A program made the translations under genes and the position numbers. Shown here one piece after another: positions 1 through 64,000 of a DNA stretch of 64,000 nt. The DNA is from Eubacteriales bacterium (lineage in GTDB: Bacteria; Bacillota; Clostridia; Lachnospirales; Lachnospiraceae), in NCBI GenBank assembly GCA_030524745.1, contig JAUNGC010000011.1:49482-113481 (forward strand), given 5' to 3'. Positions within the stretch are counted from its first letter, which is position 1, and each line of letters starts with the position of its first letter. The notes under the pieces are model-generated. The model ran no database searches. It was not told the origin of the DNA and saw only the letters and a program-made list of their open reading frames with translations.

Positions 1-846
1 ACCATCCATCCGGAAGTATTATCGAAAAATCAGGTTTCAGGTTATAAAGGCTTGTCCTATCTGACGGACGAGTATGGCATTGAAGTGTATGAGGCCCGCT
101 CTTATGGATTAAAGGATGAAGCGACGGCCCGCTTTTTTGCGGAGAATACGTTTGATCTGGGAATTTCGATGGGATGGCAGCGTCTGATTCCGCCGTCCGT
201 GTTGGATCGTTTTGAGACGGGGGTATTCGGCTTTCACGGCAACTGCGGCTATCTGCCCTTCGGCAGAGGACGCTCTCCACTGAACTGGTCCATCATCAAG
301 GGAGACAGCCGTTTTATTTTAAACATGTTTCAGTATGATGAAAAAGCGGACAGCCCGAATGTGTTTGCCAATGAAATGTGCGCGATCACGCCCTATGATA
401 CGGTCCGCACAATGCAGTATAAGAATATGATGGTGAGCAAGCGGCTGATTGCGAAGCTGATCGAAGCCCATCAGGAAGGAAAGGTCCGGGTGCGCCGGGA
501 GTCCAGAGATTTTGACAGTTGGTACGAAAAGAGGACGGCGGCGGATGGTAAGATTGATTTCCATGACCGGACCCGGGATATTTACAATCTGGTGCGCGGT
601 GTGACGAGGCCGTTTCCCGGGGCTTTCTGCTTTTGCGAGGGCAGCAGGGTGACGGTATGGAGCGCCCACCCTTTTGATGAAATGCTGGATTTTTCCATGT
701 ATGCGCCCGGAGAGATCATGGATATTTTTGACGGCAGGCTCATCGTGCGCACGGTGGACGGTTCTCTGTTGATTGAGGAATATGAGTGCGAAAAGAAACT
801 GACGGCGGGCATGGTGCTGACCGGAGAAGAACCCGATATACGCTGA
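1..846 (+). CDS. Formyltransferase-like protein (5' end outside window)
   Basis: The frame is open from the first base, so the true start lies upstream; 281 codons are visible. The middle has the folate-dependent formyltransferase pattern: a GFHGNCGYLPFGRGRSPLNW stretch equivalent to the NxHxSLLPxxRGxxP loop of methionyl-tRNA formyltransferase, then a YDEKADSP segment where the catalytic Asp of the family lies. The C-terminal half resembles the FMT C-terminal domain (residues matching VRGVTRPFPGAF). The Asn of the NxH catalytic pair reads Gly (GFH). Members of this family in glycan loci formylate the amino group of a nucleotide-linked amino sugar, which fits the following deacetylase and glycosyltransferase genes. 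The substrate cannot be read from the sequence. Certain as to fold, uncertain as to reaction. Confidence 0.75.
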   Translation, partial: TIHPEVLSKNQVSGYKGLSYLTDEYGIEVYEARSYGLKDEATARFFAENTFDLGISMGWQRLIPPSVLDRFETGVFGFHGNCGYLPFGRGRSPLNWSIIKGDSRFILNMFQYDEKADSPNVFANEMCAITPYDTVRTMQYKNMMVSKRLIAKLIEAHQEGKVRVRRESRDFDSWYEKRTAADGKIDFHDRTRDIYNLVRGVTRPFPGAFCFCEGSRVTVWSAHPFDEMLDFSMYAPGEIMDIFDGRLIVRTVDGSLLIEEYECEKKLTAGMVLTGEEPDIR

Positions 847-895
847 AGGCAGGGACGGCAGACAGAGGAAAAAGATTGGAAGGAGCGGTGCCGGA

Positions 896-1648
896 ATGAA
901 GATTACGGTGAGAATGGATGATATTACGCCGGATATGGACTGGAAAAGCTTTGACGCTTTCTGCGCGCTGTTTGAAAAATATGGAATCCGGCCGCTGCTG
1001 GGCATCGTTCCGGCAAACGCGGACCCGAAGCTTCAGATCGGCATGCCGGATCCGCTTTTTTATGAAAAAATGAAGTCGTTGCAGGCAAAGGGCTATGTGC
1101 TGGCCATGCACGGCTGTCATCATGTTTATGCCACACAAAAAGGCGGCGTATTTCCCTTAAACGCGCAGTCGGAATTTGCGGGAAGACCGGAGGAGGAACA
1201 GAGAAAGCTGCTGACAAAGGGAAAGGCGCTGTTAGAGGAGCAGGGAATTCAGACCGGTATTTTTATGGCGCCAGGGCATACCTTTGACCGCACCACGGTA
1301 AAAATTTTGCGGGAACTGGGATTTTCTCATATTACGGACGGATTTGGAAAGGCGCCTTATGTGCGGGACGGGATGACGTATCTTCCGATTGCTTTTCTGC
1401 GCCGGTTATGTTTTTCCGATAAGGAAGGAATCACGACGATTGTGATTCATGCCAATCACAGCACAAAACAGGAATTGGAAAATTATGAGGAAATGTTTCG
1501 CCAAAACCGGGAGCGGTTTGTGCCTTATGCCGCATTTCTGGAGCAAAAGGCGGTCAGACAGAGCGTACCGGCGCGGGCTTTGGAATATATGATGGCGCTT
1601 GGAAAGCAGTGGGCGGCAAGGGCAAAGCGCAGGATGGAGTGGATATGA
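896..1648 (+). CDS. Polysaccharide deacetylase family (NodB-fold, DUF2334-like)
   Basis: A 250-residue protein with the NodB-fold motifs in order: RMDDIT near residue 6 (paired metal-binding and catalytic Asp), HGCHH near residue 65 (metal-ligand His residues), MAPGHTFD near residue 123, and a C-terminal HANHS. There is no signal peptide, so it probably acts in the cytoplasm on a nucleotide- or lipid-linked sugar. The family removes acetyl groups from N-acetyl sugars; members of the DUF2334 branch are largely uncharacterised. It starts at ATG 896 behind a GGAGCGG site and ends in an ATGA overlap with the next glycosyltransferase, indicating translational coupling. The upstream formyltransferase suggests that an N-acyl group is exchanged, but that is inference. 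Confidence 0.8.
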   Translation: MKITVRMDDITPDMDWKSFDAFCALFEKYGIRPLLGIVPANADPKLQIGMPDPLFYEKMKSLQAKGYVLAMHGCHHVYATQKGGVFPLNAQSEFAGRPEEEQRKLLTKGKALLEEQGIQTGIFMAPGHTFDRTTVKILRELGFSHITDGFGKAPYVRDGMTYLPIAFLRRLCFSDKEGITTIVIHANHSTKQELENYEEMFRQNRERFVPYAAFLEQKAVRQSVPARALEYMMALGKQWAARAKRRMEWI

Positions 1649-2781
1649 AGGAACCGATTCGGGTATTACAGGTACTGGGCGGCACCGGCCTGGGCGGTGC
1701 GGAAAGCCGCGTCATGGATTTATACCGCAGCGTGGACCGGACGCAGGTGCAGTTTGACTTTGCCGTACACAATGCGAAAAGAGATCATTTTGATGATGAG
1801 ATAGAGAAGCTGGGGGGCCATATTTACCGTATGCCCCGTTTCCGGCTTTATAACTGGCCCGCATACCGCGGCGCATGGAAACGGCTGTTTATGGAGCATC
1901 CGGATTATGTGTGCGTACACGGGCATATGACCAGCACCGGTTCCATTTATCTGCCTGTGGCAAAAAAGGCGGGCGTTGCGCGGACCGTAGCCCATGCCAG
2001 AAGCGCGGGCACGGACGCCGGATGGAAGGGCAGACTGACCCGTCTGATGAGACGGAACTTGTGGAAGAAAACGGATTACTGCTTCGCCTGCTCTGCGCTC
2101 GCGGGGGAAGCGGTATTTGGAAAAAGGGCATGCGAAAAGGGAATAGTGCATGTCATACCCAACGCCATTGCGGTGGAAAAATTTGTCTATGACCCTGAAA
2201 AAAGGGAGGAAATGCGCGGCAGGCTTCACGTGCAGGAACGTTTTGCAGTCGGCCATGTGGGGAGGTTCAACCCCATGAAAAACCACCCCTTTTTGCTGGA
2301 AATATTTGCGCAGATTAAGAAGGAAAAAGAAAATGCGGTTCTCCTTTTGCTGGGAGAAGGCGGCGGCATGAATGCGGCAAAGGAAAAAGCGCGTCAGCTT
2401 GGGATTGCGGATTGCGTGTATTTTCTGGGAAATCAGGAAAATGTGGCGGACTATTATCAGGCGATGGACTTTCTTGTTTTTCCGTCTTTGTATGAAGGGA
2501 TGCCGGGCACGGTGCTGGAGGCGCAGGCGGCGGGACTTCCCTGTCTGATTGCGGACACGATCACGCCGGAAGTGCAGGTGACAGAACTGGTACAGACCAT
2601 GAGCCTGAATGCTTCCGCACAGGAGTGGGCGCGCAACGTAACCGGGAGGGTGCAGAAAGCATCCGAAACCGGACAGCTGCGCTGCAGCAGGGCGGAGGAT
2701 TTGAAAAAGGCTGGCTTTGACGTGAAGGAGCAGGCCCGGCGGATGACAGCATTCTACGAGAAGGGGGAACCCTTATGGTGA
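1645..2781 (+). CDS. Glycosyltransferase family 4 (GT-B fold)
   Basis: 378 residues from ATG 1645, which overlaps the previous stop (ATGA). An in-frame start 36 bases upstream would lie inside the preceding gene and is less likely. The N-terminal domain begins VLQVLGGTGLGGAESRVMDL, the glycine-rich acceptor-side loop of GT4 enzymes. The C-terminal nucleotide-sugar domain has GHVGRFNPMKNH and the EX7E-type motif in SLYEGMPGTVLEA. The protein is cytoplasmic or membrane-associated and adds one sugar to the lipid-linked repeat unit. The donor is unknown. It overlaps the next GT4 gene by 7 bases. Confidence 0.9.
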   Translation: MKEPIRVLQVLGGTGLGGAESRVMDLYRSVDRTQVQFDFAVHNAKRDHFDDEIEKLGGHIYRMPRFRLYNWPAYRGAWKRLFMEHPDYVCVHGHMTSTGSIYLPVAKKAGVARTVAHARSAGTDAGWKGRLTRLMRRNLWKKTDYCFACSALAGEAVFGKRACEKGIVHVIPNAIAVEKFVYDPEKREEMRGRLHVQERFAVGHVGRFNPMKNHPFLLEIFAQIKKEKENAVLLLLGEGGGMNAAKEKARQLGIADCVYFLGNQENVADYYQAMDFLVFPSLYEGMPGTVLEAQAAGLPCLIADTITPEVQVTELVQTMSLNASAQEWARNVTGRVQKASETGQLRCSRAEDLKKAGFDVKEQARRMTAFYEKGEPLW

Positions 2782-3935
2782 AGAAGAAAATGCTGCTGGT
2801 GGTGCCCATGCTGCATCAGGGCGGCTTTGAACGGGTGTGCGTGCGCACCGCACGCATTCTGAAACCCCGGTTTGATGTGACGATTGCGATGTTTTGCGAT
2901 GCGGATATCGCCTATGATATCACCGGACTAAAAGTGGTGAACCTGGACGTTCCGGCGGCCGAAAACAGGCTGCGGAAAATATGCAATGTGGGAAAACGGA
3001 TTGTCCGGTTAAAAAAACTGAAAAAGCAGCTTCGGCCGGATATCAGTTACAGCTTCGGACCGACGGCCAATCTGATCAATGTGCTGACGCCTGTCTGCGG
3101 CAAAATCTGGACAGGAATCCGCAGCTATATGGACATGGATAACGACAGAAAACTCCGGCTGTTCTGCGGGCGCTCCGATCGCGTGATCTGCTGTTCGGAG
3201 GTGATTGCGGACCAGTTGCGGCGGCGGTTTGGGGCGGAAAATGCGGAAGTGCTTTACAATCCTTATGACAGCGTGCAGATCGCAGAAAATGCGGAGAAAA
3301 AGGTCCCGGGCATGCCGGACTTTACGGGGAAAAAGGTGATGGTCAGCATGGGCCGTGAGGACGACTGCAAGGAATTCTGGCATTTGATCAAGTGCCTGGC
3401 ATTGATCAAAGACGAGGTGCCGGACGCATATCTGTGCATCGTGGGAGAGGGAAGCTTCCACGAGTATAAGATATTGGCGGATCGTCTTGGAATCGCAGAC
3501 AGAGTATGGTTTGCGGGATTGCAGAAAAACCCGTTTCCATGGCTGAAAAACAGCACGTTGTATGTAGGCGTATCCAGCATGGAGGGATTCCCCAACGCTT
3601 TGGTGGAGGCGATGAGTTGCGGTTTGCCCGCGGTGTTTTCCAACTGCAGGAGCGGACCGGCGGAAATTTTGTCGGACCGGTTTGCGGACGTGGCGGACCG
3701 GCAGGAAGTGCTGGAAGAAAAATACGGCATTTTGATTCCGGTCATGGACGATCAGAAAAATCTGGACCCGGCGGCCGTCACCGAAGAAGAACGAAAGCTG
3801 GCGGCGCTTTTAAAGGAACTGCTGTGCGACGAAGAAAAGCTGGCGCGCATGAGCGCCGCGGCGAAGGAGCGGGCGCTGCAGTTTCATGACGGCGCATATG
3901 CGGAAAAGATCAGGCAAATTGCGGCTGATCTTTAG
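2775..3935 (+). CDS. Glycosyltransferase family 4
   Basis: 386 residues beginning MVKKKMLLVVPMLHQGGFE, with the GT-B N-terminal loop. The C-terminal half carries VSMGREDDCKEFW (the start of the donor domain) and the EX7E-type motif in SSMEGFPNALVEAMSCGLP. An insert of about 30 residues between the donor site and the last helices (DVADRQEVLEEKYGILIPV) is seen in several capsule GT4 enzymes. Its start overlaps the previous stop by 7 bases, so the pair is translationally coupled. It is the last gene before a 110-bp gap that precedes the glutamine synthetase. Donor and acceptor are not predictable. Confidence 0.88.
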   Translation: MVKKKMLLVVPMLHQGGFERVCVRTARILKPRFDVTIAMFCDADIAYDITGLKVVNLDVPAAENRLRKICNVGKRIVRLKKLKKQLRPDISYSFGPTANLINVLTPVCGKIWTGIRSYMDMDNDRKLRLFCGRSDRVICCSEVIADQLRRRFGAENAEVLYNPYDSVQIAENAEKKVPGMPDFTGKKVMVSMGREDDCKEFWHLIKCLALIKDEVPDAYLCIVGEGSFHEYKILADRLGIADRVWFAGLQKNPFPWLKNSTLYVGVSSMEGFPNALVEAMSCGLPAVFSNCRSGPAEILSDRFADVADRQEVLEEKYGILIPVMDDQKNLDPAAVTEEERKLAALLKELLCDEEKLARMSAAAKERALQFHDGAYAEKIRQIAADL

Positions 3936-3971
3936 AGAATCATTTCACATCGGTCATATCCCAACGAATGC

Positions 3972-3994
3972 AAATCGCGGACAGGGCGCGATTT
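3972..3994. repeat. Perfect inverted repeat upstream of glnA
   Basis: AAATCGCG (3972-3979) and CGCGATTT (3987-3994) form a perfect 8-bp inverted repeat around a 7-base loop. It sits 50 bases before the glutamine synthetase start and just after the stop of the GT4 gene. No T tract follows, so it could be a weak terminator or a protein-binding site. It is not a recognisable GlnR box. Confidence 0.45.
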
Positions 3995-4002
3995 CGTGAG
4001 GA

Positions 4003-4028
4003 TTGAACATAAATTTATTACTGTTCAA
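4003..4028. promoter_or_regulatory. Possible operator before glnA
   Basis: TTGAAC (4003-4008) and GTTCAA (4023-4028) form an inverted repeat whose 14-base centre includes the palindrome ATAAATTTAT. It lies immediately before the AAAGGGG ribosome binding site of the glutamine synthetase. Two-fold symmetry with an AT-rich centre is typical of an operator, but no known regulator consensus was recognised. Confidence 0.35.
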
Positions 4029-4045
4029 AGAAAGGGGATAAGAAA

Positions 4046-5476
4046 ATGAACAGAAGTGAAACAATCAGAAAACTGTGCGAGGAAAAGCAGATCCGCATGA
4101 TCGATTTCAAAATGACGGATATCGACGGACGCTGGAGACACATTACGATTCCGGTGGAGAGGTTCAATGAAGATACCTTCCGCTACGGCATCGGATTTGA
4201 CGGGTCGAATTATGGGTATGCGCCCATCGAAAAGAGCGATATGGTATTTTTGCCCGACCCGGACACCGCATTTGTGGATCCTTTTGCCAGCGTGCCGACG
4301 CTGACCATGTGCGGAAATGTCTGCACGATCGGAAAAGGGGAGAACAAGCCTTTTGACCAGTATCCGAAAAACGTGAGCCTGCGGGCCGTCGAGTATATGA
4401 AGGAGTCCGGGATCGCGGACAGAATGATAATCGGGCCCGAATTTGAATTTTATCTGTTTGATAATGCCCGGTTTGAGGTGACGCCTAAGCAGTGCGCTTA
4501 CCGGATCGACACGAAGCAGGCGGATTGGAACTGCAGCCTGGATGTGCCGGGAAACAATGGTTATGAAGTGCCCTATAAGGGCGGTTATCATATCGCTGCG
4601 CCGCAGGATGTAGGCTATGATCTGCGCAGCAAAATGTGTATGATGATGGAAGAATGGGGCGTGAAGGTGAAATACCATCATCATGAGGTGGGCGGTCCCG
4701 GCCAGATGGAAATTGAAGTGGAACTGGCGGATATGCCCCAGATGGCGGATAACACGATGATTACGAAATACATCATCAAGAATATGGCTGCACAGGGAGG
4801 AAAAACGGCGACTTTCCTGCCCAAGCCCATTTATCAGGAGGCGGGAAGCGGCATGCATGTCCATATGCTTCTGATGAAGGACGGCGAGCCTCTTTTCTAT
4901 GATGAAAACGGATACTCCGGACTGAGTAAAACCGCGCATTACTTTATGGGCGGACTGCTCAAACATATCGCATCTTTGTGCGCGTTTACGAATCCTTCCA
5001 CGAACTCCTTTAAACGGCTGGTGCCGGGATTTGAAGCGCCGGTGACGATCGGCTATGCCACCTCCAACCGCAGCGCGGTCATCCGAATTCCCGCATATGC
5101 GAAGTCGCCGGAGACGAAGCGTTTTGAACTGCGCAATCCGGACGGAACGGCCAACCCCTATTATGCTTACGCGGCAATCCTGATGGCAGGGCTGGACGGC
5201 ATTGAAAATAAGATCGACCCGGAGGCAAACGGCTGGGGACCTTACGACTTCAATCTCTATACATTGCCGGAAGAAGAACTGAAGAAGATCAAGGGACTGC
5301 CGAAGACATTGGATGAAGCGCTGGATGCGCTGGAAGCCGACCATGATTACCTGACTAAGGGCGGCGTATTCCCGCAGCGTCTCATCGATATCTGGGTGGC
5401 TCGTAAACGGGCGGAACTGAAGAAAATCGAGCAGATACCCACGCCGGCGGAGTTTAAAATGTACTACGATCTGTAG
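4046..5476 (+). CDS. glnA: Type I glutamine synthetase
   Basis: A full-length 476-residue GlnA that makes glutamine from glutamate, ammonia and ATP. Family signatures are present: EFEFYLFDN (metal-binding glutamates), GSGMHVHMLL (ATP/metal-binding His), NPSTNSFKRLVPGFEAPV (the Glu flap region), NRSAVIRIP, and RFELRNPDGTANPY. The length and the NLYTLPEEE segment, with Tyr405 where the adenylylated Tyr lies in GSI-beta enzymes, resemble the beta subgroup more than the shorter Bacillus-type alpha enzymes. The gene is separated from its neighbours by inverted repeats on both sides and is probably its own transcription unit. Two AsnB-type glutamine-dependent amidotransferases lie downstream, so local glutamine supply is a plausible role. 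Whether this is the cell's main GlnA is unknown. Confidence 0.93.
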   Translation: MNRSETIRKLCEEKQIRMIDFKMTDIDGRWRHITIPVERFNEDTFRYGIGFDGSNYGYAPIEKSDMVFLPDPDTAFVDPFASVPTLTMCGNVCTIGKGENKPFDQYPKNVSLRAVEYMKESGIADRMIIGPEFEFYLFDNARFEVTPKQCAYRIDTKQADWNCSLDVPGNNGYEVPYKGGYHIAAPQDVGYDLRSKMCMMMEEWGVKVKYHHHEVGGPGQMEIEVELADMPQMADNTMITKYIIKNMAAQGGKTATFLPKPIYQEAGSGMHVHMLLMKDGEPLFYDENGYSGLSKTAHYFMGGLLKHIASLCAFTNPSTNSFKRLVPGFEAPVTIGYATSNRSAVIRIPAYAKSPETKRFELRNPDGTANPYYAYAAILMAGLDGIENKIDPEANGWGPYDFNLYTLPEEELKKIKGLPKTLDEALDALEADHDYLTKGGVFPQRLIDIWVARKRAELKKIEQIPTPAEFKMYYDL

Positions 5477-5526
5477 GAAAGCTTGCCTGCAAATGGCAGA
5501 TGTGGTAAACTAAATCGTTAGCAGGG

Positions 5527-5560
5527 TGCCGGGCAGAAGCCTAATCGCTTCTGCCCGGCA
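5527..5560 (+). terminator. Strong hairpin after glnA, likely terminator
   Basis: TGCCGGGCAGAAGC (5527-5540) pairs perfectly with GCTTCTGCCCGGCA (5547-5560) around the loop CTAATC. A 14-bp GC-rich stem 50 bases after the glnA stop is what an intrinsic terminator needs, but no T run follows, so termination strength is uncertain. It could also stabilise the 3' end of the mRNA. Confidence 0.6.
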
Positions 5561-5622
5561 TCTGATCTATGACAATAGAAAGCATCTGCGTATGCTTTTC
5601 GCTGTTGAAAAGGAGAACGGGA

Positions 5623-6723
5623 ATGCAGAAAATTGCCTTTCATTTGAACAGCCTGCAGCAGGGCGGTGCGGAGCGTGTTGTGACCAATCTCGCCAATCAG
5701 TTTGTACAGGCGGGTTATGAGGTTTTGATCGCAACGGAATGGTACGGAGAGAAAGAGTTTGTTCCCGACGAAAGGGTGAAGCGGGTACATGTGGGGCTTC
5801 TTGAAAAAGATGAAAAGAAGTCCAGAATTTCCAAAATCCTGCTGCGCATCCGGTATTTAAGAAAATTCATCAAAAAAGAGCGGCCGGATGTGCTGATCGC
5901 CTTCACGCATACGGTGAATTACCGGGCGCTGATGGCGGGCATGGGAACCGGCGTGCCTGTGGTGATTTCGGTGCGCACCGACCCGGTGGGGCATTATGAT
6001 AAGAGGGCGGATAAGATACAGATTCCCCTGCTTTTTCCCAGGGCGGCGGGGTGCGTGTTCCAGACCGAGGGCGCAAAGGCCTTTTTTGCCCCTTATCTGC
6101 AGGACAATTCCAGAATTATTTTAAATCCGCTCCATCCCAAATATATCGGCACTCCTGTGCCCAAAAAGAGAACGAAAGCTGTGGTGCAGTCCGGACGTCT
6201 GGTGGACTTTAAAAATCAGCCCATGCTGATCAAAGCTTTCATAGAGGTCCACAAAAAGCATCCCGACTACACTTTAAAAATATACGGACCTGATTCCAAA
6301 GACGGAACGAAGGAAATTCTGGAAGGGATCATTAAGGAAAATCATGCGGAGGATTATGTGAAGCTGATGGGGGGCAGCGACAGTCTGGAAAAGGAACTGG
6401 CGGACGCTGCCGTCTATGCGTTTTCCTCCGACTGGGAGGGCCTTCCCAACGCGCTGATGGAGGCGATGGCATTAGGGCTGCCCATTGTGGCGACGGACTG
6501 CCCCTGCGGCGGACCCCGCACGCTGATCAGAGACGGCGTGGACGGGCTGCTGATTCCCATTAAAAATCAGGAGGCGCTGGAAGAGGGCATCAACCGGCTG
6601 ATTGAAGACCCTGTGCTTGCCGAAAGGCTGGGGACGGAAGCGAGAAAAATCGCCGAAAGAGCCAACGGACAGGCTGTTTTTGAACAGTGGCGGGATTTCC
6701 TGGAAGAATGCTGCCAAAGATGA
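5623..6723 (+). CDS. Glycosyltransferase family 4
   Basis: 366 residues from ATG 5623, chosen because AGGAG (5611-5615) is well placed and the protein then opens MQKIAFHLNSLQQGGAERV, the standard GT4 beginning. An upstream in-frame ATG at 5569 has no ribosome binding site and falls next to the hairpin. The donor domain has VVQSGRLVDFKNQ, SSDWEGLPNALMEAMALGLP (EX7E-type) and ATDCPCGGPR. That last motif also occurs in the GT4 at 10124 and resembles GalNAc/GlcNAc transferases of the PglA/PglH type; this is similarity only. It probably extends the lipid-linked repeat unit in the cytoplasm. Confidence 0.9.
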   Translation: MQKIAFHLNSLQQGGAERVVTNLANQFVQAGYEVLIATEWYGEKEFVPDERVKRVHVGLLEKDEKKSRISKILLRIRYLRKFIKKERPDVLIAFTHTVNYRALMAGMGTGVPVVISVRTDPVGHYDKRADKIQIPLLFPRAAGCVFQTEGAKAFFAPYLQDNSRIILNPLHPKYIGTPVPKKRTKAVVQSGRLVDFKNQPMLIKAFIEVHKKHPDYTLKIYGPDSKDGTKEILEGIIKENHAEDYVKLMGGSDSLEKELADAAVYAFSSDWEGLPNALMEAMALGLPIVATDCPCGGPRTLIRDGVDGLLIPIKNQEALEEGINRLIEDPVLAERLGTEARKIAERANGQAVFEQWRDFLEECCQR

Positions 6724-6825
6724 GCGGACAGGATATCCGTATGGCAGCAGGACGGCCGTCATTTCGCGGAAACGCATGAGGTTGAAGAAAAACAGGCCGC
6801 GGCGCGCGGCAGAATGGAGAAAATT

Positions 6826-7614
6826 ATGTTTTCTTACGATGATTATAAAGAAATAATCCGCATTATCCAGTCCACCGGACGGGCGATGGGCTACGAGGAA
6901 GCGCTGAGACGGGATGAATTTGTCATCATGCGTCACGATGTGGAATACAGCGTGGAGCGGGCCTACGAGCTTTCCAAAGTGGAAAGCAGCATGGATTTTT
7001 GTTCCACCTGGTTTTTTCAGTGGACCAACAATTCCTACAATATTCTTTCCAGATGCCATCAGGACATGATCCGGGACATGAAGGAAAGGGGACATCACAT
7101 CGGCCTGCATTTTGCATTGAACGGTCTGACCGATATGCGGGAAGTGCGCAGACAGATCGCAAAGGAAATGCGCATTCTGTCCGATATGTTCGGCTATGAG
7201 ATCACCCAGTTTTCCGTGCACAGGCCTTCGGCGGCGGTGCTGGCGGAAAACATCAAACTCCCCAATATTCTGAACGCCTATCAGGACGATTTCTTTACCT
7301 TCGCGCCGAACATTACGCCCGATACGCCGCTGAAAGTGAAATACATGTCCGACGCGAATCATATCTGGCGCTACGGCTATCCGGATGAAGAAAATATCAC
7401 GGGCTTTGCCAAAGTGCAGATTCTGACCCATCCTTTTGCGTGGAGCGAAAAAGGCTACGACAACCGGGATAATTACGCGGCTCTGGTACAGGAAAAATAT
7501 CAGGAAATGATTGAAAGCATCGATAATGAATGTAAGGACTTCTGCGAGTATAAAGAGGAGTTTTTGGGAGCGAAGCTGGTTGCCCCGAATGAGGCGGACC
7601 GGCGGAAGAACTGA
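6826..7614 (+). CDS. NodB-fold deacetylase-like protein
   Basis: 262 residues from ATG 6826, preceded by GGAGA (6816-6820). The alternative ATG at 6814 has no usable site. MRHDVEYSVERAYEL near residue 37 matches the first NodB motif (the HDVD type with a metal-binding Asp), and HHIGLHF near residue 95 matches the HxxxH metal site. The C-terminal HPFAWSEKGYDN may supply the last catalytic His. These features suggest a cytoplasmic carbohydrate deacetylase-like enzyme. The TFFTFAPN-like central region has no specific assignment. It sits between a GT4 and an AsnB gene, so its substrate is probably a sugar of the same repeat unit. Confidence 0.68.
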   Translation: MFSYDDYKEIIRIIQSTGRAMGYEEALRRDEFVIMRHDVEYSVERAYELSKVESSMDFCSTWFFQWTNNSYNILSRCHQDMIRDMKERGHHIGLHFALNGLTDMREVRRQIAKEMRILSDMFGYEITQFSVHRPSAAVLAENIKLPNILNAYQDDFFTFAPNITPDTPLKVKYMSDANHIWRYGYPDEENITGFAKVQILTHPFAWSEKGYDNRDNYAALVQEKYQEMIESIDNECKDFCEYKEEFLGAKLVAPNEADRRKN

Positions 7615-7692
7615 CCGCTGTTGTTTAAGCCTGCGCCTCGCGCTTGCCGCGCAGCGTGAAGAAACCATGATTCGGAAAGGAGCCGACGGCCT

Positions 7693-9627
7693 ATGTGTGG
7701 AATTTGCGGATTTCTTACCAAAAGAGAAATATCCCCGGCGCAGTTAAAGCGCATGAATGATACGATGTATCATCGCGGGCCGGACGATCACGGCGAAGAA
7801 ATTTATCCCTGGAAGGGCGGATATTCGCTGGGACTTGCCCAGCGCAGGCTTTCCATTCTGGATCTGTCGCCCCTGGGGCATCAGCCGATGCACGCGCCTG
7901 ACCGGAGCGTCAGCGTTGTGTACAACGGGGAAATTTATAACTTTCGGGAACTCAAAAAAGAACTTTCGGACTATCCATTTAAGTCCAATTGTGATACCGA
8001 AGTGATTCTTGCGGCCTATCTGAAATGGGGAGTTTCCTGCGTGGAACGTTTTAACGGCATGTTTGCGATTGCGCTGGCGGACAGAAGGCAGGAACGGTTT
8101 TACCTGATCCGGGACAGGATCGGAAAAAAGCCGCTTTATTACTGGGCGGAAGAAGGGCATCTGGTTTTTGCGTCGGAGTTAAAGCCGATTCTGGCCTGTC
8201 CGGATTTCTCCAAAACGATCCGGAAGGACGTGTTGTCCCGCTATTTATATCAGCAATACATCAATGCGCCGGATACTGTTTTTGAAAAGGTGTACAAGCT
8301 GGAGCCGGGCGCGGTGCTGACCTGGGAGAACGGGCGCATTTTCACCCGGAAATATTGGGATATCAAAAATGTTTACCATAAAATGAGCGAAAACCCCGTG
8401 ACGGATTACGGAGAAGCAAAGGAGCAATTAAAGCGCCTGCTGCAAAAATCCGTGGCATCCCGCATGATCGCGGACGTAGAGTTGGGAACTTTTTTGAGCG
8501 GCGGTTACGATTCCTCCCTGATGACGGCAATCGCGCAGGAACAGTCGGAAAAACCGGTCAAAACCTTTTCCATCGGTTTTCATGAAAAACGCTATAATGA
8601 AGCGGGCTATGCAAAGCGGGTGGCCGACTGCCTGGGAACCGATCATACGGAGGCCTATATCTCGGAAAAAGAGATGTTTGAACTGGTGGAAAGTATCCCC
8701 CGTTATTTTGACGAACCCATGGCGGACAGTTCCCAGATTCCTACCATGCTGGTGAGCGCTCTTGCCAGAAAAAAGGTGACGGTTGCCCTGTCCGGGGACG
8801 GCGGAGACGAATTCTTCTGCGGCTATAACGTCTATGAAAAGGTGGCGCAGGCACAAAAGCTGGATTGGACGGGCGGCATGCTGAACGGCCTCTTAACGCT
8901 TCCCGGTCTGAAACAGATCCATGCTGCGGACAGGCTGCCCTTTAAGGTAAGGGTTATCGCCCAGAACCGGAATAAGGAGAGCAAAACCCAGTTCGGCGCG
9001 GGCAATTATGTGCTGCGGGCACAGAAAATGGTGGCGCAAAAGGAAGGGAATCTGCCCTGCTGTTATGAAACGGAAAGCAGTTATGGGGTGGAGAACTGGC
9101 AGGTGCGCCGCATGCTTCTGGACATGGATACCTATCTGCCCGGCGATATTTTGTGCAAGGTGGACCGGGCTTCCATGAAATATTCGCTGGAATCCCGCTG
9201 TCCGATTCTGGATACGGATGTGATGGAGTATTCCTTCCGCATCCCGCATGCTTTTAAATTTTATCAGGGAGAAAAAAAGCATATTCTGAAAGATATCGCT
9301 TATGAATATATTCCGAAGGAACTGCTGGACAGACCCAAGGTGGGATTTGGCGTTCCGCTGGATCAGTGGCTGAGAGGGCCGCTCAAAGAACAGCTTCTTT
9401 CTTACAGCGACAGCGGTTTTTTGAAAGAGCAGGGGCTGTTCGACGCGGAGTATGTGCGGGAAATGATCCGCGCTTATCTGCTGACCGGAGACGGCGGAGC
9501 GGGAAGTGGAGCAAACTACTCCGGCCTTGTCTGGTCTTTCTTCGTCTTCCAGCAGTGGTATGCGGAAGTCTTTGCGCCGACGGGGCGCGCGCCCATGTCC
9601 TCGCCGGATGCGCTTGCGCTCGGATAA
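7693..9627 (+). CDS. asnB: AsnB-type glutamine-dependent amidotransferase
   Basis: 644 residues. The protein begins MCGICGF, giving the N-terminal Cys nucleophile of class II glutaminases, followed by RGPDDHG, VYNGEIYNF and SNCDTEV of the Gln-hydrolysing domain. The synthetase domain has the ATP PP-loop LSGGYDSS near residue 268 and LSGDGGDEFFCGY. It is a complete asparagine synthase fold. In glycan loci such enzymes (for example WbpS-like proteins) amidate the carboxyl of a uronic acid instead of aspartate; which applies here cannot be decided from sequence. Starts behind AAAGGAG. The C-terminal 15 residues after the family core are low-complexity (ending PMSSPDALALG). Confidence 0.88.
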   Translation: MCGICGFLTKREISPAQLKRMNDTMYHRGPDDHGEEIYPWKGGYSLGLAQRRLSILDLSPLGHQPMHAPDRSVSVVYNGEIYNFRELKKELSDYPFKSNCDTEVILAAYLKWGVSCVERFNGMFAIALADRRQERFYLIRDRIGKKPLYYWAEEGHLVFASELKPILACPDFSKTIRKDVLSRYLYQQYINAPDTVFEKVYKLEPGAVLTWENGRIFTRKYWDIKNVYHKMSENPVTDYGEAKEQLKRLLQKSVASRMIADVELGTFLSGGYDSSLMTAIAQEQSEKPVKTFSIGFHEKRYNEAGYAKRVADCLGTDHTEAYISEKEMFELVESIPRYFDEPMADSSQIPTMLVSALARKKVTVALSGDGGDEFFCGYNVYEKVAQAQKLDWTGGMLNGLLTLPGLKQIHAADRLPFKVRVIAQNRNKESKTQFGAGNYVLRAQKMVAQKEGNLPCCYETESSYGVENWQVRRMLLDMDTYLPGDILCKVDRASMKYSLESRCPILDTDVMEYSFRIPHAFKFYQGEKKHILKDIAYEYIPKELLDRPKVGFGVPLDQWLRGPLKEQLLSYSDSGFLKEQGLFDAEYVREMIRAYLLTGDGGAGSGANYSGLVWSFFVFQQWYAEVFAPTGRAPMSSPDALALG

Positions 9628-9666
9628 CGATGATTAGCTGAAAGTTTGACAGGAGAGGAAACAGAG

Positions 9667-10047
9667 ATGACAGATAAGTCGATAGAATTTGACTTTGGGA
9701 AGGACTTTCTTTTTTCCCTGAAGACTATAGTTGTCACCGAAGAGGATATCAAAGATCTCAAAAGCGGTAATTTGAAAGAGCCCAAGGATAAATACCGCGG
9801 ATGCGATGTAAAGGTGTTCACGGACGGAAAATATCCAAGGGTCCTTCGGCTCAGTAAAGATATTCCTGTTTTCGATTCAGGTGACAGAGAATATGATTCC
9901 TGGTATGATCTTTACCTGGTGCAGGAGAAAAACGGAAATATTTACGCGGTCTACTGTACCGGCGGGTATCGCATCGCCAAAATCAAAGGTTATGCAAAGG
10001 TATATAAATATCCGGAAGATCTGAGGCAATACTTCATAGAAACCTGA
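9667..10047 (+). CDS. Hypothetical protein, 126 residues
   Basis: Start at ATG 9667 behind AGGAGAGG (9651-9658); an in-frame TTG at 9646 is unlikely. The protein is soluble, with no signal peptide or membrane segment, rich in charged residues and Tyr (YDSWYDLYLVQEKNGNIYAVYC), and looks like a small alpha/beta protein. No family is recognised. It lies between asnB and a GT4 gene, in the same direction and with short gaps, so it is probably co-transcribed, but no function can be assigned. Confidence 0.7.
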   Translation: MTDKSIEFDFGKDFLFSLKTIVVTEEDIKDLKSGNLKEPKDKYRGCDVKVFTDGKYPRVLRLSKDIPVFDSGDREYDSWYDLYLVQEKNGNIYAVYCTGGYRIAKIKGYAKVYKYPEDLRQYFIET

Positions 10048-10123
10048 AACAGAAGCGAATCAGGACGTATCAAAAACAAGGATCGGAGTGAGGAAGACCG
10101 GTTGATACAGGGTGGAAATGCGT

Positions 10124-11236
10124 ATGGAAAATGAGAAAAGACATATTGCTTTTTATATTGGCTCTTTGAAAAAAGGGGGCGCTGAGCGGGTTTTTGTGAA
10201 TCTGGCAGATTATTTCCGGGGACGCGGGTACCGGGTGACGATGGTAACCCAGTATCGGAAGGAGAATGAGTATGAACTGCCGGAGGGCGTAGATCGTGTG
10301 ATTTCGGATATTGCGAAGGAAGAAGAGGGCGGCAGGATTGTAAATGTGTTTCGCCGTTACCGGAAGCTGCGCCGTATTTTTAAAGAACTTCAGGCTGATG
10401 TGGTGCTGTCCACCATAGGAAAGAATAATTTTATGGCGCTTTTGGCCAATGCCTTTTTGCCGACGAAAGTGGTGGTTTCTGTGGTGGCGGAGCCGACGGA
10501 GGAGTATCCGAACCGGAGCATGCGGCTGCTGGCAAAGACGTTGTTTTATTTTGCGGACGGCATCGTGATGCAGACCACGGACGCGGTGGCTTTTTTTGGG
10601 AAGCGTCTGCAGAAGAAGTGTGTGATTCTGAAAAATTCTTTAAATCCTGTATTTGTGCGGCCGCGCTTCGCGGGAGAACGGCGGCAGGACATTGTGGCGG
10701 TGGGACGTGTGGATGAGAACAAAAACCACCGCATGGCGATCCGGGCTTTTGCGCAGATTGCGGAGCGCTTCCCGAAGAGCCGCCTGATTATTTACGGGGA
10801 AGGGGAACTGCGGCAGAAACTGCTGGCGGAAATAGAGGAAATGGGGCTTACAGGCAGGATTCTCATGCCGGGGGCCGTGACCGATGTGCCGGACCGGATC
10901 GAGAAAGCGTATGCGTTTGTGCTGACTTCTGATACGGAAGGCATGCCCAATACGCTGATTGAAGCGATGGCTTTGGGCCTGGCCTGTGTTTCCACGGATT
11001 GTCCCTGCGGCGGGCCAAAGGATCTGATTGCGGACGGTCAGAACGGTTTTCTGGTGCCGGTGAAGGATGATAAAATGCTGGCAGAGCGGCTGGCCGATTT
11101 GCTGGAAAATCCGCAGAAGGTGGAAAAAATGGGCCAAGCGGCTGCAAAGCTTCAGGAAGAGTACCGCCCGGATAAAGTGAACGCGGAGTGGGAAGCTTAC
11201 TTTACCGGAATCGTCGGGAAAAAGTGGGGGGGATAA
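10124..11236 (+). CDS. Glycosyltransferase family 4, C-terminus altered by insertion
   Basis: 370 residues from ATG 10124 (GGTGG just upstream; GTG 10112 and ATG 10118 are alternatives). It opens with HIAFYIGSLKKGGAERV and has VAVGRVDENKNH, TSDTEGMPNTLIEAMALGLA and STDCPCGGPK, closely parallel to the GT4 at 5623, so the two may use related donors. The last codons (Gly-Gly-stop) lie inside the inverted-repeat element that starts at about 11229. If the element is removed at the flanking 11-bp direct repeats, the frame runs GKKW-VHN-stop, ending at 11748. The insertion therefore changed only the last three residues and probably left the enzyme functional. Confidence 0.88.
   Translation: MENEKRHIAFYIGSLKKGGAERVFVNLADYFRGRGYRVTMVTQYRKENEYELPEGVDRVISDIAKEEEGGRIVNVFRRYRKLRRIFKELQADVVLSTIGKNNFMALLANAFLPTKVVVSVVAEPTEEYPNRSMRLLAKTLFYFADGIVMQTTDAVAFFGKRLQKKCVILKNSLNPVFVRPRFAGERRQDIVAVGRVDENKNHRMAIRAFAQIAERFPKSRLIIYGEGELRQKLLAEIEEMGLTGRILMPGAVTDVPDRIEKAYAFVLTSDTEGMPNTLIEAMALGLACVSTDCPCGGPKDLIADGQNGFLVPVKDDKMLAERLADLLENPQKVEKMGQAAAKLQEEYRPDKVNAEWEAYFTGIVGKKWGG
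11218..11228. repeat. Direct repeat, left copy (possible target-site duplication)
   Basis: GAAAAAGTGGG occurs here and again at 11727-11737, exactly flanking the inverted-repeat element. An 11-bp perfect duplication at both ends is what transposition would leave. Confidence 0.6.
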
Positions 11237-11265
11237 GCATCTTAACCCGCCGCCGCATTCCCGCT

Positions 11266-11550
11266 GTGCCGCGCCCGCTCCTGCCGCCCGGCCCTCTGCT
11301 CTGGGGCACAGGTATTTTTGCCATTCCGATATTCAAAATGGGAAATTCCAACCAAAGCGCCGGCTCGTTCCGGACTGCCGGCAGATGCGTAAACTCGCTG
11401 CGGATCTTCGATCCGCCGCTCAGACAGTACGCATCTGCTGGCAGGAACGCCCCGGCGCTTTGGGGAATTTCACCATTTTAAATATAAGTCATGGCTGCAA
11501 ATACCTGTGCCCCAGAGCAGAGGGCCGGGCGGCAGGAGCGGGCGCGGCAC
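11266..11550. repeat. Long hairpin with 52-bp perfect arms
   Basis: Positions 11266-11317 are the exact reverse complement of 11499-11550. The interior is also an imperfect inverted repeat down to a small loop near 11407, for example AAAATGG/GAAATTCC and CAAAGCGCCGG on the left against their complements on the right. The whole 285 bases could fold into one rod-like RNA or extrude as a cruciform. It forms the core of the MITE-like element. Confidence 0.85.
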
Positions 11551-11578
11551 CAGGAGCGACAGCGTAACCGTTCAGGCA

Positions 11579-11603
11579 GGTCTGCGCATTTACTGCGCAG
11601 ACC
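11579..11603. repeat. Hairpin 2 of the element
   Basis: GGTCTGCGCA (11579-11588) pairs with TGCGCAGACC (11594-11603) over a TTTAC loop; perfect 10-bp stem. Confidence 0.75.
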
Positions 11604-11624
11604 GTGCGAAAGTGATGCAAGCGT

Positions 11625-11666
11625 GCAAAAAGCCCATCGCCGCAGGCGATTTTAATGGCTTTTTGC
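11625..11666. repeat. Hairpin 3 of the element
   Basis: GCAAAAAGCC (11625-11634) pairs with GGCTTTTTGC (11657-11666), and an inner ATCGCC/GGCGAT stem (11636-11641/11645-11650) extends it. The T5 in the right arm could act as a weak intrinsic terminator. Confidence 0.7.
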
Positions 11667-11667
11667 A

Positions 11668-11696
11668 GTAACAGTTCGGCGTAGCTGAACTGTTAC
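11668..11696. repeat. Hairpin 4 of the element
   Basis: GTAACAGTTC (11668-11677) pairs perfectly with GAACTGTTAC (11687-11696) over a 9-base loop. It abuts the right terminal repeat. Confidence 0.75.
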
Positions 11697-11726
11697 AATG
11701 CGGCGGTGGGTTGAGACGTTTATCCT

Positions 11727-11737
11727 GAAAAAGTGGG
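11727..11737. repeat. Direct repeat, right copy (possible target-site duplication)
   Basis: GAAAAAGTGGG, identical to 11218-11228. Reading on from it in the frame of the upstream glycosyltransferase gives Trp-Val-His-Asn-stop (TGA 11746-11748), the likely original end of that gene. Confidence 0.6.
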
Positions 11738-11756
11738 TGCATAATTGATGGATTCA

Positions 11757-11765
11757 TGTTATACT
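11757..11765 (+). promoter_or_regulatory. Extended -10 promoter candidate before the carrier-protein operon
   Basis: TGTTATACT is an extended -10 element (TGn followed by TATACT) about 100 bases before the carrier-protein start and just outside the mobile element. No good -35 hexamer is seen at the normal spacing, which is tolerated with an extended -10. It would restart transcription after the hairpin-rich element. Confidence 0.4.
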
Positions 11766-11865
11766 AATAAGAAGTGTTTGGCGTTGCGGCTTGGCAGAGC
11801 CGGGTTGCGGCAACTTTTCTGAGTGGACAGGAACACCGTCTGCGGCGGTGGGAAAGGATTTTGGG

Positions 11866-12105
11866 ATGAGCAGAGAAGAGGTTTTTGAAAAATTAAACGA
11901 AGTTTTCCGTGATGTTTTCGATGATGAGAGCATCACTGTGAATGATACGACGACGGCGGACGATATTGAGGATTGGGATTCTCTGGAGCATATCAATCTG
12001 ATGGCGGCTGTGGAGTCGGAGTTTGGAATCAAATTTTCCATGGGACAGATTATGACCATGAAGAATGTGGGGGAGATGGCAGATATCATTTTACAGAAAA
12101 TCTGA
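11866..12105 (+). CDS. Acyl carrier protein (stand-alone)
   Basis: 79 residues from ATG 11866 behind GGAAAGGA; an in-frame start at 11791 would add an unrelated low-complexity leader. The DWDSLEHINLM motif contains Ser39, the phosphopantetheine attachment site, and the protein is highly acidic and helical as carrier proteins are. It is followed by an MBOAT and an SGNH gene, the order found in acyl- or aminoacyl-transfer systems such as Dlt. The carrier would present a thioester to the MBOAT for transfer across the membrane. No adenylating or loading enzyme lies next to it; the DltA-like protein at 61185 is the only one in the window. Confidence 0.9.
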   Translation: MSREEVFEKLNEVFRDVFDDESITVNDTTTADDIEDWDSLEHINLMAAVESEFGIKFSMGQIMTMKNVGEMADIILQKI

Positions 12106-12124
12106 AACCGGGAGATAAGAAAGG

Positions 12125-13612
12125 ATGAGCATTACTTCCTTTTCCTTCCTGTGTTTTTTTGCGGCGGTTCTGTTTTTATATTATGTGATCCCGAAAAAAG
12201 CGCAGTGGAGTTTCCTGCTGTTTGTCAGCTTCGCCTTTTTTATGACGTCTTCTGAAGTGACGGAAAGCGGCGGCTGGTATGTGATTTTTTATCCGCTGGC
12301 AGCAGTGGCAGCAGTGTATTTTGCAGCACGTTTGATGGACAGGACAAAAGAGCAGAAAAAAAGAAGGGCTGCTCTTATTTGTGCTGTCATTTTCTGTATC
12401 GGGCTTTTGTGCACGCTGAAGTTTTTCAGGCTGCCCCTTCTGGCGCCCATGGGGATTTCCTTTTATACGCTGACGCTGTTAGGATATTTGTTTGATGTAT
12501 ATTATGAGATCGGAAAGGTGCAGAATAATTACGGAAAGCTGGTTTTGTTCACCTGCTATTTTCCTACCATGGTTTCCGGCCCGATCCTGAAGTACGGCGA
12601 AATGGAAGAACAGCTTTACAGCGGGCATAAGCTGGACTACCGCCGGGTGACCTTCGGCATGCAGCGCATGCTCTGGGGCTTTTTTAAGAAGCTGGTCATC
12701 TCGGAGCGGATGGCGGTGATCGCCAATGAGATTTTCAACAATTATGAGAGTTATGCGGGATTTCCTGTCTGGATCGGGGCGATCGCTTTTACGTTCCAGC
12801 TTTATACCGATTTTGCGGGATGTATGGATATCGTGCTGGGCATTTCCGAGTGCTTCGGCATCATCCTGCCGGAGAATTTCAACGCGCCGTTTCTGGCGAG
12901 AAATATTTCCGAATACTGGCGCAGGTGGCACATCACGCTGGGAACCTGGCTGAAGGAATATCTGTTTTATCCGTTGCTGCGCACGAAATTTTTCATGCAG
13001 CTTCCCAAAAAGCTGAAAGATAAGGTGGGCAAAAAGCGGGCGAAGCAGATCACCACGTTTCTGGCCATGTTTCTTTTATGGTTTGCCATCGGTTACTGGC
13101 ATGGGGGGACCTGGAATTTCATCATCGGTTCCGGTCTGCTGCACTGGTTCTACATCGTTTCCGGAGAACTGGCGGAGCCGCTGTTTGTGAAAATGCGGGC
13201 GTTTTTTCATATTAAGACGGAGAGCAGAGGGTTCATTTTGTTCCAGCGGCTGCGCACGTTTCTGCTGGTGGTGCTGGGGCTGATCTTTTTCAGAAGCAGC
13301 ACGGTGTCGGATGCGCTGCGCATGATCGGCAGAGGGTTTTCCGCGTTTAATCCGCAGATTTTTGTGGACGGAACGCTCTTTTCCTTCGGGCTTGACTGGA
13401 TTGAACTGACGATTGCAGTTGTTTCCCTGCTGATTTTTGAGTGGGTGACCATACAGCAGCAAAAGGGCTGGATGAGGGAACGGCTGGAGAAGACGAATAT
13501 TGTGGTGCGCTGGATTGTGCTCTATGCGCTGCTCTTTTATGTGATTTTGCTGGGGCAGTATGGGCCGGGATATTCCGCGTCCGAGTTTATATACCAGAAT
13601 TTCAAGGTGTGA
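12125..13612 (+). CDS. MBOAT family O-acyltransferase (DltB/AlgI-like)
   Basis: 495 residues with about ten or more hydrophobic segments. Family motifs are SEYWRRWHITLGTWLKEYL near residue 260 and the conserved His in IGYWHGGTWNF near residue 325. MBOAT proteins move an acyl group from a cytoplasmic carrier through the membrane to an extracytoplasmic acceptor. The start follows the carrier-protein stop by 20 bases, with an AAGGATG site, and the SGNH gene begins 2 bases after its own stop, so the three form one unit. The group transferred (acetyl, alanyl or other) is not evident. Confidence 0.9.
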   Translation: MSITSFSFLCFFAAVLFLYYVIPKKAQWSFLLFVSFAFFMTSSEVTESGGWYVIFYPLAAVAAVYFAARLMDRTKEQKKRRAALICAVIFCIGLLCTLKFFRLPLLAPMGISFYTLTLLGYLFDVYYEIGKVQNNYGKLVLFTCYFPTMVSGPILKYGEMEEQLYSGHKLDYRRVTFGMQRMLWGFFKKLVISERMAVIANEIFNNYESYAGFPVWIGAIAFTFQLYTDFAGCMDIVLGISECFGIILPENFNAPFLARNISEYWRRWHITLGTWLKEYLFYPLLRTKFFMQLPKKLKDKVGKKRAKQITTFLAMFLLWFAIGYWHGGTWNFIIGSGLLHWFYIVSGELAEPLFVKMRAFFHIKTESRGFILFQRLRTFLLVVLGLIFFRSSTVSDALRMIGRGFSAFNPQIFVDGTLFSFGLDWIELTIAVVSLLIFEWVTIQQQKGWMRERLEKTNIVVRWIVLYALLFYVILLGQYGPGYSASEFIYQNFKV

Positions 13613-13614
13613 CG

Positions 13615-14688
13615 ATGACGAAAAAACAGGCGGCAAAGGCGGTCATTTTTCTGGCCGGATTCATTTTCATATTGATTACGGTGACCTATATCATCCGCAC
13701 GAACGGCGATGTGAAGGATCGCTTTGTGGGATTTTATGCGGAAAAGGATAACACCATCGATGCGATCATGGTGGGCTCCAGTCCGGTTTATCCTTTTTAC
13801 AGCGCGCCGAAGCTGTACGGGGAGCAGGGCATTGCGGCATATCCCCTTTCCACCAACAACCAGCGTCCCAAGGCGATCAAATATCTGCTGAAGGAAGCGC
13901 AAAAAACCCAGGATCCCTCCCTTTTTATTATCGAATTGCGCATGTTTACCATGCCGGACGAGGAGTGGGAGGACACGATGGTGTTCACCAGGGGCGTTAC
14001 GGATAACCTGAAATATTCCTGGAACCGGGTGCAGGCGATCAACGCGCTGGTCAGCGATAAGAGCGAACGCTATACCTATTATTTCGATATTTTCAAATAT
14101 CACTCCAACTGGAAGACGATGGTCATGCCCAGCCAGCTTGCCTGTTGGCGTTATGAAAAGGCGCATCCGTTAAAGGGGCTGGAAATCAAATACGGGGTCG
14201 GCCCGACAGAGCGGGTGGACCTGTCCGGGGTGACACAGGCGCAGGAGCCTGCCGCAGAACAGGTGGAAGTGCTCTATGATCTGCTTTCCTGGATTGAGGA
14301 TTCGGGAAAAGACGCGCTGTTTCTGGTTTCTCCCTATGTGATGGAGGAAGCCGATAAAAAGCAGTACAATTATATCATTCCCATCATCGAAGAGGCGGGC
14401 TATCGGGTTTTGGACCTCAACGATCATGTGGAGGAAATGGGACTGGATTTCGGGACGGATTTCTATGACTACGGAAGTCATGTGAATGCGCTGGGAGAGG
14501 CAAAATGTACGGCTTTTCTGGGCGATTATCTGGATCGGAATTATGATCTGCCGGACCGCAGAGGGCAGGCTGGTTATGAGAGTTGGGACAGCGCCTGGGC
14601 GCTGTATCAGGAAGCGCAGGCCCAGGCGGAAGCGAGTTGCCTGGACGATATCGCAAACGAGAACTGGGCGCCGGAGGTCATAGATTGA
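13615..14688 (+). CDS. Membrane-anchored SGNH/DltD-like protein
   Basis: 357 residues from ATG 13615; the longer frame reaching back to 13441 overlaps the MBOAT gene. An N-terminal membrane helix (residues about 8-28) is followed by an extracytoplasmic domain. MVGSSPVYP places a candidate catalytic Ser at 55-56, and FYDYGSHVNALGEAK near residue 285 supplies the Asp/His pair of the SGNH fold. Partners of MBOAT proteins with this layout (DltD, AlgX/AlgJ types) complete transfer of the acyl group to the glycan outside the membrane. The long substitution-rich middle region has no further recognisable motif. Confidence 0.75.
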   Translation: MTKKQAAKAVIFLAGFIFILITVTYIIRTNGDVKDRFVGFYAEKDNTIDAIMVGSSPVYPFYSAPKLYGEQGIAAYPLSTNNQRPKAIKYLLKEAQKTQDPSLFIIELRMFTMPDEEWEDTMVFTRGVTDNLKYSWNRVQAINALVSDKSERYTYYFDIFKYHSNWKTMVMPSQLACWRYEKAHPLKGLEIKYGVGPTERVDLSGVTQAQEPAAEQVEVLYDLLSWIEDSGKDALFLVSPYVMEEADKKQYNYIIPIIEEAGYRVLDLNDHVEEMGLDFGTDFYDYGSHVNALGEAKCTAFLGDYLDRNYDLPDRRGQAGYESWDSAWALYQEAQAQAEASCLDDIANENWAPEVID

Positions 14689-14764
14689 GACTGTAGGGCG
14701 GCGGCGCAAAAAAAGAGCGCTTTAGCAGGAAGGAAAAGACGGCTGAAAGAAAGGAGGACGGTTT

Positions 14765-16675
14765 ATGTGCGGAATAGCGGGTTTTTGCAACCGGCAAAAG
14801 AGTTGGAAGCGTGATATTGCGATCATGAAGGACCGCATGGAGCACCGGGGGCCGGATGCGGAAGGCACCTGGGTGAGCGATGCGGAAAACGTGGTGCTGG
14901 GGCACAGACGTCTCTCCATTCTGGATTTGTCCCCCGGCGGAGCACAGCCCATGGTTTCCCACAGCGGCCGGTATGTGATCGCTTATAACGGGGAAATTTA
15001 TAATTATAAGGAAGTGGAAGAAAAGCTGCGCCGGGAGCGGAAGCTGACGCGTTTAAACGGCAGCTCCGATACGGAGGTGCTTCTGGAAGCGCTGGAAGCC
15101 TACGGCGTGAAGGAAGGAATTGCCCTGTGCAAGGGGATGTTTGCCATTGCGCTTTATGATAAAGCGGAAAGAGAACTGTGGCTTCTGCGGGACAGAGTGG
15201 GAGAAAAGCCCCTGTATTACGGTTTTGTGGGCAGCAGTTTCGTATTCGCGTCGGAAATCGGCTGCATCACGGCGCTGCCGGATTTTCGCAATCCCATCAA
15301 TAAAGACGTGCTGGATATTTATATGATCCACGGTTATATTCCCGCGCCGCATTCCGTCTATGAAGGAATCTTCAAGCTGGAGCCGGGAAAGATCCTGCGC
15401 ACAAAGGCTCCCTACCGGGAATTTACGGAGGAAACTTACTGGTCCATGGCGGCGGTTGCGAAATACGGGCAGGAGCATCTCTTTGCAGGAACGAGACAGG
15501 AGGCGGCGGAAGAACTGGAACGCCTGCTGAAAAATGCGATCGCGGGACAGATGGTGGCCGACGTGCCGCTGGGGGCGTTTTTATCCGCCGGTATCGACAG
15601 TTCCACGGTGGTTTCCCTGATGCAGTCGATGGAGGGTCAAAAGGTGAGGACCTTTACCATCGGCATGGAGGATCAGGCCTATGACGAGGCGGTGATCGCA
15701 GGGCAGATCGCGGCCCATTTGGGGACGGAGCATACGGAATTATATATTTCGGAAAAAGACGCGAAGGAGGTCATTCCCCTGCTTCCTCATATGTTCGGGG
15801 AGCCTTTCGCGGATTCCTCCCAGATTCCGACTTATCTGGTGAGCAAAATGACCAGAGAGCATGTGACCGTTTCCTTGAGCGGCGACGGCGGGGACGAACT
15901 GTTCTGCGGTTACTCCACCTATGCTTCCGTCAACGGCGTCTGGGAGAAAATGCAGAAAGTTCCTGCCGGCCTGCGCCGGGGAATAAGCCGCCTGATGACA
16001 GACGGTTTCTTATCCAAAAAGGAGAGCAATGTGATCCGGGGCATGCTGCTTTCGGCCAAAACGCCGGAAGAACTGTATGCGCTGTCCGATCTGGCGGAGC
16101 CTTTTTTGGGGAAGCTGACAAAAACGCCGGGGAAGGCGGGCTGTATTTTTACGGATTATGAAAGCGGATTTTTGCCGGGGGTGCAGAACAATCTGATGCT
16201 GATGGATCTGCTCATGTACCATCCGGACGATATATTGGTAAAGGTGGACCGGACCGCCATGGCGGTTTCGCTGGAAAGCCGGGTGCCGATGCTGGACCGG
16301 GATGTGGTGGAATTTGCCTGGACGCTGCCTGTTTCGATGAAATGGGAAAACGGCGTCGGAAAACAGGTGCTGCGGGACGTGTTGTACCGCTATGTGCCCA
16401 AAGAGATGATGGACAGACCCAAAAAGGGCTTTTCGATCCCGATTCAGAAATGGCTGAAAGAACCGGGACTTTATGAATGGGCCAGGGATCTTCTGGACGA
16501 ATCGAAGATCCGCAGGGAAGGATATTTTGATCCTCAGGCGGTCAGCCGTCTGTGGGAGGATTTTTGGCAGCGGGGAATCTGGCGAAAGCAGATCTGGTTT
16601 TTGCTGCAGTTTGAAAGTTGGCTGAAGGCAAAGGAAGCCATAGGGAATGTCCGGAAGGAAAGCGGGAAGATATGA
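14765..16675 (+). CDS. asnB: AsnB-type glutamine-dependent amidotransferase (second copy)
   Basis: 636 residues behind a strong AAAGGAGG site. The N-terminal MCGIAGF provides Cys2; HRGPDAEG, AYNGEIYNY and GSSDTEV complete the glutaminase. The synthetase PP-loop reads LSAGIDSS near residue 273, with Ala where the first asnB has Gly, and LSGDGGDELFCGY follows. It is clearly diverged from the 7693 gene, so the two are not a recent duplication and may amidate different acceptors. The family reaction is ATP-dependent transfer of glutamine amide nitrogen to a carboxylate; in this context a uronic acid is the likely target. Its stop overlaps the next start (ATGA). Confidence 0.88.
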   Translation: MCGIAGFCNRQKSWKRDIAIMKDRMEHRGPDAEGTWVSDAENVVLGHRRLSILDLSPGGAQPMVSHSGRYVIAYNGEIYNYKEVEEKLRRERKLTRLNGSSDTEVLLEALEAYGVKEGIALCKGMFAIALYDKAERELWLLRDRVGEKPLYYGFVGSSFVFASEIGCITALPDFRNPINKDVLDIYMIHGYIPAPHSVYEGIFKLEPGKILRTKAPYREFTEETYWSMAAVAKYGQEHLFAGTRQEAAEELERLLKNAIAGQMVADVPLGAFLSAGIDSSTVVSLMQSMEGQKVRTFTIGMEDQAYDEAVIAGQIAAHLGTEHTELYISEKDAKEVIPLLPHMFGEPFADSSQIPTYLVSKMTREHVTVSLSGDGGDELFCGYSTYASVNGVWEKMQKVPAGLRRGISRLMTDGFLSKKESNVIRGMLLSAKTPEELYALSDLAEPFLGKLTKTPGKAGCIFTDYESGFLPGVQNNLMLMDLLMYHPDDILVKVDRTAMAVSLESRVPMLDRDVVEFAWTLPVSMKWENGVGKQVLRDVLYRYVPKEMMDRPKKGFSIPIQKWLKEPGLYEWARDLLDESKIRREGYFDPQAVSRLWEDFWQRGIWRKQIWFLLQFESWLKAKEAIGNVRKESGKI

Positions 16676-17733
16676 AGATAATGGAAAATTACAATCCGCC
16701 GCCGATTCCTGCAAAGGAGCAGAAGGAAACGATTTCCGTAATCGTCACGGTTTATAATATTGGCGGCTATCTGGAACGGGCAGTGGATTCGATTTTGCAG
16801 CAGACTTACAAAAATCTGGAAGTGCTTTTGATAGACGACGGTTCTACGGACGCAAGCGGCGCGCTCTGCGACCGCTACGCTCAAAAGGACAGCCGGGTGA
16901 AAGTGGTTCATCAGAAAAACGGGGGCGCTTATGCGGCGCGGAATACCGGACTTTCCTGCGCAACAGGAGAATATCTGACCTTTGTCGACGGAGACGATTG
17001 GATTGACGCCTGTATGTATGAGATGCTGATGAGCGCTATGCGGCAGCAGGACGCGGACCTTGCAGTGTGCCGGTACAGAAAAATTTTCGGGGAACGCCAA
17101 GAGGACGATTCCACCAAAAAGGCGGCCGTTTTTGAGGGACAGGAGATCCTGGAGAAGTATCTGGAAGAGGATGATAACTGGCTGATTCAGACGGCGCCCT
17201 GGAATAAGCTTTACAGGCGTTCGCTGATCGGAAATATTACATTTCCGGCGAGTATTTATGAGGATATGCTTTACACAATCCGGCTTTTGAATCAACCGGC
17301 ACGCAGCGTATATCTGGATACGGCGTACTATAACTATGTGTGCGACAGAGGAAGCAGCACGACCAATCTCGGCATCCATGAAAAGACGTTTCAGGATCTG
17401 ATTCCCAACCTTTATTTAAGAAGCGAGTTCCTTCGGGAAATCGGCAGGGAGGATCTGGCGCTTCTGCATGATTACTTTTTATATAAACGGCTGCTTCTTT
17501 TCTATACGAAGGTACGCCGGGGAAAGGACCCGCGCAAAAGGGAGTATCTGGCTTTTCTGACGCAAAAGCTTCGGGAAGGGAAAGAAAAGTATGCGCGGGT
17601 ATATTCCATTCCTCTTGCCAATCCGAACGAATACCGGAAAATGAAAATTTTTCTGGCGTCGCCGTTTCTTTATGATATCGTGATGTGGATAAACGACAGA
17701 TTTGTGATTCCGGTAAAGACAAAGGTAAGATAA
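16672..17733 (+). CDS. Glycosyltransferase family 2 (GT-A fold)
   Basis: 353 residues from ATG 16672, coupled to asnB by an ATGA overlap. SVIVTVYNIGGYLERAVDSI opens the nucleotide-binding half, LIDDGSTD supplies the first Asp pair, and TFVDGDDWID near residue 103 is the DxD-like metal site. The C-terminal portion (PWNKLYRRSLI and onward) matches the common capsule GT2 type. No membrane segment is obvious, so it probably binds peripherally. Donor not predictable. Confidence 0.9.
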   Translation: MKIMENYNPPPIPAKEQKETISVIVTVYNIGGYLERAVDSILQQTYKNLEVLLIDDGSTDASGALCDRYAQKDSRVKVVHQKNGGAYAARNTGLSCATGEYLTFVDGDDWIDACMYEMLMSAMRQQDADLAVCRYRKIFGERQEDDSTKKAAVFEGQEILEKYLEEDDNWLIQTAPWNKLYRRSLIGNITFPASIYEDMLYTIRLLNQPARSVYLDTAYYNYVCDRGSSTTNLGIHEKTFQDLIPNLYLRSEFLREIGREDLALLHDYFLYKRLLLFYTKVRRGKDPRKREYLAFLTQKLREGKEKYARVYSIPLANPNEYRKMKIFLASPFLYDIVMWINDRFVIPVKTKVR

Positions 17734-17773
17734 GACGCCCGGGTCCGAATCGCTGAACTGACAGGAGATCATT

Positions 17774-18625
17774 ATGGTAGCAGTACAGATGTCCGGCGGG
17801 CTGGGCAATCAGATGTTTGAATATGCCCTGTATCTGAAATTGAAATCCATGGGAAAAGAGGTGAAGATGGACGACTTCACCTGCTATGGCCCCCGGGAAC
17901 GCACAAAGCAACTGCAGGTTTTCGGGGTTTCCTATGACCGCCTTACCCAAAAGGAATATGAGGAACTGACGGATTCCTGTATGCTGCCCTGGCACAGGAT
18001 ACGGAGAAAGCTGACCGGAAGAAAGGACTTATCCTACAGGGAAAGCGGCTGTAATTTTGATCCGGAGGTATTAAGGCGGGACCATACGCTTCTCCTGGGA
18101 TACTTTCAGACGGAAAAATATTTTCAGGATATCGAAGAACAGGTCCGGGAAGCGTTTCGGTTCCGGAATTTCACGCCGTCCCGGAGCGTGAGGGAATACG
18201 AAAGAAGAATGGAAGAATGTGAAGCGGTCAGCTTGCATGTGCGCAGAGGAGATTATTTAAAACCCGAAAATCAGGCGCTCTTCGGCGGTATTTGCGATGA
18301 AGCGTACTATGAACGGGCGGTCGGCAGGATGCGCAACGCGCTGCCGGGGGCGAAATTTTTTGTGTTTACCAACGATCCGTCCTGGATAAAGGAACATTAT
18401 ATGGGACCGGATTTTGTGATAGTGGAAGGAAATGATGAAGATATGGGATATGCGGATCTGTATCTGATGAGTAAATGCAGGCATCACATACTGGCCAACA
18501 GTTCCTTCTCCTGGTGGGGAGCCTGGCTGGACGGCAATCCGGATAAGATCGTGATCGCGCCGGACCGCTGGTTTAACGGGAAGGATTTTCACGATATCTA
18601 TACCCGGGATATGATTCGGGTGTAA
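17774..18625 (+). CDS. GT11 alpha-1,2-fucosyltransferase-like
   Basis: 283 residues. MSGGLGNQMFEYALY near residue 6, LHVRRGDYL near residue 156 (the GDP-fucose phosphate-binding motif), and ILANSSFSWWGAWL near residue 240 are the three GT11 motifs. The family transfers L-fucose, or a related GDP-sugar, in alpha-1,2 linkage, often to galactose. No GDP-fucose biosynthetic genes (gmd, fcl) are in the window, so the donor must come from elsewhere. Starts behind ACAGGAGA. A second GT11 lies at 30300. Confidence 0.88.
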   Translation: MVAVQMSGGLGNQMFEYALYLKLKSMGKEVKMDDFTCYGPRERTKQLQVFGVSYDRLTQKEYEELTDSCMLPWHRIRRKLTGRKDLSYRESGCNFDPEVLRRDHTLLLGYFQTEKYFQDIEEQVREAFRFRNFTPSRSVREYERRMEECEAVSLHVRRGDYLKPENQALFGGICDEAYYERAVGRMRNALPGAKFFVFTNDPSWIKEHYMGPDFVIVEGNDEDMGYADLYLMSKCRHHILANSSFSWWGAWLDGNPDKIVIAPDRWFNGKDFHDIYTRDMIRV

Positions 18626-18700
18626 AGGGCATTTTCAGAGGATGAGTCTGCAGACCGCGGGCTGTGGGTGAAGAAGGCATGCGACCGGAAATGAGGTTTT

Positions 18701-19732
18701 ATGATCGGAACGGAAATAAAAAAGGGCATGGGCCTTGGAAATCAGTTGTTCTGCTATGTCACTGCAAGGTGCATTGCCGCTGACAGAAAAGCGGAGTTTG
18801 GCGTGGCAGGCATGGAAATTTTAAACCGGTATCTGACGGGGAGCAATCCGGAACCGTTTATGGAATTGTGGACGGGAAAAGAAGCGCAGGTCTCTGATTT
18901 TGAACGTATATACGAGGAGAAAGAAGAGCGGATCTATACGGGTACCTGCCTTCATGATCTGGAACATGGCTGCTATGTGGCGGGAGCGGATCCGGGGGTG
19001 CTGCAGGCTGCGGACGGGACGCTGCTTTCGGGCAACTTACAGGCGGAAAGCTATCTGGAAGGACACCGGGACGAAATAAAGGAATGGCTGAAGGTGAAGC
19101 CGGCCTATGATAATTACGAGTATACCAGGGACAACCTGTGTATTCTGAACATGCGGGGCGGAGAATACACTGCGGAACCGGAACTGTTTCTGCGCAGGAA
19201 ATACTGGATGGACGCCATGGCGCACATGAAAAAGATACGGCCGGACATGGAGTTTATGATTGTCACGGAAGACGTGGAAGCGGCGCGAAAACTTCTCCCG
19301 GAAATTGAAGCGCATCATTTTTCCATAGACCGGGATTATGTGACCGTAAAAAACGCCAGATATCTGATTCTTTCCAATTCTTCTTTCGCCTGTTTTCCTG
19401 CTTTTACGTCTGAGACGGCGCGAAAGATCATCGCGCCTAAATACTGGGCGAGGCATAACGTATCGGACGGTTATTGGGCGTCAGAACAAAATATTTATTC
19501 GGATTTTGTCTATTTGGACAAAAAAGGGAAGCTTTTTACGGCCCAGGAGTGTAGAATGGAACTGGAGCGATACAAGAAAGAAAATGCGTCCTATGCAGGG
19601 CGTCATCAAAAGCCTGTGGGACAGAAGAAAAAAGCGATGAGACTGCAGGCGTCCCTGTTCCGGACAATGTATTATACGGGACGGGCGGTCCGGAGCATGA
19701 AGCGCCGGTTAAAGGGACTGGGCGGCAATTGA
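18701..19732 (+). CDS. Divergent GT11-like glycosyltransferase
   Basis: 343 residues. GMGLGNQLFCYVTARCI near residue 9 and LILSNSSFACFPAF near residue 225 match GT11, but the central motif reads LNMRGGEY instead of HxRRGDY, so His and Asp are replaced. A positively charged C-terminal tail (KKKAMRLQ... MKRRLKG) may bind the membrane. The changed motif suggests a different donor or a weak activity, not a standard alpha-1,2-fucosyltransferase. It directly follows a canonical GT11, but the two are too divergent for a recent duplication. Confidence 0.65.
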   Translation: MIGTEIKKGMGLGNQLFCYVTARCIAADRKAEFGVAGMEILNRYLTGSNPEPFMELWTGKEAQVSDFERIYEEKEERIYTGTCLHDLEHGCYVAGADPGVLQAADGTLLSGNLQAESYLEGHRDEIKEWLKVKPAYDNYEYTRDNLCILNMRGGEYTAEPELFLRRKYWMDAMAHMKKIRPDMEFMIVTEDVEAARKLLPEIEAHHFSIDRDYVTVKNARYLILSNSSFACFPAFTSETARKIIAPKYWARHNVSDGYWASEQNIYSDFVYLDKKGKLFTAQECRMELERYKKENASYAGRHQKPVGQKKKAMRLQASLFRTMYYTGRAVRSMKRRLKGLGGN

Positions 19733-19778
19733 GAAGTTCCGGTCCGGGTCCGGCATAAATGGAAGGAATCAATGTAGT

Positions 19779-21278
19779 ATGAAAATTTGGAACAAATTAA
19801 AGGAGCAGCCGGATAAATGGATTTTCCGGATTCTGCTGGTTGCATTTCTGGGCAGCATGCTGCCGGTCTGGTATCTGTCGCGCTATACCATGCCGGGCCG
19901 GGATGATTTTACTTATGGAGTTAACACGCATGATGCCTGGTTTGCCACCCATTCTCTTTGGGAAGTGCTCAGGGCGGCCGCGGCGACGACGGCAGAATCC
20001 TGGAAACTGTGGCAGGGAACCTGGTCGTCCATCTTTCTGATGGCGCTGACGCCGGGCGTTTTCGGAGAACGGTGGTATTTTCTGACGGGGCTTATCATGA
20101 CGGGAATGCTGGGCGGCAGCATTGCGGCCCTCGTCCATGTCGTACTCAGAAAATATGTGGAAGCCGGTGGAAAAGAGGCGAAGTATCAAAGCGGAATCTG
20201 TATTCTGATTCTCATTTTTCTTTCCGTTCAGACGATGGTTTCGCCGCTGGACGGTATTTACTGGTATAATGGGGCGCTGCATTATATATTCATGGAATCC
20301 GTATTGTTTTTTCAGGCGGCGGTGCTGCTGTCCTTTCTCAAGGCTTCCAAAAGAGGCAGGGCAGGATATCTGATACTGTCTGTGCTGCTGGCGGCAGTTT
20401 TGGGGGGCGCAAATCTCCTGACCTCGCTGCAGTCCTGTATTTTAACGGTATTCCTTGTTCTGTATGAATTCTGGAAGAAGAAAAAAGACCGCCTGTGGCT
20501 GTTGCTGCCGCTTTTGTGCAACCTCGTCAGCTTTGGGTTCAATGTGCTGGCGCCGGGCAACCTGATACGGGAAAATACTGCGGAAGGAATGGGAGCGGTC
20601 AGCGCGATTCTTCTGTCCTTTTACTGGGCGGCCGTTTACATCACGGAATGGATGACGCCCATCGTGCTGGTGGGATTTGCCCTGATGCTGCCGGTTATCT
20701 GGGAGATGGGGAAAAAATCCAAAGCGCAGTTTTTCCATCCGCTTTGCGCCGTATTTTTGTCCGTCTGTGTCTTTGCGGCGATGTTTACGCCGACTTTGTT
20801 CGCAACCTCCAGCGAGGGGCCGGACCGTTGTAAAAATGCGATGCGGGTGGTGCTGTATCTGTTGGTGTTTTTGAATCTGCTCAATGTGTCGGGGCGGCTT
20901 GCCCAAAGTAATCCGAAGTGTCTGTTTGGAAGGATTCTGGATGAGATTGGGAAAAATTACGGAACCTGGCTTTTCACGGCGCTTTTGCTGCTCGGAGCGG
21001 TGTTTTTGCTTTCGGCGGACAAAAATACTTATACATCGGTTTCGGCGGTTCGTTCCCTTGTAAACGGGGAAGCGGCGCAATATTATGAAGAGAATATGCA
21101 GCGGTTGGCCCTTTATACAGACCCGGAAAGAAAGGATGTGACCGTCGCTCCTCTGAAAGCGCATCCCTATCTGATTTTTACCACGGATGTGGGAAATGAA
21201 GGCAGCGAAGGGTATTGGATCAATCTGGCGCTGAAGGATTATTATAAGCTGGATAGTATCACGGTTTTGGAAGAGTGA
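19779..21278 (+). CDS. DUF6056-type polytopic membrane protein
   Basis: 499 residues with about ten membrane helices, beginning after a short positive N-terminus. A conserved extracytoplasmic segment near residues 35-60 (MLPVWYLSR.. GRDDFTYG..THDAW) is shared with the paralog at 59676 (MLPLWYLAG.. SGDDYGYS..THAAW). The acidic pair in GRDDF resembles the catalytic loop position of GT-C glycosyltransferases and oligosaccharyltransferases; that is inference. The family has no known function. In both loci it occurs with an MBOAT/SGNH/carrier module, suggesting a role in extracytoplasmic glycan modification or polymer transfer. Confidence 0.7.
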   Translation: MKIWNKLKEQPDKWIFRILLVAFLGSMLPVWYLSRYTMPGRDDFTYGVNTHDAWFATHSLWEVLRAAAATTAESWKLWQGTWSSIFLMALTPGVFGERWYFLTGLIMTGMLGGSIAALVHVVLRKYVEAGGKEAKYQSGICILILIFLSVQTMVSPLDGIYWYNGALHYIFMESVLFFQAAVLLSFLKASKRGRAGYLILSVLLAAVLGGANLLTSLQSCILTVFLVLYEFWKKKKDRLWLLLPLLCNLVSFGFNVLAPGNLIRENTAEGMGAVSAILLSFYWAAVYITEWMTPIVLVGFALMLPVIWEMGKKSKAQFFHPLCAVFLSVCVFAAMFTPTLFATSSEGPDRCKNAMRVVLYLLVFLNLLNVSGRLAQSNPKCLFGRILDEIGKNYGTWLFTALLLLGAVFLLSADKNTYTSVSAVRSLVNGEAAQYYEENMQRLALYTDPERKDVTVAPLKAHPYLIFTTDVGNEGSEGYWINLALKDYYKLDSITVLEE

Positions 21279-21364
21279 GGATTTCCCGGCAGAGTCGCAG
21301 GAGAAAAAGGCTGGCGAAAGAGCGGTCTGTTAAGAGGCGATTGAATCATCGGAGAGGAAAAGGA

Positions 21365-22279
21365 ATGGCAAAAGTATCGATTTGTGTGCCGGCCTACGGC
21401 AATGAGGCGGGAATCAGACGCCTGCTTGGGTCCATAGCGCAGCAGGACTATACAGATTATGAGGTGATTTTGACGGACGATTCACCGGATGATTCGGTGC
21501 GGCGGGCGGCGGAAAGCTGCGGAATTTCCGGCCTGCGCTACTATAAAAACGGCGAGCGGATGGGCGCTACCCGCAATTGGAACCGGGCGGTGTCCCTGGC
21601 ATCGGGAGAATATATTAAAATCATGCATCATGACGACTGGTTTACGGACAGATATAGTCTGGGACGGTTTGTAAAGATGCTGGATGAGAAACCGGAGGCG
21701 ATTATTGCCTTCTGCGGCACCTGGCAGGTCACGTTGTCGGAAGAAAAAGAAGAAACGGACGACAGGTTTGCGCGCTGTATCAGCGCGGAGCATGAGACCT
21801 GGATCAGAGAGGACTGGCGCAATCTGTATCTGGGCGATTATATCGGCGCGCCCAGCGCAACCATTTACAGGAGATGCGGCCTTGACTATGAGGAAAAACT
21901 CACCTGGCTGGTGGATGTGGAATATTATATGCGCCTTTTGCAGAAACAGCCCTGCTATGCATATACCACGGAGCCGCTGATCTGTATCGGAATCAGCCGG
22001 GACCAGTTGACGGAATCCTGCAAAGCGGATGGAAAGCTGAACATTTTTGAATATGGTTTTCTGATGGACGAATTTGATCTGTCGGGCTATGCGCAGTACA
22101 GAAAAAAATTCATTGACATTGCGCTGAAGTATAAAATGCCTTATGCTTCCATAGAAGGTTACGGAATTCCGAAACAGGAATACCGCCGGGAAGCATGGAA
22201 AAAGCGCAGACAGGATTTCGTTTTTCTTTTGGGCGTGGCCCGGCGGAAGCTTTTGGGGAATCAAAAGAAGCCGTGTTAG
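21365..22279 (+). CDS. Glycosyltransferase family 2
   Basis: 304 residues from ATG 21365 behind a GGAGAGGAAAAGGA site; a frame open from 21275 overlaps the previous gene. KVSICVPAYGNEAGIRRLL, LTDDSPDDS and KIMHHDDWF (DxD-like) define a GT-A catalytic core. The C-terminal part is variable. Probably adds one sugar of the locus 1 repeat unit. Confidence 0.85.
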   Translation: MAKVSICVPAYGNEAGIRRLLGSIAQQDYTDYEVILTDDSPDDSVRRAAESCGISGLRYYKNGERMGATRNWNRAVSLASGEYIKIMHHDDWFTDRYSLGRFVKMLDEKPEAIIAFCGTWQVTLSEEKEETDDRFARCISAEHETWIREDWRNLYLGDYIGAPSATIYRRCGLDYEEKLTWLVDVEYYMRLLQKQPCYAYTTEPLICIGISRDQLTESCKADGKLNIFEYGFLMDEFDLSGYAQYRKKFIDIALKYKMPYASIEGYGIPKQEYRREAWKKRRQDFVFLLGVARRKLLGNQKKPC

Positions 22280-22335
22280 GACGATTACGTTTCGGAGATA
22301 AAAAGAGCCGCCCGTGCGGCAGATTGTGAGGAAAC

Positions 22336-24096
22336 ATGCTGGCAATATTAAAGAAACTCATGAGAATTCTGAATAAGAAGCAGAAGCGGCGCGTGGTCGG
22401 AATCGGCCTGATGATCTTCATCGGCGCCATGCTGGAAATGCTGGGCGTCAGTCTGATCATGCCGATTGTGGAGGGCGTGATGGATCCGGATGCGCTGCTG
22501 AATAAGTGGTATATCAGGCTGCTGGAAAACTTCGTTCATTTTGACACTGCAAATCAGTGGATTCTGTTTCTCATTGCCGCCATTATTGCGGTATATTTCA
22601 TCAAAAACGGGTATCTGCTTCTGCAGACTTATGTGCAGTCCAGATTTGTCAACAGAAATCAGTCCGATACGATCAGCTATATGCTGGAAGAATACTTAAA
22701 CCGTCCATATGAATTTTATCTGAATGCGGATATACCGACGATCTTCAGAACGATTGACGGCGATGTGCCCAAGGTTTTTACGGTTCTGATGGAATACCTT
22801 CAGCTTTTTACGGAATTGATGGTTTCTTTTGTGCTGGGTATTACCCTGCTGGTCTTCAATCCGTCCATGACGATTATGCTCATGGTAATCATGGTGGGGC
22901 TGACCGTCATTATCATTAAGATCCTCAAGCCGACGCTCAACCGGCTGGGACGCACTTCACAGGAATTGCAGAGCCAGATGGGGAAATGGAGACTTCAGTC
23001 CATTTACGGTATTAAGGATGTAAAGATATTGAACAAGGAGCATTATTTTGCCTCCAGCTTTGGGAAATATTCCCAGCTTAACGCAAAGCTGACCACAAAC
23101 TATGCGGTTTTAAACAATATGCCCCGGCTGCTTTTGGAAACCTTCAGCATCTGCGGCATTTTGGGCTATCTGGCAATCTGTATCATGACCAGTTCGGACA
23201 TTAAGGAACTCGTGCCTCAGATTTCAGCATTCGCGGTGGCGGCCATGCGTCTGATGCCTTCCGTCAACCGGATCAACACCCATATGAGCAATATTGCGTT
23301 CTATGAACCGAGCGTGAATTATGTATATGAAAATGTGGATTTCACATCCTATCGCCTGCACGGCCGGTATGAGAGGGAGCAAAAACCGGAAACGGAGCCG
23401 ATGATTTTGGAAAAGGAAATCCGCATGAAGGATGTGGACTATGTCTATCCGGAAACGGATAAGCTGATTCTGGATCAGGCGCAGATGGTGGTGCCCGTGG
23501 GGAAATCCGTGGGGATCATGGGACCCTCCGGCGCGGGAAAAAGCACGGCGGTGGATGTGCTCCTGGGGCTTTTGCGGGTGAGGAGCGGTCAAATCCTCTG
23601 CGACGGCAGGGATATTTTTGAAAATTATGAATCCTGGCTTTCCCATATCGGTTATATTCCCCAGACGATATATCTGACGGATGATTCTATCCGGGAGAAT
23701 ATCGCCTTCGGGGTGGCGAAGGAAGACATTGACGACGAGCGTGTCTGGAAAGTGCTGGAAGAAGCGCAGATGAAGGAATTTGTGCAGGGGCTGGAAGAAG
23801 GATTGGAGATGGCAGTGGGCGACAGAGGCGTGCGCCTTTCCGGCGGACAGCGCCAGCGCCTCGGCATCGCGCGGGCATTATACCATAACCCGGAAATTCT
23901 GGTGTTTGACGAGGCGACCAGCGCGCTGGATACGGATACGGAAACCGCTATCATGGAGGCGATCGACAGCTTTCACGGGCGCAAAACCCTGATTATTATT
24001 GCGCACCGGCTGCGCACGATCGAAAACTGTGATATTATTTATAAAGTGGACAAGGGCAAGATTGTGCAGACGACGCTGGAAGCGGAAAACCATTGA
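22336..24096 (+). CDS. ABC exporter, PglK/MsbA-like flippase candidate
   Basis: 586 residues: six membrane helices in the first 320 residues, then an ATPase domain with Walker A GPSGAGKST near 396, signature RLSGGQRQR near 500 and Walker B ILVFDEATSALD near 524. Fused transmembrane and ATPase halves with this length match half-transporters of the MsbA/PglK class, which flip lipids or lipid-linked oligosaccharides. Its paralog at 47060 has the same layout and the same position among glycosyltransferases. A Wzx-type flippase is also present at 33673, so substrate division between them is unclear. Confidence 0.88.
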   Translation: MLAILKKLMRILNKKQKRRVVGIGLMIFIGAMLEMLGVSLIMPIVEGVMDPDALLNKWYIRLLENFVHFDTANQWILFLIAAIIAVYFIKNGYLLLQTYVQSRFVNRNQSDTISYMLEEYLNRPYEFYLNADIPTIFRTIDGDVPKVFTVLMEYLQLFTELMVSFVLGITLLVFNPSMTIMLMVIMVGLTVIIIKILKPTLNRLGRTSQELQSQMGKWRLQSIYGIKDVKILNKEHYFASSFGKYSQLNAKLTTNYAVLNNMPRLLLETFSICGILGYLAICIMTSSDIKELVPQISAFAVAAMRLMPSVNRINTHMSNIAFYEPSVNYVYENVDFTSYRLHGRYEREQKPETEPMILEKEIRMKDVDYVYPETDKLILDQAQMVVPVGKSVGIMGPSGAGKSTAVDVLLGLLRVRSGQILCDGRDIFENYESWLSHIGYIPQTIYLTDDSIRENIAFGVAKEDIDDERVWKVLEEAQMKEFVQGLEEGLEMAVGDRGVRLSGGQRQRLGIARALYHNPEILVFDEATSALDTDTETAIMEAIDSFHGRKTLIIIAHRLRTIENCDIIYKVDKGKIVQTTLEAENH

Positions 24097-24118
24097 AGCC
24101 TGAAAGGAAGCATGAAAC

Positions 24119-24856
24119 ATGGAATGGAAAGACGGGAAACTTCAGCTTCCCAATGTGACGCTGATGGCGATGACCAGCGTAAAGGTGATGGAAACGGTCA
24201 AAGCCATGGAATACAGCATGCGGCAGATCGATTTTGGGGATTGCGTGCTCATCACGCACAAAAAGCCGTTTTATCTTCCCAAAAAGATTCGTTATGCTTA
24301 TACCTCACAGTTGACGGATATCGACTGCTTTAACTATAAGATGATTTATGAACTGGGAGATTATATTTATACGGATTATGTGATGGTCGTGCATTACGAC
24401 GGTTTCGTCGTGCACCCGGAGCAGTGGCGGGATGAATTCCTGGACTATGATTATATCGGTTCTCCCTGGCCGGTGCCGGAGGATGATTTTACCTATCGGG
24501 ATATTCACGGCAATCTGTGCAGAGTGGGAAACAGCGTGGGAATCCGCAGCAAGCGTCTGCTGGACTTTCCCAAACAGGCAGGCATTCCCTTTGAGGCGGA
24601 TCACGGTTACTTCCACGAGGACGGCTTCATCTGCTGTAAAAACCGGCATTTGTTTGAAGCGGCCGGTATGCGCATCGCGCCGCTGGAAGTGGCGAAATAT
24701 TTTGCGCACGAATCCATGATACCGGAAATCGAGGGGATCACCCCTTTTGCATTTCATAAGTGGGCGGGCAGCAATGCAGAATATCCGAAGTTTAAAGGAA
24801 AACCGGAACTGCTTTTGCGGGCGGAGCGGCGCCTGAAACGGTTATTAAAGCGTTGA
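24119..24856 (+). CDS. DUF5672 family protein, putative glycosyltransferase
   Basis: 245 residues. The family shares a GT-A-like core: LPNVTLMAMTSV at the start, a central VVHYDGFVVHPEQW in which the Asp lies where a metal-binding DxD would be, then YDYIGSPWPVPED and FHEDGFICCKN. DUF5672 is found in many glycan loci and is thought to include glycosyltransferases, but the reaction is not established. Follows the ABC exporter by 22 bases and precedes a GT17 gene. Confidence 0.7.
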   Translation: MEWKDGKLQLPNVTLMAMTSVKVMETVKAMEYSMRQIDFGDCVLITHKKPFYLPKKIRYAYTSQLTDIDCFNYKMIYELGDYIYTDYVMVVHYDGFVVHPEQWRDEFLDYDYIGSPWPVPEDDFTYRDIHGNLCRVGNSVGIRSKRLLDFPKQAGIPFEADHGYFHEDGFICCKNRHLFEAAGMRIAPLEVAKYFAHESMIPEIEGITPFAFHKWAGSNAEYPKFKGKPELLLRAERRLKRLLKR

Positions 24857-24904
24857 GCCGGAAACATATAGAAAAGGCCGTTTGACGGCAGATGGGAGAT
24901 TAAA

Positions 24905-25783
24905 ATGGTATACGATTGCTTTCAATTTTTCAACGAACTGGATATTTTAAAGCTGCGCATGCATGTTTTAAACGATATTGTGGACAAATTTGTGGTCAGC
25001 GAATCCACAGTGACTTTTTCGGGGGATCCAAAGCCTCTGTATTTTCAGGAAAACCGGGAAATGTTTGCAGAGTTTCAGGATAAAATCATTCATAAGGTCG
25101 TGGATGATACGCCCATGGACACCAGCGCTTTTATGCGGGACAGCCATCAGAAATGCGCAGTGGCGCGCGGGCTGGAGGGAGCCGGCGACGATGATGTGAT
25201 CATCTTTTCCGATGTGGACGAGATTCCCAATCCGGAAGCGGTAAAATGGGTTCTGGAGCATTTTGAAGACGGAAGAATCTATGCGCTGGCGCAGCGTAAT
25301 TTCTACTGTTATCTGGATATGGAAGAAACTTCCGGAAATCTGCTGTCCATTACGGGCGAATTTGAGGGCGTTTCCGGTGCGGACAGAAAGTGGCTGGGCA
25401 CCAAGATCTGCAAATACAGCATGCTGAAAAAATATACGACGGAGCAGCTTCGGGATAAAGAGCAGAAGCCTCTGATGGTGCGCGTGCCGGAAGGCGGCTG
25501 GCACTTTTCCTATATGGGCGGCGGCAAAAACGAATCCGTGGAGGACCGCGTCAAATATAAGATAAAGAGCGCGGCGCACCAGGAGTATAACAACCGGGCG
25601 ACGCTTTCCAAAGTGAAGAAAAATATTAAAAATCATCAGGATATTCTCGGACGGGAGAGCCGTTTTGAGATTGTTGCGGTGGACGAGACCTTCCCCGTTT
25701 ATTTGCGGGAGCATCTGGAGGAATACCGGTATCTGATGTATCCGGAGAAAAAATCGCTGTTTGACAAACTGCGGGGAAAATGA
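24905..25783 (+). CDS. GT17-like glycosyltransferase
   Basis: 292 residues. MVYDCFQFFNELDILKLRM at the start, VVSESTVTFSGDPKPLYF, DVIIFSDVDEIPNPE (DxD-type acidic cluster near residue 105) and GGWHFSYMGGG are the landmarks of family GT17, best known from eukaryotic beta-1,4-mannosyl GlcNAc-transferase (MGAT3) and found in bacterial glycan clusters. The bacterial activity is usually unproven. Cytoplasmic, no membrane helix. Donor is possibly UDP-GlcNAc by family analogy only. Confidence 0.82.
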   Translation: MVYDCFQFFNELDILKLRMHVLNDIVDKFVVSESTVTFSGDPKPLYFQENREMFAEFQDKIIHKVVDDTPMDTSAFMRDSHQKCAVARGLEGAGDDDVIIFSDVDEIPNPEAVKWVLEHFEDGRIYALAQRNFYCYLDMEETSGNLLSITGEFEGVSGADRKWLGTKICKYSMLKKYTTEQLRDKEQKPLMVRVPEGGWHFSYMGGGKNESVEDRVKYKIKSAAHQEYNNRATLSKVKKNIKNHQDILGRESRFEIVAVDETFPVYLREHLEEYRYLMYPEKKSLFDKLRGK

Positions 25784-25838
25784 GGATAGCGGGACAGGCG
25801 TCACCGGCCCCGGCGATATCCGAAAAGGCGGAGAGAAT

Positions 25839-27050
25839 ATGAGCAATCTGACGGATACGAAAAAAACAAATATGGAAAAAGCCGGACTGGTCTGCTTTTA
25901 CCTGGGCCTGCTTGTGGAAATTCTGATCGTTATTCTGGACAAAAGTTCCTGGATCAATCCGGCGGAGGGACAGCTTTTCAGGCTCACATTTCTGCTGTTC
26001 GCTCTGAAAGTGTGCATGACGAAATATTCCCTCAGGGAATGGGCGGCGATTCTTTTGGCAGGGGTGATCGCCGCCGCCTGCTATTTTGGCTCCGGCCGGG
26101 ACGAAGCGGTGCGCGTGGTGGTTTTTGTGGTGTCCATGAAGGGTGTGGACCACAAAAAGGCGATGAAAACCGTATTCTGGGGCACAATCGCAGGGATGCT
26201 GGTGCTGGCCGGTCTGGCTTTTGCAGGGATTCTGGGAGAGGTTTATGATGCAACGGCCGGGTACGGCGTTAAAGAAGGTACCACCCGTCTCTGCCTGGGC
26301 GTCGGCAACGCCAATGCGCTGGCCTGCATGGTCTGGGCGCTCATGACGCTGGGAATCTACCTGTATCATGAGGCAATGAAGCTTTGGCATTATGCCTTTT
26401 TGCTCGTGCTGACCGTGCTGACTTACCTGGCGACCGTGACCAGAACGGCGCTTCTGGTGATGGCGGCTACCGTTTTGCTGGCGTTTGTCATGCAGTACGG
26501 TAAGAAAATCCGGACGGCGAAATGGGTATATTTCGGAGGAATTGCGGCGATTCTGGGCGGTGTGATTTTTTCCGTCTACGCAGCATATGTTTCTGACTGG
26601 TATTGTTATATGCCGGATTGGGTGGGGAAGCTGGATCATGTATTGACCGGCAGAATTGTTGGAATATATGCGTTTGAAAATGGAGGCGGTGTGCTGGAAA
26701 ACTGGAAACTTTTCGGAGATCCGACTTATATCGAATACTTTGACATGGGCTATGTCCGTCTGTTTTTCTGGTACGGCATTGTGCCGGGAATCTGCGCGGT
26801 TCTGATGCTGTGCCTGCTCATCTGGCAGTGCAGAAAGCAGCAGGATTACATGGGATTTGTGCTGATTTTGTCTTTTGGCGTCTATACGGTGATTGAGGCA
26901 CATGCAGTTTCCGTTTATATTGCAAGAAATTATGTGCTGCTTCTGCTGGGCGCATACTGGCCTTATATGCTTTGGACCGGAAAAAAGAAAGGGCCTGAGA
27001 GGGAAGCTTATTGGTGGCGTTTCCGGGCATTGTTTGGAGCGTCCCATTGA
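25839..27050 (+). CDS. Wzy-like polysaccharide polymerase
   Basis: 403 residues from ATG 25839 (GGCGGAGAG upstream; the longer frame from 25761 overlaps the GT17 gene). About ten membrane helices alternate with short loops, with an extracytoplasmic loop between helices around residues 245-310 (YVSDWYCYMPDW... DPTYIEYFDMGYV), the topology of O-antigen/capsule polymerases. The RLCLGVGNANALA segment resembles the conserved arginine-containing loop of Wzy proteins. It would join repeat units outside the membrane after flipping. Sequence conservation in Wzy is low, so the call rests on topology and context. Confidence 0.7.
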   Translation: MSNLTDTKKTNMEKAGLVCFYLGLLVEILIVILDKSSWINPAEGQLFRLTFLLFALKVCMTKYSLREWAAILLAGVIAAACYFGSGRDEAVRVVVFVVSMKGVDHKKAMKTVFWGTIAGMLVLAGLAFAGILGEVYDATAGYGVKEGTTRLCLGVGNANALACMVWALMTLGIYLYHEAMKLWHYAFLLVLTVLTYLATVTRTALLVMAATVLLAFVMQYGKKIRTAKWVYFGGIAAILGGVIFSVYAAYVSDWYCYMPDWVGKLDHVLTGRIVGIYAFENGGGVLENWKLFGDPTYIEYFDMGYVRLFFWYGIVPGICAVLMLCLLIWQCRKQQDYMGFVLILSFGVYTVIEAHAVSVYIARNYVLLLLGAYWPYMLWTGKKKGPEREAYWWRFRALFGASH

Positions 27051-27083
27051 GAAGACGCCTGCCTGCAGGAAATGAGGAAAAAT

Positions 27084-28118
27084 ATGAAGGTTTTGATGGT
27101 TGGGCCGGACCGGAGCGTACACGGCGGTATTTCCGGCGTGGTGAATAATTATTATGAAGCCGGGCTGGATCAAAAAATAGAACTTTGTTATATCGGAACG
27201 ATGGTGGAGGGCAGTAAGCTGCGCAAGCTTTTGCAGGCAGTAAAGGCCTATCTGATCTTTCTGCGGAGACTGACGGACCATGAGATCGTGCATGTGAATA
27301 TGGCCTCTGATATGAGTTACCGCCGGAAATCTTTTTTTATCAGAACTGCCCATCGATTCGGGAAAAAGCTGGTGATTCATCAGCACGGCGGAGATTTTGT
27401 CAATTATTATGAGAAACAATTAACGGATAGGGGACGAAAAAGACTGCGGCGGACGCTGGATATGGCGGACGTCTTTCTGGTGCTTACGCCCGTCTGGAAA
27501 ACTTTTTTTGGAAAGCTGATCGGAGAGGAAAAGATTGTCGTGCTGCCTGATGCGGTCAAAATTCCCGAAGAGAGAGAAAAGCTTTATGGGCAGCACAGGA
27601 TACTTTTTCTGGGAAGATTGTGCAGGGCGAAAGGAATTGGAGAACTCCTCGAAATTATCCCCGCCCTGAGGCAGAAATATCCGGAAGTGAAACTGTATCT
27701 GGGCGGTATTTGGGAGGATAAGGAACTGCAAAAGCAGGCGTTGAAATATCCGGAACAGGTGGAATGGCTGGGATGGATTACCGGGAAGGAAAAGGAAAGG
27801 TATCTGGAAGCCTGTGATATTTTTGTGATGCCTTCCTATTTCGAGGGACAATCCGTCTCCATACTGGAAGCCATGGCGGCGTCCTGCGCTATAGTGGCAG
27901 CCGAAACCGGTGGAATTCCCTATATGATTTCACAGGAAGAAACAGGAATTCTGGTAAAACCGCACAGCGCAGAAGCTCTTTTGAATGGACTTGATCGTGT
28001 ATTGGGAGATGAGAAGCTATGCGCCAAAATCGGAAAAAATGCAAGAGAAAAAGTATCGCAGGAATTTGCGCTGGATCAGACTGTCCTGCGTTTGTGTCAG
28101 ATTTATGAAGGGATCTAA
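27084..28118 (+). CDS. Glycosyltransferase family 4
   Basis: 344 residues from ATG 27084, with TGAGG seven bases upstream; ATG 27072 is the alternative. VLMVGPDRSVHGGISGVVNN opens the GT-B fold. The donor domain has ILFLGRLCRAKGIGELL and PSYFEGQSVSILEAMAAS (EX7E-type motif). Closely followed by two GT2 genes, with 6- and 13-base gaps, forming a tight glycosyltransferase run. Confidence 0.9.
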   Translation: MKVLMVGPDRSVHGGISGVVNNYYEAGLDQKIELCYIGTMVEGSKLRKLLQAVKAYLIFLRRLTDHEIVHVNMASDMSYRRKSFFIRTAHRFGKKLVIHQHGGDFVNYYEKQLTDRGRKRLRRTLDMADVFLVLTPVWKTFFGKLIGEEKIVVLPDAVKIPEEREKLYGQHRILFLGRLCRAKGIGELLEIIPALRQKYPEVKLYLGGIWEDKELQKQALKYPEQVEWLGWITGKEKERYLEACDIFVMPSYFEGQSVSILEAMAASCAIVAAETGGIPYMISQEETGILVKPHSAEALLNGLDRVLGDEKLCAKIGKNAREKVSQEFALDQTVLRLCQIYEGI

Positions 28119-28124
28119 CCGAAA

Positions 28125-29156
28125 ATGGAATGTTATAAAATCAGTATCATTGTACCGGTATACAATGTGGAAAAATATCTGGCGCAGTGCGTGAAAAGTC
28201 TTATGGCACAAACCTGGGAAAATATAGAAATTATTCTGGTGGATGATGGTTCCAAAGATCAAAGCGGCGTAATGTGCGACCGGTTCGCGCTGGAGGATGA
28301 GCGCATCCGGGTTATTCATAAAGAGAACGGCGGATTGATTTCTGCCTGGAAAAGAGGGGCGGAGGAAGCCGCAGGAGAGTATTTACATTTTGTGGACGGC
28401 GACGACTGGATTGAGAAAGAAACGATAGAGGAGATGGGCGCCTTCCTGACAGGCTCGGAAAAAGAAATTATTTCCAGCGATTATATCATTGAAAGAGAAG
28501 ACGGAAAACGGCAATACGTATGGCAGAAGCTTGTGCCGGGAGAATATGAGGGAAAGAAACTGAAAGAAGCGGTGATCCCTCAGATTTTGGGAAATGAAGA
28601 GCGATATGTATGTATTTCCCGCTGTATGAAGCTGATTTCACGGAAGCTGATTCTGGAAAATATGCATTATAGTGATCCTGTGATCCGAATGGGAGAGGAT
28701 ACAACGATTCTGCTTCCTGCGATTGCGGACTGTGAGCGGCTTGTGGTGATGGATCATAAGGCATATTACCATTATTTGTATCTGGAAACCTCTATGGTGC
28801 ACAAGTATGACAGCGGTCTTTATGAAAATATGCTTCGCCTGCGGAAAGTGGTACTGCGTGTGATCGAAGACAAGTTCAGCGCCGGGGAAAAAGAATGGAT
28901 GCTGAAACAGGCGCAGAAAGAGCATATTTATATGATGCTTCTGGTTTTGAAAAATGAAGCCCGGGGAAATCCGGGCGGGTATCGGAAAAATATTGCCGCC
29001 ATCTGTAAGGAGCCGGAGTTGAAAAAGATGGTGAAGCAATATCCGGTCGCGGTGCGGCAAACGGCCAACAGGCTGCTGTATGCCGTTTTGAAACATCCGA
29101 ATGCGGTGATGATCTCCCTGCTGCGGCTGGCGATGATTATTTATTATGGAAAGTAG
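28125..29156 (+). CDS. Glycosyltransferase family 2
   Basis: 343 residues. SIIVPVYNVEKYLAQCVKSL, LVDDGSKDQSG and HFVDGDDWIEKET give the GT-A nucleotide and metal sites. The C-terminal half is helical and variable, with HKYDSGLYENMLRLRKVV, typical of capsule GT2 enzymes. A ribosome site overlaps the end of the previous gene. Confidence 0.9.
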   Translation: MECYKISIIVPVYNVEKYLAQCVKSLMAQTWENIEIILVDDGSKDQSGVMCDRFALEDERIRVIHKENGGLISAWKRGAEEAAGEYLHFVDGDDWIEKETIEEMGAFLTGSEKEIISSDYIIEREDGKRQYVWQKLVPGEYEGKKLKEAVIPQILGNEERYVCISRCMKLISRKLILENMHYSDPVIRMGEDTTILLPAIADCERLVVMDHKAYYHYLYLETSMVHKYDSGLYENMLRLRKVVLRVIEDKFSAGEKEWMLKQAQKEHIYMMLLVLKNEARGNPGGYRKNIAAICKEPELKKMVKQYPVAVRQTANRLLYAVLKHPNAVMISLLRLAMIIYYGK

Positions 29157-29169
29157 GAGAAAGCAGAGA

Positions 29170-30267
29170 ATGGCTTCCAATATGCCGCTGATCAGCGTGA
29201 TCGTTCCGGTCTATAACGGACAGGATTTTCTGGAAAACTGCATAAACAGTATTTTGGGGCAGACCTATGAGAAAGTGGAGATCATTTTGGTAAACGACGG
29301 CTCTACGGATCAGACCCAGGCGCTTTGCGAGAGGCTTTCGGCAGAACATGAAAAAGTGTCGGTTATAACGATGGATGACAGGGGAGTGTCCGCGGCCCGC
29401 AATGCCGGGCTGGAACGAGCGGCAGGGGAATATATTGCCTTTGTGGATGCGGATGACAGGATTCATCCACTTATGCTGGAAGTGCTTTACCGGAATCTGG
29501 TGCAGAGCGGAAGCGATATCGCCGGATGCGGCTTTTTTGAATGGAGCGGGGAAGCGGATTGGGAACGCGGGCTGCGGCGCGCGGGAGAGCCGCAGGAAAA
29601 AATAGGGGAAAAAATCCGGGAAGGAATGACCGGCGCGGAACAAAAATCCGAAAAAGCGAAGGTGCTGACCGCAGGACAGTTTATCCTGCAGGGAATTCTC
29701 GGAAATGATACGCGCTGCTGGAGCAAGCTGTACCGGAGGGATGTGATTGGGGCGGTGCGTTTCCGGGAAGGCTTGACGATTGGTGAGGATATGCTATTTC
29801 TGGTAGATTTGCTTCCGCATATAAGACGTCTGGTTTCGGTAGGTTTTCCGGGATATGGCTATTATCAGAATCCCTGCGGGGCCATGAACCGAAGCTTTCG
29901 GCCTGCCTATATGGATCAGATCCGGTGCTGGGAAATGGCAAGAGAGCAGCTTGAAAAAACTGCGGCTCAAAAAGGCGGGCTGACGGAAGAGGACAGAAGT
30001 GTTATGATGGGGATATCCACAGCCCGTCTCCTGACGGCGGTCATGCTTACAGTGGGAAAGCTGGCGCAGCTTCCGGGAAAGCAGCGCAGGGAAAACGGGA
30101 AATATCTGGAAGAATGCCGGCGGAAGATAGAACAGAACCGGAAAAAATATGGCGCGAAAATCTGGCTGGACCGGGGATACCGGGCGAAGATTCTGCTGTT
30201 TGCATGGTGGCCGGGATTGTATGTGCGGCTGTACGGCGGTATGAAAAAACTGGGCGGCGGATTTTAA
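29170..30267 (+). CDS. Glycosyltransferase family 2
   Basis: 365 residues from ATG 29170, with AGGAG at 29155-29159; ATG 29146 would overlap the previous gene and lacks a site. SVIVPVYNGQDFLENCINSI, LVNDGSTDQTQ and AFVDADDRIHP are the GT-A motifs. A charged helical insertion near residues 140-170 (EKIGEKIREGMTGAEQKSEK) is unusual. A basic, aromatic C-terminus may anchor it to the membrane. Confidence 0.88.
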   Translation: MASNMPLISVIVPVYNGQDFLENCINSILGQTYEKVEIILVNDGSTDQTQALCERLSAEHEKVSVITMDDRGVSAARNAGLERAAGEYIAFVDADDRIHPLMLEVLYRNLVQSGSDIAGCGFFEWSGEADWERGLRRAGEPQEKIGEKIREGMTGAEQKSEKAKVLTAGQFILQGILGNDTRCWSKLYRRDVIGAVRFREGLTIGEDMLFLVDLLPHIRRLVSVGFPGYGYYQNPCGAMNRSFRPAYMDQIRCWEMAREQLEKTAAQKGGLTEEDRSVMMGISTARLLTAVMLTVGKLAQLPGKQRRENGKYLEECRRKIEQNRKKYGAKIWLDRGYRAKILLFAWWPGLYVRLYGGMKKLGGGF

Positions 30268-30299
30268 ATGGGAGCATGCGTTGAAGCGGAGGGACGATT

Positions 30300-31208
30300 A
30301 TGATTATTGTACAGGTTGCCGGAGGGCTGGGAAATCAATTGCAGCAGTATGCGCTGTACCGGAAACTCTTAAGTCTTTCCAAAGAAGCGAAGCTGGATCT
30401 TTCCTGGTTTTCGAACGGGAAAATGGAAAAAAATGAATTTATTACCGACAGATCTCTGGAATTGGATTATCTGGACGGCATTTCCTACGAAGCGTGCACA
30501 AAAAGAGAGAAGGAAGAACTGACAGGAGGAGGCGGGCTTTTGGGAAAACTCAGAAGAAATCTTTTGCCTTCCACGGTGCATGCTTTTACGGAGAGCAAAA
30601 TGTATCATCCGGAAATATTTGAACAGAAGGATCTTTATATCAGCGGCTATTTTGCCTGTGAAAAATATTATGCGGATATTCTGGAAACATTGCGGAAGGA
30701 AATTCGTTTTCCAAACAGCGATAACCCGGAGAACGATAGGCTGGCGCAGGAAATGAAGGAGAGAGAATCCGTCAGCGTGCATATCAGAAGAGGGGATTAT
30801 TTAAATGAGCAGAATGCGGCCATGTTCGGCAATATTTGTACGGATGCGTATTATAAAAGCGCGTTGGAGTATATGCGCGGCCGCTGCAGGGGCGCTCACT
30901 TTTATCTGTTTTCAGATGACGCGGACTACTTAAGAGAACATTATCAGGGAGAAGAATATACCATTGTGGATTGCAACCACGGAAAAGACAGTTTTTATGA
31001 TATGTGGCTGATGAGCCAATGCAGGCATAATATTTGCGCCAATTCTACGTTCAGTTTTTGGGGCGCAAGGCTGAATGCCAACGAGGAGAAAATCATGATC
31101 CGTCCGACCATTCATAAAAACTGTCAGCAGTTTGTCAAGGAAGAAATGCAGGATCTGTGGAAAGGCTGGACTTTTGTCAGTCCGGAGGGAATCATATATG
31201 AAGGATGA
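30300..31208 (+). CDS. GT11 alpha-1,2-fucosyltransferase-like
   Basis: 302 residues behind GGAGG. VAGGLGNQLQQYALY near residue 6, VHIRRGDYL near residue 160 and ICANSTFSFWGARL near residue 245 are the complete GT11 motif set. It is clearly a diverged relative of the 17774 protein, so two different fucosyl-like linkages are plausible. The stop overlaps the pyruvyl-transferase start by 11 bases. Confidence 0.88.
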   Translation: MIIVQVAGGLGNQLQQYALYRKLLSLSKEAKLDLSWFSNGKMEKNEFITDRSLELDYLDGISYEACTKREKEELTGGGGLLGKLRRNLLPSTVHAFTESKMYHPEIFEQKDLYISGYFACEKYYADILETLRKEIRFPNSDNPENDRLAQEMKERESVSVHIRRGDYLNEQNAAMFGNICTDAYYKSALEYMRGRCRGAHFYLFSDDADYLREHYQGEEYTIVDCNHGKDSFYDMWLMSQCRHNICANSTFSFWGARLNANEEKIMIRPTIHKNCQQFVKEEMQDLWKGWTFVSPEGIIYEG

Positions 31209-32376
31209 TAAAATTGTATTGTATATGCATGCCGGAAGCGGCAATCACGGCTGTGAAGCGATTGTCAACAGTCTGTGCAGAATGCTTCCGAAGCCCGCCA
31301 TACTGATTACAAACCGGGCGGCAGAGGATGCGCGCTATTCACTCAGGGATCTGCGCTGTGAAATTGTTCAGGAGAGAAGCATTGAGAAAAATGTGCTCGT
31401 TCACACCTGGTATTATGTGTGGAGAATGCTGATGAAGGATCCGGAAAGCTTCATGCGTTACCGTTACCGCGCCGTGTGCGGGAAAAATGCCAGAAGGCTG
31501 AACATTTCTATCGGCGGCGACAATTATTGCTACGATAATATGTTGGACCGGCTGATCTGCTCCAACCGGATGTTTCACCGTCAGGGGAGCAAAACGATGC
31601 TGTTCGGCTGCTCCGTTGAGCCTGAATTGTTAAAAAGACCAGAAATCGCGGAAGATATGAAGCGATATGACGCGATTGTGGCGCGGGAAAGCATTACCTA
31701 TGGGGCGCTCTGTAAAGCCGGACTGAAGGAACGGACCTTTCTGTGCCCGGATCCGGCATTTTTACTGGAAACAAAAGAACTTCCCCTGCCCGGGGGCTGG
31801 GCGGAAGGAAAAATGCTCGGCTTAAATATCAGTCCGATGATTGTGGAAAATGAAAAAACGCCGGGGATCACCATGGAAAATTACAAAGCGCTGATCGCGC
31901 ACATCCTGGAAACGACCGATCTGCATGTGGCGCTGATTCCTCATGTGATATGGGAAAATAACGACGACCGCAGACCCATCGGCGAACTGTATGAAGCATT
32001 TGCGCATACAGGCCGGGTACTGAAGCTGGAAGATGCGTCCGCGCCTGAATTAAAGGGCTATATCGCCCGGTGCAGGATGTTCATCGGCGCCAGGACTCAC
32101 GCGACAATCGCGGCTTACTCTTCCTGCGTGCCAACGTTGGTGGTGGGCTATTCCGTCAAGGCGCAGGGGATTGCGCAGGATCTTTTCGGCACGTCAGACG
32201 ATTATGTGATTCCGGTGCAGACGCTTGCCAAAAAGGAAGATCTGATCGGAGCGTTTGAATGGCTCAAAGGGCAGGAGAACAGGATGCGCCTGCATCTGGA
32301 AACAGTCATGCCGGAGTATCAGAAAAAAGCGGCGGCCGCGCAGGAAATCATTTGGAAAATGGCGGATCAGGGGTGA
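31198..32376 (+). CDS. Polysaccharide pyruvyl transferase family
   Basis: 392 residues from ATG 31198 behind CGGAGGGA; a longer frame from 31132 overlaps the GT11 gene. LYMHAGSGNHGCEAIVNSL at the start, VARESITYGAL, CPDPAFLLE, and the C-terminal RTHATIAAYSS (the conserved RxH motif) identify the WcaK/CsaB-type family. Such enzymes move pyruvate from phosphoenolpyruvate to sugar hydroxyls as a ketal, giving the glycan a negative charge. Some family members have other activities, so the exact reaction is inferred. Confidence 0.82.
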   Translation: MKDDKIVLYMHAGSGNHGCEAIVNSLCRMLPKPAILITNRAAEDARYSLRDLRCEIVQERSIEKNVLVHTWYYVWRMLMKDPESFMRYRYRAVCGKNARRLNISIGGDNYCYDNMLDRLICSNRMFHRQGSKTMLFGCSVEPELLKRPEIAEDMKRYDAIVARESITYGALCKAGLKERTFLCPDPAFLLETKELPLPGGWAEGKMLGLNISPMIVENEKTPGITMENYKALIAHILETTDLHVALIPHVIWENNDDRRPIGELYEAFAHTGRVLKLEDASAPELKGYIARCRMFIGARTHATIAAYSSCVPTLVVGYSVKAQGIAQDLFGTSDDYVIPVQTLAKKEDLIGAFEWLKGQENRMRLHLETVMPEYQKKAAAAQEIIWKMADQG

Positions 32377-32441
32377 AACCGGAGAGGCCTTTTTGCGGAG
32401 AAAAGAGAGCGGCAAGGAAGCGTCGGGAACAGGAGAAGCGT

Positions 32442-33566
32442 ATGGAACAGGTGAGAGGGCTGGCGGATACGGCGGCGGCACAGATCGCGGTATATCCGGT
32501 TGTCACCGGGAAAGAAAAAATGAAACGTCTGATAAAGGGGACTTTACTGCATCATAAGCTGGCGCCCGTCGATCCTTTTTCCTGGCCCAACGCCATGCTG
32601 GGAGAAGGACTTCTGGCAGCGTTTGAAGCGACGGGAGAAAAAAAATACCTGATGGCTGCGGCCAATCATCTGAAACGGTGGAAAAGCACAGGATATCGCA
32701 TTTATTATGTGGATAACATCATGAATGGAAGCCTGGCGATGCGGATAGAAGAGTTGATTGACGCAAAAGAGGAAGGGCCGCTTGGGGCGGCGGAAGCGGA
32801 TGAAATGCGGGGCGTATGCGGCGAAGCGGAGAAAGCCTGCGCAGAATGGCTCAGAGGGGCGGTCAGAACCGGACAGGGAATTTTGCCCTACCGGGAGCAT
32901 CATATGGATTGGCTCTTTGCCGATACTCTGGGTATGGTATGCCCCTTTCTGTGCAGGTATGGAGTGCAGAACGGCGATAAAGAACTGCAGCAGGCAGCTG
33001 TCCGGCAATTGCAGCAGTTTTTGCAAAACGGAATGGATGAAAGGACCGGTCTTCCCTATCATGGATATGATGAGAAGAGCGGCATGAAATACAGTATCAT
33101 CGGCTGGGGAAGGGCATGCGGATGGCTGTTGAAGGGACTGGCGGGAAGCCTGCCCTGGATTGCGGAGGAATCCGGCGAATATGAGAGTTTAAAGCAGGCG
33201 TTTTTGCGGCTTGCAGAAACGGTCGGCTCATATCAGCGGCCGGACGGCGGCTTTTCCTGGCAGTTGGAAGCGCAGGAGGGGCACAGGGACAGTTCGGCGG
33301 AAGGGATGATCGGAGCGGCGCTGGCGTCTGCAATGAGAAGCGGCTTGCTGCAGGAAAATGAAGAAAACGGGACATGCGGCGGCAAATTGTCAGCGCCCGG
33401 TTTGCTGGAACGCCTGCAGCGGATTCTGCAGCAGACCGTAAAGGGCGGCCGCATCGGAGAATGTCTGGGCGAATGCAGGGATTTTGCGGAATATCCGCAG
33501 GTTTATGGAGATTACCCCTGGGGAACGGGAAGCGCGCTGGAATTTCTGGCGAGCATGCCGCGATGA
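32442..33566 (+). CDS. GH88/GH105-like unsaturated glucuronyl/galacturonyl hydrolase
   Basis: 374 residues from ATG 32442 behind AGGAG, giving the length of YteR-type enzymes; a frame open from 32259 overlaps the preceding gene and a GTG at 32373 is possible. It is an (alpha/alpha)6 barrel protein. HHMDWLFADTLGMV carries candidate catalytic Asp161, and YHGYDEKSGMKYSIIGWGR and RDSSAEGMIG match conserved active-site segments. The family hydrolyses oligosaccharides with an unsaturated 4,5-uronic acid left by lyases. No signal peptide is seen, so it is probably cytoplasmic. Its place in a biosynthetic locus is odd: it could trim or recycle a uronic-acid-containing glycan, or have been recruited for another hydration reaction. 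Confidence 0.78.
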   Translation: MEQVRGLADTAAAQIAVYPVVTGKEKMKRLIKGTLLHHKLAPVDPFSWPNAMLGEGLLAAFEATGEKKYLMAAANHLKRWKSTGYRIYYVDNIMNGSLAMRIEELIDAKEEGPLGAAEADEMRGVCGEAEKACAEWLRGAVRTGQGILPYREHHMDWLFADTLGMVCPFLCRYGVQNGDKELQQAAVRQLQQFLQNGMDERTGLPYHGYDEKSGMKYSIIGWGRACGWLLKGLAGSLPWIAEESGEYESLKQAFLRLAETVGSYQRPDGGFSWQLEAQEGHRDSSAEGMIGAALASAMRSGLLQENEENGTCGGKLSAPGLLERLQRILQQTVKGGRIGECLGECRDFAEYPQVYGDYPWGTGSALEFLASMPR

Positions 33567-33672
33567 CAGCGGGATATTCTGCGGCTGTTATGAAAGAAGT
33601 AGAAGATGAGACTGCGGGTTACAGCTTACGTTCCCGAAAGGAGCGCGAACTGTAATAGCTACGGAGAGGTAA

Positions 33673-35193
33673 ATGGGAAGAGTCAAATACGCAACAAGAA
33701 ACATCATGTTTGGTTTTGCCGGAAATATCATCACGATGCTGGCCCATTTTGTACTGCGCCGCGTGTTTATTTCCACGCTGGGCGATACGCTGCTGGGCGT
33801 GGAAACGCTGTACACGGACATATTGACCGTGCTTTCTTTAGCGGAACTTGGCGTGGGGACGGCGGTTAACTATAACCTGTACGGGCCGGTGGCGAGAGGA
33901 GAAACGGAAAAAATCAAGTCCTACATGCTCCTTTATAAAAAGGCTTATCGGGTGATCGCCATTGTGATCGCCGTAGCGGGACTGGCGTTGGTTCCGTTTC
34001 TTCCTGTGATCGTGGGCGATCCGGGCTATATCACGCTGAATGAACTACGCGTTTATTACCTGATCTTTCTGTTTAATACGGTGAGCACTTATTTTGTGGC
34101 CTATAAATACAGTTTGGCGAATGCGGATCAGAAAAATTATATTCAGACAAATGTGAACACCGTTACAAAACTGATTTCGCTTGCCTGCCAGACGGCGGCC
34201 CTTCTGGTTCTGCCCAATTTTCTTCTGTATCTGCTGATACAGGCGGGGGTGGAACTGGCGCAGAAAATTTTTGTGAGTTGTTACCTGAATAAAAAATATC
34301 CGGTATTGAAGGAAAAGAATGTGACGCCGCTGACGAAGGAAGAGAACGACGATGTGGTCAGCAAGGTGAAGGCGCTGATGCTGCATCGGATCGGCGATAT
34401 GGCCAGGCTGCAGACGGATACGATCATCATATCCGCTTTCCTCGGCGTAATCTGGACCGGAATGATCGGTACGTACAAGATGTTTGTCAGTTCCGTGTCA
34501 AATTATGTGAATGTGATTTTTAACTCGGTCATTTCCAGCTTTGGAAACCTGATAGCGACAGAAGGAGAGGAAAAGCAGTTTCAGCTTTTTAAGGTTTACC
34601 GGTTTTTTGCAATCTGGGTTTATGGATTTTCGGCGGTTGGATTTTTGCTGCTTTTGTCTCCGCTGGTGGAACTGTACGCCGGAAAGGAACGTGTGCTTGC
34701 AACATCCATCATCACCTGGTACCTGGTCGACTACTTTTTTAAGGGAGAGCGGGTCGTTCTCTCCAATTTCAAAACGGCGGCGGGCGTTTTTGAACAGGAC
34801 AAATACCTGACGCTGATTCAGGGGGCGGTGAATCTGGTGATTTCGCTGGCGCTTGTGACAAAAATCGGCATGGCGGGCGTTTACGTCGGCACGGTCATAT
34901 CCGGGCTGATTGCGAATATCACAAAGCCTATCATCATTTATAAGACCTGCTTTCACAGAACGGCCGGATCCTATTTTAAGGATTCCCTGAAGTATCTGGT
35001 TGTGATCGGCGTCACCCTTGTCATTTTGATTCCGCTTCAGAATTTTCTCATGCCTCAGGTGACTGTTCCGGGATTTGTGATGATGATTGTGGTCATTACG
35101 GTGGTCTTTAACGGGATCTTTCTGGCCGGATTCGGACGGTCGGAGGAGTTCAAATACCTGTATCGGATGATGATGACCAGGTTTCGCAGATAG
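33673..35193 (+). CDS. Wzx-type oligosaccharide flippase
   Basis: 506 residues with about 14 hydrophobic segments and the MOP/MATE-like Wzx start (GRVKYATRNIMFGFAGNII, FISTLGDTLLGVETLYTDIL). NYNLYGPVARGETEKIKSYM is the amphipathic loop common in Firmicutes capsule flippases. It would move the undecaprenyl-linked repeat unit of locus 1 to the outer face. Begins behind GGAGAGG. It is the last gene of the GC-richer locus 1 and is followed by an AT-rich gap. Confidence 0.88.
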   Translation: MGRVKYATRNIMFGFAGNIITMLAHFVLRRVFISTLGDTLLGVETLYTDILTVLSLAELGVGTAVNYNLYGPVARGETEKIKSYMLLYKKAYRVIAIVIAVAGLALVPFLPVIVGDPGYITLNELRVYYLIFLFNTVSTYFVAYKYSLANADQKNYIQTNVNTVTKLISLACQTAALLVLPNFLLYLLIQAGVELAQKIFVSCYLNKKYPVLKEKNVTPLTKEENDDVVSKVKALMLHRIGDMARLQTDTIIISAFLGVIWTGMIGTYKMFVSSVSNYVNVIFNSVISSFGNLIATEGEEKQFQLFKVYRFFAIWVYGFSAVGFLLLLSPLVELYAGKERVLATSIITWYLVDYFFKGERVVLSNFKTAAGVFEQDKYLTLIQGAVNLVISLALVTKIGMAGVYVGTVISGLIANITKPIIIYKTCFHRTAGSYFKDSLKYLVVIGVTLVILIPLQNFLMPQVTVPGFVMMIVVITVVFNGIFLAGFGRSEEFKYLYRMMMTRFRR

Positions 35194-35222
35194 TTGATAT
35201 TTATATAATTGTTGGATAATAT
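35194..35222 (+). promoter_or_regulatory. Promoter candidate for rfbD
   Basis: TTGATA (35194-35199) and TAATAT (35217-35222) are separated by 17 bases, matching a housekeeping-sigma promoter with small deviations. It lies in an AT-rich gap directly after the flippase stop and about 115 bases before rfbD. Confidence 0.5.
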
Positions 35223-35232
35223 AATGTTGGGT

Positions 35233-35257
35233 TTTATAATTATCTGATAATTATAAA
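35233..35257. promoter_or_regulatory. 25-bp palindrome between promoter and rfbD
   Basis: TTTATAATTATC (35233-35244) and GATAATTATAAA (35246-35257) are perfect 12-bp arms around one base. The position just downstream of a promoter suggests an operator for a dimeric regulator. As RNA the all-AT stem would be too weak for a terminator. Confidence 0.45.
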
Positions 35258-35335
35258 TATATGCGAATTAATACTGACAATTTAGTTCGCTGTTTAGCAT
35301 TGAAAAGTATTTCAGAATGGAGATGGAGGCTAAAA

Positions 35336-36277
35336 ATGAAAGTCTTAGTAACCGGTGTGGCAGGCCAGCTTGGCCACGATGTAATGAATGAATTATCGAA
35401 AAGAAATTATGAAGGAATTGGCTCTGACATCGCATCGATGTATAGTGGAATAGCGGATGGCAGTGCGGTAACGAAGATGCCTTATGTACAGATGGACATC
35501 ACGGATAATTCAGGAGTGGAGACTGTTATTACAGCAATAAATCCTGATGTTGTAGTTCACTGCGCAGCATGGACGGCGGTGGATCTGGCTGAAGACGAAG
35601 ACAAGGTGGAAAAGGTTCGTCAGGTGAATGCGAAAGGGACCGAGAATATTGCTCTTATCTGTAAAAAATTGGGCTGTAAGATGCTTTATCTTTCTACGGA
35701 TTATGTGTTTGACGGACAGGGAACAGAACCATGGAAGCCTGACTGTAAGGATTATAAACCATTGAGCGTGTATGGGCAGACAAAGCTGGAAGGGGAACTG
35801 GCGGTTGCCGGAAATCTGGAGAGATATTTCATTGTGCGTATTGCGTGGGTGTTCGGTGTGAACGGTAAGAATTTTATCAAAACCATGCTGAATATCGGGA
35901 AAACTCACGATCTGATAAAAGTGGTGGACGATCAAATCGGCACGCCTACTTATACCTATGATCTGGCAAGGCTTCTGGTGGATATGATTGAAACGGAAAA
36001 GTATGGTTATTATCATGCAACCAATGAAGGCGGCTATATTAGCTGGTATGATTTCACAAAGGAAATCTTTAAGCAGGCGGTTGAAATGGGACGGACGGAA
36101 TATTCGGAAGAGCGTCTGAGAGTTTTACCGGTGACAACGGAAGAATATGGGGCATCCAAAGCAAAGCGCCCCTTCAACTCAAGGCTGGATAAGAGTAAAC
36201 TCAAAGAGAACGGATTTGAACCTTTACCGACCTGGCAGGATGCGTTGCACAGATATTTAAGAGAAATAGAGTTTTAA
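35336..36277 (+). CDS. rfbD: dTDP-4-dehydrorhamnose reductase
   Basis: 313 residues from ATG 35336, with ATGGAGG upstream; an ATG at 35261 lacks a site. The NAD(P)-binding loop GVAGQLGHDVMNEL near residue 7, YLSTDYVFDGQG, and VYGQTKLEGE (Tyr/Lys catalytic pair) are diagnostic. It catalyses the last step to dTDP-L-rhamnose. RmlA, RmlB and RmlC are not in the window, so they must be outside it. It is transcribed apart from locus 1 and precedes the locus 2 leader, so it may serve either glycan. Confidence 0.92.
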   Translation: MKVLVTGVAGQLGHDVMNELSKRNYEGIGSDIASMYSGIADGSAVTKMPYVQMDITDNSGVETVITAINPDVVVHCAAWTAVDLAEDEDKVEKVRQVNAKGTENIALICKKLGCKMLYLSTDYVFDGQGTEPWKPDCKDYKPLSVYGQTKLEGELAVAGNLERYFIVRIAWVFGVNGKNFIKTMLNIGKTHDLIKVVDDQIGTPTYTYDLARLLVDMIETEKYGYYHATNEGGYISWYDFTKEIFKQAVEMGRTEYSEERLRVLPVTTEEYGASKAKRPFNSRLDKSKLKENGFEPLPTWQDALHRYLREIEF

Positions 36278-36284
36278 AGGGGAA

Positions 36285-36303
36285 GGGGCGGAAAACCCGC
36301 CCC
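36285..36303 (+). terminator. GC-rich hairpin after rfbD
   Basis: GGGGCGG (36285-36291) pairs with CCGCCCC (36297-36303) over AAAAC, eight bases after the rfbD stop. It is a stable stem without a T run and is probably a weak terminator or mRNA end. Confidence 0.5.
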
Positions 36304-36345
36304 TGTCCGGATAAATTTGCTGAATATTGGTTCAAATGTTTTGAA

Positions 36346-36376
36346 TTGACAGATAATTTGAAAAAATATTTATAAT
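36346..36376 (+). promoter_or_regulatory. Promoter candidate for locus 2
   Basis: A consensus TTGACA (36346-36351) is followed by TTTATAAT (36369-36376); spacing is 17 bases to TTTATA or 19 to TATAAT. The surroundings are strongly AT-rich. It lies about 270 bases before the first gene of locus 2, giving a long untranslated leader. Confidence 0.6.
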
Positions 36377-36437
36377 AAAATGAAAAATACTATAATTATA
36401 ACAAAAAATGAAATAATAAGAATACCTTTCTTAATTG

Positions 36438-36452
36438 CCAGAAAAATTCTGG
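36438..36452 (+). promoter_or_regulatory. Small leader hairpin
   Basis: CCAGAA (36438-36443) pairs with TTCTGG (36447-36452) over three A residues, about 60 bases into the predicted transcript. It could be part of a regulatory leader fold or an antiterminator recognition hairpin; no known riboswitch consensus was recognised. Confidence 0.35.
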
Positions 36453-36466
36453 AATAATCAGATGTC

Positions 36467-36521
36467 AAAAGAGGCGGGGAAAGTGACCATGATTACCTGG
36501 CACGAACCATACCTCTTTTTT
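36467..36521 (+). terminator. Terminator-like hairpin with T tract in the locus 2 leader
   Basis: AAAAGAGG (36467-36474) pairs with CCTCTTTT (36512-36519), followed by two more T residues. An inner GTG.CCA/TGG.CAC stem sits between. A stem ending in a T run before the first gene of an operon suggests conditional termination. Nothing coding is seen from 36278 to 36645. Confidence 0.45.
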
Positions 36522-36645
36522 ACTTGTATTCTTCTCCATAAAACCTTATAATATTACAAAACTATGATTTTGTTTGTTGTTTGCGGCAATAGAAAAGTGG
36601 ACATGCTCATAAATATAATTTCATAAGAAAAGAAACGGAACTGAT

Positions 36646-38562
36646 ATGAATCCTTTACTTTATACGGAAGTATTAAAAACGAATATCAATATTTTAACGA
36701 TGCAGGAAGCTGTAGATTATCTGGATACTCATTTGGATGAAATAAGAGGGGAATATGTATGTATTTCAAATGTTCATACTACGGTGACCGCATATCGGGA
36801 TGAAGCCTATAGAGAAGTGCAGAATGGAAGCGTTTTGAATATGCCTGACGGTAAACCGCTTTCCATTGTACAGCACTGGCGCGGTTATAAGAATGCAGGA
36901 CGCGTGCCGGGGCCTGACCTGATGGTGGAGATTTTTGGATTATCAGAAAAAAGAGGATATACGCATTATTTTTATGGAAGTACGCCGGAAACAATTCGGG
37001 AATTGGAACAGAATTTAAAAAGGCGATATCCCAAATTGCAGATTGCGGGAATGTATTCTCCACCATTCCGTCCGCTGAGTAAAGCGGAGGATGAGGAAGT
37101 TGTTGAGAAAATCAATGCTTGCAGACCGGATTTTATCTGGGTTGGACTGGGAGCGCCAAAACAGGAAAAGTGGATGGCCGATCATAAGGGGAAGTTTACC
37201 GGTATTATGTTGGGCGTAGGGGCCGGTTTTGACTTCCATGCCGGTACGGTTCGGCGCGCGCCGAAATGGATGCAGGAAATATGCATGGAGTGGCTATGGC
37301 GGATGATGCAGGATCCGCGGAGATTGCTGCCAAGGTATCTGGATACGAATTTTTCCTTTTTGTTCTATTTAATGAAGGAACGAAAAAAAGGGAAAGCGAA
37401 AAAGAAAAAGGATCGCCTGCGTATCGCTATGATCGGGCATAAGCGCATTCCTTCCCGAGAGGGGGGCGTGGAAATTGTGGTGGATGAAATTTCCACGAGA
37501 CTTGTAAAGCTGGGACATCAGGTAGACGCCTACAACCGGTCCGGGTATCATGTGTCAGGAAAAGAGTTTGATGAAAAACGCGGGAAAATATACGAGGGGA
37601 TTCGGCTGATTACGATTCCTACTTTCAGGAACAGCAAAATGAATGCGATTGTATATTCCTGTCTGGCGACGATTGCGGCTACTGCAAAAGCGGTTTTGGG
37701 AAAATATGATGTACTGCATTTTCATGCGGAAGGGCCGTGTATTATGATTTGGCTGCCCAAACTGTTTCGGGTCAGAGTGGTGGCTACGATTCATGGTTTG
37801 GATTGGCAGCGGTCAAAGTGGGGAAATTTCGCTTCAAAGATGTTAAAATTGGGAGAAAAGATGGCTGCGAAGTACGCGGATGAAGTGATCGTGCTTTCCC
37901 GAAATGTGCAGGACTATTTTATGCAGACATATCATCGGAAAACCATCTATATACCGAACGGTATTTGCCGCCCTGAGGTGAAAGCTGCTGAGGAAATAGA
38001 GCGGAAATTCGGGTTGAAGAAGGAAAGCTATATTCTTTTTCTGGCGAGGATCGTGCCGGAGAAGGGGGCGCATTACCTGATCGAAGCTTTTAGACAGGTA
38101 AAAACGGATAAAAAACTGGTGATTGCCGGCGGTTGCAGCCACAGTCAGGAATATCAGGAAGAAATCAGGCAACTCTGTGCGTCGGACGATCGGATCATTT
38201 TGACGGGATTTGTACAGGGACGTTTGCTGGAGGAACTTTACAGCAATGCCTGGCTGTTTGTATTGCCCAGCGATGTAGAAGGAATGGCAATCAGCCTGCT
38301 GGAAGCCATGAGTTATGAAATTTGCTGTCTGGTCAGCGATATTCCTGAAAATACGGAAGTGGTGGAAGGACATGCATTTACGTTTCAAAAAAGTGATGTC
38401 GGCGATTTAAAGGAAAAACTGGAGTATTTACTCTCACATCCTGAGAAAGTGGAAGAAATGCGATCCGGTAGCAGTCAATATATCTGCCGGAAGTTTAACT
38501 GGGATGATGTTGTACAAAATACTCTGCGTTTATATTATGGTGAGAATAAAGCAGAGAAATAG
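36646..38562 (+). CDS. Fused WecG/TagA (GT26) and GT4 glycosyltransferase
   Basis: 638 residues holding two enzymes. Residues 1 to about 245 are a WecG/TagA/CpsF-family (GT26) domain: CISNVHTTVTAYRD, MPDGKPLSIV, GRVPGPDLM, and WVGLGAPKQEKWM. Such enzymes act on undecaprenyl-linked sugars early in assembly. After a basic linker (KKGKAKKKKDRL, about 247-258) a complete GT4 begins with MIGHKRIPSREGGVEIVVDE, then VATIHGLDWQRSKW, LARIVPEKGAHYLIEAF and PSDVEGMAISLLEAMSY. The GREGGVE-type start resembles rhamnosyltransferase-like GT4 enzymes (DUF1972 group). The fusion would add two sugars in succession near the start of the repeat unit. The first gene of the locus is a fitting position for this. 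Confidence 0.85.
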   Translation: MNPLLYTEVLKTNINILTMQEAVDYLDTHLDEIRGEYVCISNVHTTVTAYRDEAYREVQNGSVLNMPDGKPLSIVQHWRGYKNAGRVPGPDLMVEIFGLSEKRGYTHYFYGSTPETIRELEQNLKRRYPKLQIAGMYSPPFRPLSKAEDEEVVEKINACRPDFIWVGLGAPKQEKWMADHKGKFTGIMLGVGAGFDFHAGTVRRAPKWMQEICMEWLWRMMQDPRRLLPRYLDTNFSFLFYLMKERKKGKAKKKKDRLRIAMIGHKRIPSREGGVEIVVDEISTRLVKLGHQVDAYNRSGYHVSGKEFDEKRGKIYEGIRLITIPTFRNSKMNAIVYSCLATIAATAKAVLGKYDVLHFHAEGPCIMIWLPKLFRVRVVATIHGLDWQRSKWGNFASKMLKLGEKMAAKYADEVIVLSRNVQDYFMQTYHRKTIYIPNGICRPEVKAAEEIERKFGLKKESYILFLARIVPEKGAHYLIEAFRQVKTDKKLVIAGGCSHSQEYQEEIRQLCASDDRIILTGFVQGRLLEELYSNAWLFVLPSDVEGMAISLLEAMSYEICCLVSDIPENTEVVEGHAFTFQKSDVGDLKEKLEYLLSHPEKVEEMRSGSSQYICRKFNWDDVVQNTLRLYYGENKAEK

Positions 38563-38563
38563 C

Positions 38564-39769
38564 ATGAAGATTTTGATTGTGAATAAATTTCTGTATCCTA
38601 ACGGGGGATCTGAAACTTATATTTTTAAAATTGGCGAACAGCTTGTTAAAATGGGACACAGCGTTGAATTTTTCGGTATGGAACACGAAAACAGATGTGT
38701 GGGAAATCATGCTGAAAGCTATACGTCCGGAATGGATTTTCACACGGGAAAATTGCAAAAGCTGTTATATCCGTTTAAGATCATTTATTCCCTGGAGGCC
38801 CGCAGGAAGATACGGCTGGTATTGGACGACTTTGCTCCGGATGCGGTTCATTTGAATAACTTCAATTTTCAGTTGACTCCGTCTGTTTTATATGAGATCA
38901 GAAAATACGAAAAGCAAAACGGAAGAAAAATAAGGATTATTTATACAGCGCATGACAGCCAGCTTGTCTGCCCGAATCACCTGATGCAGAATCCTGTTAC
39001 AGGAGAGAAGTGTATGAAATGTCTGGATGGCGGCGCTGTGAATTGTGTGAAAGGAAGATGTATTCATGGTTCCAGGGTGAAAAGTATTCTGGCAGCGATA
39101 GAGCATTGCCTTTTTAAGAGCCTGAAAACCTATCGTATGATCGATCTGATTATTTGTCCCAGTCAGTTTTTAAAAGAACGGCTGCAAACGGATTCCGTGC
39201 TGGCCCCAAGGCTGGTGGTTCTTCACAACTTTGTGGATGTCAGGACAGGAAAAGAAATGCCAAAGAAAGACTATGTGTTATACTTTGGGCGATATTCGCT
39301 GGAAAAAGGGATCGGAACGTTGCTGCAGGTATGCCGCAGCCTGCCGCAGATTTCCTTTATCTTTGCAGGAGACGGTCCTTTGGCAGAGCAGGTAAATGCG
39401 GTGTCAAATATTAGAAATGTTGGATTTGTGTCCGGGGAAGAATTGTGGAGTTTGATTGCGCGCGCACGGTTTACGGTATTTCCGTCGGAATGTTATGAAA
39501 ATTGTCCTTTTGCAGTGATGGAATCCCTTTTATGCCGGACGCCGGTGATCGGAAGCGATGCAGGCGGCGTGCCGGAATTGATAGAGCAGGGAAAAACGGG
39601 AGAATTGTTTGAAAGCGGAAATGGGGAACAACTAAAGGAAAAGATTACCGGACTTTGGGAGAACAGAACGTTGTGTGAGACTTATACAGAAAATTGCGGC
39701 ACAGTTACTTTTGATACTGTGGCGGCATATTGCGAAAAGCTTTGCCAACTGTATGCCGGGGAGAGATAG
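38564..39769 (+). CDS. Glycosyltransferase family 4
   Basis: 401 residues from ATG 38564, one base after the previous stop; a frame open from 38504 overlaps that gene. ILIVNKFLYPNGGSETYIF is the GT4 N-terminal loop. HDSQLVCPNHLM with nearby Cys residues (CMKCLDGGAVNCVKGRC) is a small Cys-rich insert near residue 150, possibly metal-binding, seen in some GT4 enzymes. YFGRYSLEKGIGTLL and PSECYENCPFAVMESLLC give the donor domain, with Glu retained. Confidence 0.88.
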   Translation: MKILIVNKFLYPNGGSETYIFKIGEQLVKMGHSVEFFGMEHENRCVGNHAESYTSGMDFHTGKLQKLLYPFKIIYSLEARRKIRLVLDDFAPDAVHLNNFNFQLTPSVLYEIRKYEKQNGRKIRIIYTAHDSQLVCPNHLMQNPVTGEKCMKCLDGGAVNCVKGRCIHGSRVKSILAAIEHCLFKSLKTYRMIDLIICPSQFLKERLQTDSVLAPRLVVLHNFVDVRTGKEMPKKDYVLYFGRYSLEKGIGTLLQVCRSLPQISFIFAGDGPLAEQVNAVSNIRNVGFVSGEELWSLIARARFTVFPSECYENCPFAVMESLLCRTPVIGSDAGGVPELIEQGKTGELFESGNGEQLKEKITGLWENRTLCETYTENCGTVTFDTVAAYCEKLCQLYAGER

Positions 39770-39810
39770 TCGAAGTATGGGAGTAGACGCCTGTGGAATG
39801 GAGTATGCAG

Positions 39811-41430
39811 ATGAATGCTGAAAATAAGAAAAATCCTGGTATTGTATGGCGCAATACAATTTCTCTCCAGGAGCTTTTATTCTGCCTGTTTTTTGGCATT
39901 CTGTTATTTGCCAAGGGAATTGGCTTATATGATGGGCAGGGCATTTTTAAAGTTTTTTTATTGCTGGCCTTTTTATGCTGGTTTGGGAAAATGCTGATTA
40001 GCAGCCATACGGTTATGGAAGATGGAATCATCGCACTGTTGGTTGCAATAGGACTCCTGGTCTGGCATTTTTCAGGAGAAAAAGCGGCGCTCATATCCGT
40101 TTTAGTGGTCACGGGGATGAAGGATGTTTCTGTGAAGCGGGTTTTTCAAACCGGACTGGTTGTCTGGACCGCGTGTTTTGCAGGAACGATTTGTCTTGCT
40201 TTGACCGGCGTTATAGAGCCGCTAATGTTAGTGCATAATAAAGCGGGGATGGGATTTGTAATTCGGAATTCTCTGGGATATACGCATCCCAATGTGCTGC
40301 ATATTTCCTTTGTTATTCTGATTTCATTCTGGTTTTATTTTTATGCGAAGTCCAAAAAAGGAACTTTAGCGGCAACAGCGCTTGCGTTTGTCGGGAATAT
40401 ATACATTTTTTTGTATTCTTTGAGTTATACCGGATTTATTGTGACAACAGCATATTTGATTTTGCTGACTTATTTTTCACTACGCAGTGAGAGGACAAAG
40501 GCTGAAAATGTGATCATCCAATGTCTGATGCCGTTGTGCGTTCTGACGTCGCTTCTGGCGCCGCATTTATTAAAGGGAAGGATTTTTGAACTGGCCGATA
40601 AACTTGTCAATACAAGATTTACGCTGACCAGACGCGCTCTGATAGTGAGCAATTTATCGTTATTTGGGAAAAGAATTGACATTGGAGAAGGCTCCGTTGA
40701 TTGCTCCTATGTTTATTGTCTCTTGTATTATGGAATTATTCTGTTTGGAATATTTATGATCGGTTATTTCCTGCTAATACGTCATTTATTGAAGGAAAAT
40801 CGTACAAGGGAACTGGCACTGGTATTGGGACTTGTAGCGGCTGGATTTACAGAACCGTTTCAATTTAACTTTTCATTTAAAAATCTGATTTTACCCTTTT
40901 TGGGGGAATATTTATTTGTTCTGACAAAATATTTGGACGGAAAATTTTTGCTGGCCAATAAAGCAATTTGTCTGTTCCCGTGTCAAAAGGCTGTAAAGCT
41001 GCCGGGCATAGCAACATTGCCGCATTTGGGAAAGCTGGTAAAAAGTATATGGAAAAAGGCCGGAATCTGTATTTTTACAGGATGCCTGATCGGAGGAATT
41101 ATGGGCGCTTCTGTCGGCTGGCTGTTTATTGAAGTTAAACCATATGTCGTGGTGGACAGAAAATATAGCGATCGGGTTGGCCGGAAAGAAGATTTTGAGA
41201 TATTTGGCGAACTCCCGGAAGAAATAGTGGAGAACAGCATGCAGATTCACTGTACCGGGCCGGACGCTCATGTATATGTGTTTGAAGGGGGAAACATGCA
41301 GCGTCTGGAAAGGGTGAGAAATTCCGTTAGCTGCGGGGCGGCAGGAATGATAATCGCCGGAATAGGAGGCTGCTGGATTGGGAATATAAAGTATCAACGA
41401 AAAAGAATACGCAACCTGAATGATATTTAA
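39811..41430 (+). CDS. Wzy-like polymerase candidate with C-terminal extension
   Basis: 539 residues from ATG 39811 behind GGAG; GTG 39793 and ATG 39805 are alternatives. The first 400 residues have about ten membrane helices in the O-antigen polymerase/ligase pattern, including FVIRNSLGYTHPNVLHI with a conserved Arg and the HPN motif often found in Wzy-type loops. From about residue 420 there is an extra module: a helix (GICIFTGCLIGGIMGASVGW), about 75 extracytoplasmic residues, and a second Gly-rich helix (SCGAAGMIIAGIGGCWIG), resembling the tail of chain-length regulators. That part is unusual for a polymerase and may tie polymerisation to length control; this is inference. Confidence 0.65.
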   Translation: MNAENKKNPGIVWRNTISLQELLFCLFFGILLFAKGIGLYDGQGIFKVFLLLAFLCWFGKMLISSHTVMEDGIIALLVAIGLLVWHFSGEKAALISVLVVTGMKDVSVKRVFQTGLVVWTACFAGTICLALTGVIEPLMLVHNKAGMGFVIRNSLGYTHPNVLHISFVILISFWFYFYAKSKKGTLAATALAFVGNIYIFLYSLSYTGFIVTTAYLILLTYFSLRSERTKAENVIIQCLMPLCVLTSLLAPHLLKGRIFELADKLVNTRFTLTRRALIVSNLSLFGKRIDIGEGSVDCSYVYCLLYYGIILFGIFMIGYFLLIRHLLKENRTRELALVLGLVAAGFTEPFQFNFSFKNLILPFLGEYLFVLTKYLDGKFLLANKAICLFPCQKAVKLPGIATLPHLGKLVKSIWKKAGICIFTGCLIGGIMGASVGWLFIEVKPYVVVDRKYSDRVGRKEDFEIFGELPEEIVENSMQIHCTGPDAHVYVFEGGNMQRLERVRNSVSCGAAGMIIAGIGGCWIGNIKYQRKRIRNLNDI

Positions 41431-41466
41431 ATGAAAATAATGGATCGTTTTCGGAGGACGACTGGT

Positions 41467-42471
41467 ATGGCAAGAAGAACATTATATGGAACTGTAATCG
41501 TAACTTATCGCTGCAATGCGCATTGCAATATGTGTGACTGCTTCAGAGATCCCACCAGGCCGGAAGATGAAATCTCGTTGGATGTCATAAAAAAACTGCC
41601 GGAAATGGCTTTTACGAATATCACCGGAGGGGAACCGTTTATTCGTAAGGATATGCCGGAAATTGTCAGAGAACTTTATAAAAAATCTGACAGAATTGTG
41701 ATTTCTACGAATGGTTATTTTACAGACCGCATCATTGCGCTTTGTAAAGAATTCCCGAAAGTCGGGATCAGAATCAGCATTGAAGGGCTACAGGAAACGA
41801 ATGATAAAATCAGAGGGATTCCGGATGGCTTTAACAGAGGGTATACGACCTTAAAGACTTTGGTTGAGATGGGACATCCGGATGTCGGATTTGGAATGAC
41901 AGTTCAGGATATGAACTGTGAGGATCTGGTGCCTTTGTATCATATCGCCAACGATATGGGGATGGAATTTGCAACGGCGACTTTGCATAACTCTTTTTAT
42001 TTTCGAAAGACAGACAATAAAATCGATGATAAGCGAAAGGTTTCTGAGAATTTTGAAAAACTCATCAATGAATTGCTGCAAAGCAGTTCCCCAAAGAAAT
42101 GGTTCCGGGCCTATTTTAATCATGGACTGATTAATTATATTTACGGAAATAAACGTTTACTCCCCTGCGATATGTCCAGAAACGCTTTCTTCATTGATCC
42201 TTTTTGCGACGTGATTCCCTGTAACGGCATGGAAAAGAAAGCAGTTATGGGCAATCTGAAGGAGCAATCCTGGGAAGAACTCTGGAATTCCCCGCAGGCA
42301 AAGGAAGTCCGCAGATGTACGAAAAACTGTGACAGAAACTGCTGGATGATCGGAAGCGCATCGCCGGCAATGCATAAGTACATTTGGGTGCCCGGCTGGT
42401 GGGTTATAAAGCATAAGTTCCTGAAAGGCGGTAAGTACAGCCTCGGGGAAAACAAGTTTATGAAAGAGTAA
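41467..42471 (+). CDS. Radical SAM protein with SPASM-like C-terminal cysteines
   Basis: 334 residues from ATG 41467, chosen for GGAGG (41453-41457); ATG 41431, directly after the previous stop, has no site. VTYRCNAHCNMCDCF carries the CX3CX2C iron-sulfur motif (Cys16, 20, 23), followed by NITGGEPFIRKDMPEIV (the GGE SAM-binding motif) and VISTNGYF. The C-terminal part has CDMSR, CDVIPCNGM and CTKNCDRNCW, like the auxiliary-cluster cysteines of SPASM/twitch proteins. Such enzymes usually modify peptides or sugars by radical chemistry. No precursor peptide is nearby, so a sugar or glycolipid substrate is the better guess, but the reaction is unknown. Confidence 0.85.
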   Translation: MARRTLYGTVIVTYRCNAHCNMCDCFRDPTRPEDEISLDVIKKLPEMAFTNITGGEPFIRKDMPEIVRELYKKSDRIVISTNGYFTDRIIALCKEFPKVGIRISIEGLQETNDKIRGIPDGFNRGYTTLKTLVEMGHPDVGFGMTVQDMNCEDLVPLYHIANDMGMEFATATLHNSFYFRKTDNKIDDKRKVSENFEKLINELLQSSSPKKWFRAYFNHGLINYIYGNKRLLPCDMSRNAFFIDPFCDVIPCNGMEKKAVMGNLKEQSWEELWNSPQAKEVRRCTKNCDRNCWMIGSASPAMHKYIWVPGWWVIKHKFLKGGKYSLGENKFMKE

Positions 42472-42506
42472 AATTCTTTTATAAATGAGGGAAGAGGAGA
42501 GAAAAG

Positions 42507-43696
42507 ATGCGTGGCGCGATAAAGAAGTGTGCGTTGGCCGGAGTTGCAATTGCGGCTGTCTATATAGAATTGTTTACTTTTTGGAATTACTATCTGGATG
42601 ACAATACTTTTGCAAAAGAAAATATGTTAAGCGTATTTCTACTCATCGGTTTGCTGTATCTGTATTGTCGCTTTATACGGGTAAAAGATAAAACGGCATT
42701 GATTTGCGGCGCGATAACAGGGGCTTTATTTGGCTTGATTATGGTAATCGGGAATAAACTCTATCTGGGAAGTCTGGAGGAAATATTTGTATCTTTGCGT
42801 TCCGTGATAAAATATATGGTGCTTCTGGCGGGAGAAATACTTTTTGGAATCCAGATATTTACGTTGTTTTACCATTTTATTCTGACCTGTGAACTGCCGG
42901 AAAGCGAATATAAACTTTATGAGGGAAAGAAAAAGAAATACCGTGTCTGGATCGGAATGTGGCTGCTTATGTTTTTGTGCCATATGCCCTGTTATCTTTC
43001 TAACTTTCCGGGCATCATGAGTTATGATTCCGGATGGATTACAAGACAGGCGCTCGGTATCATACCCTTTGATAACTTCCATCCGTTCCTACATACCCTG
43101 ATATGGACGGCATGTATCAGGCTGGAGCAGTTGCTGGGAATTCCGCAGTTTGGACTTGTGATATACTCTCTAGGACAGGCGCTTATCGTAACGGCGATGT
43201 TTACTTATATCGTATATTTTATGGTACAAAGGAAGGTGAATAAGATCTTTGTGATCGTGACCTGGCTCTTTTATGCTTTTTGTCCGAACATTGTGCTTTT
43301 TTCTTTAATCACTACAAAAGATATTTTGTTGGGTGTGTCCGTAGCCGGAGTTGTTATGCTTTTGCTTCATATCTGGGAGGGGATAGAAGGCGGCGAAGAG
43401 AAGCAAAAAAGTAAGAGGACGATGATTGCATTTGCCGTGGTGGGAACGTTTAGCTGCCTGTTGCGGAATAATATGATATATGCAATGATTGCAGCAGGAA
43501 TTATCATGATCCTGGTGTGCAAATCTCATCGCTCATTTTTTTGTGGCTGACTTATATGCTGGGACCTGTGAGCAATTTCCGTTACACATATCCGATGGTC
43601 ATTTTATATCCGGTGATCGTATGGCATATCATGGGCGGCAGATCTTCGGAGCCAAAGCCGATTCGGAAAGGGAAAGAAATACATGAGGAAACATAA
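42507..43696 (+). pseudogene. DUF6020-type membrane protein, frame broken near the end
   Basis: The reading frame from ATG 42507 gives 347 residues with about eight membrane helices and the family-like segment FPGIMSYDSGWITRQALG, then ends at TGA 43548-43550 just after a run of seven T residues. Right after it, in another frame, the sequence continues as LWLTYMLGPVSNFRYTYP and on to a stop at 43694-43696, the typical C-terminal end of these proteins. One extra T in the run would join the two parts into about 396 residues. Known members are usually longer, so an internal deletion may also have occurred. Function of the family is unknown; a membrane glycosyltransferase-like role is suspected. 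Confidence 0.65.
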
Positions 43697-44798
43697 TGAT
43701 AGGGGAATGAAAATTCTCATGTTGGTCAACTGGAAAGTGGAATATTGCAATACGGCGCCGGAAAATAAACAGCCGCCGGATTATTTTGTTGAGGGACAGC
43801 CGTATTGGTTTTATAAATATTTTGAGAATGCGGTATCTGTTGAAGTGGAGGATATCCATACATTTCCATGGTTGGAACGTTTTGAAAAAGAAAAGCTGCG
43901 CTTTTATATCGTACAGACGATAAGAGTATTGTTTCGGCTCAAAAAGTATGATCTGATTGTTTCCCATGGCATGCAGAGCGGCGTTGTACTCAGCCTGTTT
44001 CGGCGGATTTTTAAGACGAAAGCAAAACATATTGTTTTTGACATCGGTTCCTTTAACAGTGCCGCGGAAAGCGGGGCTGCACTGAAACTGATGCAGTTTG
44101 CCAGTAAGTCGATCGATGGTTTTATTTATCATACAGAGAGACAGATTGATTATTATAAGAAATTTTTTCCATGGATTTTGGACAAAAGCGAATATATTCC
44201 TTTCGGGACGGATGCAGTTTTTTTCGGACAGGAGAAAAGTTATACAAAAAACGAAAAGGACGAAGCGGAAAGAAAGCAGTACATCCTATGCGTGGGTTAT
44301 GCAAAGCGTGATTGGAACACATTGTATGAGGCCTATGAAAAAGTGGAAAATAAGGCCAATGTGGCGCTGCGTCTGATCGGAAAATCTGATTTTGTATGTG
44401 AAGATCAGAATGTGGAAGCATTTGCAGTCATGCCGATCAATGAATTGATAGAACAGATCAGGCATGCGCTGTTTTGCGTGCTCCCCCTTCAATATTTCAA
44501 TTATTCTTTTGGACAGATGACTCTTTTGCAGCAAATGTCTCTGGGAAAAGCGGTAATCACAGCGAAAGTGCCCAGCATGGAAGGGTATGTGAAGGAAGGG
44601 GAAACGGCGCTTTTTTATGAACCGGAAAATGCGGATCATCTGGCAAAACAAATGGAACTGTTATTGCAGGATCATAAGCTGCGGGAACGGATCGGACAGA
44701 ATGCCGGCAAAGAGATTCGGGAAGAATACAATGAGAAAAATATGGCGCAAAAAATAGAAATTTTTTACAGGAAAATTGTGGAAGGCCGGGAAGTATGA
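43683..44798 (+). CDS. Glycosyltransferase (GT1/GT4-like)
   Basis: 371 residues from ATG 43683; an internal ATG at 43707 has its site too close. KILMLVNWKVEYCNTAPENK opens the GT-B fold. The donor domain holds ILCVGYAKRDWNTLYEAY and LPLQYFNYSFGQMTLLQQMSLG, where the usual EX7E glutamates are replaced. This variant, with GQMTLLQ, occurs in a subgroup of glycosyltransferases. An acidic patch (VEVEDIHTF) precedes it. The start overlaps the remnant of the broken DUF6020 gene. Confidence 0.8.
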   Translation: MRKHNDRGMKILMLVNWKVEYCNTAPENKQPPDYFVEGQPYWFYKYFENAVSVEVEDIHTFPWLERFEKEKLRFYIVQTIRVLFRLKKYDLIVSHGMQSGVVLSLFRRIFKTKAKHIVFDIGSFNSAAESGAALKLMQFASKSIDGFIYHTERQIDYYKKFFPWILDKSEYIPFGTDAVFFGQEKSYTKNEKDEAERKQYILCVGYAKRDWNTLYEAYEKVENKANVALRLIGKSDFVCEDQNVEAFAVMPINELIEQIRHALFCVLPLQYFNYSFGQMTLLQQMSLGKAVITAKVPSMEGYVKEGETALFYEPENADHLAKQMELLLQDHKLRERIGQNAGKEIREEYNEKNMAQKIEIFYRKIVEGREV

Positions 44799-45853
44799 AG
44801 ATTATATTTGTGATTGTCAGTATGGCGGGCGGAGGGGCAGAAAGAGTGATTTCCATTCTTGCCAATCAATTCGTTAAAAAAGGAATGGATGTTACAATTA
44901 TGATGACTGCCGGCGATGAAGTAGCATACGCTTTGGATGAAAGGATTCATCTGCTGTGCATCGGCGGTTGTTCCGGGGGAAGCCTGAAAAAGAGGCTGGA
45001 AAGAATCTGGCGGATGAGAAGATACTTCAGGCAGGAGAAAGACAGTGTGATTGTTTCTTTTGGCCCGGGAACCAGCTTCTTTGCAGTGATGGCGGATTTA
45101 TTTTTAAAACATCCGTTTGTGATATCGGAGCGGAACGACCCGGCGGCCTGTCCGCATCCGAGACTGCGGAATTTAATATATCGGCGGGCAAAACGTCTGA
45201 TTTTTCAGACGGAGGACGCCATGAAGTGTTTTCCGGCTGCATTGCGCAAGCGGGGCTGTACCATTCCGAATCCGGTTATCTCAGGATTGCCGGAACCATG
45301 GCAGGGGGAACGGGAAAAAACGGTTGTTGCGGTGGGCAGGTTGGAGCCGCAGAAAAACTATGGCATGTTGTTGAACGCTTTTGCTGAATTTTATAAGAAA
45401 TTTCCTGATTATAAGCTTCATGTATATGGGAAGGGGTCCCTTTTGAAGGAGTTGCAAAATCAGACGGTGAAACTGGGAATTTCCCAGGCTGTAGTATGGG
45501 AAGGATTTCAGAAGGATGTGCTTTCCAAAATCATTTCGGCGGGTATTTATGCATTATCGTCTGATTACGAAGGAATTTCCAATGCACTTCTGGAGGCTAT
45601 GGCAGTCGGACTGCCCGTAATTTCTACGGATTGTCCTATTGGCGGTTCTCGAATGTGCATCCGGAACGGGGAAAACGGATTGCTTGTGCCCTGCGGCGAT
45701 GCCGGGACGTTTGCGGCAGCGCTGGAAAGTCTGGCGGATGATCCGGATTATGCCAGCCGGCTGGGACAGCAGGCGGCAAAGATCAGAGAGCAGTTTTCGG
45801 AAGAAATGGTCAGCCATATGTGGCTGGAACAGTTAAAGGCGGCGGGCCGCTGA
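44795..45853 (+). CDS. Glycosyltransferase family 4
   Basis: 352 residues, coupled to the previous gene by an ATGA overlap. IIFVIVSMAGGGAERVISIL at the start, VAVGRLEPQKNYG and SSDYEGISNALLEAMAVGLP are GT4 landmarks. STDCPIGGSR near the end matches the GalNAc-transferase-like variants at 5623 and 10124. Confidence 0.9.
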   Translation: MKIIFVIVSMAGGGAERVISILANQFVKKGMDVTIMMTAGDEVAYALDERIHLLCIGGCSGGSLKKRLERIWRMRRYFRQEKDSVIVSFGPGTSFFAVMADLFLKHPFVISERNDPAACPHPRLRNLIYRRAKRLIFQTEDAMKCFPAALRKRGCTIPNPVISGLPEPWQGEREKTVVAVGRLEPQKNYGMLLNAFAEFYKKFPDYKLHVYGKGSLLKELQNQTVKLGISQAVVWEGFQKDVLSKIISAGIYALSSDYEGISNALLEAMAVGLPVISTDCPIGGSRMCIRNGENGLLVPCGDAGTFAAALESLADDPDYASRLGQQAAKIREQFSEEMVSHMWLEQLKAAGR

Positions 45854-45899
45854 TACTGTAGAGAAATGTTGTAAATATTTTCGGGTAATCGGGGGAAAT

Positions 45900-47045
45900 A
45901 TGCGATTTTTATATGTAGCGCCTCGCTATCATACCAATCAGGTGCCGATCATGCGGGGATTGAAAAGGGAAGGACACGAGGTCTGCTTTTTAAGTCAATA
46001 TGCCGGGAGCGTGGAGGATTATTCCGATGTGACGCCTGTGGTAGTAGGATATTCCCGTATTTTTCTTTTTTTGGACGCCTGCTATGTCAAATGGATTGGG
46101 AAATGGGATAAAAAGGCTAAGGACCGGAAAATCAAATGTGGATTTCCTGCCATGGGAAAACTGGCGAGTAATATCAGGGACTTTAAGCCGGATGTTGCGA
46201 TCCTCAGGGAACGTTCTGCCTATTCTATTTGCGCTTATCTGATTTGCAGGCGGTATCATATTCCGGCGATTTTGTATAATCAAAGTCCGCTGTGGGAAGA
46301 CAGGATAAAAAATGATTTGCCCCATAAACTGGTTCGCATGATAACACCAAAGGTTCGTATGACGCCTGTATATGGGAAGAGCGGAAAAGAAAAGGTCATT
46401 GAGCCGGGAGCCGCCTTCGTACCGTTTGTTATGGAGCCGGTTCTTTCTGCGGATAAGAGAATCTGGCAGAAGGATGGCGTGACGCATATTTTCTGCATAG
46501 GGAAATATGAACAGCGTAAAAATCAGCGAATGATGATAGAAGCGGTCGGGACGCTCTTGAAGGAATATAAGCTGCATCTGACTATCGCAGGGGAGTGTTC
46601 GACGGATGCTCATTGCGTCTATTATCATGAACTGGAAAAGTATGTGTGCATGCATAATCTTGACAATCATGTGACGCTTTTGAAGAACTTAAGCAGGACC
46701 CGGATTGACGAGCAGTATCGAAATGCAGATTTGTTTGTGATACCCAGCACGCTGGAACCGGCATCTATTTCCCAGCTTGAAGCTATGGCATATTCCCTGC
46801 CGGTGATTTGCAGCGACACAAACGGGACGGCCTGTTATGTGGAAAATGGAGAAAACGGATGGGTGTTTCGGGACAACAACCGGGAAGCGCTCATACAGGC
46901 GCTCGGGAAAATACTGTCCAGTCCCGGAAAGATGAAATTGATGGGAGAAAAGAGTTATCAGCTTATCGTGGAAAAATATCAGATAGAAGCATATCTGGCA
47001 GGTATCAGGAGATTGTTGGAGAATTTAAGGCACAAAGAAGCATAA
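45900..47045 (+). CDS. Glycosyltransferase family 4
   Basis: 381 residues behind a GGGGGAAAT site. FLYVAPRYHTNQVPIMRGL is a slightly divergent N-terminal loop. The donor half has FCIGKYEQRKNQRMMIEAV and PSTLEPASISQLEAMAYSLP, retaining the two conserved Glu of the EX7E-type motif. Followed at 15 bases by the ABC exporter. Donor unknown. Confidence 0.88.
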   Translation: MRFLYVAPRYHTNQVPIMRGLKREGHEVCFLSQYAGSVEDYSDVTPVVVGYSRIFLFLDACYVKWIGKWDKKAKDRKIKCGFPAMGKLASNIRDFKPDVAILRERSAYSICAYLICRRYHIPAILYNQSPLWEDRIKNDLPHKLVRMITPKVRMTPVYGKSGKEKVIEPGAAFVPFVMEPVLSADKRIWQKDGVTHIFCIGKYEQRKNQRMMIEAVGTLLKEYKLHLTIAGECSTDAHCVYYHELEKYVCMHNLDNHVTLLKNLSRTRIDEQYRNADLFVIPSTLEPASISQLEAMAYSLPVICSDTNGTACYVENGENGWVFRDNNREALIQALGKILSSPGKMKLMGEKSYQLIVEKYQIEAYLAGIRRLLENLRHKEA

Positions 47046-47059
47046 ATGAGGAGACTGTT

Positions 47060-48808
47060 ATGTGGAATAAAATGAATTATATTTTCAGTAAGCAGGATAA
47101 AATCAAGATATTTATTCTGATGATTGCCATGTTAATAGGGAGTTTTGTGGAACTGCTTGGAGTGGCTGTTTTCCAGCCGTTTGTCAATGTTATCATGAAT
47201 CCCTCTTCGATTGCGGAAAATTTTTGGCTGGCATGGTTAAACGAGGTGTTTCCCTGTAATACCGTGGAAGGCTTTCTGACGATGATGGCTATACTCATTA
47301 TGCTGGTGTACATTGTTAAAAATGTCTATTTATGGGTGGAACAATATTTTATCATCATGTTTACTTATAATGTGCAGCGGAAAACTGCAGTCAGACTTTT
47401 AAACACATATTTGGAAGAGCCTTATACGTTTCATCTGGACCATAACATAGCGGAAATTCAGCGTAGTATACAGGAAGACACCGCAAGGTTTACCCAGTTT
47501 CTGATGCATTTGCTACAGATGATAGCGGAAGTGGTGGTTTGCGTTGTGATCAGCGTGTATTTGTTTAAGGTCAGTGTATCCATTACGGTAACGATTGTCC
47601 TGTTGCTGTTTATTTGCATGACTTTCTTTACAAAAATTAATAAAAATTTCTCGCAGCGGCTTGGCAGGGAGTCGCAGCAATCTATGGGAAAATTGTGTCA
47701 ATGGGTGAATCAGTCTCTGGGAGGAATCAAGGAAGTCAAAGTATTAAACAGAGAGAACTTTTTTATCTCCCACTATGAAAAACATTATAATTTATATGTG
47801 AAGGCGGTTGGCATTAATCGGGTTTTTTCCATTACGCCGAAATATATGGTAGAAGCAATATGTATGGTGGGTATGTTGATTGCTATTGTCGTGAAATTGA
47901 ATTTCGGGCGAAAAGAAATAGCTGATTTTATACCTCAGCTTTCAACATTTGCGGTGGCGGCCTTTCGGCTTCTGCCATCTGTGGGAAGAATTAATGAACA
48001 TATGAGCAGCATTCTGTTTGCAAAACCATCGGTTGAGTTGATTTATGAAGATCTGAAAGGAATAGAAAAGTATCCGGTTAATAAAACGGTGGAAGAAGGA
48101 GGAGTGTGGAATTTTAATAATGCGATAACGGTAAAGCATATTACCTACGCTTATCCAAATGCTGACAGAAATGTATTGGAAGACGCAGAATGTGTGATCC
48201 CTAAGGGCAAGACGGTAGCCTTTATCGGAAGTTCCGGCGCAGGAAAAACTACACTGGCAGATATTATCTTAGGATTGTTGACGCCACAGAGGGGAAAGGT
48301 AAAAGCTGACGACATTGATATCTTTAAAAATTTGACGCTGTGGCATCAGAAGCTGGGATATATTCCGCAGGTGATATATTTATCGGACGATACGATCAGA
48401 AATAATATAGCATTTGGTATTTCGCCTGAGAATATAGAGGAAAGTGCGATTGAAGAAGCCGTGAAGAAAGCGCAGTTGGCAGAGTTTGTGGAAAGCCTTC
48501 CGGAAGGTCTGGATACAATTGTCGGAGATCGGGGCGTGAGGCTGTCCGGCGGTCAGCGACAGAGAATAGGAATTGCCAGGGCCTTGTATCATGACCCTGA
48601 AATACTGGTGCTGGATGAAGCAACTTCTGCGTTGGATAATGAAACGGAAGCGGCGGTAATGGAGGCCATAGAGAGTCTGCATGGGAGCAAAACCATGATT
48701 ATTATTGCGCATCGCTTGACGACAATCCGTAAGGCAGATATTATTTATGAGGTAGAGAATCAGAAAATCATAGAGCGTACTGCGAAAGAGGTATTTGGCA
48801 GCGAGTAA
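47060..48808 (+). CDS. ABC exporter, PglK/MsbA-like flippase candidate (second copy)
   Basis: 582 residues from ATG 47060 behind GAGGAG; a frame from 46808 runs into the previous gene. Six N-terminal membrane helices are followed by an ATPase domain with Walker A GSSGAGKTT near 390, the signature RLSGGQRQR, and Walker B ILVLDEATSALDNET. It parallels the exporter at 22336 in length and in opening segment (MLIGSFVELLGVAVFQPFV against IFIGAMLEMLGVSLIMPIV). No Wzx-type flippase is seen in locus 2, so this ABC protein is the likely flippase for that repeat unit. Confidence 0.9.
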   Translation: MWNKMNYIFSKQDKIKIFILMIAMLIGSFVELLGVAVFQPFVNVIMNPSSIAENFWLAWLNEVFPCNTVEGFLTMMAILIMLVYIVKNVYLWVEQYFIIMFTYNVQRKTAVRLLNTYLEEPYTFHLDHNIAEIQRSIQEDTARFTQFLMHLLQMIAEVVVCVVISVYLFKVSVSITVTIVLLLFICMTFFTKINKNFSQRLGRESQQSMGKLCQWVNQSLGGIKEVKVLNRENFFISHYEKHYNLYVKAVGINRVFSITPKYMVEAICMVGMLIAIVVKLNFGRKEIADFIPQLSTFAVAAFRLLPSVGRINEHMSSILFAKPSVELIYEDLKGIEKYPVNKTVEEGGVWNFNNAITVKHITYAYPNADRNVLEDAECVIPKGKTVAFIGSSGAGKTTLADIILGLLTPQRGKVKADDIDIFKNLTLWHQKLGYIPQVIYLSDDTIRNNIAFGISPENIEESAIEEAVKKAQLAEFVESLPEGLDTIVGDRGVRLSGGQRQRIGIARALYHDPEILVLDEATSALDNETEAAVMEAIESLHGSKTMIIIAHRLTTIRKADIIYEVENQKIIERTAKEVFGSE

Positions 48809-48840
48809 GTAAAAAGATGTGTCTGGGAGGAATTGGGATC

Positions 48841-50154
48841 ATGAAATTGGTTGTGGCAGGAACAGGATATGTCGGATTGGTAGCCGGGGTGTGTTTTGCG
48901 GAGAAAGGACATGACGTAACCTGTGTGGATGTGGATGAAAATAAGGTAAAATTGATGGAATCCGGCATATCCCCCATATATGAGGACGGATTGGAAGAAC
49001 TGATGCAGAAGAATTATGCGGCTGGTCGGCTTCATTATACAACGGATTATAAGTCTGCTTACCGGAATCCGGATGCGATCTTTATCGGGGTAGGAACGCC
49101 GGAACAGCCGGATGGTTCTGCCAATCTCAGTTTTATAGCATCTGTCTGCCGTCAGATTGCGGAGAATGTGGAAAAAGACTGTCTGGTGGTGGTAAAGTCT
49201 ACGGTTCCGGTTGGCACGAATGATCGTGTGGAACAGTTCGTTCAGGACTTTCTGGTGAGAAAAGAACTGCATATTGAAGTGGCCTCCAATCCGGAATTTC
49301 TGGCGCAGGGCTCCGCTGTGCACGATACGCTGCATGCTGCAAGAATTATTATCGGAACGGAGAGTAAAGAGGCGGAGGAAAAACTACGGAAGATTTATGA
49401 ACCCTTTCATCTGCCGATTGTCTCGATGAACCGCAGGTCTGCTGAAATGACAAAGTATGCCTGCAATGATTTTCTGGCTTTAAAAATATCCTATATGAAT
49501 GATATTGCAAATTTGTGTGAGTTGATCGGAGCCAATATCGATGATGTGGCAAGGGGAATGAGTTACGATGAGAGGATCGGAGCCAACTTTTTAAAAGCCG
49601 GCATCGGTTATGGCGGAAGCTGCTTTCCGAAGGATACAAAGGCGCTGAAGTTTCAGGCAAAGAAAGCGGGCTATCAGTTGCGCACAGTGGAAGCGGCGGT
49701 GGATGTCAACAGGGAACAGAAAACAAAACTTTTTGCCAAAGCGAGCGGTCGTATGATTACTTTTGAGAGGCTTAAAGTGGCTGTTTTAGGGCTGGCATTT
49801 AAACCGGGGACAGACGATCTGCGGGAGGCACCCTCTCTGGATAATGTAGAACTCCTGCTGGAAGGCGGAGCGGATATTTATGCTTATGACCCGGCAGCTT
49901 CGGAGAATTTTAAAAGGAAGTACCCGGAGGGACAGCATGGCAGAGGGACAATAACTTATGTGACGGATATAGAAAAGGCATTAAGTGACGCGAATATCTG
50001 TTTTGTGTTCACAGAATGGAAGGAAATCAAAGATATACAGCCGATTCAGTTTAAGAAGCTGATGCGTATACCGCTTGTGTACGACGGCAGAAATGTTTAT
50101 GACTTAATAAAGATGAAAGATGCCGGAGTGGAATATTACAGCATTGGCAGATAG
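48841..50154 (+). CDS. ugd: UDP-glucose 6-dehydrogenase
   Basis: 437 residues from ATG 48841, with GGAGG (48826-48830) upstream. KLVVAGTGYVGLVAGVCFAE is the NAD-binding N-terminus, ASNPEFLAQGSAVHDT and GYGGSCFPKDTKAL (catalytic Cys) are the active-site motifs, and LAFKPGTDDLREAPS marks the C-terminal UDP-binding domain. It oxidises UDP-glucose to UDP-glucuronate with two NAD+. The next gene is the matching epimerase, so the pair makes UDP-glucuronate and UDP-galacturonate for the locus glycan. Confidence 0.95.
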   Translation: MKLVVAGTGYVGLVAGVCFAEKGHDVTCVDVDENKVKLMESGISPIYEDGLEELMQKNYAAGRLHYTTDYKSAYRNPDAIFIGVGTPEQPDGSANLSFIASVCRQIAENVEKDCLVVVKSTVPVGTNDRVEQFVQDFLVRKELHIEVASNPEFLAQGSAVHDTLHAARIIIGTESKEAEEKLRKIYEPFHLPIVSMNRRSAEMTKYACNDFLALKISYMNDIANLCELIGANIDDVARGMSYDERIGANFLKAGIGYGGSCFPKDTKALKFQAKKAGYQLRTVEAAVDVNREQKTKLFAKASGRMITFERLKVAVLGLAFKPGTDDLREAPSLDNVELLLEGGADIYAYDPAASENFKRKYPEGQHGRGTITYVTDIEKALSDANICFVFTEWKEIKDIQPIQFKKLMRIPLVYDGRNVYDLIKMKDAGVEYYSIGR

Positions 50155-50166
50155 CGGGAGAGTGTG

Positions 50167-51204
50167 ATGGAAAAGGGAACAGTAATTCTGGTTACAGGAG
50201 CAGCGGGCTTTATCGGCTCCAATCTGGTAAAAAGACTGCTTGAAACAGAGGGTGGCGTTCGGGTGATCGGTCTGGATAATCTGAATGACTACTACGATGT
50301 GAGTTTGAAGGAAGCGCGGTTGAAGAAGCTGACAGATGACCGCTTTACTTTTATCAGGGGAGACCTTGCGGACAGAACATGTATGGAAGAGATTTTTGCA
50401 CAGTATGAGCCGGAGATTGTGGTGAATCTGGCAGCACAGGCAGGAGTGCGTTATTCGATTACGAATCCGGACAGTTATATAGAAAGTAATATCATTGGTT
50501 TTTATAATGTTCTGGAGTGCTGCCGCCATTCCTATGATGGCGGGAAAAGGGGAGTAAGGCATCTGGTATATGCATCAAGTTCTTCTGTTTACGGAACGAA
50601 TAAAAAAGTTCCTTACAGCACGCAGGATAAGGTGGACAATCCGGTTTCCTTGTATGCGGCAACTAAGAAATCCAATGAACTGATGGCACATGCCTACAGC
50701 AAGCTGTATCACATTCCCTGTACAGGATTGCGCTTTTTTACAGTATATGGACCGGCCGGAAGGCCGGATATGGCATACTTTGGTTTTGCCAATAAGATGG
50801 TGAAGGGTGAAAAAATTCAGATCTTTAATTATGGCGATATGCGGCGGGATTTCACATACATTGATGACATTGTTACCGGTGTGGTTAAAGTGATGGAGAA
50901 GGTACCCGCAGAGAATGAGGACGGTGTGAAATATAAGATCTATAATATCGGCAATCATAATCCGGAAAGCCTTTTATATTTTGTCGAGACGCTGGAGCAG
51001 TGCCTTATGGATGCTGGCGCAATTGAAAAACCGGCGGAAAAGGAATTTTTGCCCATGCAGCCAGGGGATGTTTACCAAACCTATGCGGATGTGGAGGAGT
51101 TGATAAAGGATTTTGGATTTCAGCCGAAGACAACGCTGAAAGAAGGATTAACAGCATTTGTAAAATGGTATGTACAGTTTTATTCCTTGCGGTTAAAGGC
51201 GTGA
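50167..51204 (+). CDS. UDP-glucuronate 4-epimerase-like (SDR epimerase)
   Basis: 345 residues from ATG 50167, with GGGAG at 50156-50160. VTGAAGFIGSNLVKRLL is the NAD loop, YASSSSVYGTNKKVP and YAATKKSNE give the catalytic Tyr and Lys, and LDNLNDYYDVSLKEARL is characteristic of UDP-glucuronate 4-epimerases (Cap1J/LpsL type). It would convert UDP-GlcA to UDP-GalA. The adjacent dehydrogenase supports the assignment over a plain UDP-galactose epimerase. Confidence 0.88.
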   Translation: MEKGTVILVTGAAGFIGSNLVKRLLETEGGVRVIGLDNLNDYYDVSLKEARLKKLTDDRFTFIRGDLADRTCMEEIFAQYEPEIVVNLAAQAGVRYSITNPDSYIESNIIGFYNVLECCRHSYDGGKRGVRHLVYASSSSVYGTNKKVPYSTQDKVDNPVSLYAATKKSNELMAHAYSKLYHIPCTGLRFFTVYGPAGRPDMAYFGFANKMVKGEKIQIFNYGDMRRDFTYIDDIVTGVVKVMEKVPAENEDGVKYKIYNIGNHNPESLLYFVETLEQCLMDAGAIEKPAEKEFLPMQPGDVYQTYADVEELIKDFGFQPKTTLKEGLTAFVKWYVQFYSLRLKA

Positions 51205-51241
51205 GATTTTGGAAAATTTATGGCGGGAAGGATATAATATC

Positions 51242-52831
51242 ATGAAAAAGAAGAATTTGCTTCCGAAAGACAGATGGATAAGTTGTCTCTTAATAGCCGG
51301 TTTCTGTTTATACTTTTTTGCGTCACTATTTATCGTTCGTGATTATGGCGTTTCTACGGATGAACCGCAGGAAAGAAAAACGATGTATGTGAATGCAAAT
51401 TATGTTCTTACAAAATTAGGACGGGAATCGATGGAGGGTATCCCGGAACTCGACACTTATAAAGACAAGTATTATGGCGTTGCTATGCAGATGCCAATGG
51501 CAGTAATTGAGTTGCTGCGCGCTCCTGTACCGTTTGTCTATTTTTGCAGACATATGTATACATTCAGTGTTTGCCTGATCGGTTATGCCGCTTTTTTTCT
51601 TTTGTGTAAAAGAATTTTTCATTCAAATATGCTGGCGCTTTTGGGGACGGTTATGATCGCGCTCTATCCGCGCTTTTTTGCCGAACAGTTTTACAATGTC
51701 AAAGATATGATATTCGTTGCAATGTACATGATTTCCATGTGGGCGACGGTGCAATTGATAGAAAGCAATTTTTCAAAAAAATGGGTGTTTCTGTTTTCAA
51801 TCATTGTCGCATTGACGACAAATGTCAGAATCGTAGGCTTTATTTTCATGGGATTGGTGATTGGCTACCTGTGGGTAATATGTGTGCTGAATAACCTGAA
51901 AAAAATAGATGATAATGGATTGACCTACCGAAGAAGTGTATTAATCAGCGTGATCATGATAGCGTTATATTTTGTAGTTTTGGTTATCAGCATGCCGGGA
52001 ACCTGGAGTAATCCGTTACAGGGCATTCTTGATACCTTTATCAGATTTTCCGATTATCCGGGCGGTGGAAATGTGGTGTTCATGGGTGAGGTGATGGAAA
52101 ATACCGAGATCCCGTGGTACTATATTCCGGTATGGATGCTCATTTCGATTCCGATCTGGTATATTTTGCTCTTCTTTGTTGCGGTATATCAGGTAACGAA
52201 GAAGACAGCGGCCCAAGTGAAAAATAAGGAGATATGGAATACTGTTCTGAAATATAAATATCTTATTTGGAGCGTATGCCTGGCGGCTGTTCCATGGATC
52301 ACAATAGCGGTAAAAGGCGCTAATTTATACAATGGCTGGCGCCATTGTTATTTCCTGGTGCCGCCCATAATTCTGTTTGTTTTATATGGTGTGGATGCCG
52401 TATTGAAAAACAAAAAGAAAACAGCGAATATTCTGTTGGGAGTATTGATTGCAGTTGGCTTGTTGGCGCAGGTGAAGTGGATTTATGTGAATCATCCATA
52501 TGAAATGGTTTATTTTAACCGGATCGGACGATTGTATGCGGCTGATTTTGACAGGGATTACTGGCATTTGTCCGAAATAAGGGCGTGGGAATATATTGCA
52601 GCGCATGACGACAGCGAAAAAATTACGGTCAATACTTCGGGGTATCAATTTTTTACACATGTCCTGTGGCCTGAAGAAAAGGCAAGGGTTATCATTTCTG
52701 ACAATCCGGATTATTATATTGAGACATATCGGGGAAAAGTGGGAAATGAATGTAGCAAAGAAGGATATGAGGAGTTTTATTCCATTGTGATTGATGGATT
52801 TAAAGTGGCGACAATCTTTAAAAAGTTATGA
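51242..52831 (+). CDS. GT39-like polytopic glycosyltransferase (GT-C fold)
   Basis: 529 residues from ATG 51242 (GGGAAGGA upstream). After a basic N-terminus and one helix, VRDYGVSTDEPQERKT places the Asp-Glu pair typical of the first extracytoplasmic loop of GT-C enzymes (PMT/ArnT class). About ten more membrane helices follow, and a C-terminal extracytoplasmic domain of about 90 residues ends the protein. Such enzymes use polyprenyl-phosphate sugars outside the membrane, for example to attach side branches. The donor is unknown. Confidence 0.72.
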   Translation: MKKKNLLPKDRWISCLLIAGFCLYFFASLFIVRDYGVSTDEPQERKTMYVNANYVLTKLGRESMEGIPELDTYKDKYYGVAMQMPMAVIELLRAPVPFVYFCRHMYTFSVCLIGYAAFFLLCKRIFHSNMLALLGTVMIALYPRFFAEQFYNVKDMIFVAMYMISMWATVQLIESNFSKKWVFLFSIIVALTTNVRIVGFIFMGLVIGYLWVICVLNNLKKIDDNGLTYRRSVLISVIMIALYFVVLVISMPGTWSNPLQGILDTFIRFSDYPGGGNVVFMGEVMENTEIPWYYIPVWMLISIPIWYILLFFVAVYQVTKKTAAQVKNKEIWNTVLKYKYLIWSVCLAAVPWITIAVKGANLYNGWRHCYFLVPPIILFVLYGVDAVLKNKKKTANILLGVLIAVGLLAQVKWIYVNHPYEMVYFNRIGRLYAADFDRDYWHLSEIRAWEYIAAHDDSEKITVNTSGYQFFTHVLWPEEKARVIISDNPDYYIETYRGKVGNECSKEGYEEFYSIVIDGFKVATIFKKL

Positions 52832-52863
52832 TGCCGGTATCGTTGTACTTTGACGGAAAGACG

Positions 52864-52892
52864 TTGCGGGGAACAAAGAAAAATAGTATAAT
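52864..52892 (+). promoter_or_regulatory. Promoter candidate for the Dlt-like block
   Basis: A perfect TATAAT (52887-52892) is preceded at 17 bases by TTGCGG (52864-52869); another TTGACG lies at 52850-52855. It is 33 bases before the carrier-protein start and after a 94-bp gap, so the carrier-to-decarboxylase block may be transcribed separately. Compare the extended -10 before the other carrier gene at 11757. Confidence 0.55.
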
Positions 52893-52925
52893 CGGAATAG
52901 TTTATAGCGTAGAGGAGCAGATACA

Positions 52926-53153
52926 ATGGAAGAGTTAAAAGCAATATTGTCCGAAATCAGGCCGGATATTGATTTTGATGAGGAGAAACACTTAATTGAC
53001 GACGGGATTCTGGACTCTTTTGATATTATTTCGATCGTAGGGGAAGTGAATACTGCATTTGATGTGGAGATCAATGTGGAAGATTTGCTGCCGGAGAATT
53101 TCAATTCCATGCAGGCAATGTATGATCTGATTTGTAAGCTGCAGGACGAGTAA
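52926..53153 (+). CDS. DltC-like carrier protein
   Basis: 75 residues behind GAGGAG. The acidic protein has LIDDGILDSFDIISIVGEV, with Ser31 as the phosphopantetheine site; the spacing and LLDSF-like motif are those of D-alanyl carrier proteins more than of fatty-acid ACPs. It precedes an MBOAT and an SGNH gene, and a DltA-like ligase is encoded at 61185. It would carry an aminoacyl thioester from that ligase to the MBOAT. The cargo need not be D-alanine. Confidence 0.88.
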   Translation: MEELKAILSEIRPDIDFDEEKHLIDDGILDSFDIISIVGEVNTAFDVEINVEDLLPENFNSMQAMYDLICKLQDE

Positions 53154-53170
53154 GATACGGAGAAAGCGAT

Positions 53171-54688
53171 ATGTCATTTTTATCGGTGAAGTTTCTTCTG
53201 TTTCTGGCAGTGTTGTTTGCAGCGTACTTCCTGTTGCCAAAAAAATGGCAGCGGGGAGTATTGCTGATTGCCAATATTGTTTTTTATTTGTCGGCCGGCG
53301 TAAAATATGCAGGCTTTATTTTGGTTACGGCGATATCAGCCTGGGGGATTGCGCTTCTGGTGGAGAGAACAAATGAAAAATATCAGGAGTTGAGAAAGAA
53401 TGCCCGGACAAGAGAAGAGAAACAGGCGGGCAAGGCTGTCTGTACCAGAAAGAAAAAACAGATCATGATTGTGGTAATGGCGCTGAACTTCGGGATCTGG
53501 ATAGGATTCAAGTATTCTGGTTTGCCGCTGCCGCTGGGTATTTCTTTTTACACGTTCATTGCTGTGGGCTATTGCATTGATGTTTACAGAGGAAAATATA
53601 CGGCGGAAAAGCGCTTTGACAGATTTTTCCTGTTCCTCACCTTCTTTCCCCATATCATTCAGGGACCATTCAGCCGGTATGATAAACTGAAAGATTCTCT
53701 GAGTACAGAACATGAATTTTCCCTTGACCGGATGGGAGAGGGAATCGTCAGAATGCTATGGGGCTTCTTTAAGAAGATGGTCATCGCGGACCGTCTGGGA
53801 GTTGTAGTGCAGAATATTTACGGAGGAGAGGGAAGTTACGGCGGAATTTACATATTGGTGCTGATGGCCGCTGTGACATTGCAGCTTTATGCGGATTTTT
53901 CCGGTTATATGGACATTGCGGCGGGAATATGCCGGGTCCTTGGACTGGAATTGCAGGAAAACTTCCGTCAGCCTCTCTTTTCACGGTCCATTGAGGAGGT
54001 TTGGAGACGTTGGCATATTACGCTGGGGGCTTGGTTTCGGGACTATTTATTTTATTCCATATCCATGAGCAGAGCAGTTCAGAAGCTGGGAAAGAGGTGT
54101 AAAGAAAAGATGTCCCCTGCTATGGCGAGGATGATCCCCAGCTATCTGGCGTTAGCTGTTGTGTGGACTGCAACCGGGTTCTGGCATGGCGCGACGTGGT
54201 ATTATCTGATCTGGGGCTGGATGAATATGGTATTTATTATACTCGGCATGCAGCTTTCGGCATCTTATACAAAAATAAGAGAAAAACTACATATTTCGGA
54301 TAGCAACAGAGCGTGGCGTCTGTTTCAGATGCTGCGAACCTTTTTGCTGTTCGGATATATGGAGATGTTTTCTGATTCCGGGTCGACATCCTGTTCGGTC
54401 AGACTGACAATTTCGCTGTTTTCTTCAAATAACTGGGGATTGGTGAAGCATCCGCTTTTGCTCTTCCCGGGACTGGAAATTCTGGATGTGGTTATTGTAG
54501 CGGCGGGATTGCTCCTGATTCTTACGGCAGATATTCTGAAGGAAAAAGGGAAAAATCTCTATCAGGTATTGAAAAGCGTTCCGATCGTGGTTCGCTATAT
54601 TGGGTATGCAGGTTTGTTTTACGCTATCATTTTATTGGGCAATACCGGTACAGATCTGACAGGGGGATTTATGTATGCGCAATTTTAA
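53171..54688 (+). CDS. MBOAT family O-acyltransferase (DltB-like)
   Basis: 505 residues with about ten or more membrane helices. VWRRWHITLGAWFRDYLFY and TGFWHGATWYYL (catalytic His) are the MBOAT motifs. The start lies 18 bases after the carrier stop and it overlaps the SGNH gene by 14 bases. The tight carrier-MBOAT-SGNH order equals DltC-DltB-DltD. It would pass the carrier-bound group through the membrane. Confidence 0.9.
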   Translation: MSFLSVKFLLFLAVLFAAYFLLPKKWQRGVLLIANIVFYLSAGVKYAGFILVTAISAWGIALLVERTNEKYQELRKNARTREEKQAGKAVCTRKKKQIMIVVMALNFGIWIGFKYSGLPLPLGISFYTFIAVGYCIDVYRGKYTAEKRFDRFFLFLTFFPHIIQGPFSRYDKLKDSLSTEHEFSLDRMGEGIVRMLWGFFKKMVIADRLGVVVQNIYGGEGSYGGIYILVLMAAVTLQLYADFSGYMDIAAGICRVLGLELQENFRQPLFSRSIEEVWRRWHITLGAWFRDYLFYSISMSRAVQKLGKRCKEKMSPAMARMIPSYLALAVVWTATGFWHGATWYYLIWGWMNMVFIILGMQLSASYTKIREKLHISDSNRAWRLFQMLRTFLLFGYMEMFSDSGSTSCSVRLTISLFSSNNWGLVKHPLLLFPGLEILDVVIVAAGLLLILTADILKEKGKNLYQVLKSVPIVVRYIGYAGLFYAIILLGNTGTDLTGGFMYAQF

Positions 54689-55982
54689 AAAAATTGTCCT
54701 GATGGTCGCGGTATTATTGGGAATGGAATTGCTGGCAGAGTTTTTGTTGGTTCCGGTGACTTATCAGAGATCTTTAGACCGGGAATTGGAAGCGCTGGAG
54801 AAACAGGGGACTTCCCCCAACGTGGTAATTTTGGGAGATTCAACGGTTGTATATGGTCTTGCTCCCCTTCGCATGGAAGAAGCGATGGGGACTGATGTAT
54901 GTGTAGTGAATGCGGGGACAAGTTCCCAGACGGTATGGGGATCCTATTACTATCTAAAAGATTTGCGGCGGGAGTATCCGGAGATAAAATATGTCGTGCT
55001 GGGGGTGGATTACTGGGCATATGCGGATATAGAGAAATCCATTAAGAAGGAATTGCTTGTGCTGGACCGTGTGAAAAATCCTTTTATCAAGGGAGAATAT
55101 GTGCTCGAAATTTTCCGGCCGGAGGAGTATCCGTATTTGTTGAAAAGTTACGCATTTCGAAATGGAATCGCAAATATTGGAGAGAACGTAAAAGAAAAGC
55201 TGTTGCCCCAAAAAACGCAATTCGTAACGCGGGGGCATCGTTCGATCGGACCCGGCATGGGAGAGGAACGCGTGGGAATGCAGCAGATTGGTCAGTTTGA
55301 CATGGAAAGCATAAATCCGCGCGCCGTGCAGTACCTGGACAGAATATATGAATTTTGTAAGAAAGAAAATATCAAATTATATCTGGTGAGTATGCCGCTG
55401 ACTTCAACTGCGGTCTATGAGTCGGCTTCGTATGAAGCGTTTTGGCAGTATTTTCGGGAATATGCTGACCGGAAACAAGTTACCTTCTGGGATATGAATA
55501 TTTTGAAGGACCGGTATGAGGTGATTCCTGACGGCATGATGGCGGATATTGGTCATGCGGGTGATCCGGGGTATGTGAATATCAGCAGGAAACTGGGGGA
55601 ATTGCTGAAAACGGATATGGAAGGCGAGTCTGTTGAGGAGGAGTTTTATCCGTCTGTTCAAGCCTGGGAGAATAGTCAGACGGGAATTATTGGATGTGAT
55701 TTTTATACAGAAGCGGTGGATGGGACAAAGAATAGACGGATTCAGGCGGAGAGTCTGCAAAGCGAAGGCGTGATACCGGAGTATGAGTTCTGGATATCTG
55801 TTGGCGGAGAGGATAATTGGGTGAAAATGCAGGAATATGGAAAGGGAGACTCCTGTGTGATTCCGGGATATTATTTTGAAAAGGATGTGTGGATGAAAAT
55901 ATGCTGCCGTAAAAAAGGAAGCGCAGTTTTGTATGAAAAAAGCTGCGTGAAAATGAGGGAGGCAGCTATGGGCAATGAATAG
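54675..55982 (+). CDS. SGNH/DltD-like protein with extra C-terminal domain
   Basis: 435 residues, start overlapping the MBOAT gene (AGGGGG site at 54661). One N-terminal helix (residues about 6-28) leads to an SGNH-like domain: VVILGDSTVVYG with Ser56, and DIGHAGDPGYVN near residue 296 for Asp and His. After about residue 320 there is an additional domain of about 110 residues rich in aromatic and acidic residues (EYEFWISVGGEDNWVKMQEY), with a look of triple-tyrosine/Ig-like glycan-binding modules; that is a guess. It is probably extracytoplasmic and helps to place the acyl group on the acceptor. Confidence 0.7.
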   Translation: MRNFKKIVLMVAVLLGMELLAEFLLVPVTYQRSLDRELEALEKQGTSPNVVILGDSTVVYGLAPLRMEEAMGTDVCVVNAGTSSQTVWGSYYYLKDLRREYPEIKYVVLGVDYWAYADIEKSIKKELLVLDRVKNPFIKGEYVLEIFRPEEYPYLLKSYAFRNGIANIGENVKEKLLPQKTQFVTRGHRSIGPGMGEERVGMQQIGQFDMESINPRAVQYLDRIYEFCKKENIKLYLVSMPLTSTAVYESASYEAFWQYFREYADRKQVTFWDMNILKDRYEVIPDGMMADIGHAGDPGYVNISRKLGELLKTDMEGESVEEEFYPSVQAWENSQTGIIGCDFYTEAVDGTKNRRIQAESLQSEGVIPEYEFWISVGGEDNWVKMQEYGKGDSCVIPGYYFEKDVWMKICCRKKGSAVLYEKSCVKMREAAMGNE

Positions 55983-56038
55983 AAATATATTGGGTCGTGA
56001 GAGAAGCGTCGTTGACGGCAGGGACAGGATAGAGTAAG

Positions 56039-57082
56039 ATGGAAATCAGAAACAGCAGGGAACGGAAAATATATTTGGAGTTGTTGAGGTGCATAGCGGT
56101 TCTTTTGGTTATCTTTAATCATACGGATGGCTTCTTTTTGTATTACACAAATACGGATCATCCGGTAACGTTTGTCTATTCTTTGCTCCTTTCTGTTCTT
56201 TGCAGGGTAAATGTGCCGGTCTTCTTTATGATTTCAGGCGCCCTGCTGCTGGAACGGCAGGAATCTGTTTCAGAACTGTTTCGCAAGAGGGTGTGGAGGA
56301 TCATTCTGGTGATTTTCCTGTTTTCTTTTTTTCAATATGCGATAGATGCTGTAAGAGGGAGAGAAACGCAGGTTTCACTTTTTTCCTTTTTAAAGGGAGT
56401 GGCAACCGGAACGATAGAAGAGACTTACTGGTTTTTATATGCATATCTGGGAATTCTTTTGCTTCTTCCGTTTATGAGGAAGCTGGTAAAGCAAATGAGG
56501 CGTGAGGAGTTTGTTTATCTGCTCATCCTGGAAATTCTTATGGCCGTTTTCATACCTGCCGTGGGCTCTTTCGTCAGGATACAGATACCTTCCGCCTTGT
56601 ATTTTGTAAATGTAAATGTTTTTTATATGATTATGGGATATGCATTGGAACATGACATAATCGGGAACGGAAAGAACGTGAGGACGTGGAAACCGGTGGT
56701 TGGAATGCTGCTCTTCATTGTGATTTCTGCGGGTGTTTGTTGCCTGCGTTACAGGATTGAGGGCTCGTTTCTGGAAAGTGATCTGGATCTGTTCGCACCT
56801 CTTCTGACTTTGCTCATGTTTGCTGCTGTCAGACAGTTTTGTGCGGAAAAAAATATGCCTGGCAAGGTTGAACATGGAATTGAAATATTGGGGAGTTGTG
56901 CTTTTGGCATTTATCTGGTGGAGCAGCCTGTGAGAATTTTGCTGCTGCCGGTATATTTATATCTCTGTGAGCATTCGGTTGGGGTAATCGCATGTTCGGT
57001 ATATGTGGCCGGAACCTGTGCCGTTTCCGGCGTACTGGCATATGTATTGAAAAAGCTGCCGGGGATGAAAAGATTAGTGTAG
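56039..57082 (+). CDS. Acyltransferase family 3 (OafA/YrhL-like)
   Basis: 347 residues, about ten membrane helices. The opening YLELLRCIAVLLVIFNHTDG has the catalytic His of acyltransferase-3 (usually RxxA...H), and VPVFFMISGALLLERQ is the second conserved segment. Such proteins O-acetylate surface glycans. No SGNH domain is fused. It sits between two MBOAT/SGNH pairs, so this locus encodes three independent O-acylation routes. Confidence 0.85.
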   Translation: MEIRNSRERKIYLELLRCIAVLLVIFNHTDGFFLYYTNTDHPVTFVYSLLLSVLCRVNVPVFFMISGALLLERQESVSELFRKRVWRIILVIFLFSFFQYAIDAVRGRETQVSLFSFLKGVATGTIEETYWFLYAYLGILLLLPFMRKLVKQMRREEFVYLLILEILMAVFIPAVGSFVRIQIPSALYFVNVNVFYMIMGYALEHDIIGNGKNVRTWKPVVGMLLFIVISAGVCCLRYRIEGSFLESDLDLFAPLLTLLMFAAVRQFCAEKNMPGKVEHGIEILGSCAFGIYLVEQPVRILLLPVYLYLCEHSVGVIACSVYVAGTCAVSGVLAYVLKKLPGMKRLV

Positions 57083-57094
57083 AGGAGAAAAAGT

Positions 57095-58543
57095 ATGTAC
57101 TTTAATTCCTATTTGTTTTTATTATTGTTCCTGCCTCTTACCCTGGCAGGGTATTATGCTCTCAACTATTTGAAAAAGCAGAACGGGGCGATCATTTTTC
57201 TTCTGGGAATGTCTTTTTGGTTCTACGGCTATATGAATCCAAAGCATTTGCTGATACTGGCGGCAAGCATTTTCCTTAATTTTGGAATTTACCGCTTGTT
57301 TGACCTGAAAATTGCCGGAGGAAATTTCATCAGAAAAGTAATTTTATTTTTTGCGGTTGCAGGGAATCTCGGCGTTTTACTTCTGTATAAATATTACAAT
57401 TTTGTTGTGGATAACTGGAATTTGATTTTCAGAAATGAGCATAGTTTAAGAAACTTTATAGTGCCGCTGGGGCTGAGCTTTATTACATTTCAGCAGATTG
57501 CTTTTGCGGTGGATGCGTATCGTAAAGAAGTGCCGGAGTATAATTTACAGGAGTACGCGCTGTTCATTGCGTTTTTTCCGCATCTGTCGTCGGGGCCGAT
57601 TATTACCCATGAGCAGTTTATGCCCATGCTTCGTGATCCTTTGAGAAAACAGGTGAATTGGGACCGGTTTGGGCAGGGATTGTATTTGTTTGCCATGGGG
57701 CTTGGAAAGAAAGTGCTGCTGGCGGATTTATTTGGCGCTGCCGTTGACTGGGGCTACCTGCATATACCGGAACTGAATTCCTTCAGCGCGCTTCTTGTCA
57801 GCATTTTTTATACCACTCAGATTTACTTTGATTTCAGCGGTTACAGTGATATGGCGATTGGAATCAGCCGTATGCTGAATCTGGACTTGCCGGTCAATTT
57901 CAATTCTCCCTATAAAGCGGATACAATTATGGAATTCTGGGACAGATGGCATATTACGCTGACGCGTTTTTTCACAGGATATCTTTATATTCCGCTGGGA
58001 GGGAGCCGGTGCGGCAAAATCAGAACCTGGTTGAATACAATGTTTGTTTTTCTGTGCAGCGGTATTTGGCACGGTGCAAACTGGACATTTGTCTTGTGGG
58101 GATTTTTACATGGCTGTTTTCAGATTTTTTCCAGAGAAGCGGCCGGAATTCTGAAAAAACTCCCCCGTGCTGTGAACAGATTGGTTACGCTGGCTTTTGT
58201 TAACCTGGCCTGGATTGTGTTCAGGGCGGATAATTTTGATGTGGTCAGACAGATGTTCGGAACCATTTTCACAGGCGGCGGAGGCGGTTTAAACGGTGAC
58301 CTCGCTGAATTTTTCAGACTTTCCAGCCTGGAAAAAATAGTGAATATAGAAATTCCGGCAGGGGCAACGGCCATTGTACTGACAGTGCTTGTGTGGATTC
58401 TGATACTCGCCGGAAAAAATGCGGAAGAGATGGCGGATAATCTGAAACATGGAATTGCAAGGGGCGCGCTGGTGGTGGCGGTAATCGTGTTGTCACTGCT
58501 GAATTTTTCGGGAGTCAGCTCTTTTCTTTATTTTAATTTTTAG
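57095..58543 (+). CDS. MBOAT family O-acyltransferase (AlgI-like)
   Basis: 482 residues behind GAGGAG. FWDRWHITLTRFFTGYLYIPLG and the His motif CSGIWHGANWTF match the AlgI/PatA-type MBOAT group, rather than the DltB type at 53171. FHPFLSSGPI-like loops (FFPHLSSGPII) also fit. It is followed at 13 bases by an SGNH-like protein, so it is probably an independent acetyl-type transferase. Confidence 0.9.
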   Translation: MYFNSYLFLLLFLPLTLAGYYALNYLKKQNGAIIFLLGMSFWFYGYMNPKHLLILAASIFLNFGIYRLFDLKIAGGNFIRKVILFFAVAGNLGVLLLYKYYNFVVDNWNLIFRNEHSLRNFIVPLGLSFITFQQIAFAVDAYRKEVPEYNLQEYALFIAFFPHLSSGPIITHEQFMPMLRDPLRKQVNWDRFGQGLYLFAMGLGKKVLLADLFGAAVDWGYLHIPELNSFSALLVSIFYTTQIYFDFSGYSDMAIGISRMLNLDLPVNFNSPYKADTIMEFWDRWHITLTRFFTGYLYIPLGGSRCGKIRTWLNTMFVFLCSGIWHGANWTFVLWGFLHGCFQIFSREAAGILKKLPRAVNRLVTLAFVNLAWIVFRADNFDVVRQMFGTIFTGGGGGLNGDLAEFFRLSSLEKIVNIEIPAGATAIVLTVLVWILILAGKNAEEMADNLKHGIARGALVVAVIVLSLLNFSGVSSFLYFNF

Positions 58544-58556
58544 AAGGGAATTGTAA

Positions 58557-59627
58557 ATGAAGAGTAAAAAGTGGGTTTTGGGAGTTTTGACTGCATATAT
58601 AGGAGTTCTGTTGATGATTGGCGGCATCACTTTTGTGATCGATCCGTTTTTTCACTATCATGCGCCGTTGAATGGAGTCTACTATTCCTATCAAAATGAT
58701 AATGATGTCTATATGAATGACGGAATAGTGAAGCATTTCGCGTATGATGCCGTTGTGACGGGAACTTCGATGACGCTGAATTTTAAAACTGCAGAGGTGG
58801 ATGAATTATTTGGCGTAAATTCCGTTCGTGTATCATTTCTTGGCGAGGGATTTAAGGTTATTAATGATACGCTGAAAATAGCGCTGCAGGAAACTCCGGA
58901 GTTGAAGCTTGTGATCCGCGGCGTGGATGACGCCTGGTTTATTTCGGACGCCAATTGGGAAGGACGTGATTCGTATCCGGAATATCTCTATGACGATAAC
59001 CTTCTGAATGACGTCAATTATCTTCTGAACAAGGATGTGGTGCTTAACCGCATCATTCCGGCGTTGATAAAGACCGCGCAGGGAGTTCCCGCGGATGATC
59101 TGGATCATAATGGATTTGGAGGAGAGAATCTGGTTGGGAAGGAAAAGCTTTTGAAGGATTATGAACGTCCGGAAAAGAAAATCAAGGAGATTGATCCTGC
59201 AGAGACGCAGGAATATTTTACTTATCTGGAGAAGAATCTGGATCAGAATGTACTGCAGGTGATAGAAGACAATCCGGATGTTACCTTTTATCTGTTTCTG
59301 CCGCCCTATAGCATTTTATGGTGGGATCAGTTAAATCAGAATGGCGTGGGTGTATTGAAACGCAGAATAGATCTCGAACAATATGCGATTGAAAGAATGC
59401 TGGAGTATGACAATGTGCGTCTGTTTTCTTTCTTTAACAATTTTGAACTGGTTTGTAATCTGGATAATTATGTGGATGTCAGTCATTATCAGGGAGAGGT
59501 AAACAGCCAGATCTTACAGTGGATGGCGGCAGGCGAATATGAATTGACGAAAGAAAACTATCTGGATTATATTGAAACAATAACGGATTTTTACACAAGC
59601 TATGACTATGATGCTATTTTTGAATAA
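58557..59627 (+). CDS. SGNH-like membrane-anchored protein (AlgX/AlgJ-like partner)
   Basis: 356 residues: an N-terminal helix (residues about 6-28), then an extracytoplasmic domain with VVTGTSMTLNFKTAE (Ser71 candidate) and a C-terminal YVDVSHYQGEVNSQIL giving the Asp/His pair. The FVIDPFFHYHAPL segment after the helix is common in this poorly described group. It pairs with the AlgI-like MBOAT at 57095. The lack of a clear GDSL block makes the catalytic assignment tentative. Confidence 0.65.
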   Translation: MKSKKWVLGVLTAYIGVLLMIGGITFVIDPFFHYHAPLNGVYYSYQNDNDVYMNDGIVKHFAYDAVVTGTSMTLNFKTAEVDELFGVNSVRVSFLGEGFKVINDTLKIALQETPELKLVIRGVDDAWFISDANWEGRDSYPEYLYDDNLLNDVNYLLNKDVVLNRIIPALIKTAQGVPADDLDHNGFGGENLVGKEKLLKDYERPEKKIKEIDPAETQEYFTYLEKNLDQNVLQVIEDNPDVTFYLFLPPYSILWWDQLNQNGVGVLKRRIDLEQYAIERMLEYDNVRLFSFFNNFELVCNLDNYVDVSHYQGEVNSQILQWMAAGEYELTKENYLDYIETITDFYTSYDYDAIFE

Positions 59628-59675
59628 TTTGTCTGAAGCGCTAAATAAAGGAAGCGATGGAGAGGAAATGGCAGA

Positions 59676-61157
59676 ATGAAGAAGATATTTCAAAAGATCG
59701 ATAACAAAAAAATTGCAGTAATGTCGGTTGCCGTATTCCTGTTGAGTATGCTGCCGCTCTGGTATCTTGCAGGGTATGCGCGGCCTAGTGGGGATGATTA
59801 CGGCTATAGTATCTACACTCACGCGGCCTGGCTGGATACCCATTCGATCTGGGAAGTGTTAAAGGCGGCCGCCCGGACTGTTCGCATGGCATATATTGGC
59901 TGGAACGGAGATTTTGTCACGACCTTTTTATTCTCCTTGATGCCAGAGGTATTTGTGCCATGGTCGTTTTGGATCGCTCCTTTGATTATGTCGGGGGCTT
60001 TGATTTTGGGCACGAGCATCTTTTTATATGAGGTTTGTGTGAAAATTATGGGTATGGCGAAAGAAGATTTCTGGATTTTTGACGCTATCATTCTTTTGGC
60101 CAGTTTTCAGTATATTCCCAGTACCAAAATCGGAATGTACTGGTATGTGGGGGCAACGCATTATATTATTCCGCACATGGCGCTGCTGTTGGCTCTGGTA
60201 GCGGCCTGGCGTTTTTTTGTGACGCAGAAAAAGCGTTATCTGGCCGCGGCAGTGATATGGGCTTTTGTTGTCGGGGGCAGCAGCTATTTTTCCTGTCTGC
60301 TGCTTTTTATGCTGTATCTGGTTCTTATGGCGGCAGGATATCGTAAGAATAAAAAGGTACTGGCCCTTGTTCTTCCGTATTTGGTTTGCCTGGTTTGTTT
60401 TATCATCCAGTGTAAATCGCCGGGAAATGTGAACCGGGGCGGCGCTGATTTTGGACTTCATGCGTCCGCTGTTGCCGCCGCCATTTTTCAGGCTCTCTGG
60501 CAGGGGATCGTGATGGCGGGACGCTATGTCAGGGAAAAAACATTTATTTTTATTTTGTTTTTGTTATTGGGAGTTTTCGGATGGGAGGCCTTATTGAAAA
60601 GAAAGAGCAGCTTTTCTTTCCGATATCCCTTATTGTTTGTTATTTTGATGTATGGGTGTTATAGTTCACAGTTCGCGCCTGCTATATATGCGGCGGTCGA
60701 TGTCTCCATGGGGCCGGAGACGATGGAGTATCTGACATTTTTGCCGGCGATGGCGATGTCCGTTTTTTATGTGGAAGGCTGGCTCATTGGAAAACTCGGT
60801 CTGAACGAAGAAAGTTCCATGCAGTTTGCTTTAAAATGGAGGAGCCGTGTGATATTCCCCGCCATATTTGTATGTTTGGTATTGACCGTTCTGAATTCTC
60901 ACTGGATCGGGAGCAGCGTGGACAGAGATGCATTGGAATATGTGTTGAGCGGAAGAGCGGATGATTTTAAGGAACAAATGACAGCGCAAATGGAAGTTTT
61001 GCTGGATGATTCCATTAAAGAGGCATATCTGGTTCCGGCAAATGATGAACAGGGGCCTTTGATGCACATGCCGGTAACGGAGGACGAGGAAGCTTTCACA
61101 AACCGGGTAGTGAGGGATTTTTACAGAAAAGATAAGGTGGTTATCAGGACGGAGTGA
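59676..61157 (+). CDS. DUF6056-type polytopic membrane protein (second copy)
   Basis: 493 residues behind GGAGAGG, paralog of the 19779 protein: the same N-terminal helix, the MLPLWYLAG..SGDDYGYS..THAAW extracytoplasmic loop with an acidic pair, about ten helices and a short soluble C-terminus. The two are strongly diverged outside the first loop. Placement beside MBOAT and DltA-like genes again suggests extracytoplasmic glycan decoration. Function unknown. Confidence 0.7.
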   Translation: MKKIFQKIDNKKIAVMSVAVFLLSMLPLWYLAGYARPSGDDYGYSIYTHAAWLDTHSIWEVLKAAARTVRMAYIGWNGDFVTTFLFSLMPEVFVPWSFWIAPLIMSGALILGTSIFLYEVCVKIMGMAKEDFWIFDAIILLASFQYIPSTKIGMYWYVGATHYIIPHMALLLALVAAWRFFVTQKKRYLAAAVIWAFVVGGSSYFSCLLLFMLYLVLMAAGYRKNKKVLALVLPYLVCLVCFIIQCKSPGNVNRGGADFGLHASAVAAAIFQALWQGIVMAGRYVREKTFIFILFLLLGVFGWEALLKRKSSFSFRYPLLFVILMYGCYSSQFAPAIYAAVDVSMGPETMEYLTFLPAMAMSVFYVEGWLIGKLGLNEESSMQFALKWRSRVIFPAIFVCLVLTVLNSHWIGSSVDRDALEYVLSGRADDFKEQMTAQMEVLLDDSIKEAYLVPANDEQGPLMHMPVTEDEEAFTNRVVRDFYRKDKVVIRTE

Positions 61158-61184
61158 GAGCGGATGGAGAGGCAGGATGAGAAA

Positions 61185-62702
61185 ATGAAGATAAATGTGC
61201 TGGAATATCTGGAAAAAGCGGCGGCCCGGATGCCGGATAAGATTGCTTTTGCGGATCAATATGAGAGTATTACTTATGCAAAACTGGCAGATCAGGCGCA
61301 GCGAATCGGAACCTTTATAAGAGAACGGGGACATTTTCGAAATCTTCCGGTAGCGGTAATAATCGATCGGAATGTGAAAAGCCTTATTTTGTTTTTAGGC
61401 ATCGTGTACAGCGGAAATTTTTATGTGCCGGTGGATCATACAATGCCGATACAAAGGGTGAAGCTGATTCTGGAAACCCTTCAGCCTGTTTTGATCCTGA
61501 GTTCGGTAAAGGATCTTACATGGGAGGGAGAAACACCCGTATCGTTTGACGCTGCTGTGTCCGGGAATATCAATAAAAGGGAATTGGCGGAGGTGAGAAG
61601 AGAAGCATTGGATACGGATCCTCTCTACGCGATTTTTACATCCGGATCGACCGGCGTTCCGAAAGGAGTGCTCATCAGTCATCGTTCTGTGATCGATCTG
61701 GCGGAACAGTTTGGTCAGACATTTGCATTTCCCGATGAAGCGGTGTTCGGAAATCAGGCTCCTTTTGATTTTGATGTATCTGTGAAGGACATATACAATT
61801 GCCTGCGAATGGGAGGAACGTTACAGGTAATTCCGAAGCAGTTGTTTTCTTTTCCGGGACAGTTGATTCCGTACTTAAATGAGCGCCATGTGAATGTGAT
61901 TATCTGGGCGGTTTCCGCTCTGCGGATTGTAGCGAATTTTAAAACCTTTACGAAGAGCAATCCTCTCTTCCTGAAATTGGTTATGTTTTCGGGGGAGGTG
62001 ATGCCGGTAAAGGTGCTCAATTATTGGAGAGAAGCGCTGCCGGAGACACAATTTGTGAACCTTTATGGCCCGACGGAAATCACCTGTAATTGCTCTTATT
62101 ATATTGTGGACAGAGATTTTGAGAATGAGGAGAATCTTCCTATTGGCGTTGCTTTTCGCAATGAAGAAGTTTTTTTGCTGGATCCGGAGACGAATGAACT
62201 TATCACAAAAAGCGAGCCGGACAGAACCGGTGAAATTTGTGTGAGGGGAACCTGTCTGGGACTGGGATATTACAATAACCGGAAGAAGACAGAGGAGGTA
62301 TTTGTTCAGAATCCATTGAACCGGTGGTATCCTGAGAAAATTTACAAAACGGGGGACTTGGGCTATTATAGTCACAACGGCGAACTTTTTTTTGCATCCC
62401 GGAAAGATTATCAGATTAAACACATGGGACACCGAATCGAACTGGGAGAAATTGAGACTGCGGTAAACGCCATGGAATTTATTGATGCCGCCTGCTGCAT
62501 TTATGATGAACAGAAGGAAAAAATCGTGCTTTGCTACCAGGCGTTGGCGCCCTGCGAAAAAGATATAATCGGTCGGTTATCTTTAGCGTTACCGAAGTTT
62601 ATGTGGCCTAATCGATATGAGTATTATGAGCGGCTTCCGATGAATAAAAACGGTAAGCTGGACCGGGTATTTCTGAAAGAAAAACATTGTGGAAACAGAT
62701 AA
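61185..62702 (+). CDS. DltA-like amino acid adenylating enzyme
   Basis: 505 residues from ATG 61185 (AGGA at 61174-61177); ATG 61164 is an alternative. All adenylation-domain core motifs are present: FTSGSTGVPKGVLISH near 151, QAPFDFDVSVKDIY near 191 (with the Asp that contacts the amino group), NLYGPTEIT near 288, YKTGDLGYYS, GHRIELGEIE, and NKNGKLDR with the catalytic Lys near 495. Length and arrangement match DltA, the D-alanine-carrier ligase. At position 269, where DltA enzymes have a Cys reported to control stereoselectivity, this protein has Ser. It should activate an amino acid with ATP and load it on the carrier at 52926. It may not be D-Ala; the next gene is a decarboxylase. Confidence 0.85.
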   Translation: MKINVLEYLEKAAARMPDKIAFADQYESITYAKLADQAQRIGTFIRERGHFRNLPVAVIIDRNVKSLILFLGIVYSGNFYVPVDHTMPIQRVKLILETLQPVLILSSVKDLTWEGETPVSFDAAVSGNINKRELAEVRREALDTDPLYAIFTSGSTGVPKGVLISHRSVIDLAEQFGQTFAFPDEAVFGNQAPFDFDVSVKDIYNCLRMGGTLQVIPKQLFSFPGQLIPYLNERHVNVIIWAVSALRIVANFKTFTKSNPLFLKLVMFSGEVMPVKVLNYWREALPETQFVNLYGPTEITCNCSYYIVDRDFENEENLPIGVAFRNEEVFLLDPETNELITKSEPDRTGEICVRGTCLGLGYYNNRKKTEEVFVQNPLNRWYPEKIYKTGDLGYYSHNGELFFASRKDYQIKHMGHRIELGEIETAVNAMEFIDAACCIYDEQKEKIVLCYQALAPCEKDIIGRLSLALPKFMWPNRYEYYERLPMNKNGKLDRVFLKEKHCGNR

Positions 62703-62737
62703 GGCACGGTACGGTGTTTTAATGTGGGAGAGAAAAA

Positions 62738-63937
62738 ATGACGGAAGAAATTATGAAGAAAACAGGGGAGATATCTGCAGAGAAGACACCATGCTATGTA
62801 TTTGATCTTGATGTTTTGAATTCCCGCATGGAATTGCTTGGAAATGTAAAGGCATCTAATTCGAAAATCTGTTATGCCATGAAAGCGAACCCTTTTCTGA
62901 TTGAGCCGATGGAAGCCGCAGTAGATTACTTTGAGGTATGTTCTCCCGGGGAACTGGAAATATGTAAGGAAGCGCGCATAGCGCCTGAAAAAATTGTGTT
63001 TTCCGGTGTGAATAAGAGAAAGGAAGAGATTGCGGAAGCAATCCGGTATGGCGTTGGGATTGTGACGCTGGAATCTTTGGCGCAATTCCAATATGTAAAA
63101 GAATGTGCCGGAGAATTCCACAGGATAGTAAGCATTATGCCAAGGTTGACCGGCGGGGGGCAGTTTGGCATGGAAAAGAGTGAATTGGAGCAGATCATTG
63201 TGGAAAGCCGGAACAGTCCGATGCTGGAAGTTGCGGGGATTCACTATTTCACAGGCACGCAGAAAAAGAAGAGTGAAAAGATTCTGGAGGAAGCGCGGTA
63301 TTTACAGGAGTATTGCGATGATTTGCAGAAAAGATTGGGATTTATAGCGCCGACTTTGGAATTCGGCACTGGCATGGCGGTCCCGTATTTTGAGGGAGAT
63401 AATTTCGAAGACGATTTGGATGCGTTCATAAAGCTTGCAGATTTTATAAGCAGCGATGGAAAAAAGTATCAATGGACGCTCGAATTTGGAAGATATCTGA
63501 CAGCTTCCTGCGGATACTATTTTTCCTCTGTCGTTGATACAAAGAAAAATCATGGGATTCATTATGCCATAATGGACGGAGGTATTCATCACATTAACTA
63601 TTTTGGGCAAAATATGGCCATGAGAGTTCCGAAGATTATTCATCTAAAGAAAAATGAGGAAAACAGAGCCGGAAAGGTACAGGAGTGGTGCGTATGCGGT
63701 TCCCTGTGTACATTTGCAGATGTGTTGGTCAGGAAGTTGGCTTTTTCTGATCTGGAACAGGGGGATGTGCTGGTATTTCAAAATGCCGGAGCCTATTCGG
63801 TCACAGAGGCAATTTATCTGTTGTTAAGCAGAAAAATGCCGGGGATTTATTTCTATAGTGAAAAGAGCGGATTGTGTATGGCGCGTGACCAGGTGGAAAC
63901 CTGGCGGCTGAATAAGAAGACAGAAATCAGAAGGTGA
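62738..63937 (+). CDS. Fold-III PLP-dependent decarboxylase
   Basis: 399 residues behind GGGAGAG. CYAMKANP (Lys49 as the PLP Schiff-base residue), FEVCSPGELE, LEFGTGMAVPYF (phosphate loop), LEFGRYLTASCGYY, and the C-terminal CGSLCTFADVL (Cys324) and NAGAYS (Tyr353) are the landmarks of the ornithine/diaminopimelate decarboxylase family. The same family includes decarboxylases that act on carrier-bound amino acids (BtrK for glutamyl-carrier, VinO for 3-methylaspartyl-carrier). Position after a DltA-like ligase suggests action on the carrier-bound amino acid or supply of an amine. Substrate unknown. The last 63 bases of the window hold nothing recognisable. Confidence 0.82.
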   Translation: MTEEIMKKTGEISAEKTPCYVFDLDVLNSRMELLGNVKASNSKICYAMKANPFLIEPMEAAVDYFEVCSPGELEICKEARIAPEKIVFSGVNKRKEEIAEAIRYGVGIVTLESLAQFQYVKECAGEFHRIVSIMPRLTGGGQFGMEKSELEQIIVESRNSPMLEVAGIHYFTGTQKKKSEKILEEARYLQEYCDDLQKRLGFIAPTLEFGTGMAVPYFEGDNFEDDLDAFIKLADFISSDGKKYQWTLEFGRYLTASCGYYFSSVVDTKKNHGIHYAIMDGGIHHINYFGQNMAMRVPKIIHLKKNEENRAGKVQEWCVCGSLCTFADVLVRKLAFSDLEQGDVLVFQNAGAYSVTEAIYLLLSRKMPGIYFYSEKSGLCMARDQVETWRLNKKTEIRR

Positions 63938-64000
63938 TTCTGACATATATGGAGCATTCCTGTAATTCAGAAATAACGCCAATTGAATAAAAGAAAACCT

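Follow-up and report, generated by a model that had tools for sequence, protein, structure and literature searches.

A conserved Dlt-related gene set with an amino-acid decarboxylase in gut bacteria

Gram-positive bacteria rely on D-alanylation as one of the main ways to adjust their surface charge and withstand host peptides. The Dlt system (DltA, B, C, D and X), which D-alanylates teichoic acids, unites a ligase, a carrier, an MBOAT acyltransferase and an SGNH protein in one operon, as does the gene cassette described here. Lipid A glycylation by AlmE/F/G likewise relies on a ligase and carrier to feed a surface transferase, and to our knowledge it involves neither a decarboxylase nor an MBOAT-SGNH pair. 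Stand-alone carriers are combined with BtrK-type PLP decarboxylases in the butirosin (BtrI/BtrK), vicenistatin (VinN/VinL/VinO) and bolagladin (BolO/BolC/BolN) systems, as in the cassette, and VinN/VinO and BolO/BolN also share with it the pairing of an adenylation enzyme with the decarboxylase. The ligase of BtrI is an ATP-grasp enzyme. These systems serve antibiotics or lipopeptides, and we know of no MBOAT-SGNH pair in them. According to the available parts of the published accounts, BtrK acts on carrier-bound glutamate and VinO on carrier-bound 3-MeAsp, and BolN is proposed to act on carrier-bound aspartate.

Two further groups of systems resemble parts of the cassette. Ligase, decarboxylase and carrier also occur together in polysaccharide loci, where NCBIfam names the ligase/decarboxylase pair (TIGR03098, TIGR03099) "exosortase A system-associated"; an Aureimonas plasmid has all three within a polysaccharide cluster, in a stretch with no MBOAT annotation. 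No function for this pair was found in titles and abstract openings of the literature. Peptidoglycan O-acetylation by PatA/PatB, as far as the accessible source text describes it, employs an MBOAT with a C-terminal shuttle motif and an SGNH partner, as in the cassette, but uses acetyl-CoA without a ligase or carrier. In the portion of PMC12148441 available, the Dlt shuttle motif is located on DltX, and a 2025 paper on MBOAT-SGNH systems states, in its available portion, that no carrier takes part in the non-Dlt pathways.

We analysed a 64,000-nucleotide stretch of a Lachnospiraceae genome (the window), in which nine co-directional open reading frames (ORFs) occupy positions 52926-63937. The gene parts that a preliminary description had placed in one forward-strand block were all present as described:

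52864-52892, +, promoter-like element read from the sequence (TATAAT at 52887-52892, poor -35)
52926-53153, +, carrier protein (ACP), DltC-like, 75 aa, attachment Ser31; PF00550 above cut-off
53171-54688, +, MBOAT1, DltB-like acyltransferase with C-terminal shuttle motif FMYAQF; PF03062
54675-55982, +, SGNH1, DltD/PatB-like SGNH transferase (Ser56, His294); SGNH fold by model
56039-57082, +, acyltransferase-3 (AT3) family protein; PF01757
57095-58543, +, second MBOAT, ending in FLYFNF; PF03062
58557-59627, +, possible SGNH partner of the second MBOAT; GTS motif and late His, by eye
59676-61157, +, polytopic membrane protein; paralogue at 19779-21278 (by profile)
61164-62702, +, ligase (LIG), DltA-like adenylation enzyme; pocket D204 V205 K208 S251 V273 F275 L300 C308 N309 K498
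62738-63937, +, fold-III PLP decarboxylase (DEC) of the BtrK/TIGR03099 kind; Lys49, Cys324, Tyr353

Two claims about the edges of this block had to be softened. It had been credited with its own promoter, and TATAAT at 52887-52892 is a perfect match by reading of the sequence, but a scan of 52718-53170 returned no site above the scanner thresholds. DEC had been called the last gene and is indeed the final ORF on the contig, but the contig stops 63 bases past its stop codon.

The carrier, MBOAT and SGNH protein of the preliminary description were confirmed by PF00550, PF03062 and the modelled SGNH fold, respectively. Among NCBIfam families the carrier ranked AmcB best and DltC next, both under cut-off, and Ser31 was conserved in all 58 aligned carriers. 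MBOAT1 fell below the cut-off of the DltB family TIGR04091 (148 bits against 375), and DltB accounted for both PDB matches of its profile. His339 and the shuttle Tyr502 were present in 46/46 copies; the exact FXYXXF motif occurred in 20 of the 46, with the remaining 26 deviating at the first or last position. As judged from this motif, MBOAT1 is predicted to bear its own acyl-shuttle tyrosine, in contrast to Dlt, where the motif belongs to DltX. SGNH1 had no Pfam match above cut-off, but its Ser56 (43/45 aligned copies) and His294 (45/45) were largely invariant, and it adjoins the 3' end of MBOAT1 in the window as an MBOAT-SGNH partner.

In the window, 5 kb separate LIG and DEC from the carrier, MBOAT1 and SGNH1 trio. 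The second MBOAT in between scored 336 bits against the MBOAT1 profile and probably represents a separate O-acylation system. The ORF at 58557-59627 matched no Pfam or NCBIfam family, and neither it nor the AT3 protein had a homologue in the other 60 DEC loci; the membrane protein at 59676-61157 had no Pfam match. We therefore rejected the second MBOAT/SGNH pair and AT3 as core parts since they are not conserved alongside the cassette, and the pair's earlier listing as a system component does not hold for relatives. Besides the MBOAT1/SGNH1 pair, the window contains other MBOAT/SGNH pairs.

LIG is DltA-like, as had been noted, at 309 bits against a TIGR01734 cut-off of 560, and the window genome contains no other TIGR01734 match at E 1e-20 or better. 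Pocket residues were placed by motif rather than on a structure, and by this placement the window's pattern recurs in 51/57 ligases of DEC loci, with another pocket in the other 6. The pocket was the same with and without DEC in the locus; L131, where a contig edge truncates DEC, was placed in the no-DEC group here and counts as DEC in the tailoring tally below. This common pocket in DEC-less loci was partly selected for, because one ligase search pattern fixed the D204 and K208 codons and others fixed residues up to 203 and C308. Relative to VinN (Asp230, Ser299, Arg331), and by motif rather than alignment, LIG has Asp204, and Lys208 could replace the Arg. Asp204 would equally fit ordinary alpha-carboxyl loading, and a Lys at the K208-type position occurs in alpha-carboxyl glutamate domains. 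The exosortase-type ligases have a pocket (DASPFNMFRK) unlike that of LIG, and the cassette scores far below the curated TIGR03098 and TIGR03099 cut-offs.

DEC scored best against TIGR03099 (185 of 478 bits required), followed by lysA TIGR01048 (165 of 298), both below cut-off. The PLP lysine, catalytic cysteine and tyrosine reported earlier as intact were conserved in 61/61 (Lys49), 60/61 (Cys324) and 61/61 (Tyr353) loci. BtrK was the nearest solved relative of DEC by sequence and by fold, with a small fold lead over LysA of 1.8 Z units. DEC shares its fold, PLP lysine and catalytic Cys with LysA but lacks the Glu after that Cys and is nearer to BtrK. Specifically, all 86 readable DEC copies carry C-[T/S]-x-x-D; BtrK has C-T, and the window genome's own LysA-like protein, encoded by a separate gene, has C-E. 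These features support a DEC of the carrier- or tethered-substrate type, not lysA or speC. A plain lysA or speC with no conserved linkage to the ligase, which the preliminary description had named as a refuting case, was ruled out by the scores, the motif after Cys324 and the linkage observed.

We next asked how consistently these genes travel together in the family. DEC occurred in 60 of 299 family genomes, giving 61 DEC loci, which also contained a ligase (58), a carrier (58), an MBOAT (48) and an SGNH protein (47). A stand-alone carrier and a ligase thus share the locus with DEC in 58/61 cases each, as in BtrK/VinO-type systems. The five genes lay on one strand in 42/61 loci, most commonly in the order LIG-DEC-ACP-MBOAT-SGNH (29/61), so the gene association that the preliminary description had proposed to look for in related genomes was recovered. 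The gap from LIG to DEC was at most 60 bases, overlaps included, in 47/55 measurable loci. Starting instead from the ligase, a pattern search found 62 sites in 60/299 genomes, and 50 of these sites were beside DEC. The three DEC loci without a ligase comprise one explained by a contig break (L046) and two that are not, or only possibly, so explained (L091 and L092). MBOAT1 was absent from 22/86 DEC-bearing ligase loci within the stretch covered, some stretches being shortened. Linkage between DEC and the ligase is far beyond chance, and chance neighbourhood was rejected by both the gene counts and the ligase-side test. Cultured organisms with all five genes include Anaerobium acetethylicum GluBS11 (L158) and [Clostridium] fimetarium DSM 9179 (L145).

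On the LIG tree, from which L093 (a different ligase type, with a DEC of 31% identity) and L147 (ligase short) were left out, the DEC label switches nine times, at least seven of them forced by well-supported branches; therefore, repeated gains or losses of DEC have taken place next to similar ligases. On the DEC tree, built without L089 and without copies shorter than 340 aa, 10 DECs of the window's ligase clade fall in one set of 14 rows with support 98, so the DECs of this clade also group together. The same ligase family and predicted pocket also occurred in cassettes with a formyltransferase, a GNAT N-acetyltransferase or nothing found in place of DEC, where "nothing" includes loci cut by contig ends (e.g., L096 and L182). 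Two ligases were fused to the formyltransferase. These alternatives suggest a tailoring step whose enzyme can be swapped, with a decarboxylase, a formyltransferase, a GNAT acetyltransferase or none detected from one cassette to the next. Our reading is of a modular, Dlt-like arrangement: an amino acid bound to the carrier would be tailored before transfer.

A decarboxylase within a Dlt-related gene set suggests that a different, decarboxylated amino-acid group is made and attached to the envelope. We assign a probability of roughly 60% to the view that the cassette decorates the envelope in a Dlt-like manner and tailors the group while it is on the carrier. By homology, LIG would adenylate an amino acid and load it onto the phosphopantetheine at Ser31 of ACP, whereupon DEC would decarboxylate the aminoacyl group on the carrier. 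PLP decarboxylases of this type take off the carboxylate adjacent to the amine; therefore, the thioester would have to engage another carboxylate, making aspartate or glutamate the most likely substrate. Side-chain-loaded aspartate would become beta-alanyl-ACP, and glutamate would become GABA-ACP. By analogy with DltB/DltX and PatA, MBOAT1 would then move the group from ACP through the membrane to its own shuttle-motif Tyr, and SGNH1 may accept it on Ser56 and esterify an outer envelope glycan. The resulting ester would bear a positively charged omega-amino-acyl group, with its amine further from the ester bond than in D-alanylation, and would similarly cut net negative charge. In the most likely version, an aspartate- or glutamate-like acid would be side-chain loaded, converted on the carrier to beta-alanyl or GABA by decarboxylation, and then joined through an ester to a glycan of the envelope.

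The preliminary description had placed decarboxylation "on or off the carrier" between activation and surface attachment. Its Dlt-like logic stands, but an off-carrier decarboxylation is the less likely option, given that the ligase pocket is unchanged by the presence or absence of DEC. The leading alternative, which we consider unlikely, has a free amino acid as the substrate of DEC, with LIG then loading the product, for example free beta-alanine, GABA or lysine from diaminopimelate. DEC does sit in a superfamily of free-substrate decarboxylases and, in the source text available, IdnL1, CmiS6 and HitB load ready-made beta-amino acids, with IdnL3 decarboxylating free beta-glutamate for one such ligase. 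However, the nearest solved relative of DEC acts on a carrier substrate and shares its lack of the LysA Glu, DEC-less cassettes with the same pocket would have to obtain that free product by another route, and the pocket Lys suits a carboxylate that the decarboxylated substrate no longer has.

It is less probable still that the acceptor is something other than a surface polymer, with ligase, decarboxylase and carrier supplying a small molecule or amino-sugar nucleotide and acetyl-CoA serving MBOAT1/SGNH1. A soluble-type acyltransferase gene does precede the ligase in a few loci, AAC(3)-like in L107, L109 and L129 and hexapeptide-type in L153, L174 and L175; the window has its other MBOAT/SGNH pairs; and published non-Dlt MBOAT-SGNH pairs are said, in the accessible part of the source, to use acyl-CoA. 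Against this, MBOAT1 directly follows the carrier in 36/61 loci, counting the five gene types only; the sampled neighbours are mostly non-glycan genes. This sample covered 92 scanned of 100 proteins, at most two per locus, with 25 of 127 families listed, including all with at least two members. Cassette neighbours in the sampled relatives were mixed two-component and housekeeping genes, no glycosyltransferase family matched more than one of the 92 proteins, and these flanking genes gave no pointer to the acceptor.

We regard as improbable a diaminopimelate loaded by one end and decarboxylated at the other to give a lysyl-ACP donor, or the use of another two-headed amino acid: DEC has the fold of diaminopimelate decarboxylase and the pocket Lys could bind the second carboxylate, but the LysA signature Glu is Thr or Ser in 86/86 readable copies, and such a detour seems to have little point when the cell should have free lysine to hand. 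Ordinary D-alanylation (or glycylation) beside an unrelated amino-acid decarboxylase, for which the DltA-like ligase and the cassettes without any tailoring enzyme found might speak, is very improbable given that DEC-LIG linkage is strong, that the LIG pocket differs from those of the 8 of 12 DltA sequences compared (7 being DLMSFFTV-like, with Met/Phe where LIG has Lys; L194, L197, L200 and L204 left out), that DltA is a separate gene in 13/299 genomes (E 1e-130 or better, 8 over the curated cut-off), three of which (G082, G090 and G152) also hold a DEC cassette, and that no DEC lies within about 1.5 kb of any of 12 DltA loci.

Relative to Dlt, the cassette differs in its ligase pocket and its added decarboxylase. 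The earlier statement that no described glycan system combines these parts needs narrowing, because ligase, carrier and type III PLP decarboxylase have been named as a trio in exosortase-A glycan loci before. The apparent novelty lies in the link to MBOAT-SGNH and in tailoring enzymes that can be exchanged; the cassette also joins a Dlt-like carrier to an MBOAT with a putative built-in shuttle. Titles and abstract openings, covering few subscription papers, yielded no description of a cassette with a DltA-like ligase, a decarboxylase and MBOAT/SGNH.

These results imply that a conserved Dlt-related gene set with an amino-acid decarboxylase occurs in many gut bacteria. Canonical DltA is rare among the sampled family genomes (13/299), and DEC is found in 60/299. 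We put at somewhat under even odds the broader proposal that a single type of ligase attaches dicarboxylic amino acids to the carrier via the side-chain carboxylate and that exchangeable enzymes set the group that MBOAT-SGNH esterifies, in a widespread undescribed Dlt-like branch of Lachnospiraceae and neighbours. The cultured organisms with all five genes make the proposal testable. If it is true, DEC cassettes would place beta-alanyl or GABA esters on surface polymers, other tailoring would give acidic acylated amino acids, and surface charge would be set by the tailoring enzyme. A major group of gut bacteria would then decorate its envelope with unstudied aminoacyl groups through exchangeable on-carrier chemistry.

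The block at 52926-63937 of the window comprises nine open reading frames in the same direction, and the contig ends 63 bases past its final gene. Family scans identified two MBOATs, the first of them DltB-like (MBOAT1), along with a carrier, an acyltransferase-3 protein, a DltA-like ligase, and a fold-III PLP decarboxylase. Every NCBIfam score for the carrier, DltB, DltA, and the decarboxylase was under its curated cut-off; therefore, none of these four is a standard member of its family. The SGNH partner of MBOAT1 (SGNH1) gave nothing above cut-off in a Pfam scan, and its predicted model (pLDDT 85) has an SGNH fold. Foldseek ranked DltD first on E-value with low TM-scores, and a second structural aligner mixed DltD among PatB and many further SGNH proteins. 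The preliminary description gave the block its own promoter, which may exist, the sole basis being a TATAAT sequence. Inspected by eye, the 50 kb upstream encodes glycosyltransferases and two UDP-sugar enzymes, together with proteins resembling flippases and polymerases. About 40 kb upstream, window 12125-14688 encodes a further MBOAT1-family protein (538 bits, C-terminus FIYQNFKV) beside an SGNH1-family protein (235 bits) with no adjacent ligase or carrier; this pair might use the cassette's carrier. The membrane proteins at 59676-61157, which has no Pfam match, and 19779-21278 are paralogous.

We found the decarboxylase in 60 of 299 sampled genomes of the window's family (E 1e-30 or better). 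Among 61 loci, namely the window and 60 stretches fetched from 59 other genomes (one having two loci), 58 have the ligase, 58 the carrier, 48 MBOAT1, and 47 SGNH1. All five genes are on one strand in 42/61 loci, and ligase-decarboxylase-carrier-MBOAT1-SGNH1 is the most frequent order (29/61). Three loci lack the ligase; one (L046) begins at a contig edge, and its genome has a ligase near the edge of another contig (L182). In a phylum sample, 4 of 398 genomes matched the decarboxylase at E 1e-70, and the two outside the family (L188 and L189) have the five genes in identical order. Canonical DltA occurs in 13/299 family genomes at E 1e-130 (8 above cut-off) as compared to 60/299 for the decarboxylase, and three genomes have both. 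The window's genome has a third fold-III decarboxylase (L002, G000:C59:61767-62888), whose top match is FslC, under cut-off. At L036:7213-10557, the decarboxylase frame spans 1114 aa; its C-terminal part is long and, judged by eye, contains a membrane helix and ends in a transglutaminase-like region.

Viewed from the ligase, several partners exist and the decarboxylase is among them, since ligase relatives also occur with a GNAT acetyltransferase, a formyltransferase, or no tailoring gene found; this was invisible to the preliminary description. A ligase-motif DNA pattern matched 62 sites in 60/299 family genomes, 50 adjoining the decarboxylase. The other 12 comprised five with a formyltransferase, one with a weaker and more distant GNAT match, five with no tailoring gene found, and one at a contig end. 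In a scan of named genomes with a ligase alignment, the best 80 of 582 relatives divided into 27 accompanied by the decarboxylase, 16 by GNAT, 10 by a formyltransferase, and 27 with none found. All formyltransferase and GNAT assignments derive from Pfam on 7 examples. Ligase and formyltransferase share a single frame at L130:9935-12349 and L121:10001-12148, the latter reaching a contig end. On the ligase tree, the window clusters with a set that includes L096, L098, and L035 and is separate from a clade of 73 rows, 69 of which have the decarboxylase; the tree requires 9 label changes for the decarboxylase and 21 for tailoring genes.

We assigned ten pocket positions by motif, taking them to be those of GrsA. 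The pocket D-V/I-K-S/T-x-F-L/V/I-C-N-K occurs in 51/57 ligases of decarboxylase loci. Four others (L054, L070, L072, and L076), in which the carrier sits between ligase and decarboxylase, form a subgroup with IARSxFQASK, a pocket that does not begin with Asp. The L036 and L093 ligases differ from both patterns. The third-position lysine (K208) is present in 66/66 ligases counted as lacking the decarboxylase, although the pocket shared by these loci was partly selected for by the search patterns, one of which fixed the D204 and K208 codons and others residues up to 203 and C308. The same family yielded 12 DltA sequences, and the 8 that could be read comprise seven DLMSFFTV-like pockets and one DLFSFFTGAK. 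These have Met or Phe in place of K208, which is thus particular to the cassette family among the ligases compared. Lys at this pocket position occurs in Glu-activating domains, and we therefore take it as a putative contact for a second carboxylate.

In the proposed mechanism, an amino acid would be adenylated and loaded on the carrier, then decarboxylated while bound, as kinship to BtrK and the unchanged ligase pocket suggest. The group would pass to the MBOAT tyrosine, then to the SGNH serine, and would finally form an ester on an envelope glycan; homology is the basis for this final step and for the initial one. With VinN/VinO and BolO/BolN as guides, in the portions of PMC11284099 and PMC7756342 consulted, we infer that the substrate may be Asp or Glu. 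The MBOAT1 C-terminus has a shuttle-like motif including Tyr in 46/46 sequences, of which 20, the window's among them, match FXYXXF exactly. According to the portion of PMC12148441 consulted, this motif is on DltX in Dlt and on the MBOAT itself in PatA, and non-Dlt pathways have no carrier, evidently because they use acyl-CoA. The present cassette combines a carrier with a built-in MBOAT motif.

The preliminary description knew of no glycan system combining these parts, which holds in part. NCBIfam already names ligase-decarboxylase pairs for exosortase A systems. An Aureimonas plasmid has such a pair with a carrier within a polysaccharide cluster, and on a Paracoccus plasmid, genes for an AMP-binding protein, a carrier, and a type III PLP enzyme are flanked by glycosyltransferase genes. 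The literature searched gave no function for these sets. Ligase-decarboxylase-carrier sets are thus known from polysaccharide loci, but no description of the MBOAT-SGNH-coupled set was found in the literature searched, judged by titles and abstract openings.

At six loci, a different acyltransferase directly precedes the ligase, being AAC(3)-like in L107, L109, and L129 and of hexapeptide type in L153, L174, and L175. Following them are NeuB in L107 and, in L153, an amino-sugar-type aminotransferase and an epimerase. Glycan genes were among the neighbors viewed in L107, L109, L129, and L153. Together, the alternative acyltransferases and glycan-gene neighbors suggest that the ligase-carrier(-decarboxylase) unit is able to serve other acceptors.
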